Source: Cephalotus follicularis (lineage: Eukaryota > Streptophyta > Magnoliopsida > Oxalidales > Cephalotaceae). Taken from it: 64,000 nt of DNA. Numbering within the stretch: the stretch's first letter is position 1; each line of letters begins with the position of its first letter. This document shows positions 1 to 64,000 of the stretch, one piece after another. The stretch lies in the NCBI GenBank assembly GCA_001972305.1, contig BDDD01002234.1:239090-303089 (forward strand), written 5' to 3'. Position numbers and translations under genes: made by a program. The notes below the pieces were generated by a model. It made no database searches and was not told where the DNA came from. It saw only the letters and a program-made list of their open reading frames with translations.

Positions 1-2330
1 TGCCACCTGCAACATTGAAAAAAAGAAATGAGTAAGAAACAAAGGCATGTGAAGGGGAGAAGAAAGGAAATTGTTAGTGTAAAGGACTCTTGCGAAATTA
101 AGCACTCCTGAGCCTATATCAGCTGTGCATAAGCTGAGGGTAAATGCCAGAAACTCTAAAGATTGGGGAACTGCTGGAGAATTGGAAATTGCATGCTTGA
201 AGTTGGAGACTCCAAAGAGTGAGTGAACAAGAGACCTCAAGCTTGGGACTTTCCTGGTAAGTTCCAATCATAATCTCTGCTATGTGATGATGTAACTAGA
301 ATGTTGTATACCTTCTGTCAAACATGGTTAAGGTTAAAACTTGTGAATTAATTTGTAATGGTAAAGGAAAGAACCAAGAAATGAATATGGAGATTAGAGA
401 ATTTTAGCTCGAATTGTTGTAGTTAGTCAGTTGCTATATGTATATAAATACTGGTTCCCCTAAGTGTATACTTGCAACTCCTGCCAACATTAATACCAAA
501 GAATCCAAAAATTGAATGGTGTTGGTTTAGAGCAAAAAGGAAGTTGTGAAATGGAAATTAAGACTTAGGGAATGGATGATTGAACTACTGTTATATTATA
601 GTTGTCCCAGAGTTACTGTAACTGATGCATGTGTTATAACATGCATGCATAGACTGAATTGCAGAGATTAAAAGAAGTGTTGGTGAAAGCTTGGAAAAAG
701 GCTTGGAAACATTAAAGAGAAAGATCACTTGCAATTGATCTTGGGATAGCAATTGAGGTAGGGGTAGTGTTATGTTTTGGAAGATATGTTTATGCATTTC
801 ATGTATATAAATTCCCGATTGCATTGAACTGATTGGCATTGAAATTGTACTACATATACACTGTTTTGCCTGCATTCTGGGCTAAAACAGTCGACTGTTA
901 TTGAAAACAGTCGACTACACAATTGATCCAGTCGACTGGCAAAGCCTAGCAGTCGACTACACAACCCAACAGCCGACTGGTTCTTGAGGGCAGTCGACTG
1001 TCTGGGCAGAAATTGCGTAACAACTGATTGAATTGCTACTGTTTTGCATTGCTATTGATTTGTATATGCTACCATCATATAGTATGTACTATTTGATGTT
1101 ATTTAACATCATTACTACTGATAATTCAATGATGGAATGAAACTATGTGGTATATGCACAACTTATGGTTCAAACACTACTTCAATGAAAAACTATGATT
1201 TGCAAGAACTACTGCCTTGATTATTGCATATGCTACTTATGTTAGAGTCTACTGTTTGGTGCTACTAACACCACTACCTCTGATAATTTAAAGATTGAAA
1301 CCATTTATGGGCTTTGTACAAAAATTATGACAATTACTATCATTTCAAAAGAACACTTATTGTTTAAAGGAACCACTGATTTTCCTCCTACATGAGAGGG
1401 ACCTGCTGTTTGTTTCTGAATTGGAAACCACCACTGTACTGATATCGCTTCCTCACATGAGATGTACGATTACTGAAATGTTATGTGTTTCTAAAAGAAA
1501 ACACCTTGATATTGCATATTAATTATATATGTAATATTACTACTGATTGTACTGATTGAATTGATTGTCTATGTTTACTGTTGTAGTTAGTGATGGAGGA
1601 TATCACTCATTATGGTTGTGATCCTGGGTGCCAGGAGTTGGCCAGAGTATCACCCAAACTGTCTGCAATTGCAGAACTATTGTTAAACTACTCGCCAACG
1701 CCGGTAGTAAATGTTACCTGTTCTATCATCCTCGGTGTATAGGGTGATAGTTAGGTGGTGCACAGTTGGTGCTGGGAGTTACCGACATGTGACACCCAAC
1801 CACTGAATGAATTAATTGTACCCTTGTGCGGTATCTTTGCATATGTACTGTTTATGGCCACTTGGCATGATTGCTTATATATTGGCCACTGAAATGTTAT
1901 TTTATATAAACTATCATACATGTTGCATTCATATATACTCCTTAGCATGCATTATCTTCCTACTTAGCCAAGTGAGGACAACGGCTAACCCCTACAATTA
2001 CAGATTGAGCGAAGACGTTGGAGTTGCCGCTGAAGCTTGGAGAGCTTCTTTTGTCATTTTAAGGTTGTTTTTTTTTCTATTGATGAATTGTAATGAAAGG
2101 AACAATTCATACCTTGTTTATGTTGTATTCCTTATGTCAAGGATAATGTTGAATTATACCCGTACGTAGTATGGGATGCGTGCGGATGGCTTGTAAATTT
2201 ATATTCCGGCTTATTGACTAATTCCGCATATTGTTATATTCTGTTAAATGAAATCTTGGAATATATGTTTAATACTGATATCACCATATATGCTTGTCTA
2301 ATGAAAGTACCGGAAAAACGGGGTGTGACA
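1..2330 (+). mobile_element. Ty3/gypsy LTR, family G1, 3' part
   Basis: This non-coding stretch is homologous along its length to the solo LTR at 7763-10606 and, in reverse, to the paired LTRs at 36914-39903 and 42608-45598. It ends in GGGGTGTGACA at 2330, the same 3' terminus as those copies. The LTR 5' end lies left of the window. It carries a CAGTCGACTG array at 888-1000. The short ORFs in it are not conserved between copies and I do not treat them as genes. The five bases after it (CCTTA) are the expected right target-site duplication, but its partner is outside the window. Confidence 0.85.
888..1000. repeat. CAGTCGACTG palindrome array, about 21-bp period (G1 LTR)
   Basis: Six copies of the palindrome or one-to-two-base variants (CAGTCGACTA, CAGCCGACTG) start at 888, 908, 929, 950, 970 and 991, so the steps are 20, 21, 21, 20 and 21 bp. 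The sequence between copies is not repeated. The equivalent site in the 7763-10606 LTR has copies at 9054, 9074, 9094 and 9115. Confidence 0.9.
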
Positions 2331-2341
2331 CCTTATGAGAA
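2331..2341 (+). pseudogene. 11-bp sliver of C1 copia integrase between two LTR insertions
   Basis: CCTTATGAGAA reads Pro-Tyr-Glu, the same residues found in the C2 integrase just before its ...SHLRPFGCK stretch (about 23140-23200). The C1 reading resumes at 5470 with the matching P-D-I-S-H-F-R-A-F-G-C-K residues. The sliver is therefore host sequence left between the G1 LTR ending at 2330 and the LTR starting at 2342. About 13 nt expected between the two parts are missing, so a small deletion probably accompanied the events. Confidence 0.7.
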
Positions 2342-5300
2342 TGATTTTATTTCTGTTAGATATTTGCAACAACCGATGAGCGGTCTAAAGAAGTCTCGAT
2401 ATATATTCTTGATGTTGTTTTGGTGATCGCACGAGCTACGGATTTTCTGCTCTTTGGCTATCTGATTTTATTGGAATTGTCCTGTTTCACCTTTATGATT
2501 AAAGTACGGATCTTCGTTCCTTGATACCATCCTATCGGTTTTACTGTAGTAAATAAAAGATAGTTTTACTATATGAATAATGTACGGATTTCTATCGTTT
2601 CCTTGGCTATCTGATTTTCGAACTGAAAACAATATATTGCTTAAGATTTCTGTTTGGAGTTAACTTTGAAATCTTACTGCTTTCAAATTATCGTTTATCG
2701 TTTACTGCTTTGTTTTGTTCCGTAATCTGTTTGTTTCGTACTGTTCAGAAACTGTTTTCTTTTGTTCTGTAAATTGTTCTATTCTGTTTCGTAGAGTGTT
2801 TCATTTTGTAAATTGTTTTGTATCGCATCGTGTTTGTTTCAGATACTGTATTGAGCATGATATTGTTTTGTTTCGGATATCTTTTCGTTTTGGTAAACAG
2901 CTTTGTTTCGGATACAGTTTTGTTTCGTTTTGTTATGATTCGCAACTGTTCTATTTTGTTTCGCTCTGTTATGATTCGTAACTATTCTATTTTGTTTCGT
3001 GACCGTTCTGTTTTGATTCATATCTGTTTTGATTCGTATTTGTTTTGATTCGTATTTATGTTGTTTCGTAACTAATTTGTTTCATAAACTGTTCGTAGAC
3101 TGTTTTATGATTCTATATCTGTATTGAGGTTTGCTCAGCAACGTTTTTGTTTCCATGCGGCAGGTTTTTAGGGACAGCATGGGCAAGTGTGATGAGAGAG
3201 TTGCCCTATGTCAGAGGATCATCTAGGAGTTTGATCTGGTTATGTTCTTAGTAGTTTTATGGTCGTGTATAGGCCAGTTATCTAAACAATATATATTTTT
3301 TGGTTTATGACAAAGTTTTCAGATTATGTTTCAGATTCAGTTTATGTTCCATGATGATACATTTTTTCAGATTTTTAGAACCACCACGTATTGATTAAGA
3401 TTAAGATCTTTGATATGTTTTTAGTTCAGTTTTGTGTGACACACCGATCCCGAATCGGGAGTGATCCCGATTCCGAATCGGGGGTGTTACACCACTGCTC
3501 TGTTCTAACAGACGTGTATCACAGTCCTGACACCGTGCAAAGCCTCGACGGTTTCTCTCTGGCATCGATGGTTTGTGCGTCATAACCTAGCTCTCGACTG
3601 CACGTTTTGTACACGTGTCTGGGCTGAAAGCGTCAACGATATGGCGTTAGGCATCGACAGTTTAGCACCAGAACTTATTTCTTTACTTTTCATTTAAGAA
3701 TTTATTCCAATTCCATTTTAATCAAATGATATCCCAACATATAATCTCAAGAAAATGCATATTTCGTTCATCGTTGTACAATATACATTAATTGAAATTG
3801 CGGTTATTACATAATGTACGGATTCTTCATTCTTGGCTTATTCCTTCCGTTTTACTGAAATGAATTCACTTTTGTTTTATGAACATGATTCCTTCGATTT
3901 TATGAACTACGTTATGATCCGTATTTTCATATGTTTAGAAATAAAGTCAGTGTGATATGTTTGTGAAACTAAAATACGCTCTAGCTTTATAATTCGATTC
4001 TGAAAGGTTTACGAAATGTTATGCAATCGTCTCTTTATTTTGAAAATAAATGAGTTGATTTCTGATTATGAAAGCATGTGGTATGTGAAATTATATCGTT
4101 TGAGAACGATTTATGAATATGTTTTGGAAAACCCTATTGAAATGATTTTAATATTGATTTTACTACGGACTTTTTGAATTTGATACTACTTTTGGCTTAT
4201 GAAAATGTATGGATTTTGTTATCGTATGTTCGTTTGGACTTTTATAAAATTTGTTTTATTACTGAAGTTGAATATTACCGGATTTATAAACGAGTATGAC
4301 TTTCACTTATGAGAGTGTACTGATTGATTTATACGAACATTACTTTCACCATAGGAAGTATGTTAACTTTGAATAAGGATATACATAGATATTTCCTACC
4401 TATCGAGGTACCATAGGCATGTCGTAGGCCTGGCACAAGGACATGACACTTCCGTAGTGGTGTGATAAGTCTACGACGTCTCTCTATGTTATGAATAAAT
4501 CCCATGAGGTGGATTTATGGATCCGTTATGTATGATGGAGGCGTATGGGTCGACTCTAGTTAAATGTTATGTGATATGTTATGGATTCTGGGGATTGATT
4601 GTGTAGTGCCGTACACGTCTTTCCGTTTGGCATGTGGGCCTTATGAACCCCTTGCACTTATGCATATGTGTATGCACTTTGGATCTCGGTAATGAGATTA
4701 TGGAATCGGATAAGTCTCTGTTATTTGATTTGGATCTCTATGATGAGATTATGGAATCGGATAAGTTTTTGTTTTGGAATCTTTAACACGAATAACGTTA
4801 AAGGAATTTTGAATATTGCTTTGGAAATTAGATTTTGCCTTCAGATATTGATTTGAAAATTTGGAAACGTTTTGAAATTCGTATATTGGTTTTGAATTGA
4901 TAGAATTGTTTATGTGACTACTTTCCTTCATTTTCTGAAATAATGTCGAATTATTTTATACATGAGATATATGATATTTAAAGGTTCAGGTATTTTCTAT
5001 CCTTTAAAGTATCTTTTTATGTTTTATGATTCTATATTAGTACTGAGGTTTGCTCAGCCGCGTTTTTCTTTTCCATGCGGCAGGTATTCTGGGACAGCAT
5101 CCGGGAAACATGTGATGAGAGTGATGTCCACCCATGTCTGAGGATCATTTAGGAGATTGATCCGTCTATGTTTGGTTGCCTTATGGTTATGTTAGAACCT
5201 GCCTTTGAGCAATGTTAAGCCCTTTAGTTTATGACTTTGGATTATGATTTTAACTTATGTTTTAGCTTTCAGTTTATGAATAAAGTTTCAGACTATGTTT

Positions 5301-5464
5301 TAGATTTTGCCATATATCAGATATGTTTAGACCATCACGCATTTTGAGAATAAGATAAGCTAATATTTTGATAAAAGGAATAAAGTCAAACTTTATTATA
5401 TGAGATGTTATGTTTTGTTTCGGATTATGAACCGTAACAACTCCCACTGTTCAGAGGTGTTATA
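2342..5464 (+). mobile_element. G2-related gypsy LTR insertion (solo) with a duplicated LTR end
   Basis: The insertion begins TGATTTTATT and ends GGTGTTATA, and is flanked by GAGAA at 2337-2341 and 5465-5469. Its right half matches the G2 LTR at 57325-60073: the blocks around 4400-4560 (..GTCGTAGGCCTGGCAC..) and 5043-5464 (GGTTTGCTCAGC... to the terminus) are plainly alignable to 59220-59360 and 59718-60073. A second copy of the terminal block lies at 3123-3491 and ends GGGGGTGTTACA. The insertion is therefore either one LTR with an internal duplication or an LTR inside an LTR. No coding capacity is seen. The terminal CA has become TA. Confidence 0.7.
2700..3110. repeat. T-rich degenerate repeat built on TGTTTCGTTYTG
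   Basis: Short degenerate units such as TTTTGTTTCG recur throughout. The long overlapping ORFs on both strands here come from this low complexity and are not genes. Confidence 0.75.
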
Positions 5465-5469
5465 GAGAA

Positions 5470-7400
5470 TACCTGACATAAGTCACTTCCGTGCCTTTGG
5501 ATGCAAGTGCTTCATTCACAACAACGAAAATGATCAACTTGGTAAGTTCAACACCAAAGCGGATAAAGGTATTTTTCTTGGATATTCTCTTACTAGTAAA
5601 GCTTATAGATGTTTCAATAAAGGAACTTTTCTAGTAGAAGAGTCTATGCATATAGTCTTTGATGAGTCCAATGAATTAAGTTCATGGATGCAAGATAGTA
5701 TATATTTTCATGAAGATGCTCAAATAGAGAACAATGTTATATATACTCATGTTAGCTATCAACAAGATCTTGTAGATAAGACTCTTAAGGTAGTTAAAGA
5801 TCACCCTCACAAGGCCATTATTGGTAATATTCAACAAGGCATAGTAACTAGATCTAAAGCAAATACTTGTAATTACGTTGCATTTCTTTCTCAAATTGAG
5901 CCTAAGAATTTTCTAGAAGCTGAAAAGGATGAAAATTGGATTATTTCCATGCAAGATGAGTGGAATCAATTTGATAGAAATAAAGTTTGGAATCTTGTGT
6001 CTAGACCTAAGGATCATTCTGTTATAGGGACTAAATGGATATTTAGAAATAAATTGGATAATCAAGGAGTAATAGTTAGAAATATAGCTAGATTAGTTGC
6101 TCAAGGATATTCACAAGAAGAAGGCATAGAATATGATGAAACATATGCACCTGTTACTAGATTAGAATCCATTCATTTGTTACTTGCATTTGCTTGTTTT
6201 AAAGACTTTAAATTATATCAAATGGATGTAAAAAGTGCCTTTTTGAATGGTTTATAAAAGAAGAAGTGTATGTGGAACAACCTCAAGGTTTCGAGGATCC
6301 ATTCTTTCCAAACCATGTTTTAAAACTCAACAAAGCCTTATACGGTTTCAAATAAGCTCCTCGTGCTTGGTATGAGAGGTTGACAAAATTTTTGATTGAA
6401 AATGATTTTAAACGAGGAAACGTTGATATAACCCTTTTTACAAAATCAAAAGGAAATGATTTTCCAGTAGTACAAATATATGTCGATGATATTATTTTTG
6501 GATCAACCAACGAAACTTTATGGAAGGAGTTTTCTGATACCATGAAGTCAGAATTCGAAATGAGCATGATGGGAGAACTCAACTTCTTCCTTGGGCTTCA
6601 AGTTAAACAAACCAAAGAGGGAATCTTCATCAAACAAGCTAAGTATGTAAAGGAAATTCCTAAAAAGTTTGGAATGGAGAACGCAAAAACAAGTAAGACT
6701 CCTATGAGCACTTCTACAAAGCTTGACAAAGACGAACAAGGTAAAACTGTTGATCAAAAGCTTTATAGAAGCATGATAGTAGACCTGATATCTTGTTTAG
6801 TGTTTGTGTGTGTGCTCGTTTTCAATCAAACCCTAAAGAATCTCATTTGTTTTCTGTTAAACGAATTCTTACATACCTTGCATATAGACCAACTTTAGGT
6901 TTATGGTATTCCCGAGACCCTAATTTTGATTTACATTCATACTCAGATGCCGACTTTGGTGGTTATGAGGTTGATTGCAAGAGCACTAGTGGCTCATGCC
7001 AATACCTAGGAAGTATGCTTATATCCTGGTTTAGCAAAAAGCAAAATTATGTTGTTCTCTCTACCACCGAGGCTGAATATATTGTTGTAGGTAGTTGTTG
7101 TGCATAGATTTTGTGGCAAAAGCTACAATTGATAGATTATGGTGTTTTTGTGAAAAATATACCAATAAAATGTGATAATACGAGTAGTATTTGTCTTCCT
7201 AAGAACCCTGTTCATCATTCGAAGACAAAACATATAGACATTAGGTATCATTTTTTAATAGAACATGTTGAAAACAGAGATATTGAGTTAGAATATATTT
7301 CTACGGAAAAACAAGTAGCCGATATTTTTTACCAAACCTTTAGATGAAAATACATTTTCAAAATTTAGAAAAGAACTAGGTTTATGTGATTTTGATTGAA
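5470..7400 (+). pseudogene. C1 copia pol: integrase end, reverse transcriptase, RNase H
   Basis: The region encodes the rear of a Ty1/copia polyprotein that would integrate and copy the element. After the ..FRAFGCKCF.. stretch of integrase, the RT starts near 5990 (IGTKWIFRNK), and the catalytic YVDD lies at about 6479-6490. RNase H ends with KHIDIRYHF and a terminal LGLCDFD before the stop at about 7400. The frame is broken several times: an indel near 6250 just after KSAFLNG, an in-frame stop near 6355, a shift and a small deletion near 6780 in the SMIGSLLYLTASRPD region, and stops at about 7105 and 7345. It cannot make a working polyprotein. The closest relative in the window is the C2 pol at 23055-24780, which helps locate the breaks. 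Confidence 0.9.
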
Positions 7401-7493
7401 TGTTTTGTTGTTTATGTTTGTTCTTGTTTGATTGTTTGATTGAAAGTTTTACTGTACATCTTTTAAGCTTGTTCTGTTTTAATTCTGTCAAAA

Positions 7494-7706
7494 CATGTCG
7501 ACTTCTTTTCATTGACATCGAATTAGTTTTGTAAAACATGTCGATCTCTTTCAAAAACACGTCGATGTTCTTTAAAACACAGCAATTTCTTTTATTCACA
7601 TCGATGCTTTTCATTAAAACTTTTTAACGAATACGTCGATGCTCTTGAATCATGTCGACGTTTTTTATTTATTCATCGACTTGATCATAAAACACATCGA
7701 CTTCAT
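7494..7706. repeat. TCGA-centred array in the C1 pol-env spacer
   Basis: TCGA cores, in units such as ACATGTCGAC, ACATCGATG and ACGTCGATG, lie at 7498, 7518, 7541, 7562, 7601, 7636, 7655, 7676 and 7697, mostly 19-23 bp apart. This is the same motif dialect as the array in the element's own LTR (12645-13225), but it lies outside the LTR, starting about 95 bp after the pol stop. Confidence 0.8.
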
Positions 7707-7762
7707 TCTAATCTTCACATTACAAACCTTGAATGATTTCTCTGCAAAAATTTCTCTCTAAA

Positions 7763-10606
7763 TGTAATGACTACAAATTCAATTAATGTATATTGATTTC
7801 TATTATTACAATAAATATACATTTTAATTGAATTAATTGTCCAATTCTTACAATTTGTGATTGGTAATTTTACTTGGAATGAATGGGGGTTCGTTTGGTG
7901 AAAATCGAACTTAGGAAACCCTAATTTGACCATTGACAGCCGACTGACACAGGGGATCAGCCGACTGCCTGATGCGTGTGGAGTACAGTCGACTGTCACA
8001 TGCATCCAGTCGACTGGAAATTCGATAGAACATGTGTCTGTGCAGGTGTCAACTGATCTTGGGCGTGGCATGCATGGGGGGTACGTGTCCTAAGCTTCCT
8101 TAAAATGCAATGTGATGCCTTGCATGCCCTTGCATGTGCTCTGCAATGACAGACCTGTACCTGCAACATTCAAAGGAGAAATTAACAAGAAACAAAGGCA
8201 TGTGAGTGAGAGGAAAATAGAGAAGTGTTAGAGCAAATGAACTCTGGAGAATTCATGGCTTATATCAGCTGTTGAGTGGTGTGAAGGAGTGTTAGAAACA
8301 CTGAACATTAAAGAGAATTGATGTGAGTTTTGATTGAGAGCATACATTGGAGGAATTTGAAGTTGAAGCTCAAAGAGGGAAAAGTGAAGCTTGAGCATCT
8401 CTTGGTAAGTTCCAAATCCGAACCTGTTAATGTGGTGTTATAATCCAACAGTAATGTATCTAAATGAAGGTTTAATCTCCTGTTAACATGATTGATTAAA
8501 CATCTTCTAGGATTTATGGAAGTGATATGCAATATGGCACATTAGTTCAAGTAAATGAATATGCAATCTCTAAATTGGTTAGAAGGTTGTTGTTAGAGCC
8601 ATGATAAACTACTGAATTCCTCATGAACATGCATGTACACCTGCTGTTCACTAAGGGATTATGAATTGAAATAGTTGGACATGCATAAGATGTGTTAAAA
8701 GGGGGAATTGATATAAAGCTTAATGAATCATGACTTAAGCTATTCATTGTAATGTCTATAAAGTTACTGAATCTACAGAAACTGATTGCATGTATCCATA
8801 ACATACATGTTTAGATTGTAACTTGCTGAGATTAAAAGGATTGGATTGAAGATTGGTTGGAAAAGGCTTGGAAGCTTTAAAGAGAAAGATCGTTCAATTG
8901 ATCTTGGGATAGCAAATTGAGATAGGGGTAGTGTTATGTTTTGGAAGATATGATCATGCATTATATGTATGTTAATTTTCTCATTGTATTGGACTGATTT
9001 AGCATTGGAATTGCATTACACAAAACTGTTCTGCCTACATTTCTGGGCAAAACCAGTCGATTGCCACCCAAAGCAGTCGACTACTCAACCCAACAGCCGG
9101 CTGGTTCGTGAGGGCAGCCGACTGTTCTGGGCTGGAACTGCATAATAATCATTGAATTGCTATTGTTTTGCATTGTTATTGATTTGTGTGTGTTACCATC
9201 ATATAATACATACTGTTTGATGTTAGTTAACATCATTACTACTGATATTTCACTGATCAAATGAATTATGTGTTATATGCACAATTTATGGCTTAAAACA
9301 CCATTTCAAGTGAAAGCTATGATTTACAAAATCTAATGATTTGATTAATGTTATTGTATATACTACTTATGTTAGTATATATCTACTATTTGGTGCTACT
9401 AACACCACTACTACTGATAGTTTCAAGATTTAAAACCATTTATGGGACTTGGTCCAAAATAGTGATAATTCACTATCATTTCAAGGGAATATTGAATTAC
9501 CCACTACTGATTTATCAACTATTGATTTGTGAAATACTGTTTTCACCTACTGTTTCAGATTCTAATTATTGAATCAACTGTGTGCTATATGCACGATTAT
9601 GATATTTACTATCACTTTCAAAAGAACGTTTATCGCTAAAGAAACTACTGATCTTCCTCCTACATGAGAGGCAATTACTGTTTCTTTCCAAATTGGAAAC
9701 CACTACTGTACTGGTATCGTTTCCTCACATGAGATGCACGATTACTGAACTGTTATATGTTTCAAAAGAAAACATTCGATATTGCATATAAATTATATAT
9801 GTAATATTACTACTGATTGTACTGATTGAATTGATTGTCTATGCTTACTGCCGTAGTTCGGTGATAGAGGTTATCACTGGCTATGGATGTGATTCTGGGT
9901 GCCAGGAGTTGGCCAGAGTATCACCTACTGTCTGCAATTGCAGAATTACTGTTAAACTACCCGCCAACGCCGGTAGTAACTGATACCTTTTCTATCATTC
10001 TCGGAGTGTAGGGTGATAGTTAGGTGGTGCACAGTTGGGGGCTAGGAGTTAGCGACATGTGACACCTAAACCACTGAATGAATTGATTGTACCCTTGTGC
10101 GGTATTATTGCATATGTACTGTTTATGGCCACTTGGCAGGATTGCTTATATATTGGCACACTGAAATGATATTTTGATATATAAACTGTCATATATGTTG
10201 CATTCATATATTTCTTAGCATACATTATCTTCCTATTTAGCCAAGTGAGGACAACGACTAACCCCTACAATTACAGATTGAGCAAGGACATTCGGAGCTT
10301 GCTGCCGAAGCTTTGGAAAGCTTCTGTTTATCGTTTTAAGGTTGTTATTTTACTGTTGTTATGTATTGTAATGAATGAACGAATCATACCTCGTTTATGA
10401 TGTTTCCTTATGTTAAGGATAATTTGACTTGTAACCGCACGTAGTATGGGATGCGTGTGAAGACTTGTATTTTTATATATTCTGGCTTATTGACTGCTTC
10501 CGCATATTGTTTAATAACTGTTGAATGAAATGCTGGAATGTATGTTTAATACTAATATCACCATATATGCTGGTCAGGGAATGTATTGAAATATCGGGGT
10601 GTGACA
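7763..10606 (+). mobile_element. G1 gypsy solo LTR
   Basis: This 2844-bp insertion begins TGTAATGACTACAAATTC, ends GGGGTGTGACA, and is flanked by CTAAA at 7758-7762 and 10607-10611. It matches the G1 LTRs elsewhere in the window over its full length and holds no internal domain, so it is a solo LTR left by LTR-LTR recombination. It sits between pol and the env-like ORF of C1. Pairs of CAGYCGACTG motifs 21 bp apart lie at 7937/7958 and 7986/8007, and four copies lie at 9054-9124. Confidence 0.93.
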
Positions 10607-10611
10607 CTAAA

Positions 10612-10753
10612 ACTTTTTTATAAAAAATTTTCTAACCATTCAAACATCTTCTACTTCTTCATTTGTCATCCTCTAACTCAGGTTTTATACTGCAATCCCT
10701 TATATAGTTCAGTTTTTAAACCTGTCTATTGTGCATCCCATATGTTTGTTAAA
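10612..10753 (+). other. C1 spacer upstream of the env-like ORF
   Basis: This is a short AT-rich stretch between the solo LTR and the first conserved Met of the env-like ORF. It contains CTCTAACTCAG followed by GT, which resembles a branch point plus splice acceptor; whether the env-like message is spliced here is only a possibility. Confidence 0.3.
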
Positions 10754-12105
10754 ATGCCTAGGACAAAAAGTGCTAGTAAAAAGAGGGTTGCTAGCTCTTC
10801 CCGACCAGAAAAACTAGGTTCTAAAAGGAAGCTTAACATTCAAGAACTTTCTCCCAATCCATCTCTTCAATCAGATTCCGAATTCGAAGAAGTCATTCCT
10901 ATTGGAAATGTTGTTTTGTTGATAAACTTGTCATGGGTGGTAGGAATATAGACTTAGCTTTTTGTTCCAACTAATTTGTATTCGTCTCTTGGATTGAAAA
11001 TCTGCATCTTCTTCCTCTAGTGCAAATTCAAGAGATGTTCTATATAAAACTTGTCAAAGAGTTTTACATGAACTTGAGAATTGTTTTTAGTCCTCACGAA
11101 GAATTTTCTTTGTCCTCTTCTTTTAAAGGTCAACGTATTTTTTCTTGATGCTAGGAATCTTGCTTCCATTCTTAGCATTCCTTAAACCGACTTGTATGCC
11201 TTTGAATACAAGAAGTGGCCGAAAGTTGAGGCTTTTTCATCCGAATGATATTTTATCAATTCTCTATCCAAATGACCCAAACATTAATCCAAATATGTCA
11301 CTTTGTACAAACAAACTTTCGGTAAATCACCGTCTTATACACCATCTCATAGTTCACCAATTGCTCCCTACCAGTGGTGGCTATGCCAAACTCACAAGGA
11401 TGCAAGCATTCCTTATTTGGTGCATCATTTCCAAGGTTGAATTTTGCTATCCCCTACTTATGCTTCACGCCATGGTGCGTGTCTTCACTCAAAAGAAATC
11501 TGTACTTCCTCTTGGTTGTATTTTAACCAGAATCTTTCATTTTTATGAAATTAATCTTGAGGGGGAGATTGGGACAAAGTTGAATAAAGAAGACACGTAT
11601 AGCTAAAGCACTCTTAACCACATGGGTTGGAAGAAGCAAGATGGGAGCTGGATATATTGTCCAAGGAGTGATCAAAGTCAGAGAATTAATAGAGAAGAAC
11701 ATTAAGAAATCCCTCCATGGGAAGGTCAAGAAGCTGCCCCTTCTCTCTCTCTCTTTCTTATAATCGTGGTTCCTCTTCCACATCCGAGTATGATCGTATT
11801 GTCATTTGATGAATGCTTATTTTGATGCTATGAACAGTAGATTCGATTCTATGGAAGCATCAATTGACGGAAAATTCCAGCAACTCAATTCTCGCCTTGA
11901 TTATTTGGAAATGGATCACAAGCTGATTCGAATAGATTTTGATACTATTGAAGATACGATATATTATGACTTAGAGGTCAATAAGAGATGTCTCAAACGT
12001 TTGGAACAAAAACTTCCTGAATCCAAGATGACTGACAATTGTGAAGAAACCCCCGACGATGAACCTGCTCCTAACTCTGATTCTGCTCACAATTCTGATT
12101 CTTAA
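10754..12105 (+). pseudogene. C1 env-like / putative plant transposon protein
   Basis: I chose the start at MPRTKSASKK because C3 starts alike (MVRTK, 20859, - strand). A basic, serine-rich N terminus is followed by blocks that align with C3: KGQRIFLDARNLASILSIP, then GGYAKLTRMQAF at about 11375 and GWKKQDGSWIY at about 11620. The final part (11806-12105) is acidic and predicted coiled: FDAMNSRFDSMEASIDGKFQ then a D/E/S-rich tail. These ORFs resemble the putative plant transposon protein family found as an extra ORF in Sireviruses, whose role is unknown. At least three frame changes and several stops (about 10949, 11190, 11606) break it. Confidence 0.7.
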
Positions 12106-12528
12106 ATGTTTTTTGTTAAACAGTTTGTGTGTGAGTTATCTAATTTGAACAAAGTGTTTTTGCTATGTTTTGTAAGTGTTTGTTTTCAGAATCCAAGATG
12201 ATTGACAATTTCATGTGTTATGTTGTTGATTTGATATTTTGGTGTTATGATGATTATATTGTTAAAATTATGCTTTTCTTTCTAATTTTTTTATTATTCT
12301 CCAAGATAGGGGGAGAAACATAGAATATGACGGTAAAAATGGTAAAGTGTTCTATCCCTCTCTTCGTAAGGGGGAACTTATTCTTATTCTACTTCTTCAT
12401 ATGTCTTTTTGATGCTATCCAAAAAATGGGGAGATAGCTCAAAATTGAAATTCTCTTAGTAAAGATGTATATTTAATTATGTTTCAATCTTATGCGCAAA
12501 TTTATGTCATCATCAAAAAGGGGGAGAT
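12106..12528 (+). other. C1 3' untranslated region with multiple purine tracts
   Basis: G-rich tracts TAGGGGGAGAAA (about 12307), AAGGGGGAACTT (about 12369), ATGGGGAGATAG (about 12427) and AAAAAGGGGGAGAT (12515-12528, abutting the LTR) occur in series. The last is the position expected for the polypurine tract that primes plus-strand DNA. Several such tracts in a row are typical of Sireviruses. Confidence 0.75.
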
Positions 12529-12644
12529 TGTTGACGTTTTTAGTCTCAATCCTAGTTTTGATGATAACATATTTGCATTTAACAAAGTTCATTTTATGTG
12601 CAAGATGTTAGAAATCTCACAAAGGCAAAAAGACAATTTTTTAC

Positions 12645-13225
12645 AAAGACATCGATGTAGTTGACAAGACATCAAGGCATTGACACAATAACATCGATGT
12701 GGTTAAAGAAAACATCGACGTCTTCAGCTCCAGAAGTTATAGGCAGTTTTTCCTCAAAGACATCGATCCTATTCTATAAAGACATCAACGTATTTGCCTC
12801 TAGAAGTTACATGAAGTTTTTCCTCAAAGACATCGATCCCACTTATGAAGACATCGAAGTTAAACTAAAAGACATCTATGTGTTTAGAAAAAACATCAAT
12901 GTGTTTAAGCTCAAACGTTAAGGTCGATTTTGAAGAAAGGCATGGATCCCATTCTATGAAGACATCGACGTCCAAGAAAAAGACGTCGATCCTTTTTCCA
13001 TGACATCGATGTGTTTGAAGACTCAGCTACAACTCCAGAAAAGACATCGATCCTTTACTATAACATAATATGTTGTTCATATCTTTAAAGCTTGGTTACA
13101 AGTCCAGAAAAGACATCAACGCCCATATTAGACATCGACGTCTTTTCACAAAATTATGCCCTGGATGCTCACAACGGCTAATTAACTTACAAAGACATCG
13201 ATGCTTATCAGAAGACATTGACGCT
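12645..13225. repeat. ACATCGATGT array, about 21-bp period (C1 LTR)
   Basis: ACATCG-type units start at 12649, 12669, 12691, 12712, 12760, 12782, 12830, 12851, 12872, 12893, about 12940, 12962, 12983, 13003, 13044, 13113, 13132, 13194 and 13214. Many steps are 19-22 bp and most of the larger gaps are close to two or three such steps. A larger repeat (ATCGATCC...AGAAGTTA..AGTTTTTCCTCAAAG) overlaps part of the array. Confidence 0.85.
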
Positions 13226-13322
13226 TCTCCTTCAACGGTTACATAACAAAGTTACAGCAAATCATGAGTTTTTCATATCTTAAACCTCCATGATTTATGT
13301 AACGGCTACAAGGAATTTTTGG

Positions 13323-13332
13323 CTATATAAAG
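13323..13332 (+). promoter_or_regulatory. Probable LTR TATA box (C1)
   Basis: CTATATAAAG lies about 100 bp after the last palindrome of the array and about 480 bp before the LTR end, as expected for a U3/R promoter. Confidence 0.6.
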
Positions 13333-13860
13333 GAAGATCCAAGCCTTCAGAAATAACCAAGAAACAAAGAATTCAAGCACTCAAGAAAATTACAAACTAC
13401 AAAGATCAAGTGCTCTTAGTGTCTTGAAAAGCTTCAAAGCATTACTTTTTGTGTTCTTGAGTTGTTCAATTGTTCTCAGCATTATAAGCTATATCAAACC
13501 TACTTAGAGGTTTTTTTGAAAACACAAAATCAAACACTTGTAATAGAGGAGAGTGAATCCTATAAGGTATTGTGGTCAAGGTCTTGTGATTGAGAGATCA
13601 ATCAAGAAAAAGTGTAAGGTGTAAGGAATTGCTACCTTAATCAATTCGGGCTATTGGAAATTCATGGAGCTACCTTGGGAAAAGTGGATGTAGGCAAGAG
13701 TTTGGCCGAACCACTCTAAAAATTCCCCTCTTGTATATTGCAAGAGCTGTTTTATTATTTCAGTTCACATAGGCTACATGGCCGTAGGCAGACTTCCTAC
13801 AAAACCATTTTAGGACAAAAGAGTTTGGGGTTGAAAACATTACATTTCGTATAAATATAG

Positions 13861-14491
13861 GGCACAAAGTGTTGACCCTTCCATAATAGCGTCGACGGTT
13901 TCGGGCAGCAAACCATCGTCGGTTAGGCAAAGCATTGCCGGTTTAGCGTTGCCTTATAAAGCGTCGATAGTTATCTCACTCCCAAAGTGTCGACGCTTTA
14001 AGCCAAGCATCGACGGTTTTGATAGTTGCAGCAACAACGCATTTGTTCATCTACAACACTAAAAATAAACTCCAATCCCAATTAAACCGTTGGAAACTCG
14101 ATCCAATGAAGGCCATAAGCCCCAATGGTCAGTTATAACTTGAAAACAACTTTAAACGATTAGATCCATACCGATAGATCCATAATCAAGAGAGAGAAGA
14201 GATTAGGCCAATAAACCTAAAACTCTCAAATCTCTCTCTGTTTTCCATTTTAATATGTTATTAAGCGTAACAACCACCTTAACTTATCCATCTAGCATAG
14301 ATCTATCAATCCATAACCCTATAATCCTTCCATTCCGTCAATATGCATGAATTCAAAGCATATGTGTAGAACCTACCTCAAAATTGTTGAGCTGAAGATA
14401 TGAAAGGATTTGCTACTGAATCATCATTTTGATCCTTCCATCAAGCTCTAAACTCTACCACGAATAGAAAGACTCCTTCCTTGGCTGAATC

Positions 14492-14526
<35 letters not shown>

Positions 14527-14783
14527 ACTCACTCTCTCACTTCCTCTCTCTATAAAATTGAATGAAAAATGGAATGAGAGTGCCAGAGTTGAACTGTCTA
14601 TATATAGACATCCTTGGGTGAAAAACCCAAAAACTTGCCCTCGGTTCACTTGAACCCACACTATCCAGAAACAACCATAAAAAGAAAAATATGATAATAT
14701 CATACACATGTCATGCCGTCACACAATACCGTCCAATATCATGTAATATAAATAGTACTGACATATATAACTCGGGCCTTACA
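13861..14783 (-). mobile_element. Reversed gypsy solo LTR (G3), 923 bp
   Basis: Read on the - strand it starts TGTAAGGCCCGAG at 14783 and ends TTTGTGCC at 13861. TATAG flanks it at 13856-13860 and 14784-14788. The last base differs from the canonical CA by one change. It contains a TATA-like CTATATATAG near 14598, a CT microsatellite, and TCGA motifs (GCGTCGACGG and relatives) between 13889 and 14022. Confidence 0.75.
14496..14525. repeat. (CT)n microsatellite
   Basis: About 15 CT units lie inside the reversed gypsy solo LTR. Confidence 0.95.
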
Positions 14784-15518
14784 TATAGAGATTAGTACAC
14801 CTCTCAGTGAGTCAGTGATCACTGATCGAGTATGTAGAGATTGCGTATTGGAGATTGATGGTAGTTGCTTGCGAGCTGACCTTATTGTTTTACCCATCCA
14901 GGGACTTGATGTGATTATTGGGATGGATTGGTTGTCTGTACACTATGCTCAGGTCGATTTCTATCAAAAGGTGGTGACCTTCTCTCCACACGGATAGTTG
15001 CCTTTCTTGTTTATGGGACCTTGGAACCGCATATAATCGAGGATTATAGCCTTACATACAGATAGGCTATTGAGGTAGGGTTTCCAGGGATACATAGAAC
15101 ATATGATTGACACCAACAGATGACAACCGAGCATGGAGGATATTCCAGTGGTATGGCAGTTCAGAGATGTTTTTCCTCAGGAATTGATATCCATGCCACC
15201 TGATAGGGAGAGTTTGTTATTAATCTCGTACCCGGAACAACTCTACTCTTAAGAGCATCATATCATATGACAACGATTGAACTGAAGGAATTGAAGGTAC
15301 AATTGCAGGACCTTCTTGACAAGGGTTCATACGCTCGAGTTTTTCTCCTTGGGGAGCACCATTCCTATTTATCAAGAAGAATGATGGATCAATGTGGATG
15401 TGCGTCAATTACCGACATCTTAATAGGTTCAAAGTGAAGAACATGCACCACCTATAGCACTATATTTTCTAAGCTCAATTTGAGGTCGGGTTATAACCAA
15501 TTGAGAGTTAGACAGAGT
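14784..15518 (+). pseudogene. Gypsy protease-RT fragment
   Basis: Starting with ISTPLSESVITDRVCR, this reads as the second half of a Ty3/gypsy protease (DVIIGMDWLSVHYA at about 14910) and runs into the front of RT ([16 protein letters not shown] at about 15280, then NLRSGYNQLRVRQS at about 15475-15515). Stops and frame changes are frequent (about 14996, 15110, 15200, 15250, 15430). The nearest match in the window is the protease-RT of the G1 element at 40381-41358. It probably belongs to an old element on the + strand, into which the flanking LTRs at 13861-14783 and 15519-16559 jumped. Confidence 0.8.
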
Positions 15519-16559
15519 TGAAATACCAATATGGCAACTCTTAAGAAATAAAATAATTGTTTGCGGAATTAACAAATTAAGACTATGAAACTAAACAATC
15601 ATACAAGAACAAATAAAACAATTATAAGTAAAGAGAGCAGGGATAGAGAGTGTGCAAACGTATTTATAGTGGTTCGGAAAATCCGTGTCTGCGTCCACTT
15701 TCTCAAGACTCCCTTGAGTTTCCACTAGAATCCACTAGTAACCTTTGATTTCGGCTTGCAGGTGCAAATCAAAGAAAAACCACCTTACAAGTGATCGACC
15801 CCCTTTGATAATCCTCCTAAGGGTTCACTTCCCTTGATTATCTCACGAAGGAATCACTCTTCTCTTTTACAATGAAACACTTAAAGGATTGGTTTGTGTT
15901 TACAAATAACCTCTTAAAGGTTGGATATGAAAGTGATAGCTAGTTACAAGCTTTGGATGTAAAAACGTAAACTATAGCTTGATGTTCTTCTCCTTGTAGA
16001 TGTGCAAGTTGAGCTCTTGAGATTGGATGTTCAAAAACTATTTAATCTTGTTTCTTGGCCTCTATATATAGCTTTCTTCAGTTTATGGCCGCTGTAAAAG
16101 TAATATAGCCGTTGGAGAAGTCTTTCAAGTTGTTGCATAAAAGTCGGCTCTTTAAAACATGATCATTAACATTTATGCTGCGCAAAGCGTCAATGGTGTC
16201 TCTTAAAGCATCGGCGCTTATGTTACCGTTATGCGTTGAATTTGAATTTTCTCGCTCTGTCCGCCGACGCTTTGATCTTGGTGTCGACTCTTTGGTATAA
16301 AGCGCTGACGCTTTACCTTGAGCGTCGCCACTTTGAGTTCTTCAAATGATTTTGCAAGTCACTATTTTTAACCGCAGATACACGTTCTTTAGGCATTGAC
16401 GCCTTAGTCCAAACCGCTTACGCTTACTTTGAGACCGTCGGCGCTTTGCCCTGTTTCTTCACTTCCTTATTTTGTTTATTTTTTTCTTGCACAGAAAGTA
16501 ACAAAGTTAAATGCAAATTTGTAATCATTAAAACTTAGGATTGAGACTAAAGGTCAACA
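15519..16559 (-). mobile_element. Reversed copia solo LTR (1041 bp)
   Basis: It begins TGAAATACCAATATGG, ends AAAGGTCAACA, and is flanked by AGAGT at 15514-15518 and 16560-16564. Read on the - strand it starts TGTTGACCTTTAGTCTCAAT, a typical Sirevirus-like LTR start related to C1 and C3. TCGA-type motifs (AAAGCGTCAATG, AAAGCATCGGCGC, GTGTCGACTC and others) lie at about 16184-16450. A TATA-like CTATATATAG lies near 16062-16074 on the downstream side in the LTR's own direction. Confidence 0.9.
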
Positions 16560-16569
16560 AGAGTGATGA

Positions 16570-16984
16570 AAGGAAGTTTGGAATGAAATTTTTTAAGCTT
16601 AGGGTTCATGATCTTGAGTCCTTGAAAAAGGAGGCGATTATGAATTCCTTTGTGTTCCTTCAATCCCAATTCTTGCAGTGTAGAGAACTCCATGGCATGA
16701 TTGTGCCTTCTAGGCCCAGCAACAAGTGTGGCTATGAGGTGTATTCACCACAGTTTTATGCATGTCAATTCGGATTAACCCAAGCTATTCCTGCTCCAGC
16801 CTTCTTTTCCTCCAACCGGTACCTTTCTGACCGTACTAATTTTTAAGCTGATCACAACAAGATGGTGATCGTAGTTGTTGACTCATTTCGTGCACAATTT
16901 GTCAACGAATTTGTTGCCTTTGTTGAGCATTTAGGCACAACTCTGGAGTTTGAACAGTGATGGTCAACTTATGTTGAAAAAGAG
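16570..16984 (+). pseudogene. Antisense gene of the Tat-like element, upstream fragment
   Basis: An open stretch reads FFKLRVHDLESLKKEAIM.. then ..GYEVYSPQFYACQFGLTQAIP, followed by a stop at about 16844 and further coding (NKMVIVVVDSFRAQFVNEF). The YSP..ACQFG.TQ.IP pattern is reminiscent of plant mobile domain proteins carried by some Tat-lineage retroelements; this is from memory and not a firm match. The reading continues at 27329 (TTTGCTTTGAGTTCTGAAG) across C2, whose 5-bp TSD AAGAG marks the exact break. On the left it is joined to an unrelated gypsy RT piece, so its true start is missing. Confidence 0.45.
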
Positions 16985-17199
16985 TGTTGGCCTTTGCCAC
17001 CCCGATTAATTACGTTTACATATGTTATTTTGATGATTAACAAACATAGATTACTTGTATGCATAATTCCTTGAGTTATAACTTCACATACTCACTTGAT
17101 TTTATGTCCAAAGTTGTGCAAAGAACATTTCTGCAGATACAGGCAAATCCAGTCGACTGCCACAGGGCACCAGTCGACTGCCCAAGGTTGAGTAGTCGA
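16985..17199 (+). mobile_element. C2 5' LTR remnant
   Basis: It aligns with the first 215 bp of the 3' LTR (26052 on), with six substitutions that I counted. It stops inside a TCGA motif (GTAGTCGA) at the junction with C3. Confidence 0.92.
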
Positions 17200-18142
17200 G
17201 TTTCCACTAGTTCTCCGAATACAATTACGGGTGCTATTCGGTTACACCTTGGTGATTGACCTCAATCACTTACAATCTCACTTTGGGTTCACTCCCCAAA
17301 TGTTCTAGGGTTCACTCCCCTATTACAATCAAAGTGTAAATTGTTTGTGTTTGTAACTAAACCTCTCACAAGGTTGGATTTTACAATATAGGATTGCTCA
17401 AAACAACGAGAACAAGAAATGGCTTAGAATACAAAAATAATGCTTTTGATTGAGCTCTTTGATTTGAATGCTTTGAGTGTGATTCTCTTGAATGATGTTT
17501 GTATGCTTGATTAGCTTGTATTGTTCTCTCTCTTTTCTTCAGAAAATTTCGTCTTTATATAGCTTCTTGTCTCACAGATCCGTTGGGATTAGTTTTGGAT
17601 TAATTCCTTAATGGAATGTCCACTTAAACCTGTCAGAAATTACTGCAGACGATCAAAGCGTCGACGCACTCCTTTAAAGCGTCGAAGGTCATGTGACCGT
17701 TGGGGCTCCCAAATTTGAATTCTCTTCTTGAAGCGCAGACGTTCCATTGATTATGTCGACCGCCAGATAAAGCGTCGACCGCCAGCCTTGAGCGTCGCCG
17801 CTTAGGCACATTTTAATTGCCATTTCCTCTATGTACCAGACAGCAGACGCTTTGCACTAAGCGTATGCGTTTTGCGCCTCAAAGCGCAGACGCTTGATTT
17901 TGAGAGTCGACGTTTTGAGCTTTATTCCCAATTCTCCAAGTGCTTCACAGGTAGGCGCTTTGTTCTTGTCTCGACCGTCAGCTAAAGCGCAGACGCTTTA
18001 ATTTCAAGCGTCGGCGGTCTGGGCGGTTTCTGCATAATTTCTGCTGATATGTTTATCTTTTATCTTTCTTGCACAAAAAGAAACTTTGTCAAATACAAAT
18101 ATGTTATCATCAAAACATAGGATTGAGACATAAATGTCAACA
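17200..18142 (-). mobile_element. C3 3' LTR (partial, about 943 bp)
   Basis: On the - strand it starts TGTTGACATTTATG at 18142. A TATA-like GCTATATAAAGACG lies near 17551-17564, and the array of AAAGCGTCGACGC and GCGCAGACGC motifs (about 17655-18015) lies upstream of it in LTR orientation. It is cut at 17200 by fusion to the C2 LTR. Confidence 0.88.
17650..18020. repeat. GCGTCGACGC-type motif array in the C3 LTR
   Basis: Units such as AAAGCGTCGACGC (17655), AAAGCGTCGAAG (17676), AAAGCGTCGACC (about 17769), AAAGCGCAGACGC and CAAGCGTCGGCGG recur; the first two are 21 bp apart and others are near multiples of that. Both GTCGAC and GCAGAC cores occur. Confidence 0.75.
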
Positions 18143-18511
18143 ATCTCCCCCTTTTTGATGATGACAAAATTTGTTACCATTAAAGCATAAAAATTGTTAA
18201 GTTTATAAACATTAACAAAGGAAGAGCATGTGAAGTAGGAATTGAAACTTTAAACCAATTGAGTTGAGACTTTTAAACCAATTTAGTTCAAACATAATAG
18301 CTCCCCCTGAGTTTAATGTCTCCCCCTTAGTCATAGAAGGGTTAAATTTCCTCTTTGATTCTATGTCTTAAGAACTTCTTTCAAAAATGTCATTTCTCCC
18401 CCAAAGTTTTAATCTTTAAAACATTGAACAAATGCATTAAGTGCTTGTATTCTCCCCCTTTTTGTTATCATCTTAAAAGGGATTTGGGGAACTCATCCAA
18501 CTTTAAGAAAG
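18143..18511 (-). other. C3 3' untranslated region with five purine tracts
   Basis: On the - strand AAAAAGGGGGAGAT abuts the LTR (18143-18156). Further AGGGGGAG-like tracts lie at about 18301, 18320, 18396 and 18451. This is the Sirevirus multiple-PPT arrangement. Confidence 0.8.
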
Positions 18512-20109
18512 CATTTGGCATATGAGAATGTTGCAAAGGATATAGTAAGAATGAGTATGAAAGAGATGGTAAAGGTATGCATTAATATTTAAGCCTGTGC
18601 ATACTAAAACGATTGAACAATATACCAAATCATTTCAAACTACAAGCATTAAAGCCATAGTCAGTACATGAAGCTGTAATTTAGTACACCAAAGCATTAA
18701 AAACATGAACTTCATTTCATTAATGCCATAACATAGTCATTTACATAAAAAGATTGAACTTTCAATCTTCAAACATTAAAACCAGAAAATGCAGAAATGC
18801 AAAAGAACAGAAAATGCAGAACACAAAAGACATGATGCACATGCTCAATCCTCCATAGCATCCGTGGCTGCATCGTCCGGTGGATTATCGTCGTGGCTGG
18901 ATGATGAGGATATGAGGCCATCATACACAACAAGGCCTGCGTCAGCAGTTCTCTTGAAAAATCTCTTTTGACGCCTCCTCATGCTCTCAATGTTCTTCTG
19001 CATGCTCTTGATAACATCGAACATCGAACATCTCATCCATCCCATGTCTTGGAGGATGTTCATCTGGAATCTGTTGAGGTGGTGGTTCGATCTGTAAAGG
19101 TGCATTCTCCGCTTCCTCACCAGCCTCGGCTTCTCCCTCTTCTTGCTCTATTCTGTTTGAATCCTCATCCCTTGTTATCCAAGCACCTGTCCTCTTGTGC
19201 TTTTTGAACCCCATTCTAGCGAGGGTTCCTTTTCCCAGCTTATCTGAACTTTGGAGGTCATTGTGCACCTCTCCAGTGAAGTCCACACCAAAACACTCTA
19301 AGATCCTAAGCATTTGGCATATGAGAATGTTGCAAAGGATATAGTAAGAATGAGTATGAAAGAGATGGTAAAGGTATGCATTAATATTTAAGCCTGTGCA
19401 TACTAAAACGATTGAACAATATACCAAATCATTTCAAACTACAAGCATTAAAGCCATAGTCAGTACATGAAGCTGTAATTTAGTACACCAAAGCATTAAA
19501 AACATGAACTTCATTTCATTAATGCCATAACATAGTCATTTACATAAAAAGATTGAACTTTCAATCTTCAAACATTAAAACCAGAAAATGCAGAAATGCA
19601 AAAGAACAGAAAATGCAGAACACAAAAGACATGATGCACATGCTCAATCCTCCATAGCATCCGTGGCTGCATCGTCCGGTGGATTATCGTCGTGGCTGGA
19701 TGATGAGGATATGAGGCCATCATACACAACAAGGCCTGCGTCAGCAGTTCTCTTGAAAAATCTCTTTTGACGCCTCCTCATGCTCTCAATGTTCTTCTGC
19801 ATGCTCTTGATAACATCGAACATCGAACATCTCATCCATCCCATGTCTTGGAGGATGTTCATCTGGAATCTGTTGAGGTGGTGGTTCGATCTGTAAAGGT
19901 GCATTCTCCGCTTCCTCACCAGCCTCGGCTTCTCCCTCTTCTTGCTCTATTCTGTTTGAATCCTCATCCCTTGTTATCCAAGCACCTGTCCTCTTGTGCT
20001 TTTTGAACCCCATTCTAGCGAGGGTTCCTTTTCCCAGCTTATCTGAACTTTGGAGGTCATTGTGCACCTCTCCAGTGAAGTCCACACCAAAACACTCTAA
20101 GATCCTGGT
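18512..20109. repeat. 799-bp perfect tandem duplication inside C3
   Basis: Copies 18512-19310 and 19311-20109 are offset by exactly 799 bp and I found no difference in the parts compared. They start at AGCATTTGGCATATGAG and end at CTAAGATCCT. The unit covers part of the 3' untranslated region and the C-terminal third of the env-like ORF. Confidence 0.93.
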
Positions 20110-20859
20110 TATGATATTGCTATAACCTAGCCTTGCATTCTCCCGGTCGTGTATCGAATGCATATACATCACAATGAGAAAGAGAACATTTATGGGTCGG
20201 CTAGTGACAAAGTGGTACAAAGTGAAGGCTTCCATGTGGGTTACCTCATCGAACCCACCGGCCTTAGGAAGAATGTGCGTGCAGATCGCACGGTGCAAAA
20301 ACCTATAGTGCAAAGGTAAATTCCTAGTGTACATACGCTGAAGTGGTTCAGCGTGTTCACCGAACAAGGTTCGAACACAGTCAAGTCTGTCAAAACCATC
20401 ACCAGAAACCCAAGTTCGTTGATTCCAGCCTTTAACACCTAGGTTTGGAATATTCAGTATGGAATGCAGCTTGTCTAAATCAAACTTAATGCACTTTCCT
20501 TTAACAGTGGTGCTAATGCCAGGCGTAGTGTATGAAGAGCTAGAAATAATTTTAGCATAAAACTCCTTCATAAGGTCTGGAAAACTAGGTTTGTTAAAAG
20601 AAAACAAAGGTTCTAACCCCTGAAATCTAAGCCACTCCACTATAGGGAATCCTTCCCTAGAACAAAAAGCAAAGTAAAGGACTTTACCTACTAAGATTTT
20701 TCGGTTAAAATAAGCTTCAGGGTACCTAAGCTTCGGAGCAGATACCTCAGGGACGGTGGAGGAGGTGGTGGCAGCAGCCTTCTCCTTCCCCTTCTTGCCA
20801 ACCGATTTCTTCTTGCTTTTGGACCCTTCCCCTTGCTCAAGACCCTTCGTTCTCACCAT
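19644..20859 (-). pseudogene. C3 env-like / putative plant transposon protein
   Basis: I start at MVRTKGLEQGEG (20859), since the C1 counterpart begins the same way; 17 more codons are open upstream. A lysine-rich N terminus is followed by KLRYPEAYFNRKILVGKV, KGKCIKFDLDKLHSILNIP, PKAGGFDEVTHMEAF and ARMGFKKHKRTGAWI, then an acidic E/A/P-rich stretch. The frame breaks at about 19825-19840, where GATGTTC is present twice in tandem on the coding strand. The C terminus then continues in another frame (SMQKNIESMRRRQKRFFKR, about 19795) to a stop at 19644. No signal peptide or clear membrane segment is evident, so 'env-like' refers to position only. Confidence 0.75.
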
Positions 20860-21236
20860 GATTGAAGTAGAAATGATGTTAATTTTTGATCTCCGACACG
20901 GATTCGTCAAGAAATCGCCAGAAAAATCGCCAGACAGTTGAATTTTTGAGTTAGGGTTCGTTGTACAGTGAGGCAGACGGCGCTTAGAAGTTTAAAGCCC
21001 GACTAAAGCGTCGACCGAGTGGGTAACAGCATCGGCGCTTAGACCAATTTCCCCAAATTCGAACCCTAATTTTTCTTTAAAGCGCAGACGCTTAAAATAC
21101 GACCGTCGGCGCTTAGATCTGTTTTTCTTCAAACTTGCCGCAAACGCGCGAGAATGTATGCAAATGATGCAATCATGTATAAACAAGCAATTTTAACAAA
21201 CATGCATATACATACAAATCATACAAACATGTTAAA
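20860..21236 (-). other. C3 pol-env spacer with TCGA-type array
   Basis: No conserved ORF is seen. Motifs AAAGCGTCGACC (21005), AGCATCGGCGCTT (about 21028), AAAGCGCAGACGCTT (21079) and GACCGTCGGCGCTT (21101) repeat the dialect of the C3 LTR, in steps of about 22 bp within each pair. Confidence 0.7.
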
Positions 21237-22238
21237 TCACTCAATTTCACACAAACCCAATTCTAGTCTAAATTTCGAGAAAGTTTGTTCATCTAGAGGT
21301 TTTGTAAATATGTCCGCGACTTGTTCTTTGGTCAGGACGAAGATTAATTCTATGTCACCCTTTTCAATATGGTCCTTGATGAAGTGATATCTAATGTCAA
21401 TGTGCTTGGTTCTAGAGTGATGTACGGGATTTTTCCCTAAGCAAATTGCACTAGTGTTATCACACCTAATGGGTACTTGAACAAGTTTACAAAAAATTGA
21501 AAATTCTTTGAAAGATTCACTTTTGTGGGCTAAGAAAATAGTCCATGTATATCTAGAATAATCGTCTACAATGACCATGGTATAGGATTTGCCTCCTAGG
21601 CTTCTAACATCTATTGGTCCAAATAAATCTAGATGTAAGAGTTGTAAAGGCCTAGTTGCAGATACTATGTTCTTATTTCGAAATGATGCTCTAGTTTGTT
21701 TACCATATTGGCATGCATCACAAATTCTATCCTTTTCAAAGCTAATCTTAGGTAGTTCTTTAACTAGTTCATGTTTCACAAGTTTAGAAATGGTTGACAT
21801 TCCTACATGACCTAGTCTTCTATGCCATAGCCAACTATCATCGTTCATGGAAACTAAACATTTAATGTTAACTAAGTCATCTATATCAACTATGTAAACA
21901 TTTCCATGCCTGTGTCCAAAAAACTTAACTTGACCACTATTTATATCTATGACTTTGCATAGGTCTTTTTCAAAAATGACCTTACAATCCTTGTCACATA
22001 ATTGACTTATGCTCAAGAGATTGTGCTTAAGTCCATCTACAAACAATACATTATGAATAGAGGTTTTGAGATTACCTATGGAGCCAACACCTTTGATTTT
22101 TCCTTTTGCATTGTCTCCGAAAGTAACTTCTCCTCCTTCTTTTGGTTCATAATTGACGAAGAGACTCTTGTCTCCCGTCATATGCTTGGAGCATCCACTA
22201 TCCAAGTACCATTGTTTCTTCTTGGACAATGCTTTCAA
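21237..22238 (-). CDS. C3 chimeric pol: protease + integrase front fused in frame to RNase H tail
   Basis: This 333-codon ORF starts with the aspartic protease motif WYLDSGCSKHMTGD (residues about 10-23). A GAG-pre-integrase/zinc region follows (WHRRLGHVGM near residue 138; CDACQYGKQ near 173), then the start of the integrase core (LLHLDLFGPI; VIVDDYSRYTW near 228). At about residue 253 (SIFCKLVQ) it jumps to the end of RNase H (VPIRCDNTSAICLGKNPVHH, KHIDIRYHF) and the copia C terminus LGLCEIE. The rest of integrase and all of RT are missing, yet the frame stays open. This is a non-autonomous derivative, and mobility would depend on enzymes from other elements. Confidence 0.88.
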   Translation of the reverse strand: MKALSKKKQWYLDSGCSKHMTGDKSLFVNYEPKEGGEVTFGDNAKGKIKGVGSIGNLKTSIHNVLFVDGLKHNLLSISQLCDKDCKVIFEKDLCKVIDINSGQVKFFGHRHGNVYIVDIDDLVNIKCLVSMNDDSWLWHRRLGHVGMSTISKLVKHELVKELPKISFEKDRICDACQYGKQTRASFRNKNIVSATRPLQLLHLDLFGPIDVRSLGGKSYTMVIVDDYSRYTWTIFLAHKSESFKEFSIFCKLVQVPIRCDNTSAICLGKNPVHHSRTKHIDIRYHFIKDHIEKGDIELIFVLTKEQVADIFTKPLDEQTFSKFRLELGLCEIE

Positions 22239-22259
22239 GCATACCTACAAACACAAAGA

Positions 22260-22690
22260 TCAAGTTTTTGTTTGAGGTACCCAAGAAATCTTGGGTCCTT
22301 TTGGGTTAGTCAAAATAGTTCCTTTCGGAACCCAACTTCTTTTAGTTCTAGACAAATTTAAATCATTCAATACATTTTGTCTATAAAAGCATGACATAGA
22401 GGTGTGTCCAAGATTACTACAAGTATTACAAGATACAACTACATTATTTCTTCTATGGAGACATGAAGAAAATGCATGACCATGTCTACCACAATGTGTA
22501 CATATAATGTTTTTCTTACTACTGGCATTCCTTTTATGATAACATTGTGAATGTGTATGTCCATGTTTACCACAAAAATTGCATGATCTAATTACCTTAT
22601 TTCTAAACATGGCATTTTTCTTATGGAAACAAGTAGTGGAGGTGTGTCCTATTTAACCACAATAATCACACATGGTTTTCTTTCTAATCT
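22260..22690 (-). pseudogene. C3 gag zinc-knuckle region
   Basis: Three CCHC knuckles are intact: CNFCGKHGHTHSQC, CTHCGRHGHAFSSC and CNTCSNLGHTSMSC. A fourth, more N-terminal one (CDYCG then IGH) is interrupted by a stop near 22655. Such knuckles bind the genomic RNA in the capsid. The rest of gag is deleted at 22737. The ORF ends with WVPQTKT and two stops separate it from the protease ORF at 22238. Confidence 0.82.
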
Positions 22691-22736
22691 TGGCCTTATT
22701 AGCCTTTTCCTTTTCAATTTTCTCCTTTCTATCAAA

Positions 22737-23046
22737 GTACCAGACAGCAGACGCTTTGCACTAAGCGTATGCGTTTTGCGCCTCAAAGCGCAGACGCTTG
22801 ATTTTGAGAGTCGACGTTTTGAGCTTTATTCCCAATTCTCCAAGTGCTTCACAGGTAGGCGCTTTGTTCTTGTCTCGACCGTCAGCTAAAGCGCAGACGC
22901 TTTAATTTCAAGCGTCGGCGGTCTGGGCGGTTTCTGCATAATTTCTGCTGATATGTTTATCTTTTATCTTTCTTGCACAAAAAGAAACTTTGTCAAATAC
23001 AAATATGTTATCATCAAAACATAGGATTGAGACATAAATGTCAACA
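22737..23046 (-). mobile_element. C3 5' LTR remnant (310 bp)
   Basis: It is identical to 17833-18142 at every base I compared. It ends TGTCAACA at 23046, next to the C2 integrase sequence. On the left it is fused to gag at GTACC, a short sequence shared by both sides of the deletion. Confidence 0.92.
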
Positions 23047-24780
23047 AAAACAATTTGCCAAAATATCTTTGGGCGGAAGCCGTGAACACCGCATGCTATA
23101 TAATAAATAGATTCATGATTAGATCAATTTTAAAGAAAACCCCTTATGAGCTTTTCAATGAAATAAAACCAAGTGTTAGTCACTTGAGACCTTTTGGATG
23201 CAAAGTTTTCGTTTTAAATAATGGGAAAGATAATCTTGGAAAATTTGATGCCAAGAGTGATGAAGGAATCTTTCTAGGCTATTCTTTAAATTCTAAGGCA
23301 TATAGGGTGTTTAATAAAAGAACTTTAATTATTGAAGAGTCAATTCATGTCTTATTTGAAGAGTCTAATAGTGCTCTGAGAAAGGGAGATGTTGTTGATG
23401 ATGTAGGTATATTGGAACAAATGGAAAGCTTGGACATCAACAATGAAGATGGTGAAGTTGACAAAGTTGAAGAAGAAGGAGGACATGAAGAAGAATTTCA
23501 ACAAGTTCAAGTCACCAAGGAGCCAATTGCTAGAAGAGAAAGAGAGTACGTGAAGGACAACGAGGTAATCGGTAATCCTACCGAGGGGGTAAGAACTCAT
23601 TCCGCTCTTAGGGAGTATTGCGATAATGTAGTTTTCATTTCAAATATCGAACCCAAAAATATTTTAGATGCTTTAAATGATGATTGTTGGATTCTGGCTA
23701 TGCAAGAGGAACTAAACCAATTTGACAAAAGCAATGTTTGGTCATTAGTTCCTAGGCCTAAAAATCAATCCATCATTGGCACCAAATGGATTTTTAGAAA
23801 CAAAATGAATGAAAATGGGTTAGTTATTCGGAATAAAGCTAGATTAGTTGCACAAGGTTATAGTCAAGAGGAAGGCATTGACTATGATGAAACCTTTGCT
23901 CCGGTAGCTAGATTAGAAGCTATTAGATTATTAATGGCCTTTGATTGTTTTAAAGGTTTTAAATTGAATCAAATGGATGTTAAAAGTGCATTTTTAAATG
24001 GCATAATAAATGAGGAAGTTTATGTTAACCAACCTCCGGGTTTTGAAAATGTGCATTTTCCCGATCATGTTTTTAAGCTTTCTAAAGTACTTTATGGTTT
24101 AAAGCAAGCACCAAGAGCTTGGTATGAAAGACTTTCAAAATTTCTCTTGGAAAATGATTTCAAAAGAGGTTTAGTGGATAAAACTCTTTTTGTTAGAACT
24201 AAACTTAATGATATTCTCATTGTTCAAATTTATGTAGATGACATTATATTTGGTTCTACTAACCATTCTCTTTGTGTCGAGTTTGCTAAAACTATGCAAG
24301 GTGAATTCGAGATGAGTATGATGGGAGAACTCAAGTATTTCCTTGGATTTCAAATCCAACAAGGAAATGAAGGGACTTTCATCAACCAATCCAAATACAC
24401 CAAAGATCTACTCAAAAGATTTGGAATGGAGCACTCAAAGCCTTGCAAGACACCTATGAGCATTGCAACAAAACTTGACAAGGATGAGGATGGTAAAGAG
24501 GTAGATCAAAAATTATATAGAAGCATGATAGGATCTCTACTTTACCTAACCGCTAGTAGACCGGATATAATGTTTAGTGTATGTCTTTGTGCTAGATATC
24601 AATCATCACCTAGAGAATCTCACTTAACTGCGGTTAAGCGAATTTTTAGATATCTTGCATACACACCATTATTAGGATTGTTTTATTCACATGATTCATT
24701 GTTTAACTTGCATGCTTATTCCGATGCCGACTATGGTGGTTGCAAATTAGATAGAAAGAGCACTAGTGGCACTTGCATTC
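23047..24780 (+). pseudogene. C2 copia pol: integrase end, RT, RNase H (truncated)
   Basis: The reading starts at NNLPKYLWAEAVNTACYI (integrase) and runs open for over 570 codons. It covers SHLRPFGCKVF, an acidic linker, RT (IGTKWIFRNK at about 23776; RLVAQGYSQEEGIDYDE; catalytic YVDDIIFGSTN at about 24232) and early RNase H (YSDADYGGCKLDRKSTSGTC at about 24717-24776). After Cys at 24776 the copia sequence stops abruptly and is joined to part of the env-like region; the frame runs on through foreign codons to a stop at 24992. RT itself looks intact. N-terminal domains were lost at the C3 junction. Confidence 0.9.
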
Positions 24781-24943
24781 TCCTTCTTGTAACAAACACA
24801 TTCCTCCCAAAAGAAGGCTCGCACACTCTTCCTTCCGAGCGAGACCTTAAATTTGTTGCTTGTGTTAAGAATGGAACCCCAATTAACTTCCTTACCTCAT
24901 TGTCAACCACTTTCTATCTCGACCAAATCACACACCTTATCCT

Positions 24944-25417
24944 ATGCTTCTCAGTAGGATCATTGAGGCTGTCCTTGCATCACTTAACATAGATATTCCT
25001 GATGATGAGCAAAGTGTTAAACCTTCCCATAAGCAATTGGTGAATAAGGCAGTACTTAGACTATGTAACCTTGTTTTTGAGGATAGTGAGTGGGTCAAGA
25101 TACAAGGCAGAGGTAGAGAGCAAGTAAGAGAGAAAGCAAATGTAGGAGGAGGAGATGATGAGGATGATCCACAGCAGTTTGAGATGCGTCCGAGTGTTGG
25201 CCCGAGTAGCAGCAGCAGCAGCAGGCCTACCATGGAGTCTCTTCAGGCAAGGATGGATCGTGCCCAAGCCGACATCGAGTTTCTCAAAGGGGAAATGCAT
25301 CACTTTCATGAGGGACAAGCAAACATCATTCAAACTCAAGCCGATCTCCTTCAGGGACAAGCAAACATCATTCAGATGTTTCAAAATGCTTTCCCTCAGC
25401 ATCCTCCTCCCTCTTGA
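24944..25417 (+). pseudogene. C2 env-like C-terminal fragment
   Basis: The segment MLLSRIIEAVLASLNIDIP aligns with the C3 env-like SNIITRILECFGVDFTG. After it come an acidic patch (GGGDDEDDPQQFEM), a serine run and a heptad-like coiled C terminus with the repeated phrase LLQGQANIIQ. Coding remnants in other frames extend back to about 24780, where they meet truncated RNase H, so a deletion removed the region between. Confidence 0.65.
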
Positions 25418-26051
25418 GCTTACATCTGCATTATCATGTTTTTATTGTATTTTAAAACTTTGCTTGTGTAATTGTCTCTATTTAAATTTCCCTGGTTATG
25501 TATAAGACAATGTAGATTATGTACTTCAAGCTTTAAGTATTTAATGTTAAAATGCTTTGATCTTTAATGTTTTGGGTTACATGAATGTGGTTTATGCTTG
25601 AGGATTTATGTGTTCAATGCCAAAGTGTTTTAATGTTTATTGCTTTGTGTTGGATGAATGTCATTTATATAGATGTGTATCTCATTGCATTGACCTTATT
25701 GATGAATATGTAAATGAATGCATAGGTTGAGGGGGAGCTCTTCAATTCATGCTATGATTGAGGGGGAGCTTCCATGTCTCTTTTTGTAGTTTGACAAAAA
25801 GGGGGAGAGATTTATATTTTGCATGTTGCATTGAGGTTGAAATGAAGTTGCATGCATTTGGGGAATATATTGCAAGTATTGCATATTGATGAGATGGGTT
25901 GTAATATTGCATTGAGCAAGTGTATTTTGTTATGACAAATGCATCGGATATGCCTATATTGGTAAACTTGGACTTTGGAACTAAATTGGTAAAATTTGTC
26001 AAGATTTATGCAAAATATGCATGTTTTGTCAATCATCAAAAAGGGGGAGAT
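25418..26051 (+). other. C2 3' untranslated region with four purine tracts
   Basis: There is no gene here. GAGGGGGAGCT tracts lie at about 25729 and 25760, AAAAAGGGGGAGAG at 25796-25808, and AAAAAGGGGGAGAT abuts the LTR (26037-26051). This is the Sirevirus-type multiple-PPT region. Confidence 0.8.
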
Positions 26052-26216
26052 TGTTGGCCTTTGCCACCCTGATTAATTACGCTTACATATGTTATTTTGA
26101 TGATTAACAAACATAGATTACTAGTATGCATAATTCCTTGAGTTATAACTTCACATACTCACTTGATTTTATGTCCAAAGTTTTGCAAAGAACATTTCTG
26201 CAGATACAGGCAAATC

Positions 26217-26727
26217 CAGTCGACTACCATAGGGCACCAGTCGACTGCCCAAGGTTGAGTAGTCGACTGCCAAAGGTTGTGTAGCCAACTGGACCTTCAA
26301 CCAAACTCAGCATCTACAGGAACACCAATCCAGTCGACTGCCACAGGGGTCCAGTCGACTGCAAGGCAAATCCAGTCGACTGTCACAGGACACCAGTCGA
26401 CTGCCATGAGGTACAAATTCAGGTAGTGGCTTCTGTAACATTTTAACACCCAATCCAGCCGACTGAAGCAGGGCACCAGTCGACTGCCAGGGTATCCAGT
26501 CGACTGTCAAGGAATCCAGCCGACTGTTTTCAATTGTGCAATTTCAGGCAGTAGCATTTGTAATCTTCAATTTCAGCTCAACAGCCGACTGGAACAGAGC
26601 ATCCAGTCGACTGCCAGCGCCACCAGTCGACTGCCTAGAGGAGACAGCCGACTGCCCAACACCAACGGCTATATTCAAATGTACGCGCCATCAAACCATC
26701 CGGTTGCCGTACAAATCCAGCCGACTG
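26217..26727. repeat. CAGTCGACTG palindrome array, 21-bp phased (C2 LTR)
   Basis: Motif copies (CAGTCGACTG, CAGCCGACTG and close variants) start at 26217, 26238, 26260, 26282, 26331, 26352, 26373, 26394, 26456, 26477, 26497, 26517, 26582, 26604, 26624, 26645 and 26718. Twelve of the sixteen steps are 20-22 bp; two of the rest are about three such steps (62, 65). Confidence 0.93.
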
Positions 26728-26769
26728 GATTCATATCAGACCTTTAAAAATAGATCCGTTGGAGGCACA

Positions 26770-26779
26770 CCTATAAAAG
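26770..26779 (+). promoter_or_regulatory. Probable LTR TATA box (C2)
   Basis: CTATAAAAGG lies about 45 bp after the last palindrome, consistent with a U3 promoter fed by the array. Confidence 0.65.
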
Positions 26780-27328
26780 GAAATTTGGAGCTCTTGCACA
26801 AGTGATCAAGCATTCAAGTTGCATATTCTCTCAAGCTATCTCAAGTACAATACCAAGCTCTCACACAATCAAAAGAGATCAAATTCAAAGCAATCCTACA
26901 CATTACAAAGCTTTATTTTTACATTACATACATACTCGTAGTTTGTTTAAAGTGAGCCAAATTGTAAAACAAATTCCTACAAATTTGTAACTTTCAAACA
27001 CTTATTTCACACATACAAGAGAGGTTGTCTCTTGTATTGCTCGATTGGAGCAAAGTTGTAATTCGCTTGGTTGGAGCGAAAGTTGTTGGAGCTCGGTTGG
27101 AGTTTCAAGCCCGGATTGGGGCATACCTAGTGAAATACTCAAGGGGAGACCTTGGGGAGTGGACGTAGGCGGTTTGCCGAACCACTATACATCCGTTTGC
27201 AATTCTCTAACCCTACACTCTTTATATTTCTGCAATTGTGTGTTTGTGTTAATTGAATTATTTTGTGGTATATTTGCTAGTAATTTTTATAAGTCTATTC
27301 ACCCCCCCTCTAAACTTCCTACAAAGAG

Positions 27329-29650
27329 TTTGCTTTGAGTTCTGAAGAGAACTTTGTGAAGAACTTTTCTTTTACAAGTGTAAAATAAAAATATGTCAAG
27401 AGGAAGACTAACCTTAAAGCTTTTATGTAGGAAGGTGCTGCTGGAATTGAAAAAGGTAAATTTTTCAAGTCAATTTTTTACTTCAAAATTTTTTAAAAAA
27501 GTTAAATACATTCCTTCAAAAATTAACTAAGTTGAAACTCGTAGAATCCAGTCTCTTAGGAAATATTTTAACTTCCTGGATGACTTGTGTATTGATAGAT
27601 TCAATAGATTTATCAAGGAAAGTCACAATTTCTTACAAACATTTGGCTTTTCAACCACAGAATTTGATCAGTGTTACAAATCCTTTCAACTTGAGTGTTT
27701 TTCTAACATTCTTCCCAAAGATCCACAATCTTATTTTGCAATTTCTAGCTGTATTTCTATTGTTCCTCTTTATAATCCAGAAGTGACTTGTAGTTTTCAC
27801 CTTCTCAATGATCCCTCTACCTCTAGAGTTTTGGACGTAAAATTTCTAAAATCCCTCATTACCCGAAAGGTTATCTAGGTTACCAAGTCTAAAACTGTAC
27901 AAGGTAATAGGCGTAGGAATTTTTCGCATTTAGCTGTGATTTTGGCTGTATTTGTCTTCCTAATATTGTAATTGAATATGCAGGACAAAAACAATCCAAG
28001 AGTTCTGTGAAAGATCCAACTTCCCATCCCAATGAGGGTATCAGTGTTGGTGATATGCATGATGATGAACTAGAAAAAATCGTCCTTCTAGTTCTAAGGA
28101 CTGGGCAATCTCAAAAAATTGCAGTGTCCAGGCCTTCTTCCAAAATAACACACAAATTGCTTGGCCGTAAGAATACTACATTACAAATTGAAGTTGCTTT
28201 AGCTTAGAAACTAGCAACTTCCAAAAAATCTAGGAAGATGAAACCTTCTGTTGTAATTGATGCAAGTGAAATTCCAGTGGGGGAATCTTCTCCAAATAGA
28301 TTAGTGACACCTGAATCTGTTTCCAAAGAAAATCCTGATGAGTAAGTTTTCCTATCCTTCAATTTTCCTAGAATTTACCCTGATTTTGGAATCTCTTCAT
28401 CACTTTATTTATTATTCAGGGTAATTGAAGTCTCAGAAAATGAAAAAAATGTTGGGTTTGGAACCCAAGAAAAGACTGAGGTGGCTATTGTTCGTCAAGA
28501 AAGTCTACTTTAAGGTATTCTTTGAAAGTAGGCAAAGAAGTTAAATCTTACTCCTTTACGAAAATCACTGCTAGTAGATCTACCAAGGACATAGGCAAAT
28601 TCTACTGAACAAGAGCATGTTGCTACTCAGGAAGTCCAGGTATGAATATTTCCTGGATTACTCTTTGGAACTTCTCCTGGATTCCATATTTCTAACTTTC
28701 TTGTATCCACAGGCTGAAGAAATACAAATTCCTGACAGAAAAGTGTTGATGAACAAGCAAGTGTAGCAACGTCAGATAAGGGTATATCTTTTAACACTCT
28801 TTTTGACTTTTCAATCTTCTTTAGGAATTTGAATTTTGTCATCATTATTTATGACACGGGCAAAGGAATTTCAATAGAAGAAAATTCGAAGAAGGAAACT
28901 CAGATTCCCTTATCTCTCTCATCCAGTGAGCTTCAGAAGGTAACACCTTATCTTCATTAGTTTGAATACTCTAAGTTGTATTCTCCTATCATCTCCACTT
29001 AAACATATCCTGTTACCCAACAGGCTTTTAACCTTGAGGATGAATGCCAAGATCCATTTGAGGCTTTAGAAGGTTACACCCTGGATGACTTGTAAGACCT
29101 CATTGCCTCATGTGATCCCACTAGTTCCAACATCTTGGAAAGTTCTGCTTCTGTGAGTACTGATGATCCTGTTGCAAGCCGTGACACTGTCAAGGAAGGA
29201 TGGTTTTAGGAATTTGCTAAAGATCCTTCCTTCTGACCACAATCTTGATAATCTTGATCTGGAGGAATTGAGAAAATTTATAGGTCTCATGTAGGCTTTT
29301 GGCACTGACCCAAATGCTCTTGACTTCATTCATGCCCAACTCCTGAAAATCGCTGACGACCTGGGACTCATTCCTAACACCATGCACAAACTCAAAGCTT
29401 TAGATGAAGAGCTTTTACTGACAGACCAACTTCTTCAAAATGCCACAAATAATTCCAAGCAAGAGACAATTCAATACATTCTTATAGCTAATGACCATAA
29501 AGAAGCCCTAGCTGAGGTTGCTAGGTTAGAAGAACAACTTTCTTCTACCAAAGCTAAAATTTCTGATATGGAAGCCAAGAAGGATGCCATGGCTGTGAGA
29601 CTACTGTGCAAGTTCAAACTGTAAAAAAACGTTGGAGTTGAAGTCCTCAA
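27329..29650 (+). pseudogene. Antisense, intron-containing gene of the Tat-like element
   Basis: Coding-like stretches are separated by short segments with clean GT...AG borders: introns at about 27904-27983, 28342-28419, 28640-28712 and 28940-29023 (73-84 bp). Exon content includes NFLDDLCIDRFNRFIKES.. (about 27560), a basic/acidic stretch (KDPTSHPNEGISVGDMHDDE, about 28007), FEALEGYTLDDL (about 29060) and a coiled-coil exon (29382-29624: LEEQLSSTKAKISDMEAKKD). Stops at 28205 and about 29091 and a missing acceptor near 28855 show decay. It runs towards the integrase, on the opposite strand. I do not recognise the protein; position suggests the extra antisense ORF known in Tat elements. Confidence 0.55.
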
Positions 29651-29949
29651 GCTTTCTGAAACCAAAAGACTATCGGAATCAGGTGGTAAAAAGATTTTGA
29701 CAACTTGGCCAGTTCTAAAGACCTTATATCATCTTTCATGAATTAGCCATAAAAATTATTTTGATGGCCTCTGTTTTAAACAATGCTTTACGACCGTACT
29801 AATTTAGGCTTTTTATGTTCAAAATTCCTCCGGTTCTTAGGGTTTATAATTTTAACTACTTTCTTGTTTGTGAAATGTTAGGAATTTATTAATGTTATCG
29901 GTTTTTAAAACATGTTAGGGAATTTGGAATCTGTCTTCTCTTAAGGGAG
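29651..29949. other. Intergenic stretch between antisense gene and integrase
   Basis: AT-rich and without a credible ORF, this probably contains the ends of the two converging genes. Confidence 0.4.
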
Positions 29950-31300
29950 GGGTGTTGGATTTCAAATATCGTCCATTAATGAACCTTACATACCCTGCAT
30001 GTCTAAATCCTTAAAATGGTAAGATCCTCCACCTAGGATTTTGTAGATGCAAACGGACCTTCCTAGTTAGGGGACCACTTTCCTAGTAGTTGGTTCTTCT
30101 GCCCAGTTGCAAGGACCAATTTCCAAAAAATTTCTTTTTCTTCAAAGGACTTGAGCTTTACACGTTTATTATAAGTCCTTGTCACCTTATTCTTATGGGC
30201 AATAGAATAATCTAGATCTGTTAACCTTGCTTCATCCAACCTTCCAATTCAATAAGCACAACCTCATTGAATTCCTTTTGGTTAAATTATTTAGCAAAAC
30301 TAGTCTTGTTGAACTTACATTGATCTCCATAGGAAGAACAGCGCCATGACCATAGGTTAGCATAAATGGTGTAACCCCCATTCTCATTTTTTGTGAACTC
30401 CTATACGCCCAAAGAGCTTCTGACAGAACCTTATGCCAATTACGACGATTATCATCTATCATTTTTTTAATGATATTCTTCAACGTTTTATCTGAGAACT
30501 CTGCTTGGCCATTCGCTTGAGCATAATAAGGGGTTGAATGAATTGGCTTAATTCCAAAAACCTTCATAAATTCCTTGATTTCCTCTCCATCAAAGATATT
30601 GCCTTGGTCAGTGGTCATGGTTTGAGGAATTCCAAACCTATGGATTATATTTTCTTCAATCATTTTAATCCAACCTATTGGTCAACAACTTTTAATGGGA
30701 AAGCCTCAGCCCACCTAGTAAAATAGTCTGTTGCAACAAGTATGAATGTGTAATTTGGAATACGAGGGATATATTTTTCCAATCAGGTCAATAGCCCATC
30801 CCCTGAAATGCTAGGGTTCGGTAATTGGATGCAAGCCAATTGCTAGAACTCTCTAGACAGGTCCATGCCTTTGACAGGAATTACACCTCTTTGCATAATG
30901 AAGGCAATCTTCTTGCATCGTCGGCTAGAAATACCCATAATGATGAATCAACCATCTCATTTTATTTACTGCTTGATAGGCTCCACAAATTCCATCATGA
31001 ATTTCAGCCATAATCTTCATGGATTCCTCCTAAGAATATTTTTTTTAATAGAAGCCCTTATATGCTTCAACAGAAAAGTTGAATCTAGAATCACGTACTT
31101 TAGGGATTTAAGCCTATTCCTACAAGCAACCTTGAAATTTGGATTTTTCAAGTATAGGATAATAGGAATTTTCCAATAATTCTCCTCGATCTCATTTAAT
31201 GCAACATGGACTATTTTAGATCGCTTAAAAATGGAAGGGAGTACCTTTTTCGTACTGGAAGTAATTGCTCATAAACCAAAGAAGGAATTAGAAAACCAGA
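29950..31300 (-). pseudogene. Tat-like integrase
   Basis: The core reads IIHRFGIPQTMTTDQGNIFD (about 30650), then STPYYAQANGQAE with the catalytic Glu and ALWAYRSSQKMRMGVTPF. A C-terminal domain in a broken frame (about 29950-30200) contains a FGNWSLQLGR-like stretch matching the usual GPNWEGPY region. The zinc-binding N terminus is traceable but full of stops between 30680 and 31000. It would join element DNA to the chromosome; this copy is dead. Confidence 0.82.
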
Positions 31301-32300
31301 AGCCACGTGAGCTAAATCGTTTGCATCTTGATTTATTAATCTTGGAATAAACTCAATCTTCACTTCATCAAACTAGCTTACAAAGATAGAGCAATCTTAT
31401 GATATTCTAGCATATTAGGATTTGAACATTTATATTTTCCAGCTAATTGATTTATCACCAGTTGGGAATCTCCCATAATTTTGATTGAAGATGCTCGTAG
31501 AACAACCAATAGTTCTAAACCAATTATCAATGCTTCGTATTTAACTTGCTTATTTTAACATTGAAAATTTAAGCAAAAAAAGAATTGAGATTTTTGCCCC
31601 ATAGGAGAGACTAAAATCACTCCAGCCCCAGTACCATGTTCTGTTTTGGATCTGTCGAACATCATCGTCCATGGTAGGACTTCAATCAATAGTTCATCAT
31701 CATTGTTTGGAATTTCAACCAAATGCACATCATCCTGGTTCAGAATTTCACCCAAATACTCATCATCTTGATTTGGAACTTCAACAATATGCGCACCCTC
31801 CTGGCTTGGAATTTCAACCAAATGCTCATCATCCTGGTTTGGAATGTCAACACTTTGATGATTAGCTACAAAATCTACTAAGGTTTGGCCTTTCACAGGT
31901 TTTTGAGGAAAATATTGCAAAGCAATTTTGACAAAGCAATTTCCCATCTACCGATCTTAATATGCAAAATAGGTTTATTTAACATAAACTTGTTTACGTA
32001 AGTCTTACAAACCACAAATAACTATATAGGCAAAAGATAATGTCTTAACATTGTACATGCAAAATATAAAGCTAAACAAAGCTTTCCCAAAGCTGAATAT
32101 CTACATTCAACATTTGACAAAGTCTTACTAAGATAATAAACATCATGTTCAAAGCTGAACTCATTATCTTGAACTAGTAGTCCTCCAATTGATGTCTCCA
32201 TTACGGATATATACAATTTCAAAGGTTCCCCTTTCCCATGTGAAATCAACACAGGAGGATTTGTCAAGTATTCCTTGATCACCTAAAAAATTTGTTGAAG
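31301..32300 (-). pseudogene. Tat-like RNase H region
   Basis: Two parts are visible. RT-tail RNase H (32022-32282) reads LKLYISVMETSIGGLLVQD and LSNVECRYSALGKLCLAL. A second RNase H starts at WTMMFDRSKTEHGTGAGVIL (about 31680) and continues in another frame with YEALIIGLELLVVLRASS. The linker carries an imperfect repeat of a roughly 12-residue phrase (LVEIPNQDDEH type, about 31690-31860). Confidence 0.75.
31690..31865. repeat. Imperfect tandem repeat in the Tat RNase H linker
   Basis: About five copies of a unit of roughly 36 bp (TTGGAATTTCAACCAAATGC... on the + strand) encode repeated V/I-E-P/L-N-Q-D-D phrases on the - strand. Confidence 0.75.
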
Positions 32301-33380
32301 CTCATTTTCCCATTTAAACTCTTGCTCCTACCGTAATCGCACAATGGTGAGTCTTTCCTGCACAGTTTGAAATGAATTGACGTAAGAAATTAATCAAGCT
32401 GAGAAAACTTTGGAGTTCTTTTTTATTCCTATGAGGTTGAACACCTATAATTGCTTTAGTTTTGTACTTGTCCACCTCAATTCATCTCTGATGAACTAGG
32501 AATCCTAGGAAATTCCCAACTGTCACACTAAATGAGCATTTCAAATGATTGAGCTTTAACTTATGAAGCCTCATTCTTTTAAGTGATCTTCTTAAATCCT
32601 CTAAATGACCATTTTTTGTTTTTGACTTGACAACAATATCATCAATATACACTTCCAACATATTTTTAATCAAATAATGGAATATTGCATTAATTAATCT
32701 TTGGTAAGCAGCACCGGCATTTTTTAGACCAAAAGGCATCACGGTCCATTCAAAAGTCCTTATTGCCCCCAGGCATCTAAAAGCCGTTTTATACACATCT
32801 TCCTCAACTATATAAATCTGATTATAACCAGAATAGCCATCCTTGAAAGATAAATTTCATGACCAGATACAGAATCTGCTAACATGTCAGCTATTGTCAT
32901 AGGATATTCATCCTTAGGACGTGATAAATTCAAATTTCTAAAATCTATGCAAATTCTAAGCTTACCATTTTTCTTAATAACATGCATTATATTGGATAAC
33001 CATTCTACATACCTGGCTGTCCTGATGAACTTAGCTTTCAAAAGGCGTTCGATTTCTTCTTTGATCCTAGAAATTATGTCGTCTGCCATCCTCCTAGGTG
33101 CTTGTTTGTGAGGTCTGAAATTTCCCTTTATTGGAAGTTGATGCTCAACCAAATCTTTGGCAAGTCCTGGCACGTCGTAATCCCATGCAAAACAATCTTT
33201 AAATTCTATTAAAAGGCGAACAAGATTATCCTTTATCTCTTCATCCAACAGGTCACTTATAAAAGTTGGACGGATTCCACTTTCACTTCCAAGATTTACC
33301 TCTTTCAAAGGGTCTTTACTCTTAGATTTTAGGCCAAACTTAGTAATTCTTGGAGGCCTTAAGGGTGCATGTATCTTCAC
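32301..33380 (-). pseudogene. Tat-like reverse transcriptase
   Basis: The N-terminal part (32808-33380) reads CFAWDYDVPGLAKDLVEHQL, KEEIERLLKAKFIRTARYVE and LRICIDFRNLNLSRPKDEYP. The palm and thumb (32482-32796) read FEWTVMPFGLKNAGAAYQ and the catalytic YIDD in EVYIDDIVVKS. A frameshift separates them near 32800-32840. These phrases are characteristic of Tat/Ogre RTs rather than of the CIDYREL type seen at 57325-64000. Confidence 0.88.
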
Positions 33381-33935
33381 GTTTTCCTAATCATCATCTT
33401 CAAAGATGCAATTTGCTGCACCTATGGTGGCATGAATTCTTGTTAAGAGCTTCTTTTCTCTAGAATGCAAAATTAGCTTGTTCATTAGAGCCGTAACTGT
33501 GACTTTCTCCTCTTTTTCTGTGTTCATTGATCACTGTTTGTTCTACCGGCAAAGACAACTACGGACAGCTTCATCACTTCAACTAAGGCCTCGAACACTT
33601 GATCAACTAGCTGGACATTCTAAACCATAGCAGAACTATCAGAAAGAATTCCCGCTTCATCTATCATGAACCTAACTGGACAAAATTTTCCCTTTTATAA
33701 TTGGGCTTCCACAGAATTAGTGTGCGCCACGAAAGGTTTGTTATGTGCTATAACAACTTCCACCTTGTTATCCTTATTCTACATTATCAGAAATTGGTGT
33801 AAGGACAATGGAATCACACCATTTGCATGGATCCAGTCACGTCCTAGTAAAGCATTATAGGATAATGTGCCATAACCTACAAAGAAAGCAGTAATTCATG
33901 AGGAACTCCCCACTCCTAGCCTGACTGGAATAACG
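33381..33935 (-). pseudogene. Tat-like protease C-terminal half and PR-RT linker
   Basis: YNALLGRDWIHANGVIP at about 33800-33850 is the typical end of a Tat protease; the linker follows with several stops. The protease is split from its N-terminal half (36494-36866) by the solo LTR inserted at TAACG. Confidence 0.72.
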
Positions 33936-36493
33936 TGTGACGACCCGTCCCTCAGGGTAGCCACCATGGACGAATCGCTCTACAGGAAGGAGGAATTCCC
34001 CATCTCCTCTAATCCAGAAACTCCACGTATGCCAGAAGAAACACACGGCAGAGAAGGGACAAAGAAGGAATGGCAAAACTGTAATTAACCCTTACACAAA
34101 ACCATTCAAAAACTCACCGTTTAACTAAATGAAACACACACCACAACCACTGCCCAAACGCACCGTTCCACTAAAGGAACATGCCAGGGGAGGGAGCCAG
34201 GGTAGAGAACGTAACACTACGTCTTGCAAGGGGTCCCGGGCAGGGGATGCCAACACCACACAACACAACATGACGTATCACAAGCTAGGCCTGCACTTCC
34301 ATCCTAAGACATGCCTTCCCCGGATGAGCCATCCTCGGGCATATCCTCATTGGATGACTAACCTCGAACATGTCCTCCCCGGGCATGACCTCCTTGGGTA
34401 TGTCCTCCTTGGGCATGTCCTCCCGGACAACACATTCTCCTTGGACGTCTCCTCTGACAGAGCCCGACGACAAGTGCCAGACCACAACATAAACCATCCT
34501 AGCACTAACAATCCTGAGGTCAGGACACGTGCCCCAAAGGTTGACCCCCGCCCCAGGGAGATCCCCCAACCTGCCTGACCTCCGGCAACCTTCTCGGTAA
34601 ACAAGCAGAAGATCGTAACATAGCGTTTCAAGTAAAAACCCGAAATCTCTTCATTAAACATAATAAATCATCTCAAGAATACATCATATTATCATTCCAA
34701 AATAATATATATCTGTTCACAAAATACCGTCCCCTGCTCAAAAGTCGAGGACCCATACAAAAGAATATCATTTTCCTCCTCAGGCCGAGGACCATACAAC
34801 AAAAGAATAAAACCCATATGTCCCCATGAATACATGCACGAACAAGCCCGTGAAGCTAGCAGCTCTGCTCATCCCTCGCAGTCTACCATGTCAACCCAAA
34901 AGACTGCCCTGGCAGCCACAGCAGCATCCTCTGCAAAATAACTAGGAGGGGATTAGTCCAAATGACTAGTGAGCAAGAACAAGCATTCTCCAGAGCATCC
35001 ACAACCCAGGTAAAATATATATAATCAAGCCCCACTGGGCAAAACAGAAAAAGTCAGAGGTAAACAAAAGGAACACAAACTCAGCAATATCACAAGGCTC
35101 CACTCCTCGGAGTCTGCCAAAGGAAAAGAGAGTCAAACATCAATAAGCGGAGGATTCCAACAAAAGATAACATCACAAGTAAAACAACTATGCCCAAGAT
35201 AAACAAGAGAAGAGGAACAATACCATAATATCCCGTTATCAGCCGCCATACCAGGAAAAACACACACATCTATCCAAGCCTCGCCTGCTAGAATCTATCC
35301 GGACCTCATCCGCTAGTATCTATCTGGACCTCGTCCGCCAGTATCTATCCGAGGCACAGCTCACTATCCACCACAGTATCCGTGGCCTGCCGCCATACCA
35401 GGCCAAACACACACACCGTCTATCAAGGCCTCGCCTGCTATAAACTATCCGGACCTTGTCCTCTAGTATCTATCCAAGCCACAGCTCGCTAACCCTAGCC
35501 TAATGGGAAGGAACGGAAGACACCGCTGTACTCACACTCAGCATACCATCATAGACAATAGTACACCGCAGATCCAGGTCTAGAACCTAGGAGCAGTTCC
35601 CACATAGCATCCCATCATAGACAATGAGAATACTAAGGATATTTGATCCTCGGACGTACCCTTTACCACCGATAGTAACCCATGCATCACATCCGCACAT
35701 CCCAGTGCATCCCATATATGAGAGGAACCAAGAATAAAAAAAAGATCGTCTGACGCAAACAACCGTAAGAGGAACAACATACATTCAACCCAAGAACCAT
35801 CCAAGCTCTCAAGCTCTGCCAAGAACAGTATTACAACATAAACAAGGGTAACAGGGATCCAAATCCCACAGAAACGTTCAACTAGAGGATAACAACAGGC
35901 ACGCAAAATATCTAGTAAAAGAAAGAGGATAATGTCCCACTCACAAATCGCCTCAAGCTACCATCGACCAACCCCAAGATGCTTTGTCACAGCAACAGGT
36001 TCCTTGTCTGCAAGCTAACACATATCAGATAGAGAAGAAGACATAACACATGCATGAAAAGAAAACACAACCAGCCAAACTAGGCTATCATCCTCCTCCT
36101 CGGCTCCAGCGCAACGTGCCACCACACAACACAAACCAGGGAAGAGGAGAGCTCACCTTCACAGCTCAAAAGATAAAGAGGGTAACCAAAACACTCATAG
36201 AAGAAGGGGGAAGAAGAAGAAGAAACCAGCTCTCTCTCACATCTCTCCCTCAAAGCCGAACTCCACTAACCAAGAAGGCATTGCCAGCCCACTTACCAAC
36301 TCCCATCTCATCATCATCACCTTGGGAAAAGCACAAAGCTTATCGAAGAAGCTAATCCATATATCATTTAATAATCCAAGCTAATCACGTCCACATGTTT
36401 AAATAACTTACCACAATTCCCACTTAAGTCCTTTCCATGTGCCAAACAAGGCCTTAATTTATAATCTTCTAAAAATAGGTATGGGGTATTACA
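33936..36493 (-). mobile_element. Solo LTR (family G4-like, 2558 bp), TSD TAACG
   Basis: On the + strand it starts TGTGACGACCCGTCCC and ends GGGGTATTACA, flanked by TAACG at 33931-33935 and 36494-36498. In LTR orientation it starts TGTAATACCCCATACC, like the insertion at 52473. Segments containing TCTATGATGGG..CCTGGATC are shared with the LTRs at 46376 and 52473. No polyprotein is present. Internal short repeats occur at 34330-34440 (15-bp GGGCATGTCCTCCTT) and 35280-35480 (CTAGTATCTATCCGGACC). Confidence 0.85.
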
Positions 36494-36866
36494 TAACGCC
36501 TTTTGCATGAGCTATTTTCCCATCGAATCCAGTTACCAAGATTTCAATGCCAATCAAATCTCTTTCAGATTTTCCTAACTTCCTCACAATTTTAATTGGT
36601 AGAATACTAGCTGTTGCACCATCATATATGATAACACGATTGACTAGTACACCATCAAAGGTAGCTTTAATACATAAAGGCATGAGATGCTGAGTCATCT
36701 CCACATATGCTTTTTTGAAAGTAAACTTTGATTCTTCTCCAATGTTAGCTAATTCCTGATTTGACGAGTTGGAAGCCAGGTTGTCTTTGGAATTTGGTAC
36801 CTCCTCCATTTTATAATTCCTTAATTTAGCAAATGGAAGTGAATCCTGTTTTGTGTCTCCATCCAT
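36494..36866 (-). pseudogene. Tat-like protease N-terminal half and preceding linker
   Basis: The ORF reads MDGDTKQDSLPF.., FKKAYVEMTQHLMPLCIKAT, then the aspartic protease site (VIIYDGATASILPIKI) and KLGKSERDLIGIEILVTGFDG. It stops at the LTR insertion and resumes at 33935. Confidence 0.75.
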
Positions 36867-36913
36867 GCCCTAAAGTTGATTTTGCTGAGGGTGAAAAATC
36901 AAGGGAAGAAGAT

Positions 36914-39903
36914 TGTCACACCCCGTTATTTCGGTTCCATATTATTTAGACCAGCATATATGGTGATATTAGTATTAACATACATTCCAGCATTTCATTT
37001 AACAGTATAAAACAGTATGCGGAAAATAGTCAAGAAGCCAGAATGTATAAAGATTACAAGTCTTCGCACGTATCCCATACTACGTGCGGATACAGTCAGA
37101 ATTATCCTTATCATAAGGAAACATCATAAAACGAAGCATGATTCGTTCGTTCATTACATAACAACAGTAAAATAACAACCTTAAACGATAAACAGAAGCT
37201 TTCAGAAGCTTCGGCAGCAAGCTCCAAACATCCTCGCTCAATCTGTAATGGTAGGGGTTAGCCGTTGTCCTCACTTGGCTAAGCAGGAAGATAGTGTATG
37301 CAGAAGAATATATGAATGCAATTATGTATGACAGTTTATATAAAATAACATTTCAGTGGGCCAATATGTACGCAAACATGCCAAGTGGCCATGAACAGTA
37401 CAAATGCAAAGATACCGCACAAGGGTACAATCAATTCATTCAGTCGTTTGGGTGTCGCATATCGCTAACTCCTAGCACCAATCGCGCACCACCTATCCAT
37501 CACCCTATGCACCGAGGATGAAAAATCAGGTAAGTTACTACAAGCGTTGGAGGGTAGTTTAACAGTAATTCCGTAATTGCAGACAGTGGGGTGATACTCT
37601 GGCCAACTCCTGGCACCCAGGATCACATCCATAATCAGTGATATCCTCCATCACTAACTATGGCAGTAGCATAGACAATTAAAACAATAAGTACAATCAG
37701 TAATAATATTACATATATCATTAATATGCAATATCAAGATGGTTTCTTTTAGAACATATAACAGTACAGTAATCGTGCATCTCAAATGAGGAAACGATAT
37801 CAGTAACAGTAGGGTTTCCGGTGAGGAAACAAATCAGTCGGTACCTCTCATATGGAGGAAAACAGTAGTTCATTTAACAATAAACACTCTTTTGAAAATG
37901 ATAGTAGATATCATAAATCATGCATGTAACACTCAGTTGATTCAATAATTAGAATCTAAAACAGTAGGTGAAAATAGTATTTCACAATCAATAATTGATA
38001 AATCAGTGGTTTATCTCAACAATAAACTAATTTTGAAAATGATAGTGAACTATCATGATTTTTGGTTCAAGTTCCATAAATGGTTTTGATCTTGAAATTA
38101 TCAGTAGAAGTGGTGTTCATATCACCAAACAGTAGATATATACTAATATAAATAGCATATATTAAAACAGTAACTTTGGTAAATAATAACTTTCATTGAA
38201 AGTAATGTTTAAAACCATCATTTGTGCATATAGCACATATCTTGCTCGATTATAGAAATATCAGTAACAATGGTGTTAAATAGCACCATACAGTAAGTAT
38301 ATACTAACATAGGTAGTATATACAGTAGCTTTAATCAAATCAGTAGTTCTTGCAAATAGTAGTTTGCATTTGAACGGAGGTTTAAAACCATCATTGTGCA
38401 TGTAGCACATAATTCGTTCAATCAGTGAATATCAGTAGTGATGATGTTAAATAACATCAAACAGTATGTGCATTATGTTGGTAACATGTACAATTCATCA
38501 ACAATGCAAAACAGTAACAATTCAGTGATTATTATGCAGTTCCAGCCCAGAACAGTCGGCTGCCCTCAAGAACCAGCCGGCTGTTGGGTATAGCAGTCGA
38601 CTGCAATACATGACAGTCGACTGTTTTTGCCCAGAAATGTGGCAGATCAGTTTTGTGTAATGCAATTTCAGTGTCAATCATTCCAATGCAAGGAGAAAAT
38701 TAATATACACATATGCATGATCAAATCTTCCAATTCATATCACCACCCCTACCTCAAAATGCTATCCCAAGATCAATTGCAATGATCTTTCTCGTTAAAG
38801 CTCTCCAAGTCACTTTCCAAGCTTTCACCAAATCAATTCCTTTAATATCAGGGGGTTCAATCTATGCATGCATGTTATAAACATGTGCATCAGTTCAGTA
38901 GTTCAGTAACATTTATAATCAATCCAAACAGTAGCTTAAGTCATCATTTCATTAAGCTTTATATCTCCCATTTTACCACTTCTTATGCATGTTCAACTAT
39001 TTTAATTCCTAATCTGTTAGGGAACAGCAGGTGTACATGCATATTATGAAGGAAAACAGTGGTTAATGATGGAACTATCCACAACCTCCTAATCCATTTA
39101 GAGATTAACATCCATCTACTTGAATCAAAAGTCACATTCCATCTCGTTCCTTTAACTCCTTGGAATTGTTAATCAATCATGTTATCAAGAGATTAAACAT
39201 TCACCTATCCTTACTGTCATATTACAACAACATAGGGAATTCGAATTGAACTTACCAGGAATGTTCAAGATCCCAAGTTCCCACTTTGAGCTTCAAGCTC
39301 CAACTCTCCAATGCAAGATTTCAATCAATCCAGCAACAATCCCTTCTTCTTTTAGTGTTTAACAACACTCACAAGCAGTACATTCACAGATGATATAGCC
39401 ACAAAATTGCTAGAGTCCATTTACTCAGCAATCTCTCATTCTCTCACTCACATGCATTTGTCTCATATTTCTTATCACTTCTTAAATTTCTCTTCTCAAT
39501 GTTGTAGGTTGCAGGTTTGGAATCTGCAGAGCACATGCTAGGGCTCTCCTTGCATGTAATGGTCGGTTGTGTATCTCCACGACACCTGTCCCATTAATTG
39601 CCACGCCTAAACTCAGCTTGACACCTGCACAGACCCATGTTCTGTCGAAATTGCCGTCGACTGGATTCATCAGGCAGTCGACTGGACATTACACGAGTCA
39701 GGCAGTCGACTGTTCCCTTGTGGCAGTCGACTGTCAAGAGTGAAATTAGGGTTTCTTAGGTTCGGTTTTCACCAACCGAACCGCCATTTATTTCAAGTAA
39801 AATTACCAATCACAATTTACAATAATTGGACATTAAATTCAAATAAGTGCACATTTTATTAATCATTATTACAATGTACACGAATTGAATTTGCGGTTCT
39901 TAC
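36914..39903 (-). mobile_element. G1 element 3' LTR
   Basis: About 2990 bp. CAGTCGGCTG/CAGTCGACTG motifs lie at 38553, 38574, 38594 and 38614 (21, 20, 20 bp), with another group near 39654, 39675, 39703 and 39724. The terminal base next to the polypurine tract differs from the other LTR. Confidence 0.95.
38553..38623. repeat. CAGTCGACTG array in the G1 LTR
   Basis: Four copies occur with steps of 21, 20 and 20 bp. An equivalent array lies at about 44247-44320 in the partner LTR. Confidence 0.88.
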
Positions 39904-40420
39904 GTTCCTCCCTCCTTAAAGAAAATTCGTCCTCGAATTTAGTTCTTACATCACATTTCAAAAGGTGGGGAAATGTCTCTCTCATCTCTTCCTCACGTTC
40001 CCACGTAGCCTCCTCCGCTCCCTGAAAACGCCATAACACCTTGACCATAGGAATGGTCTTGTTCCTCAGAACCTTTTCTATGCGATCTACTATCCTCGTT
40101 GGCCTTTCTTCATATGTCAACCTCGGACTGATGAATCCATGGTCGTAGCTCAGAATATGAGATGGGTCGGGTATGTATTTCCGTAACATGGAAACATGAA
40201 ATACGTTATGCACATCCGACAAGCTAGGCGGTAGTGCAATCTGGTATGCTACCTCCCCCACTCTATCCAGTATCTCGTAAGGCCCAATGTACCTCGGAGC
40301 TAACTTCCCTTTGAGGCCAAAATGGTAGATCCCCTTTGAAGGCGAGATCTTCAGGAAAACATGATCTCCCTTCTCAAACTCTAGCTTTCTTCTCTTGCTG
40401 TCAACCGGATCCTCAGTTGA
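39869..40420 (-). pseudogene. G1 integrase C terminus with chromodomain-like tail
   Basis: The reading passes through FEKGDHVFLKISPSKG and YIGPYEILDRVGEVAYQIAL. It continues with DVHNVFHVSMLRKYIPDP and an end of the type VLWRFQGAEEATWEREEEM, which resembles the region where chromoviruses carry a targeting chromodomain. One stop or frame change lies near 40265. Its upstream end is fused to RT at about 40400-40420. The nominal ORF runs a few codons into the LTR. Confidence 0.8.
39904..39917 (-). other. Polypurine tract of the G1 element
   Basis: On the - strand AAGGAGGGAGGAAC abuts the 3' LTR start, the expected plus-strand primer site. Confidence 0.75.
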
Positions 40421-41358
40421 TGATAGCCTGTTCTTAAGTCAAGCTTGGAGAATACGGTTGAACCTTGCAACTGGTCGAACAATTCCTCGATATGTGGCAG
40501 AGGATATTTGTTCTTCACTGTCACTTGATTCAGCAATCTGTAATCAATGCACAGACGCATTGATCCATCCATTTTCTTTACAAACAGAACCGGTGCTCCC
40601 CATGGTGACACACTCGGTCTGATGAAGCCCTTGTCAAGATAGTCCTGTAGTTGAACTTTCAACTCCTTAAGTTCAGCAGGGGCCATTCGGTAAGGTGCTT
40701 TCGATATAGGAGCAGTCCCAGGCTGTAGTTCAATACTGAACTCAATATCCCTCTCCGGTGGCAGTGAAGTGAGATCATCTGGAAATACATCAGGAAAATC
40801 ACATACAACTGGAACTTGCTCTATACTAGGCGTACCTTTCGTATGGTCAATCACATGCGCCAAATAGCCTTCACACCCTTGCTTGAGATACTTCTGTGTT
40901 CGGGTGTATGAAATGATCGGAGCTGTAACATTCTTCTCTCTGATAAACTTGCATTCAGTCCCATCTTGCAGGTAGAAGGTCATCATCTTGTTGTAGCAGT
41001 CAACACAAGCATGATGAGCATATAACCAGTCCATCCCCAAGATTACGTCAAACTCCCGGATGGATAACACAATCAAGTCAGCAGTCAATTCAATTCCAGC
41101 TATCACGATTTCACAATCATTCATAACAGTGTCAGATAAAAAACAAGTACCCGCAGGAGTACTCACCTCCAGAACATAAGAAAGTTTAGAAGTAACACCA
41201 TGCAACTTGCGAGCAAAACTAGATGCAATAAAAGAATGCGTCACACCAGGAACAATTAACACATGTGCTAGAATGCCAGATATATAAATGGTACCTCCCA
41301 CAACAGTAGTGGATTCTGGCACATCATCTTTAGATAAGGTGTAGACCCTACCTTTCAT
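40381..41358 (-). pseudogene. G1 protease and front of reverse transcriptase
   Basis: This 325-codon ORF contains a protease domain and RT. In the protease the active-site segment reads [13 protein letters not shown]; the usual Asp-(T/S)-Gly is replaced, so the catalytic Asp is absent. DVILGMDWL follows. RT has [28 protein letters not shown]-type residues ([12 protein letters not shown]) and [14 protein letters not shown], where it ends: the catalytic DD motif is missing, removed by the deletion that joins RT to integrase. Confidence 0.88.
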
Positions 41359-41379
41359 GATCCCCTTTCCAGTGTCCTT

Positions 41380-42504
41380 TCACGGTTGAGCCGCTGAAGC
41401 ACTACCACTCGCACCAGCACTCCCCTGTTGGCTGCGTGCATGATCTCTCATCATCGGACATTTACTCAGCATGTGATCTTGCGATCCACATCGCAAACAC
41501 TTCCCCATTCTCTTCCAGCATTCGGCCTCATCGTGATTCTGACGGCCGCAAAAAGTACATCCGCTTGCATTCTGCTGGTTGTTACGGCCAGGTGTCCTTG
41601 ATCGGTTGCGTCGAGACCCACCTTGCCCTCTGTTATCAGACTTGTTTGATCTAGCAGGATTATTACTTCCCTGCCCTTGCGACTGTATGGCCCTCGACTG
41701 AGTAGCTCGAGACCGTTCTGTCCTCCTCTTATTAGCATCTTCCTCAAGAATCATCGCCCTTTCTGCAACTTCAACAAAAGATTTAAGCTGCAGTGCCAAC
41801 AGTTTGGATCTGATATCAGGTCGAAGGCCTTTTAGGAACCTCCGGATCATCCGTGACTCTCCCTCGACTATATAAGGCGTGTGTCTGGCCAGCTCTGTGA
41901 ATCTGGTCTGGTACTGGGCTACCGCCATGTCTCCTTGACGTAGCTCCATCAGATCTATCTCCTATCTGTCACGCTCTATCTACGGTACATAAGCATCCAG
42001 AAACTCGGACTGGAATCTGTCCCAAGTTCTGTTGAGTCCACGGGATTCCCATTTCGCTTATGTTCTCTCCCACCAGTACGTCGCTTCGCCCCAAAGGCGG
42101 TACACAGCAAAACTGAGCTTCTACTCATCAGTACAGTCTAGAGCAGTAAAGATCTTCTCCAGATCTCTAATCCATCGTTCAGCAGCAGTGGCATTCAGCT
42201 CTCCATTAAAGGTCGGAGGATTCTGTCGCATGAACCTCTCCAAATCTCGGCCAAATCCACCTGCATGACAAGCATCCGGTGCTGGTTGATATGCCCGGTT
42301 AGCCTCATACATCTGCCGGATCTGCTCCATATTTGCTGTATTAGCTTGCATCTGCTGTCGGAAGAGATCAGCCAGGTTATCAAAATTACTTTTGTCATCA
42401 TGGACTGGGGGAATGTTCATTTGCGGAATATTTTCGGGCACTGGTGGAGCATTGAATTCTTCGTTGGCTCGACGCCTTCCCCTTCGTCCTCTTCTTGGAT
42501 CCAT
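41380..42504 (-). pseudogene. G1 gag
   Basis: Gag starts at MDPRRGRRGRRRANEEF (42504), 89 bp from the primer site, and reads FMRQNPPTFNGELNATAAER to a stop at about 42121. It resumes, after two more stops, as MELRQGDMAVAQYQTRFTEL (41949). The C terminus has knuckle residues CTFCGRQNHDEAEC and CLRCGSQDHMLSKC, then a G/S/A tail ending at 41380. It would form the capsid and bind RNA; three stops break it. Confidence 0.88.
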
Positions 42505-42592
42505 TTAATTCCCTATATGTAATGACAAAAATCATTAGGAAACATTTTATTAATTTTCGAGAAACTTATCCCAGCTAGCATATATGGAATAT

Positions 42593-42604
42593 GCTCTGAT
42601 ACCA
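42593..42604 (-). other. Primer-binding site of the G1 element
   Basis: On the - strand TGGTATCAGAGC follows the 5' LTR end by three bases and is complementary to the 3' end of plant initiator Met-tRNA. Confidence 0.9.
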
Positions 42605-42607
42605 TGC

Positions 42608-45598
42608 TGTCACACCCCGTTATTTCGGTTCCATATTATTTAGACCAGTATATATGGTGATATCAGTATTAACATACATTCCAGCATTTCATTTAACAGT
42701 ATAAAACAGTATGCGGAAAATAGTCAAGAAGCCAGAATGTATAAAGATTACAAGTCTTCGCACGTATCCCATACTACGTGCGGATACAGTCAGAATTATC
42801 CTTATCATAAGGAAACATCATAAAACGGAGCATGATTCGTTCGTTCATTACATAACAACAGTAAAATAGCAACCTTAAACGATAAAAAGAAGCTTTCAGA
42901 AGCTTCGGCAGCAAGCTCCAAACGTCCTCGCTCAATCTGTAATGGTAGGGGTTAGCCGTTCTCCTCACTTGGCTAAGCAGGAAGATAGTGTATGCAGAAG
43001 AATATATGAATGCAATTATGTATGACAGTTTATATAAAATAACATTTCAGTGGGCCAATATGTACGCAAACATGCCAAGTGGCCATGAACAGTACAAATG
43101 CAAAGATACCGCACAAGGGTACAATCAATTCATTCAGTCGTTTGGGTGTCGCATATCGCTAACTCCTAGCACCAATCGCGCACCACCTATCCATCACCCT
43201 ATGCACCGAGGATGAAAAATCAGGTAAGTTACTACAAGCGTTGGAGGGTAGTTTAACAGTAATTCCGAAATTACAGACAGTGGGGTGATACTCTGGCCAA
43301 CTCCTGGCACCCAGGATCACATCCATAATCAGTGATATCCTCAATCACTAACTAAGGCAGTAGCATAGACAATAAAAACAATAAGTACAATCAGTAATAA
43401 TATTACATATATCATTAATATGCAATATCAAGATGGTTTCTTTTAGAACATATAACAGTACAGTAATCGTGCATCTCAAATGAGGAAACGATATCAGTAA
43501 CAGTAGGGTTTCCGGTGAGGAAACAAATCAGTCGGTACCTCTCATATGGAGGAAAACAGTAGTTCATTTAACAATAAACACTCTTTTGAAAATGATAGTA
43601 GATATCATAAATCATGCATGTAACACTCAGTTGATTCAATAATTAGAATCTAAAACAGTAGGTGAAAATAGTATTTCACAATCAATAATTGATAAATCAG
43701 TGGTTTATCTCAACAATAAGCTTGTTTTGAAAATGATAGTGAACTATCATGATTTTTGGTTCAAGTTCCATAAATGGTTTTGATCTTGAAATTATCAGTA
43801 GAAGTGGTGTTCATATCACCAAACAGTAGATATATACTAATATAAATAGCATATATTAAAACAGTAACTTTGGTAAATAATAACTTTCATTGAAAGTAAT
43901 GTTTAAAACCATCATTTGTGCATATAGCACATATCTTGCTCGATTATAGAAATATCAGTAACAATGGTGTTAAATAGCACCATACAGTAGGTATATACTA
44001 ACATAGGTAGTATATACAGTAGCTTTAATCAAATCAGTAGTTCTTGCAAATAGTAGTTTGCATTTGAACGGAGGTTTAAAACCATCATTGTGCATATAGC
44101 ATATAATTCGTTCAATCAGTGAATATCAGTAGTGATGATGTTAAATAACATCAAACAGTATGTGCATTATGTTGGTAACATGTACAATTCATCAACAATG
44201 CAAAACAGTAACAATTCAGTGATTATTATGCAGTTCCAGCCCAGAACAGTCGGCTGCCCTCAAGAACCAGCCGGCTGTTGGGTATAGCAGTCGACTGCAA
44301 TACATGACAGTCGACTGTTTTTGCCCAGAAATGTGGCAGATCAGTTTTGTGTAATGCAATTTCAGTGTCAATCATTCCAATGCAAGGAGAAAATTAATAT
44401 ACACATATGCATGATCAAATCTTCCAATTCATATCACAACCCCTACCTCAAAATGCTATCCCAAGATCAATTGCAATGATCTTTCTCGTTAAAGCTCTCC
44501 AAGTCACTTTCCAAGCTTTCACCAAATCAATTCCTTTAATATCAGGGGGTTCAATCTATGCATGCATGTTATAAACATGTGCATCAGTTTAGTAGTTCAG
44601 TAACATTTATAATCAATCCAAACAGTAGCTTAAGTCATCATTTCATTAAGCTTTATATCTCCCATTTTACCACTTCTTATGCATGTTCAACTATTTTAAT
44701 TCCTAATCTGTTAGGGAACAGCAGGTGTACATGCATATTATGAAGGAAAACAGTGGTTAATGATGGAACTATCCACAACCTCCTAATCCAATTAGAGATT
44801 AACATCCATCTACTTGAATCAAAAGTCACATTCCATCTCGTTCCTTTAACTCCTTGGAATTGTTAATCAATAATGTTATCAAGAGATTAAACATTCACCT
44901 ATCCTTACTGTCATATTACAACAACATAGGGAATTCGAATTGAACTTACCAGGAATGTTCAAGATCCCAAGTTCCCACTTTGAGCTTCAAGCTCCAACTC
45001 TCCAATACAAGCTTTCAATCAATCCAGCAACAATCCCTTCTTCTTTTAGTGTTTAACAACACTCACAAGCAGTACATTCACAGATGATATAGCCACGAAA
45101 TTGCTAGAGTCCATTTACTCAGCAATCTCTCATTCTCTCACTCACATGCATTTGTCTCATATTTCTTATCACTTCCTACATTTCTCTTCTCAATGTTGCA
45201 GGTTGCAGGTTTGGAATCTGCAGAGCACATGCAAGGGCTCTCCTTGCATGTCATGGTCGGTTGTGTATGTCCACGACACCTGTCCCATTAATTACCACGC
45301 CTAAACTCAGCTTGACACCTGCACAGACCCATGTTCTGTCGAAATTGCAGTCGACTGGATTCATCAGGCAGTCGACTGGACATTACACAAGTCAGGCAGT
45401 CGACTGTTCCCTTGTGGCAGTCGACTGTCAAGAGTGAAATTAGGGTTTCTTAGGTTCGGTTTTCACCAACCGAACCACCATTTATTTCAAGTAAAATTAC
45501 CAATCACAATTTGCAATAATATGACATTAAATTCAAATAAGTGCACATTTTATTAATCATTATTACAATGTACACGAATTGAATTTGCGGTTCTTACA
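42608..45598 (-). mobile_element. G1 element 5' LTR
   Basis: It is 2991 bp, starts TGTAAGAACCGCAAATTC (- strand, 45598) and ends GGGGTGTGACA (42608). It is nearly identical to 36914-39903. Confidence 0.96.
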
Positions 45599-45603
45599 AA
45601 GAT

Positions 45604-46370
45604 AATTAATGGAGGCTCTAGACGGTAAAATAACCAACTCATCATCTAAATCCTCATATTCCTCTTCTTGTTCAAGACTTTCTTTGGATTTTTTGAATTT
45701 TTTCTCTTGACCACGAGAAGGGTTATCTTTATGGTCACTTTTTTCCACTCTTTCCACTTCCTAAGATGAACACATTTTCTTCTTATCAACATTCTTTTCT
45801 TTCTCGTGAGAAGTTGGAAATTCAACTTTAGACTCCAATCTTATTGGCTTTGAACTGTCAGGTGACAGGGAGTTCCTCAACCATTGATTTGGCCGTACTG
45901 GAAATCGTTCCTCATTTGAAGTTGACTTCCTGTATTCATTGAATCTTTGCCATCTCCTTTGTTGGGACTTGCTTATAAGGTGATATGGTGGTTAATTAAA
46001 ATACTCTGGAGATTGATAGGAATGTTCATACCAGGTTTAACTTGAGGAAGTTTGAAAGTCCTTTGTGGTACTAGAAATTTGTCTTTGCTCCCTTGGGATG
46101 TAGATCTATAACTACTCAACCTCTGCAAAAACAAGTTTATTTGTTTTAGGAAAATAAGTACCTGCCTACCTTATTGGAAAGCTGATCCCTCTCATTTCCT
46201 TATCATCTCGCCCATCTTCCTATCAGTTAATGGTTGAACATAAGAGCTTGCCCTTCCCATTGGAACAAAGCTCTGCTTCCTTTGAAACCATTGAGTTGCA
46301 TGATTGAAGTCTTTAGGAAATGTCAGATAATCTCCTGATTCAATTTTCTCTTTGCCTTTTCAAACCAAAG
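45604..46370 (-). pseudogene. Tat-like gag-protease linker
   Basis: An open stretch (45604-45757) is acidic and basic (KKSKESLEQEEEYEDLDDEL). The rest (45760-46370) is coding-like but broken. It lies between the G1 insertion at AAGAT and the solo LTR at CTTCT and continues in the pieces on either side. It is assigned by position and strand. Confidence 0.55.
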
Positions 46371-48139
46371 CTTCTTGTAACACCACGTGTTATAATTGGA
46401 ATATCCATATTAAGTCCGCATGCCATGTAAAATAATTTATAAACCTTTGGTGAATTGTTTAAGACCTGCATTAATTTATTTTGGACTACGCTAATTGAAG
46501 ATGTAAATCGGATAAGTTGATTGATATTTATTATTTCGCTAAAGTTATAATATTTTTAAGTGTTAGTTATGTTTAATGGCCGAAATTCCATTCATAAGAA
46601 GCTTAGTTAAATAGTGAAAGGATTTAGGGCCAATTGAATTATGTTACAGTTGCAAAAGTTGGCCCAAATTACTCCAAGCTTCCTCCCTTTGTCTTGTGAG
46701 CCGAACCAAGCATACTAAGGCCCAAATATGTCATTTCTTTTACAAGAATTTCGGCCAAAGTAAATTCTTCCATATGCAGCCAACTTTAACATGATTTTGG
46801 GCCCAAAATTTTTGTTATTTCTTCTCCAAACACCGGCCCAAGTTACTAATTTCTTCCCATTATTTTCTCTAACTTTCTACAATCTTCCAAGGCTTACAAG
46901 AGAAGGTAGAAAACAGGATCTCTTTCTTGATTCTTCCAGCCGACTCCTTCTCTCCATTTCCTTAAACTTTCTTCAGGTAATCTTCAAGAAAAACAAGTTT
47001 ATAAAGTGATTTAGGTAAGCTCTATACACTTTCTTGCTAAGATTAGTTACATGTTTGACTGTTCATCTCTCTCCATTTTCGGGTGTCATTGTTTACAAGG
47101 AAGAATTGATTTTCTTTCTTTGGTTTACAAAGGTATTGCGTTAGAATTGAAGCATTTTTCATAAGGATTCATCACTCTTTAGCTTCCTTAAAAAATTCAT
47201 ATTTTATGAATGTTAAAGAAAGGATGAATTCGTTATAATGTATGGTTGTATTTGAGTGGGAATTGAAGTTTTATAGCATGAATTGGTTCCCCTTCTTCTT
47301 CTTTAAATTTTAGGTTCTTTAAGGGGAATTGAAGGGCTGTTTTTTTTTTTTGTTGTTTTAAAGATGGATTATGTTAGTTTATTGAGCTAGTAATTGAAGC
47401 ATTATGGTGAAAATTGCTATTGTTTTGATGCTTTCAATTTTGGTTCTATTACTGATGAAAGTGGATTGATTTCTTTTATGGGGATAGTGATGGGAAATAA
47501 AAGTATGATAGCATGGTTTAATCCCCATTCTTTTCCTTTAAATATTGGGTTTCTAAAGGTAGATAGAGATATATTTTCTCTATAATTGTATTGGAAAATT
47601 AGATACTAGTAGGTTTGTTGATTGAGGAATTGAGTTCTAACGGTGTTAAATGATAAACGGTTATATGAGAATTATGTGCTAATGAATCCTTGAGATTCAT
47701 GGATACGTAGAGACACTAATAAGCATTAATAACGCGGGATATAGCCTTTATGTAGCTTATATGAGCATTTATGCATTTTATATTAGATAAGCATAGAATG
47801 CATGCTTATGGATATTGTTATGTGATGACGTTGTAGACTTGGATCCTGTATTCGATCTGGAGCACCGTGAGGCTTAGTCCATGATAGTGGATTGCAATAA
47901 TTGCTGAGTGAGACATTCCCTTCCTCTACTTTATTATTGAGAGTCCTGTTGTTTCATATGTGCCATGCTTTCTTATGATATGTGATATTGGTCAGGATTT
48001 GTATCACGTTTGTCTTATATTAACGTATTCATGATTTGTGATATGATTCCGAGCGGGTATGTGCTCGATGCTCTGGGTGACTTGGTCCCCTTCTCACACT
48101 TCTGATATTGTGATTTGTTATACTGTGTTATATTCTGAT

Positions 48140-49419
48140 TGTAGCGCCCCCGACCCGAGTTCACCTTACGCACAAAGCGAGCTCCGAAGATCGGTGCGCT
48201 ACGTGTGGGTGTGAAACGTTACATTCTTTCGTACTATTTTCTAAAAGTACTCAACATCATAAATTTTATGTCTGTAAATTCGTACATAACCTTAAATTTC
48301 AAACTTTATACATAATCATTCTGCATGAAGGTGTCTTAACCATATCGTTGGTTACATTACACAGGATCACTTGAGAATTGAATCCTCTACGAATTTTTGA
48401 AAGTGGCTGATTTCTTAAGGAAACAGGGCCTGACCAGTAAAATGTATCCTTGATTTTCATCAAGAATTAGACATAATTTCGAGATGAATAAAACATGAAA
48501 GTTAAATATCACATCTTAAAGTTTTCAAAACATCCAGCCATTTAATTTTTCATCAAGAAACGAGTGAGATATGATTTAAACAAGCTACTGCAGACAGTGC
48601 CTGAACAGAAATTTTAAACTTGGAATTGCATCAAGAAAACGATATAATCTTGAAACACTCAAAGAATAACAGTTAAAGAGGACATTCTAAAGTTTCCAAA
48701 ACATCCAACTATTCGAAATCCATGAAGAATTGAAGAAGTTATCAATAAAAGAAGCTGCTGTCAAAACAGGGGATGTTTGTAAACAATGGGTAGAAAATTT
48801 CCTTACTTTAGCTTTTGAATTCCTTTCTCTATTGCTTACTATGAATTCTCCACTTCTTTATCTGCAGAAATACTTCCTTCCTTAGCTCAAAATGACTGAC
48901 TTCATGCATTGTTTGTCATTAAATAGGGAGATGGCTTCTTGGGTAAGTTTCTTCACACTTAATTACCTTATCTTGGCAACCCATGTGATTAATTTTCAAC
49001 CAATCCAAGTGTTGCACTTGTTAGATCCCCAGATAAAACCTTGTAACACCTTCCCCTAGCCTGCCACGTGTCCCTAATTAAAGAATTTTACTCACAAAAT
49101 GCCAAAAAGTCAGATTTTATCTCTTGTCTGTAGTGAAGACGTCGACTCTTCCTCAAAGACGTCGACTTCTTTGAGTCTTCGCTCAGGTCAATTGAGCAAA
49201 GACGTCGACCTCTTCCTTAAAGACGTCGACTCCTTTGAGTCTTCGCTCAGGTCAACTTAGAAAAAGACGTCGACCTCTTCCTTAAAGACGTCGACTCCTT
49301 TGAGTCTTCGCTCAGGTCAACTTAGAAAAAGACGTCGTACTACGGGTCCCTTGAAATATCTACCAATTACACAATAGCAAACATAAATAATATCTTAATT
49401 GGAAATTTGGGTTCTTACA
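48140..49419 (-). mobile_element. Solo LTR (G5, 1280 bp) nested in a solo LTR, TSD CTGAT
   Basis: It starts TGTAGCGCCCCCGACC and ends GGGTTCTTACA, flanked by CTGAT at 48135-48139 and 49420-49424. Read on the - strand it starts TGTAAGAACCC like the G1 LTR but is otherwise different. It carries GACGTCGAC repeats at 49138-49340. Confidence 0.88.
49138..49340. repeat. GACGTCGAC pairs in a roughly 64-bp tandem unit
   Basis: Motif starts are 49138, 49158, 49201, 49222, 49266, 49287 and 49331: 20-21 bp within a pair, 43-44 bp between pairs. The intervening text (CCTTTGAGTCTTCGCTCAGG) is itself repeated. Confidence 0.9.
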
Positions 49420-51108
49420 CTGATGCTGGGTACCGGGATTATGGATATGTACCACCGGTTTAGGGTGAGGTGTACATATGATGCACAACTCGCCTTAGCA
49501 TGCCCATTGGTCTATGATGGGGTGTTATGTGGGAACTGCCCCTAGGTGTCCATTACCTGGATCCGTGGCATACTGTTGTCTATGGTGGTATGCTGAGTGT
49601 GAGTGCAGTAGATGCTTCGTTCCTCATCCCTTTGACCGTGCTGGCTACTTGACAATGTATATATGATTTCCGACGAGGGCAAATCCGTGTGGTACACGAC
49701 GTCCCCTCGGTAGAGGTTGTAAAACATGATTTCTGACGAGGGTAGATCTGTGAAATAACGACGTCCCCTCAGTCGACGTTATATAAGTTATTTCTCTGAT
49801 GAGGCAGAGGCATAGACACTCTATACCGGTATATGAAGGATGTGCAAAGTCTTGTAGCCTATGGCCTATATGTATATTATTGCTGCAGCGGTTATCATAT
49901 GATATGACGCCATGGGATTTGGCGACATAGTAGATAGTATTGCCATGTGATTTGGCGGCAGACATGAGATAGTGACATGATGGGTACCGGCATCCTTTTA
50001 CATTCTATTGGCTTTTATGGGCACATATTTGATTTATGATCGTATCTTTGAGTTCTGATATTCAGATACTTCGATTTATTGTAACTCTCATGTAATTGAT
50101 TTCTGTCTTGACTTTGATATTCATTTAGTGAACTTTATTGTTGAGTTACTGGTTATTCTTATTGGAGTCTTGTTATTGTGCTTTTCATGACTTACTCCAT
50201 TTGATTATGGCTTTATACTCTTGACTCCATCATATCGTTTTATTCATAGCATCCAATTTCTTGTATGGATGCAACAAGGAATGATTTGTCCCAACTCACT
50301 TAGTCATTTGGACTAACCCCCTCCCTGTTTATTTTTGCAGCTGAAAGAGCAGAGGATAATCTACCTGATCCACCAATACAGTAGCAGTTGGAGTAGTTAA
50401 AGCTAGACCACGAGAGTCAGGCACCTCATGTTGGCAGTTTTGGCCAACCTCACATGCATTGCATTGGGACATTCGGGATATTTTTATTATGTTCAGCTAA
50501 TGGTATTGAGATATAGATATATGATGAGAAATGTGATTATATATATAGCTAAAATGATGAGATAAACTTGTCTATATAGATGTGTTATCCTGATGATGGA
50601 TTAGATATAAAAGAAACTACTGATTTCTCCATCAGGAGTGTGTGATATATATAAATTGTGAATTCTTACAGGTGAAATTTTTTTGGGGAAACGCCCATTT
50701 TCAGGGGGAACTCTTGTAGTTTTTCTGCATAATTTTTTACCCTATTTAATGGACCAATAATTAAGATAAATGGCATGATTATGAGGTTAAATATGTAAAT
50801 TGAAAAGAAATGATGATAATATGGTTAAGGAGGTCCGGATGGATTTAAATAATGAATGTTAAGGTTATAAAGATTTGTTGAGGTAATATGTTATAAGAAC
50901 AAAAGGTTGAATAAATGGTTAAAAATGATAAGGATAGTCGAATGGATAGGTTATTATAGAAACTCTACGGTTAAGCGTGCTTGGATGAGAGAAGTTTTAA
51001 GATGGGTGACCTACTGGGAAGTTAAGTTGTACTGTGAGTAGTTAGTTTACAACATGACACAACTAGTTGGGCAAGGTACGGCCTTGCGGGACGGGTCGTG
51101 TCACTTCT

Positions 51109-52472
51109 CCTTTCAATATTTGAGCAGGAATTCTTGGAATTGCCTCCATAATCTGTACTTTGATTTGACAATTTTCACAAAGAATGTCAGTATTAACCAG
51201 TACTTTATTAGGAAGATTTTGCTTAAACGTGACATGTTTCTCTTTTTCTTCTTTTTCCTCTGACGAATCATCTAGGACAAGTTTAAACCATTGTTTTGAA
51301 AGATCAACTTCAATGACATTGACATGGGCTGTATCAGGAAATGGATTTTGCTCTACCATCATTCCTCTTTTATCCTTATCCTGCATTTTCAAATGACCTT
51401 TCTCAATTGCTTCCTACAAGATATTACGAAATGCTACACAATTATTAGTGTCATGAGACCAGGCATTGTGCAAATTGCAGTACTTTTTGCTTTTCATTAA
51501 TTTGAAACAGGCAGATTATGTCCGTTTGACAAAGTTATCTGTTTGTCTTTATAGAGTTGATCAAAAATTTGATAAGACTTGGAAATGTCGAATGAAAAAT
51601 GCTTCTCAATTTTTTGCTTTTGAGGAAATTTGGAAGATGAAATTCATGTCCCTCTTGATTTATGTAAGTTAGCTGTGGTCAAAGCCTTACATATGTATAG
51701 CTTTCCTTTAACAAGCTCAGCTATGTTGACATTAACAACTTCCTCATCAGAGTCTGAATTAAAATATTCAGTATCACCCATGTTAAATTCCAAATTAGGG
51801 TCCCTATAATAGGTCCTTTTGGAAGAATTCTTTCTCTGTTCTTCATCCTTCAGAAGTTACTCATACTTAGCAATATAGGAAATCATCTGGAATAAGCCAG
51901 TAAATTCACGATCTTCAAACCTTTTCCTCAATTCAAAGGATAGGCCACTTCTAGCCATACTAACAAATTCCCTCTCTAGAAGTTGAACAAAACACTTACT
52001 CCTAGCCCTGTTAAAGCAATCTATGAAACTTTCAATAGGTTCATTTGGAAGTTGTTTAATCCTGGCCAAGTAAGCCATGGTAACTTCTGGTTCAGTCCTA
52101 TAGAACTATGCATGAAACATTCTTTCTAACTGAGCCTATTCTACAACTGAATTTGGAGGAAGTGAAACATACTAGTTGAAAGAAATTCTAGTGAGTGAAT
52201 TCCCAAAGAGCCTCAACTTTAGGAAATCGTTCACATCGCCATATTGAACAGTGACCATCCAACATGCTCAATAGTGGATTGAGTTTCATCACCAGAGAAT
52301 GTAATAAACTCAGGGGCTCTATACCCCCTTGGAAAAAGATGTACACTATAAATCCATTTTGGGTATGGTTTTCTATACATTGGTTTAATTGTTAGATGAA
52401 TTCCCAAACCAATGTTTTATGTACCCTTTCTAATTAATGGATTCAACCCTTGCAAATTTCTTGCCTGGTTTT
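51109..52472 (-). pseudogene. Tat-like gag
   Basis: From right to left: MYRKPYPKWI and RGYRAPEFITFSGDETQSTIEHVG (about 52270-52390), PPNSVVE and QLERMFHA, then MAYLARIKQLPNEPIESFID (52078-51857). After a gap come KYCNLHNAWSHDTNNCVAFR (about 51430-51490) and KRGMMVEQNPFPDTAHVNVIEV. These fit a retrotransposon gag and the following Cys/His region of Tat-like elements. Frames change repeatedly. The N terminus is cut by the insertion at 52473. Confidence 0.75.
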
Positions 52473-52742
52473 TGTAATACCTCATACCTTTTTTTTTTTG
52501 GGAGTTTAAGAGTTCTTTTTTTTTGTTATATGATATGGTTTCTTTTGAGTTGGGGCTAATGTGTAATAAGGGATAAGAGAAGGATGTTAAGCCAAGGTAT
52601 AAGTGGGATTTGTGGAAGTTGAAGGACTTTTATGCAAAGCTTCTTGAGGAAGATTCCAACTTCCAAGACAAAAGATGGCTTAAGTGGGGAGTTGTGTGAA
52701 ATATCTGGAGATGTGGTCTTCCTTTCTTGTAGCTTCTGCGGA

Positions 52743-52792
<50 letters not shown>

Positions 52793-54765
52793 GGAGAAAT
52801 GTGAGAAAATGGGTTAAGGATTGACTTATATAGTCGATCCGGCCAATTCTCTGAAACTCAGCCCAAAATCCTGACTATACGAGAGCTTTAGTTTTCTTTT
52901 CTTCTTCTTTGTTCGTGCGCCTGGACCAGTAGCTGTTGAAGCTTTCCGACGCAGCAGTGGAAGAAGCAGACAAGCCAGAAGAAGAGAGTAGCAGAGAAGA
53001 AGGGACGTTAGCATCCAAGGAAGTAGCAAGAACTGTGAGTGTGACATCCTTTCTTTTAAAGCATTTTACTGTTCATCTTATGTTCGTTGAGAATCCTTTT
53101 TCTTCAGCTTCAGTTTCAGTAAGTGATTTTAGATGGGAAGTTGATTTCCCTAATGTCTTATGTTAACCACTTCTTCTTTTTGAGAGGAGTGTTCCCAGAG
53201 CCCAGAGTAAGCAGATGTTAAGCTTTCTTATATCGTTTCATCCACGGATGACGTGACGTGTACGTGTTCACCCCCCTCCTCAGCGTACCTATTGTCTATG
53301 ATGGGTTGTTGAGCGAGTCTGCCCCCAGGTCCTACCTGGATCTCCTGTCATTGTGGCTAGGACAGTGTACAGGGTATGAATGCATCCGAACACACATGTA
53401 CAAGCTTCTTCCTCCTCAGCCTATCATCGTGAGGATGAGAAGTTGAATGATTCTGTCCCTGGGTTCCATACCTGGATCTCCTTGCATTATTGATACGACA
53501 ATGTAGAGGGTATGAGTATAGTTTAGCTATGTTATCAGATATAGTAGTGTAGAGCCTTTTAGTAGGTTTTCTAGAGGAGGACCATGTCCTCGGCATCAAT
53601 GCCTTCGGTTCAGAGGTGGACTCTGCCTCAGTAGTCATGCCATCAGCTTAGATATGTAAAGCAAAGAATAGCAAGCACAGAAGGGAACCATGGGTTCTCA
53701 GCAGTTACTGCCAAGCAGGCTTCAGCCTAGATCAGCTTAGTGCCACTATAAGTTGGCAACTATATTATGTAAATAGCAGGCTTCGGCCTAGATCAGCATA
53801 GAAAAGCCAGTTCTAGCTTAGTTGTTCTCCACAGGTGTTTAGCTGGGAAGGACCCCAGTTCTTCCTTTCAGATATCTTTCTTTTAATCAGTTGTATTATT
53901 ATGTTTATTTCAGTTTTCATGAATGTTCTAGAACTATCTAAGCAGAGAAAGAGTAAGTTTTCTTCAAGTACTTTGAGCTTTTCCTTATTATATGCCATGA
54001 GATATGCTTTGTTACAGTCTTTTCCCCAGTTGGGATAGTATTCATGCTCATGGTAAGTTTTCTTCAGCGCATTCCTTTCTATGGATGCACCAGAGGATGA
54101 TTCGTTCTCATTCACTTAGTCAGTTGGGCTAATTCCCTCACAGCTTGTTTTGCATACCAGCTAGTCAGAGGAGACCCTCCAGTCCAGCCGTAGATAGCTC
54201 AACAAGGTAGTTTTGTGCTCAGCAGTTTGGAGCGCCAGCTCAGGCATTAGCATTGCATAGCATGGGGCATTCTTTGGGTTATGTTACCCTTTTTTTGTAA
54301 TAGAGTAGGTGAGAGTTTTCTTTCTGTAAAGATATGATGTTCTTTTGCCTGCCAGATGAGGCATATATGTATTCCAAGGATGATATATGTAGTAGTTTTA
54401 TGCTTTCAAGATATGATATGGATGTTTTGAGTTGACAGATGTGTTTATCATGTGTTTATCATGTGTTTTTATGAAGTTTTCATGTTTTGACTATTGTGAT
54501 CCCAGGCCTGGCGGGAGAGCTAGGTAGTCCCCGGGATAGTAGCGGGGATGAGCCCAGCAGGGGTGTTTGTATGTTATACTGGGAGCAAGGGTTTGTTTAA
54601 AGAGATTACCCCGGGGAGGCAGGGTGTCCCCAGGGTGATGTTGATGTTGGGTCTTGACAAGGCAGTAGGGGAGGTGACCCCGAGAAGGAGTCCTCAGTTA
54701 GAAGCCGGGGGAGGCTTAATAGAAGAAGAGCCGGGATGGGCATAAGTTGTTGTTCATGTTAAAAA
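52473..54765 (+). mobile_element. LTR-like insertion related to G4, right end not found
   Basis: It starts TGTAATACCTCATACC, matching the start (in LTR orientation) of 33936-36493, and the shared TCTATGATGGG..CCTGGATC blocks recur at about 53290-53340. GTTTT precedes it. I found no canonical CA terminus followed by GTTTT, so the 3' end may be truncated. A GC-rich run of CCCCGGG/GGGGATG units (54500-54740) is out of character with the AT-rich surroundings. No coding content. Confidence 0.6.
52741..52788. repeat. (GA)n microsatellite
   Basis: An almost uninterrupted GA run inside the LTR-like insertion. Confidence 0.97.
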
Positions 54766-56155
54766 AAATGTTTTAAAATTTATAGCCGCAAGTGCAAGGA
54801 TCATGCAGTAACGGGTCGAACAAAGGGAAACGTTAAACTAGTTATAATTTATTCAACCTAGGCGAAGTATACCAAATTTGAGATAAACTATCAAAAACTA
54901 CTCTTAATTATGCAAAAATAATAAAACATTTGAAAACGGGCAAGAAATAAATAAAATAAAATAACAGACTAAAATAATTGAAAATAACAGAAAATAATAC
55001 GTGCAAATTAAAACTAATTAAAGCAATAAATAAAACTAAAAAAATTATATAATGAAAAGTTGGTTTTAGGGTATAGAAACTCACCATAGATTGTATTGAA
55101 CAATTCACTTTAATTAAACGATCATACCTTGATAACCAATGGAAGCTAGGTCGATACGGAGTGCGACTGTGATGACAAATCGTATGAGTAGTCATGCTAG
55201 GTCTATACGTAGTGTGGATTTTAATCAGACAAACCGTATGAGTAGTCATGCTAGGTCTATACGGAGTGTGTTCGGCGTGACAAACCGTATGAGTAGACTC
55301 CATTGATCGCATTAAACACCATTTATTCACCAGCTTTCAAGTTCACCGACAAGGTGTTTGTGGATTTTAATAAGACAGACAAAGTGTGTGTGAATGTAGA
55401 AAATTAAAGAATAAATAAAATATTCAAGGATTTTTATTGATAGAATTGAAACAATAACAATCTAGGTTTTGTTCTAACCCAAAAACCTTAAGAAACTAGC
55501 TACAAAACATAATGAAAACTAAAACTGAAAAGAAAAGAAGGAGGGAGGCCACTGTGTCTTGCCGTTATGCATGTGCTGCTCTATGCCATATATATACACA
55601 CATGTAACCGACCTAAAAAATTAAGTTTATTGTTTGGCGCATGTGCAGATATAAGGATGCTGAGGTTGGTGAGTTATGGCTTGTTGGCGTTGAATTACTT
55701 GGCGTAAGAGATGGAAACACGTGTCCTCAAGCAAACCAAATGGAAAGCTAAAACAAAAACATAAACACAAGCTCAAAAACAAAAACAAAAAACATAAATA
55801 AAAATCTAACTCACTTTCGTAGGAATCACGATTGTATTTATCTTATGCAACAAGCCGTTAAACCCCTAGGTGGCCCTAGTGGACGAGTTTTGTCTCGTGA
55901 GTGTTTTCCAGTGAATAAACACACAAAATTCAGTTCATCAAAATTTGAAAACAGGTAAAATGTATCTATACTCAAAAATTCATAGAACACCCCCAGACTT
56001 GAATTTTATTATCTCGTTCCAAGTTCTAGAATCAAAACACGTCTCAATTAAGGAACTTTTAGCAAATTATTTTATTATTTCACCATTAATGACCAATCAA
56101 GATATGCATTCGCAATACCATAATATCCTACTTCAGAGTTAGACAAAAGAACTTT

Positions 56156-56157
<2 letters not shown>

Positions 56158-56204
<47 letters not shown>

Positions 56205-56205
56205 T
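56158..56205. repeat. (AC)n(AT)n microsatellite
   Basis: About 14 AC units are followed directly by about 9 AT units. Confidence 0.97.
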
Positions 56206-56248
56206 TCTCCATTTTTTTCTTTCTTTTTCCACCTTTTAAATTCGTGCA

Positions 56249-56573
56249 ATGTCTTAGCCTCTTAAGCTTTCTATAAGATCCATGTAGCGAGCTTTCGATC
56301 AGTTACTCTCAAACCAGTTGGCTTTAAGGAACTAGGTGTAGAACACCCCTAAGGTTTAATTACTCGAATCAAATAGGCTACAGACTAAGACTGAATTCAA
56401 AGAGGTAAATTTATTTATATATTTGTATATATGTCTTAGCCTCTTAAGCATTCTATAAGATTCATGTAGCGAGCTTTCGACTAGTTACTCTCAAACCGGT
56501 TGGCTTTAAGGAACTAGGTGTAGAACACCCCTAAGGTTTAATTACTCGAATCAAATAGGCTATAGATTAAGAC
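56249..56573. repeat. Direct duplication of about 145 bp, 182-bp offset
   Basis: ATGTCTTAGCCTCTTAAG starts at 56249 and again at 56431. Both copies contain GTAGCGAGCTTTCGA and GGAACTAGGTGTAGAACACCC, with a handful of differences. Confidence 0.9.
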
Positions 56574-56993
56574 AAATTTTTTTTTTTGGTGTATATATAT
56601 ATATACACATATATATGCAACAACATCAATTCCTTGTCCTCCTCCTCCATAAAATCTTGTGAAATTTTGAAAACACACAAGATCGGTCTTTTTATTCATT
56701 TATCATTTTAATTTTCGCACAAAACTCCTACCTTGAGATGCATTCCTTTTCTTTTCCTTGAAAACAAAATTTTTATTATCTCCTATGGGGTTTTCTATTA
56801 TTTTTAAGCATATCAACACTTATTCCTACTTTCAATATTAAAATGAACTTTGGTCTAAACCCCCCCCATACTTAAATTTTGCATTGTCCTCAATGCAATG
56901 AAAACAACTATTGATATAAAAATGAAGGCTCAACAAATATATGAAACAATGCAATCAAATAAAAACAATAGGGGTACGTATTACAAGATATGA

Positions 56994-57260
56994 TCATGGA
57001 GGCTCAAAATAACGAGGCTCATGAAAGTGCATGGCCTCCTCCACCGATGCAACTATAAATTTGAGAAATCTTTGTGTTCGCTGCCCGTTTACGTCATTCA
57101 CGTCCCCAATACCTGTCTTAACAAACTCAAACACACCACGTGAAGGCATAGGTTTAACAATATAACCATCATCCCAAAAGGATGTCCACCAATAAAATCC
57201 ATCATTAGAACAAGAACATTTGAATGCATCTCCTATACCTGTCATGTCAATCTTAAACAT
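56994..57260 (-). CDS. Small unrecognised ORF, tryptophan-rich, with an internal repeat
   Basis: This 88-codon ORF reads KIDMTGIGDAFKCSCSNDG, then FYWWTSFWDDGYIVKPMPS, FEFVKTGIGDVNDVNGQR and a C terminus HFHEPRYFEPP. The DNA contains two diverged copies of a unit of roughly 130 bp: the ..YIVK...FxxxxTGIGD pattern occurs in the ORF and again upstream to about 57318. It could be the last exon of a gene fragment carried by the repeat block, or chance. I recognise no family. Confidence 0.3.
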   Translation of the reverse strand: MFKIDMTGIGDAFKCSCSNDGFYWWTSFWDDGYIVKPMPSRGVFEFVKTGIGDVNDVNGQRTQRFLKFIVASVEEAMHFHEPRYFEPP

Positions 57261-57324
57261 ACCACATGAGAAAACAATTTTAACAATATAAGAGCAATCC
57301 CAACAAGTTCTCCACCAATAGAAA

Positions 57325-60073
57325 TGTAATAACCTGTTCGTTCGTAAATGTATTTTTTTTTACGGGTTCGTAAATATATTTTACGAATTTTATCTGTGTT
57401 TCGAGCTTTTAATTTTGTTTAATTATAAAAGTCCGGTTTCCCTATGATCGGGTTCATGTTAATTGTGCTGTCCGATTTTCGGTCTGAAATTTGGGTATGT
57501 TATGCTATGTTGGGTTTTATAAATTCTTATTTTAATTCAAAACTTATTTTATTAAAAACAAATTATTATTCTTTTATTTTAATAATCCTTAATTCCTTTT
57601 TCATTATTAATTCATTTCATTATTATTTCTTTAATTTCCTTTTTCCTATTTTACCATTTTCTTCTTCTTTTCTCCTACTTCCTTCCACCTTCTTCCTTCT
57701 TTCCAGCAACTCCCACCATCTAATTCACATGCAAAGCTTCCTTTTCTCATCTCAAATCCAGAAAATTTCCCTTTCTTCTCCTTTTTGTCAAATCTTGTCT
57801 CCTCCTTTCTCCTTTGTTAGAGTATCTTGTCATTTTATATGTTGCCTTCACTCTTTCTTGCAAGTCAACCGAATTTGCCTTATTATTGTGCAATAATCTG
57901 CTGCGTGATTCATTCTTCTAAGTTCAAGAGGTAATCTCCATCCTTAGTTGTTTCTTTTGGATTAAATTCACTTAGTTTGCTATGTATGTCTAAATATGTC
58001 ATGGTTTTGTATTCTTCTTTCTTTGTTTCTATTCACAGCAGATTGTGTGTTTGTGTTTGTGTTATTCCTACTGTTTTCTGGGTTCTCTAACATCATTAAA
58101 GGTCAGTAAAATCATCCCCTTTAATTATAATTTTGTTTCAATGGCTTACTTTGAGTTTTTGTGCTCTTGGGATCTTGGGGTCTTTGATTTCTGCCTAAAA
58201 GTGTTTTCATTGTGTTAGTAATGTTATCTGCACGTTTTATGCACCTATATATGTCACAAACTGAGTTTATACCATCTACTATCAATTAGAAACAAAATCT
58301 GGACATGTTCATGCAATGTCTTCTTGCTTCCTTTTGCAAGTTAAATCACTATCAAGTCGTTTCTTTGTTAAATTTGTGTTTGTATGTCACCTACAAGTCA
58401 TATATAACCATATGTTTGTGTCCATATGTCTCTAGTTTAATGTAGAAACCATTTTAACCATTTTCAGTAGCAAATCGTCGGATTTCCAACTGTTCTGTCG
58501 CCCAGAACAGTCGACTGTCTCAGTGGACAGTCAACTGGAATGGTTGTGTAGTCGACTGGAGGGAAGAACACAGTCGACTACCTGCATTTTTGGTTGCGTA
58601 GTTGACTGTTCATATGGTCCAGTCGACTGCCAAGCCTCCCCAGTAGACTGGACCCCTGTTCTAGTCGACTGTTTTGCCCTGAAATGTGCTGTTTTCAACT
58701 GTTTTCAACTGTTTTGATTCGTTTGATCCCCGAATCGATCCGAATCTTTTCCAAACACTGTTATGAGTCTGTTTAATGCTTCTGATGTGTTTTAGACTCT
58801 TATACATATGATTTTGAATGCCTTTTAGATTGTGTACTTCAAAGGAGAAATTGTTTTTTATCGCATATTTGTAAGTACTTTGCAAGCGCATAAGGTACGG
58901 ATTTTCTGTTCCTTGGCTATCTGACATTTGAACTGAAACTGTTTTGATAAACATCTTCGTTTATGAAATCAACGATGTTTCATGATTTTGATACGTTTCG
59001 AATTTAAAGTTGGTTTGACATTTTAATTGATTCCGACTTTATCTATACAATATGTTATGGTACGATATGTTAAGATACGATATGTTATGATATGATATGT
59101 TATAATACTGTTGTGAGCAGTTTTTGAATATGTTGTGTGAAAACATATTTATGTGATTTAAGTTGATTTTGATAAATCAATTATTTTTTATTTAAATACT
59201 GAGTATTGTACACACCTATGGGGCGTATCCATAGGCACGTCGTGGGCCTGGCACGGGGACGTGACACTTCCGTAGCGGTGTGATTAGACTACGGCATCTC
59301 TGAGTGTATGAACCAAACCCATGAGGTGGATTTATAGATCCGCTATGTGATAGAGGCGAATGAATCGATTCTAGTTTATGTGATCTGAGCTGAATTCAGA
59401 TATGTGGTCCGAGGTGTGATCGGACATGTGTATGTGAGAATTGACTTGTGTGGTGCCGTACACTTCAATTCTAGTGGGCATGTGGAATTAGCGCCTCCCT
59501 TGCCAAAATTTATGATATGTGATATAAATATGGCTCAGTATGTTTTACGAACTACGATTTATAGCGTTTTGAATTGTTTCGAAATTGTTTCGAAAAATAT
59601 GCAAATGTCATTTGAATATGATTAAACTGTTGTAACTGCTTAAGATTTCTGTTACATTATTATTGAAATATTAATGTTTTTAAATTACCGTTTACTGTTT
59701 TATTTCTCTTATCCGTACAGAGGTTTGCTCAGCCGCGTTTTTGTTTCCCTGCGGCAGGTTTTCAGGAGCAGCGGGGGAAAGTGTGACGAGTGATGACCAC
59801 CTCTTGTGTTAGGATCCCTAGGAGTGTGATCGTTATGTTTTATTTTTAGTGGCCAAACTTTGATAATTATGTTTTATGTTTTTAAATTGGAACTGAATTA
59901 TGTTTTGAATTTTCCGCAACTACTTAATATGTTAAATGTTAAGTTTTAAATTTTGATAAGACTGCCACGTTTTCAGGCTATTTTTGGCTAATAAAGCAAA
60001 CTTATGTTTTGTAAAGATATGTTATATGTATGATATGACCCTGTGACGACTCCCGCCGTCCGGGGGTGTTACA
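57325..60073 (+). mobile_element. G2 5' LTR
   Basis: It starts TGTAATAACCTGTTCG and ends GGGGGTGTTACA, directly followed by the primer site. It carries a CAGTCGACTG array at 58508-58671 and the GTTTGCTCAGCCGCG block at about 59720 shared with 2342-5464. Confidence 0.92.
58508..58671. repeat. CAGTCGACTG palindrome array (G2 LTR)
   Basis: Copies or variants start at 58508, 58528, 58549, 58571, 58599, 58620, 58641 and 58662: steps 20, 21, 22, 28, 21, 21, 21. Confidence 0.92.
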
Positions 60074-60079
60074 GAATTG

Positions 60080-60090
60080 TGGTATCAGAG
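60080..60090 (+). other. Primer-binding site of the G2 element
   Basis: TGGTATCAGAG lies six bases after the LTR end, complementary to initiator Met-tRNA. Confidence 0.9.
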
Positions 60091-60250
60091 ATATAGGTTT
60101 TGTTTCCTTAGAAGACCTAACTAGGTTTGACCTGTGAGATTGGGTAGACACCGGGTTAGGCTGTTCGGTTATGATTTTCTGATATGTTTTCTGTTTTCTG
60201 CTTTCTGTTTTGTTCTTTGTGATGTTTTACGTTTGAGCGCCTTTTCGTAG

Positions 60251-61792
60251 ATGGCACGTACAAGGAATGCTGCTGGAAGGACTGCACCCGTTGAGGCTCA
60301 GGAAGCTAGAAATGAGCCTACTATGGAGGAGCTCGTACGTCAGGCAGTTGCTCAGGAGATACGACGCATGTTGAATGAACAGAATCTGGATCAGGACCGT
60401 AGGGAGCCGGTTGCTGCTAATGATGCTCCAGCTGATGTCTAGTTGGGAAGAGATGCTGGGAACGGGACTGTTACGCCCACTTATGTTTGGCTAGAGCGAT
60501 TCCAGAAGCAGAGACTGCTGTCTTTCAGCTCAGCCGTGACTCCGGTGGAAGCTGAGCACTGGATTGCTAATATGGACAAGATTTTTGATGTGCTCGGTTG
60601 CAGTGATGAATAGAATATTAAGTTAGCTGTGTACAAACTTGAGGGTGATGCTCAGAAATGGTGGAAAGCTGTGGTTTTGGCTAAGGGTGGCAACTATGCG
60701 GAGACTTTGACCTGGTCTGAATTTTGCGAGGTCTTTTATCAGCAGTATTTTCCCATCGCTGATAAAGACGCTTACGCCAGAGAGTTTATCAATACCAGAC
60801 AGAATGATGGAGAGTCGGTGACAGAGTTCTTGACCCGATTCACTAGGCTTGCTGGTTTTGCTGGTTCCGCTGCAGGAACAACATTGGAACAGGCAAAAAA
60901 GTTCAAGTGGAAGTTGCACTATCAGTTTTAGGGTAAATTGATCAACACCAGGTTTGCTGATGTATCTGAAGTGGCTAATGCGGCTAAGAACATTGAACTA
61001 GAAAGGTTAGATTTCCAGGCTGCTCGACAGGAGTTTGACAGAAAGAGAAACATAAGTGATTCTCAGGGGCAAGGTTCTGGACAGAATAAGAATAGGACTG
61101 GCAAGCGTGGAAACAGAAGTGATTATCGGGGACAGCAACACTCTGGTAATGACCAGAGGCAGACTCAGGGAGCTGCGGATGTTCAGATTGCAAAATGTGA
61201 AGTGTGCGGTAGACACCATCCAGTGGGTGTGTGCTATAAGGCTATCGGGGCCTGTTTTGTGTGTGGACAGAAAGGACATTTCGTGAAGGATTGTGCTGAC
61301 CCTCGTGCAAAGGAAAGGAATGGGAGTTATGCAGATCATGGACAGTGCAACGTGGGAGGACGTGTCTTTGCTATCACGACTCAGCAGGCAGCTAACGCAC
61401 CAGGTACTGTTTCAGGCTTTATTTATGTTGGTAACCGTAGGGCTTATGTTTTGTATGATACTGGATCGACCCACTCGGTTGTAGCGAGGTCTTTTCTTTG
61501 GCATCTTGGGATGTTTTCTCGGTTGCTTGATCTAGCTTTGGTTCTTTCGACCCCTACGGGTTCATCTGTTGTGATATCTGAGTGCTTTTATGCTTGTCCT
61601 CTTGTTTTCGATGATCGGGTTCATGATGCGGACCTTTTGCCTATCGATATGTACGACTTCGATATGATTCTGGGAATGAACTGCTTGGATCGTCATTGGG
61701 CTACGATCGACTGCTATGCTCGAAGGGTTCTGTTTGGGGATGTGAATAGTCCTGAGTTTGTTTTCAGGGTTCACATCCTAGGAAAGAAGTGA
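60251..61792 (+). pseudogene. G2 gag and protease
   Basis: One frame runs from MARTRNAAGRTAPVEAQ (60251) to 61792, interrupted only by TAG stops at 60440, 60610 and 60929. It holds the capsid region (RFQKQRLLSFSSAVTPVEAE; YKLEGDAQKWWKAV; EFCEVFYQQYFPIADKDAY), then a G/N/R/Q-rich RNA-binding stretch and a zinc knuckle (CFVCGQKGHFVKDC, 61255-61296) preceded by CEVCGRHHPVGVC. The protease has the catalytic triad in VLYDTGSTHSVVA (Asp at 61457) and DMILGMNCLDRHWA. The TGA at 61790 results from a one-base frame change; coding continues in the next frame (VKVLSALKARK). Confidence 0.9.
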
Positions 61793-64000
61793 AAGTTCTA
61801 TCAGCTTTGAAAGCTCGGAAGATGGTAGCTAAGGGCGCTGAAGGTTTCTTAGCTGTTGTGAAGGATGTCTCAAAGGTTAAGCCTCGCCTTGAAGACTATC
61901 CTGTGGTGCGAGAATTTTCTGATGTGTTTCCAGAGGAGTTACCAGGATTGCCACCGCAACGGGAAGTGGAGTTTACCATCGAACTCATTCCTGGAGCGGC
62001 ACCCATATCTAAGGCACCTTACAGAATGGCACCGTTGGAACTGCAAGAGTTGAAGGAACAGTTGCAAGAACTGTTGGATCGGGGTTTCTTTCGGCCTAGT
62101 GTTTCGCCATGGGGTGCTCCGGTTCTTTTTGTGAAGAAGAAAGATGGGTCATGAGGCTATGCATAGACTACAGAGAGTTGAACCGAATCACTGTTCGGAA
62201 TAAATACCCACTACCTAGGATTGATGACTTGTTTGATCAACTCCAAGGTGCTCGGTATTTCTCGAAGATCGATTTGAGATCGGGATATCATCAGCTTCGG
62301 ATAAAGGATGAAGATGTGCCTAAAACTACTTTCCGTACTCGGTATGGGCATTATGAGTTTTTGGTGATGCCTTTTGGACTCACTAATGCACCGGCAGTTT
62401 TCATGGATTTCATGAATAGGGTTTTTCATGAGTACTTGGATCAGTTTGTTATTGTGTTCATAGATGATTCTCGTATATTCCAAGTCGAAGGAAGAACATG
62501 AAGAACAACTTCGCATTGTGCTGAGTATTCTGAGGAAGAATCAGTTATACGCGAAGTTCTCAAAGTGTGAGTTCTGGTTGGAACAGGTGGCGTTTTTGGG
62601 TCATGTGGTTACAGCAGAAGGTATTTGTGTGGATCCTGCTAAAGTTGAGACTATTACTAAATGGCCGAGACCTACCACAGTGACGGAGGTTAGGAGCTTC
62701 TTGGGTTTGGCTGGATATTATAGGCGGTTTGTGGAAGGCTTTTCCTCTATAGCCTTACCACTTACTCAGCTTATGAGGAAGGGAGCGAAGTTTGAGTGGA
62801 ATAAGGAGCGAGAAGCAAGCTTTGAGAAATTGAAGAATGGTCTTGTGTCAGCACCGATTCTTCATTTATCATCTGGGTCGGGTGGATACCAGATATACAG
62901 CGATGCTTTTAAGAAGGGTTTGGGGTGTGTTCTGATGCAACACGGTCATGTGATAGCTTATGCTTCGAGACAGTTGAAGCCTTATGAAGTGAACTATCCC
63001 ACACATCATCTCGAGTTGGCAGCGGTAGTGTTTGCGTTGAAGATTTGGAGACACTATTTGTACAGAGAAACTTGTGACGTCTTTACCGATCATAAGAGTC
63101 TCAAGTACATCTTTACGCAGAAAGAGTTGAATATGCGTCAGAGAAGATGGCTAGAACTTCTGAAAGACTATGATCTGAACATTCAGTACCATCCTGGTAA
63201 AGCAAATGTGGTAGCTGATGCTCTTAGTCGGAAGAGTTTTGGGAGTGTACCGGCTTTGCTTACTCAGCCGCAGTTGATAGCTGATATGGAACGAATGGAT
63301 TTGCATCTGTATGTTCGGGGTTCTGAAGGTCGTATTGCTGCGATGAATGTTGAGCCTACTCTTATATCTCGGATTAAGACAGCTCAAAGTGATGATGGTG
63401 AGCTTTGGGCCTTAATCCAGAATGTTGAAAAGGGTAAGCAATCAGAGTTCCGTATGGATGGGCATGGTGTGATATGGCTGGGTAATCGGTTGTGTGTTCT
63501 GTCAGATTCTTCTATCAGAGATGTTGTTTTGTCAGAGGCGCACAGTTCTCCATTTTCTATACATCCGGGTTCTACGAAAATGTATAGAGACTTGAAGGAG
63601 AATTTCTGGTGGAATGGAATGAAAAAGGATGTTGCGGAGTACGTTGGGATGTGTTTGATCTGTCAGCAGGTAAAGATTGAACACCAGCGTGCTAGTGGTT
63701 TGTTACAGCCCTTGGAAGTTCCGGTTTGGAAATGGGAAAGTATATCGATAGACTTTGTTACAGGTTTGCCAAGAACTTTCAGAAGGCATGATACTATCTG
63801 GGTAGTAGTGGATCGATTGACAAAATCGGCTCACTTCTTGGCTATCCGAGAGGACTTTTCGGTGGATCATTTGGCTGAGGTGTTCCAGCAAGAGATAGTG
63901 AGACTACATGGGACTCCGGTATCCATTGTTTCGGATAGGGATCCTCGTTTCACTTCGCGGTTTTGGAAAGGGTTTCAGAAAGCTTGGGGTACTAGGCTCA
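61789..64000 (+). pseudogene. G2 pol: RT, RNase H, integrase (3' end outside window)
   Basis: RT begins after VKPRLEDYPVVREFSDVFPE, has [20 protein letters not shown] and [20 protein letters not shown], and the catalytic FIDD at about 62458. One-base (62148) and two-base (about 62470) frame breaks disturb it. From about 62472 a single frame is open to the window end. RNase H covers [18 protein letters not shown] to [12 protein letters not shown] (about 62888-63115). Integrase has the zinc-binding residues in [15 protein letters not shown] and CLICQQVK, the first catalytic Asp in SIDFVTGLP (about 63750) and the second in [12 protein letters not shown] (about 63935). The catalytic Glu lies beyond 64000. 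Confidence 0.92.

Follow-up and report, generated by a model that had tools for sequence, protein, structure and literature searches.

Palindrome arrays comparable to those described here are known from the RM motifs of Sireviruses (Bousios et al., 2010; PMC2829016). As far as that paper was covered here, each element carries at least eight palindromic RM, most of which occupy the first LTR half, upstream of the TATA box, and further copies lie upstream of the ENV gene where ENV is present. The motifs start 200-400 bp into the LTR in most copies, which is not a rule, and the RM table has a CGG-CCG core, to which Tnd-1 is also an exception. The same part of the paper calls the RM Sirevirus-specific and absent from classic retrotransposons and gives the palindromic motifs a regulatory reading, without being able to name a shared binding factor. 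In maize, according to the portions of two further papers that were covered, Sirevirus palindromes are small-RNA hotspots (PMC5311732, PMC10760457), and the maize motif occurs in 10.7% of Helitron structured regions (PMC10760457). LTR elements are described in another partly covered source as having only a slight preference for palindromic targets (PMC6911290).

The window analysed here is the whole stretch of 64,000 nucleotides from Cephalotus follicularis, in which the element C2 is bounded by the unstranded target site duplication AAGAG at 16980-16984, matching that at 27324-27328. A forward-strand fragment of the C2 5′ LTR (16985-17197), interrupted by the nested element C3, is 97% identical over 219 bp to 26048-26266 and holds the first two palindromes of the array (17150-17180, forward strand). 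Also on the forward strand lie a pol remnant (23031-24992, its first bases inside the LTR of C3), four polypurine tracts, which are a Sirevirus hallmark (25730, 25761, 25800 and 26042; span 25730-26050), and the 3′ LTR of 1272 bp (26052-27323), followed by the right duplication; gag has been lost from this copy. The sequence-only reading had placed C2 in Ty1/copia, and the RVT_2 match of the remnant (E=3.4e-75) showed that a Ty1/copia reverse transcriptase is indeed present. It had also reported 17 palindrome copies, most of them 20-22 bp apart (12 of 16 steps), and two gaps near three steps, and our recount of the array (26217-26727, forward strand) returned the same figures: CAGTCGACTG recurs 16 times with at most one mismatch and once in degenerate form (26282, three mismatches), at steps of 21, 22, 22, 49, 21, 21, 21, 62, 21, 20, 20, 65, 22, 20, 21 and 73 bp, where 12/16 are 20-22 bp and those of 62 and 65 bp are near three steps. 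Over the whole window, CAGTCGACTG was matched 52 times at one mismatch or less, whereas 100 dinucleotide shuffles averaged 0.91 matches and never exceeded 4. The spacers of the C2 array were alike among themselves in a shuffle test that does not keep redundancy, and the array contains a duplicated block of some 125 bp, or about 6 × 21 (26321-26526 against 26445-26654, 75%).

C2 was filed as a Sirevirus because a copia reverse transcriptase is combined with four polypurine tracts before the 3′ LTR, and it largely fits the published Sirevirus pattern. The last of its several tracts (four, 25730-26049) adjoins the LTR, and many palindromes occupy the first LTR half (LTR positions 166-676 of 1272) before the promoter, a TATA-box-like TATAAAA lying 44 bp downstream of the last palindrome (26772-26778, forward strand). 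The array starts 165 bp into the LTR, slightly earlier than the usual 200-400 bp, and its core is YCGA instead of CGG-CCG. The earlier remark that palindrome arrays were already known in Sirevirus LTRs agrees with PMC2829016 as far as it was covered; the RM table there is without CAGTCGACTG, the nearest entries by eye being Vitis CGGTCGACCG and Tnd-1 ACAATCGATTGT, and the covered account mentions no 21-bp step or shared spacer. The maize palindromes are similar in clustering in the regulatory part of the LTR, and the Helitrons give a precedent outside copia (PMC10760457); the maize palindrome is however a different one, Helitrons are not gypsy LTRs, and shared spacers are not mentioned in the parts of the two papers that were covered (PMC5311732, PMC10760457).

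C3 (17198-23046, reverse strand) is a nested Sirevirus-like element that breaks the C2 5′ LTR at 17197. Its LTR contains four palindrome pairs of the GCGTCGACGC type at 21, 20, 20 and 21 bp, and two further pairs at 21 bp (21008-21112, reverse strand) lie directly upstream of its PF20167 ORF, an extra ORF (19786-20991, reverse strand); all are matches within two mismatches, one of them exact, and the pairs were chosen after the list had been inspected. At two mismatches the C3-type arms were matched 32 times after thinning, and 17-21 times in each of five shuffles, so that single matches of this type mean little. With the same plan on another palindrome, C3 suggests that the 21-bp step may be more general than the CAGTCGACTG motif. 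No target duplications matching the ends of C3 (17198, 23046) were seen in C2, and the region therefore looks rearranged. The start of C3 falls within one palindrome of the C2 array, its 5′ LTR is reduced to about 310 bp (22737-23046) and then breaks into internal sequence, and its interior contains a perfect tandem duplication of 799 bp (18509-19307 and 19308-20106), either a recent event or an assembly fault. A further Sirevirus-type PPT/LTR junction (12520) was found in the neighbouring DNA (11127-14020 and 16206-16446), with a PF20167 match below cut-off beside it (11127-11603) and more C3-type palindromes, several with 20-21 bp steps.

Here the motif is also present in Ty3/gypsy LTRs, which differs from the RM as far as PMC2829016 was covered. 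G1 (36914-45598, reverse strand; AAGAT duplications at 36909-36913 and 45599-45603) is an internally deleted Ty3/gypsy element with LTRs of about 2991 bp, and carries array b at 38553-38623 and array a at 39654-39733 in the 3′ LTR and the corresponding arrays at 44247-44317 and 45348-45427 in the 5′ LTR, all on the reverse strand. Its domains are RVP_2, RVT_1 and SH3_Tf2-1, with a chromodomain match just under the cut-off; between 39904 and 42607 the middle of pol is apparently lost, and the protease and start of the reverse transcriptase adjoin the C-terminal part of the integrase. G2 (7763-10606, forward strand) belongs to the G family as a solo LTR, flanked on either side by CTAAA, with arrays at 7937-8016 and 9054-9124, and A (614-2330, forward strand) is a partial LTR of that family with an array at 888-1000; the names G1 and G2 were assigned to these elements in this analysis. 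The best blocks among G1, G2 and A are 83-87% identical and others fall to 76%, which makes them one LTR family, so the window has three separate array contexts (C2, G and X). From the length and ends of its LTR, G is presumably Tekay-like.

The X array (58508-58671, forward strand) lies in the LTR of a second gypsy family, for which motifs suggest that the LTR ends at 60073 and that the primer site is at 60080, and its spacers are oriented opposite to those of C2 and G. Its domains are RVP_2, RNase H and an integrase zinc-binding domain; the proteases of X and G1 share 33% identity, and the top match of the X protein, among the best 120 of 8000 matches, is named Ty3-gypsy. In two protein searches the relatives were plant copia and Ty3-gypsy elements (best 120 of 8000 matches each). 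Thus the domains of the elements that host the G and X arrays are those of gypsy and not of Sireviruses. The spacers of X in the window are unlike each other by the shuffle test, with palindromes and step still present. Local direct repeats of about 140 bp and 95% identity were seen at 49136-49337 and 56249-56573.

When the array spans were masked, the C2 LTR gave 0 HSPs at E<=1e-3 against both G1 copies, G2, A and X, as was expected from the sequence-only reading, which had found it unlike the gypsy LTRs outside the array. The X LTR with arrays masked likewise gave no BLAST alignment to the G LTRs, and no common array flank was seen between the masked LTRs (BLAST, E<=1e-3). Masking of the palindromes alone left no BLAST match between the C2 and gypsy LTRs, so the likeness of spacers described below is visible only unit by unit. 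Both G1 LTRs have arrays at identical LTR positions, which places the arrays in the LTR before G1 inserted. The claim that copia and gypsy LTRs have the same palindrome and 20-22 bp step in common was supported.

In the 1.577-Gb assembly we counted 38,217 forward perfect pairs of palindromes at a distance of 18-23 bp, while the reversed pattern gave 136; viral contigs contained 0 perfect pairs, and 13 bacterial contig stretches had one. The array sample consisted of 20 ten-kb stretches of contig C1, a biased set chosen around perfect pairs, and the window. It comprised 51 arrays, namely 30 of G, six of C2-like LTRs, two of related Sirevirus LTRs, four of X, four related to X, four internal to Sireviruses and one not in any family, with L029:2958 excluded from the family counts and the single copy L036:701 not counted as an array. 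The first single-linkage clustering merged C2-like and X-like arrays via a nested copy, and these were split by hand from flank matches. The X-related arrays were oriented by their resemblance to X and not by their own genes, and some rows are non-independent (L021:7005 and L022:3739 have identical spacers). Among the G arrays, those with a 27-28 bp step were classed as Ga (array a) and the others as Gb (array b), so that all Ga have this step by definition.

Among 196 steps in the C1 stretches, 134 were of 19-22 bp, 16 of 27-28 bp and 22 of 40-43 bp, and none was below 19, at 23-26 or at 29-39 bp. With two mismatches allowed and the window added, 220 of 275 steps fell at 19-22 bp, 22 at 27-28 bp and one at 33 bp; the 27-28 bp class recurs in G and X arrays. 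Hence 21 bp dominates, and the class of 27-28 bp is not explained by a 10.5-bp helix. The "fixed helical phase" proposed earlier thus holds only in part, and a strict single phase is ruled out by the separate class. Of five stretches that were not chosen by motif, two had copies (one mismatch or less) and one was mostly N; in L042, one of the two with copies, the steps of 25 and 54 bp lie outside the step rule.

The four internal arrays of the sample (L018:7490, L023:4989, L027:8574 and L031:6512) were all found at or directly before an open frame matching PF20167, 23-25 bp upstream of it in three cases (L018, L023 and L031); the L027 array overlaps the start of the frame. The two PF20167-matching pieces of L018 are both under the curated cut-off. 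L018:7490 and L023:4989 each sit between two LTR arrays of one element, and a copia reverse transcriptase lies on the other side of the array in L031. The C2 LTR array together with these four related stretches resembles the Sirevirus RM as far as PMC2829016 was covered, and by analogy the PF20167 frame was taken for the ENV position of Sireviruses; an extra ORF with partial likeness to PF20167 is also described for a sunflower Athila element in the covered part of PMC11728184. The same plan at two places of transcription is as would be expected of an enhancer.

In all six aligned groups the palindromes were more uniform than the spacers and flanks. The mean pairwise differences of palindrome/spacer/flank were.045/.423/.340 in Ga (15 rows),.125/.398/.360 in Gb (15 rows),.065/.184/.134 in C2-like (5 rows),.090/.164/.150 in X (4 rows),.083/.278/.308 in X-related (3 rows) and.033/.183/.272 in internal arrays (3 rows), with palindrome columns defined on the same rows and stretches selected for a perfect pair. 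The comparison was repeated on the seven of 14 Gb arrays (14 after dropping one G1 LTR) that lie on C1 and have no perfect pair, with columns taken from the other seven, and gave.158/.422/.401 (0/5000 permutations); adding the two window arrays (9/14) gave.139 for the palindrome against.400 for the spacer and.363 for the flank. All 14 of 14 Ga arrays contain a perfect pair, and this form of the comparison is therefore limited to Gb. Over 323 units, with X turned, positions 2, 3, 8 and 9 were unchanged in 318-321, and position 4 was T in 218 and C in 104, against 7/323 with the mirror change at position 7. As C4 is common and the mirror G7 is rare, the site seems to be read, or inherited, directionally. 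The C4:G7 counts were 86:0 in copia and G and 0:11 in X and X-related arrays, and both changes occurred together in 7 further copies.

Direction was also evident in the spacers. Unique spacers of 10-12 bp were scored for each pair of families, and as a control positions were permuted in a way that preserves how redundant the permuted family is. C2-like spacers resembled those of Ga on the same strand (forward 4.70, reached in 0/100 permutations, largest null 3.54; reverse -0.22, 99/100) and those of X-related and X arrays on the opposite strand (X-related, reverse 3.19, 0/100, forward -0.20, 86/100; X, reverse 2.42, 0/100, forward 3/100). The likeness to Gb was weaker (forward 1/100, reverse 67/100), the internal arrays, at 0/100 in both orientations, fit neither clearly, and Ga resembled X-related arrays in reverse (0/100; forward 47/100). 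With transition weighting, the C2-like values were 0/100 for Ga forward, 0/100 for X-related reverse, 1/100 for X reverse, 10/100 for Gb forward and 2/100 in each orientation for internal arrays; Ga against X and against X-related gave 0/100 each in reverse, Gb against X 0/100 in both orientations, and Gb against X-related 1/100 in reverse. The heptamer CACAGGG (one mismatch or less) occurred forward:reverse 13:0 in 53 unique spacers of copia LTRs, 11:0 in 19 of Ga and 2:0 in 41 of Gb, and 0:2 in 17 of X, 0:6 in 13 of X-related and 0:0 in 9 of internal arrays. One 11-base spacer, CCAAGGCAAAG, is identical in the C2-like L027 and in G array b of L034, and a best score of 11 was reached in 0/200 shuffles, which again do not keep redundancy; by eye, no two or more consecutive spacers matched across the superfamilies. 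Spacer 1 of Ga is conserved (.205, against.498 for spacer 3), with 5/11 columns invariant over 14 rows. The signs from spacers, variant base and CACAGGG are mutually non-independent if the units share descent.

A bare palindrome carries neither spacer likeness nor direction, and these point either to an exchanged unit that was later multiplied or to a composite site selected independently. We tentatively prefer, at a little under an even chance, the first of these, in which the 21-bp directional unit (CAGYCGACTG and spacer) would be a mobile module passed between copia and gypsy in either orientation within one genome; exchange is favoured by the 11-mer shared by L027 and L034 and by the matches of Gb to X and X-related arrays despite the rarity of CACAGGG. 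Independent gain of arrays by copia and gypsy LTRs for one host factor reading the palindrome with CACAGGG appears rather unlikely, although the absence of alignment between the LTRs outside the arrays is in line with it, and the pairs of C3 indicate that a 20-21 bp step can arise with another palindrome. It is also supported by Ga, where fixed positions are conserved in spacer 1 and not in spacer 3, which leaves room for selection, since arrays of separate origin could come to resemble each other, with no exchange, if a composite site were selected. The likeness nevertheless extends beyond CACAGGG to an 11-mer identical in copia and gypsy, Gb, with CACAGGG in 2/41, matches X and X-related arrays in reverse (0 and 1/100) and X also forward, and the polarity of the variant base flips along with the spacers. 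The sequence-only reading had left convergence and transfer open; spacers common to copia and gypsy, consistently oriented and coupled in polarity, now weigh against simple convergence on the palindrome.

The palindromes could instead act as transcript hairpins or as cruciforms, with a role in silencing or in making small RNAs, as has been suggested for maize Sireviruses, where the covered parts of PMC5311732 and PMC10760457 place small-RNA hotspots on the palindromes, and the arrays were more stable than 60 dinucleotide shuffles each (z -5.0/-7.3 for the two strands of C2, -7.5/-6.8 for X and -4.1 to -5.4 for G1), the LTR stretches after the C2 and X arrays reaching only -1.1 to -2.5. We consider this improbable, because self-complementary 10-mers stabilise folding whatever their function, the C2 array precedes the TATA-like box, and the common variant CAGCCGACTG breaks pairing both with itself and with the perfect copy (C4 104/323, G7 7/323). 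Slippage or unequal exchange that multiplied functionless units of 21 bp would account for the mutually alike spacers and the duplicated block of about 125 bp in C2; such a neutral minisatellite is still less probable, as in the six groups variation is 1.8 to 9.4 times lower in the palindromes than in the spacers beside them, and in the X array of the window the palindromes persist with their step between mutually unlike spacers. Common LTR descent was ruled out by the lack of alignment of the masked C2 LTR to G or X (BLAST, E<=1e-3), and nesting of Sirevirus pieces in gypsy LTRs was ruled out for G by the matching array positions in its two G1 LTRs; nesting as such does occur, the C2-like L027 having X-like sequence adjoining its LTR, but this pair of explanations is hardly credible here.

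Taken jointly, the best explanation, to which we give an even chance, is that the units are read by a host factor, drive transcription and have spread between elements by exchange. A host DNA-binding factor would read each unit, a distance of about two helix turns between units would suit cooperative binding, and such binding would drive transcription of the element. Exchange between elements, by recombination or template switching, would have carried the units beyond Sireviruses into at least two families of Ty3/gypsy LTRs, in one case inverting them. Cis-regulation by a host factor is probable on the sequence evidence; that the units are bound, that this activates the element, which factor does so and that exchange was the way they spread are what we infer from it. 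The low-temperature site of CBF/DREB factors is RYCGAC (CBFHV in PLACE), and barley CBF binds it. CAGTCGACTG contains GTCGAC whichever strand is read, and GCCGAC is present in the common variant, so copies with an intact centre contain one or the other form of this core and are candidate sites; the array palindrome differs in being conserved beyond the core (positions 2, 3, 8 and 9).

In the titles and abstract openings that made up our partial literature survey, we found no report of CAGTCGACTG LTR arrays or of a palindrome shared by copia and gypsy. As far as that survey goes, the motif and step in two Ty3/gypsy LTR families, with spacers common to copia, are new. If the unit is a mobile module lying in the LTRs of several families, many elements would answer to one host factor. 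If the same array and spacers serve two gypsy families, control sequences pass from one retrotransposon superfamily to another, and many elements could be switched together by a single host factor. The tens of thousands of pairs in one genome should ease the finding of that factor.
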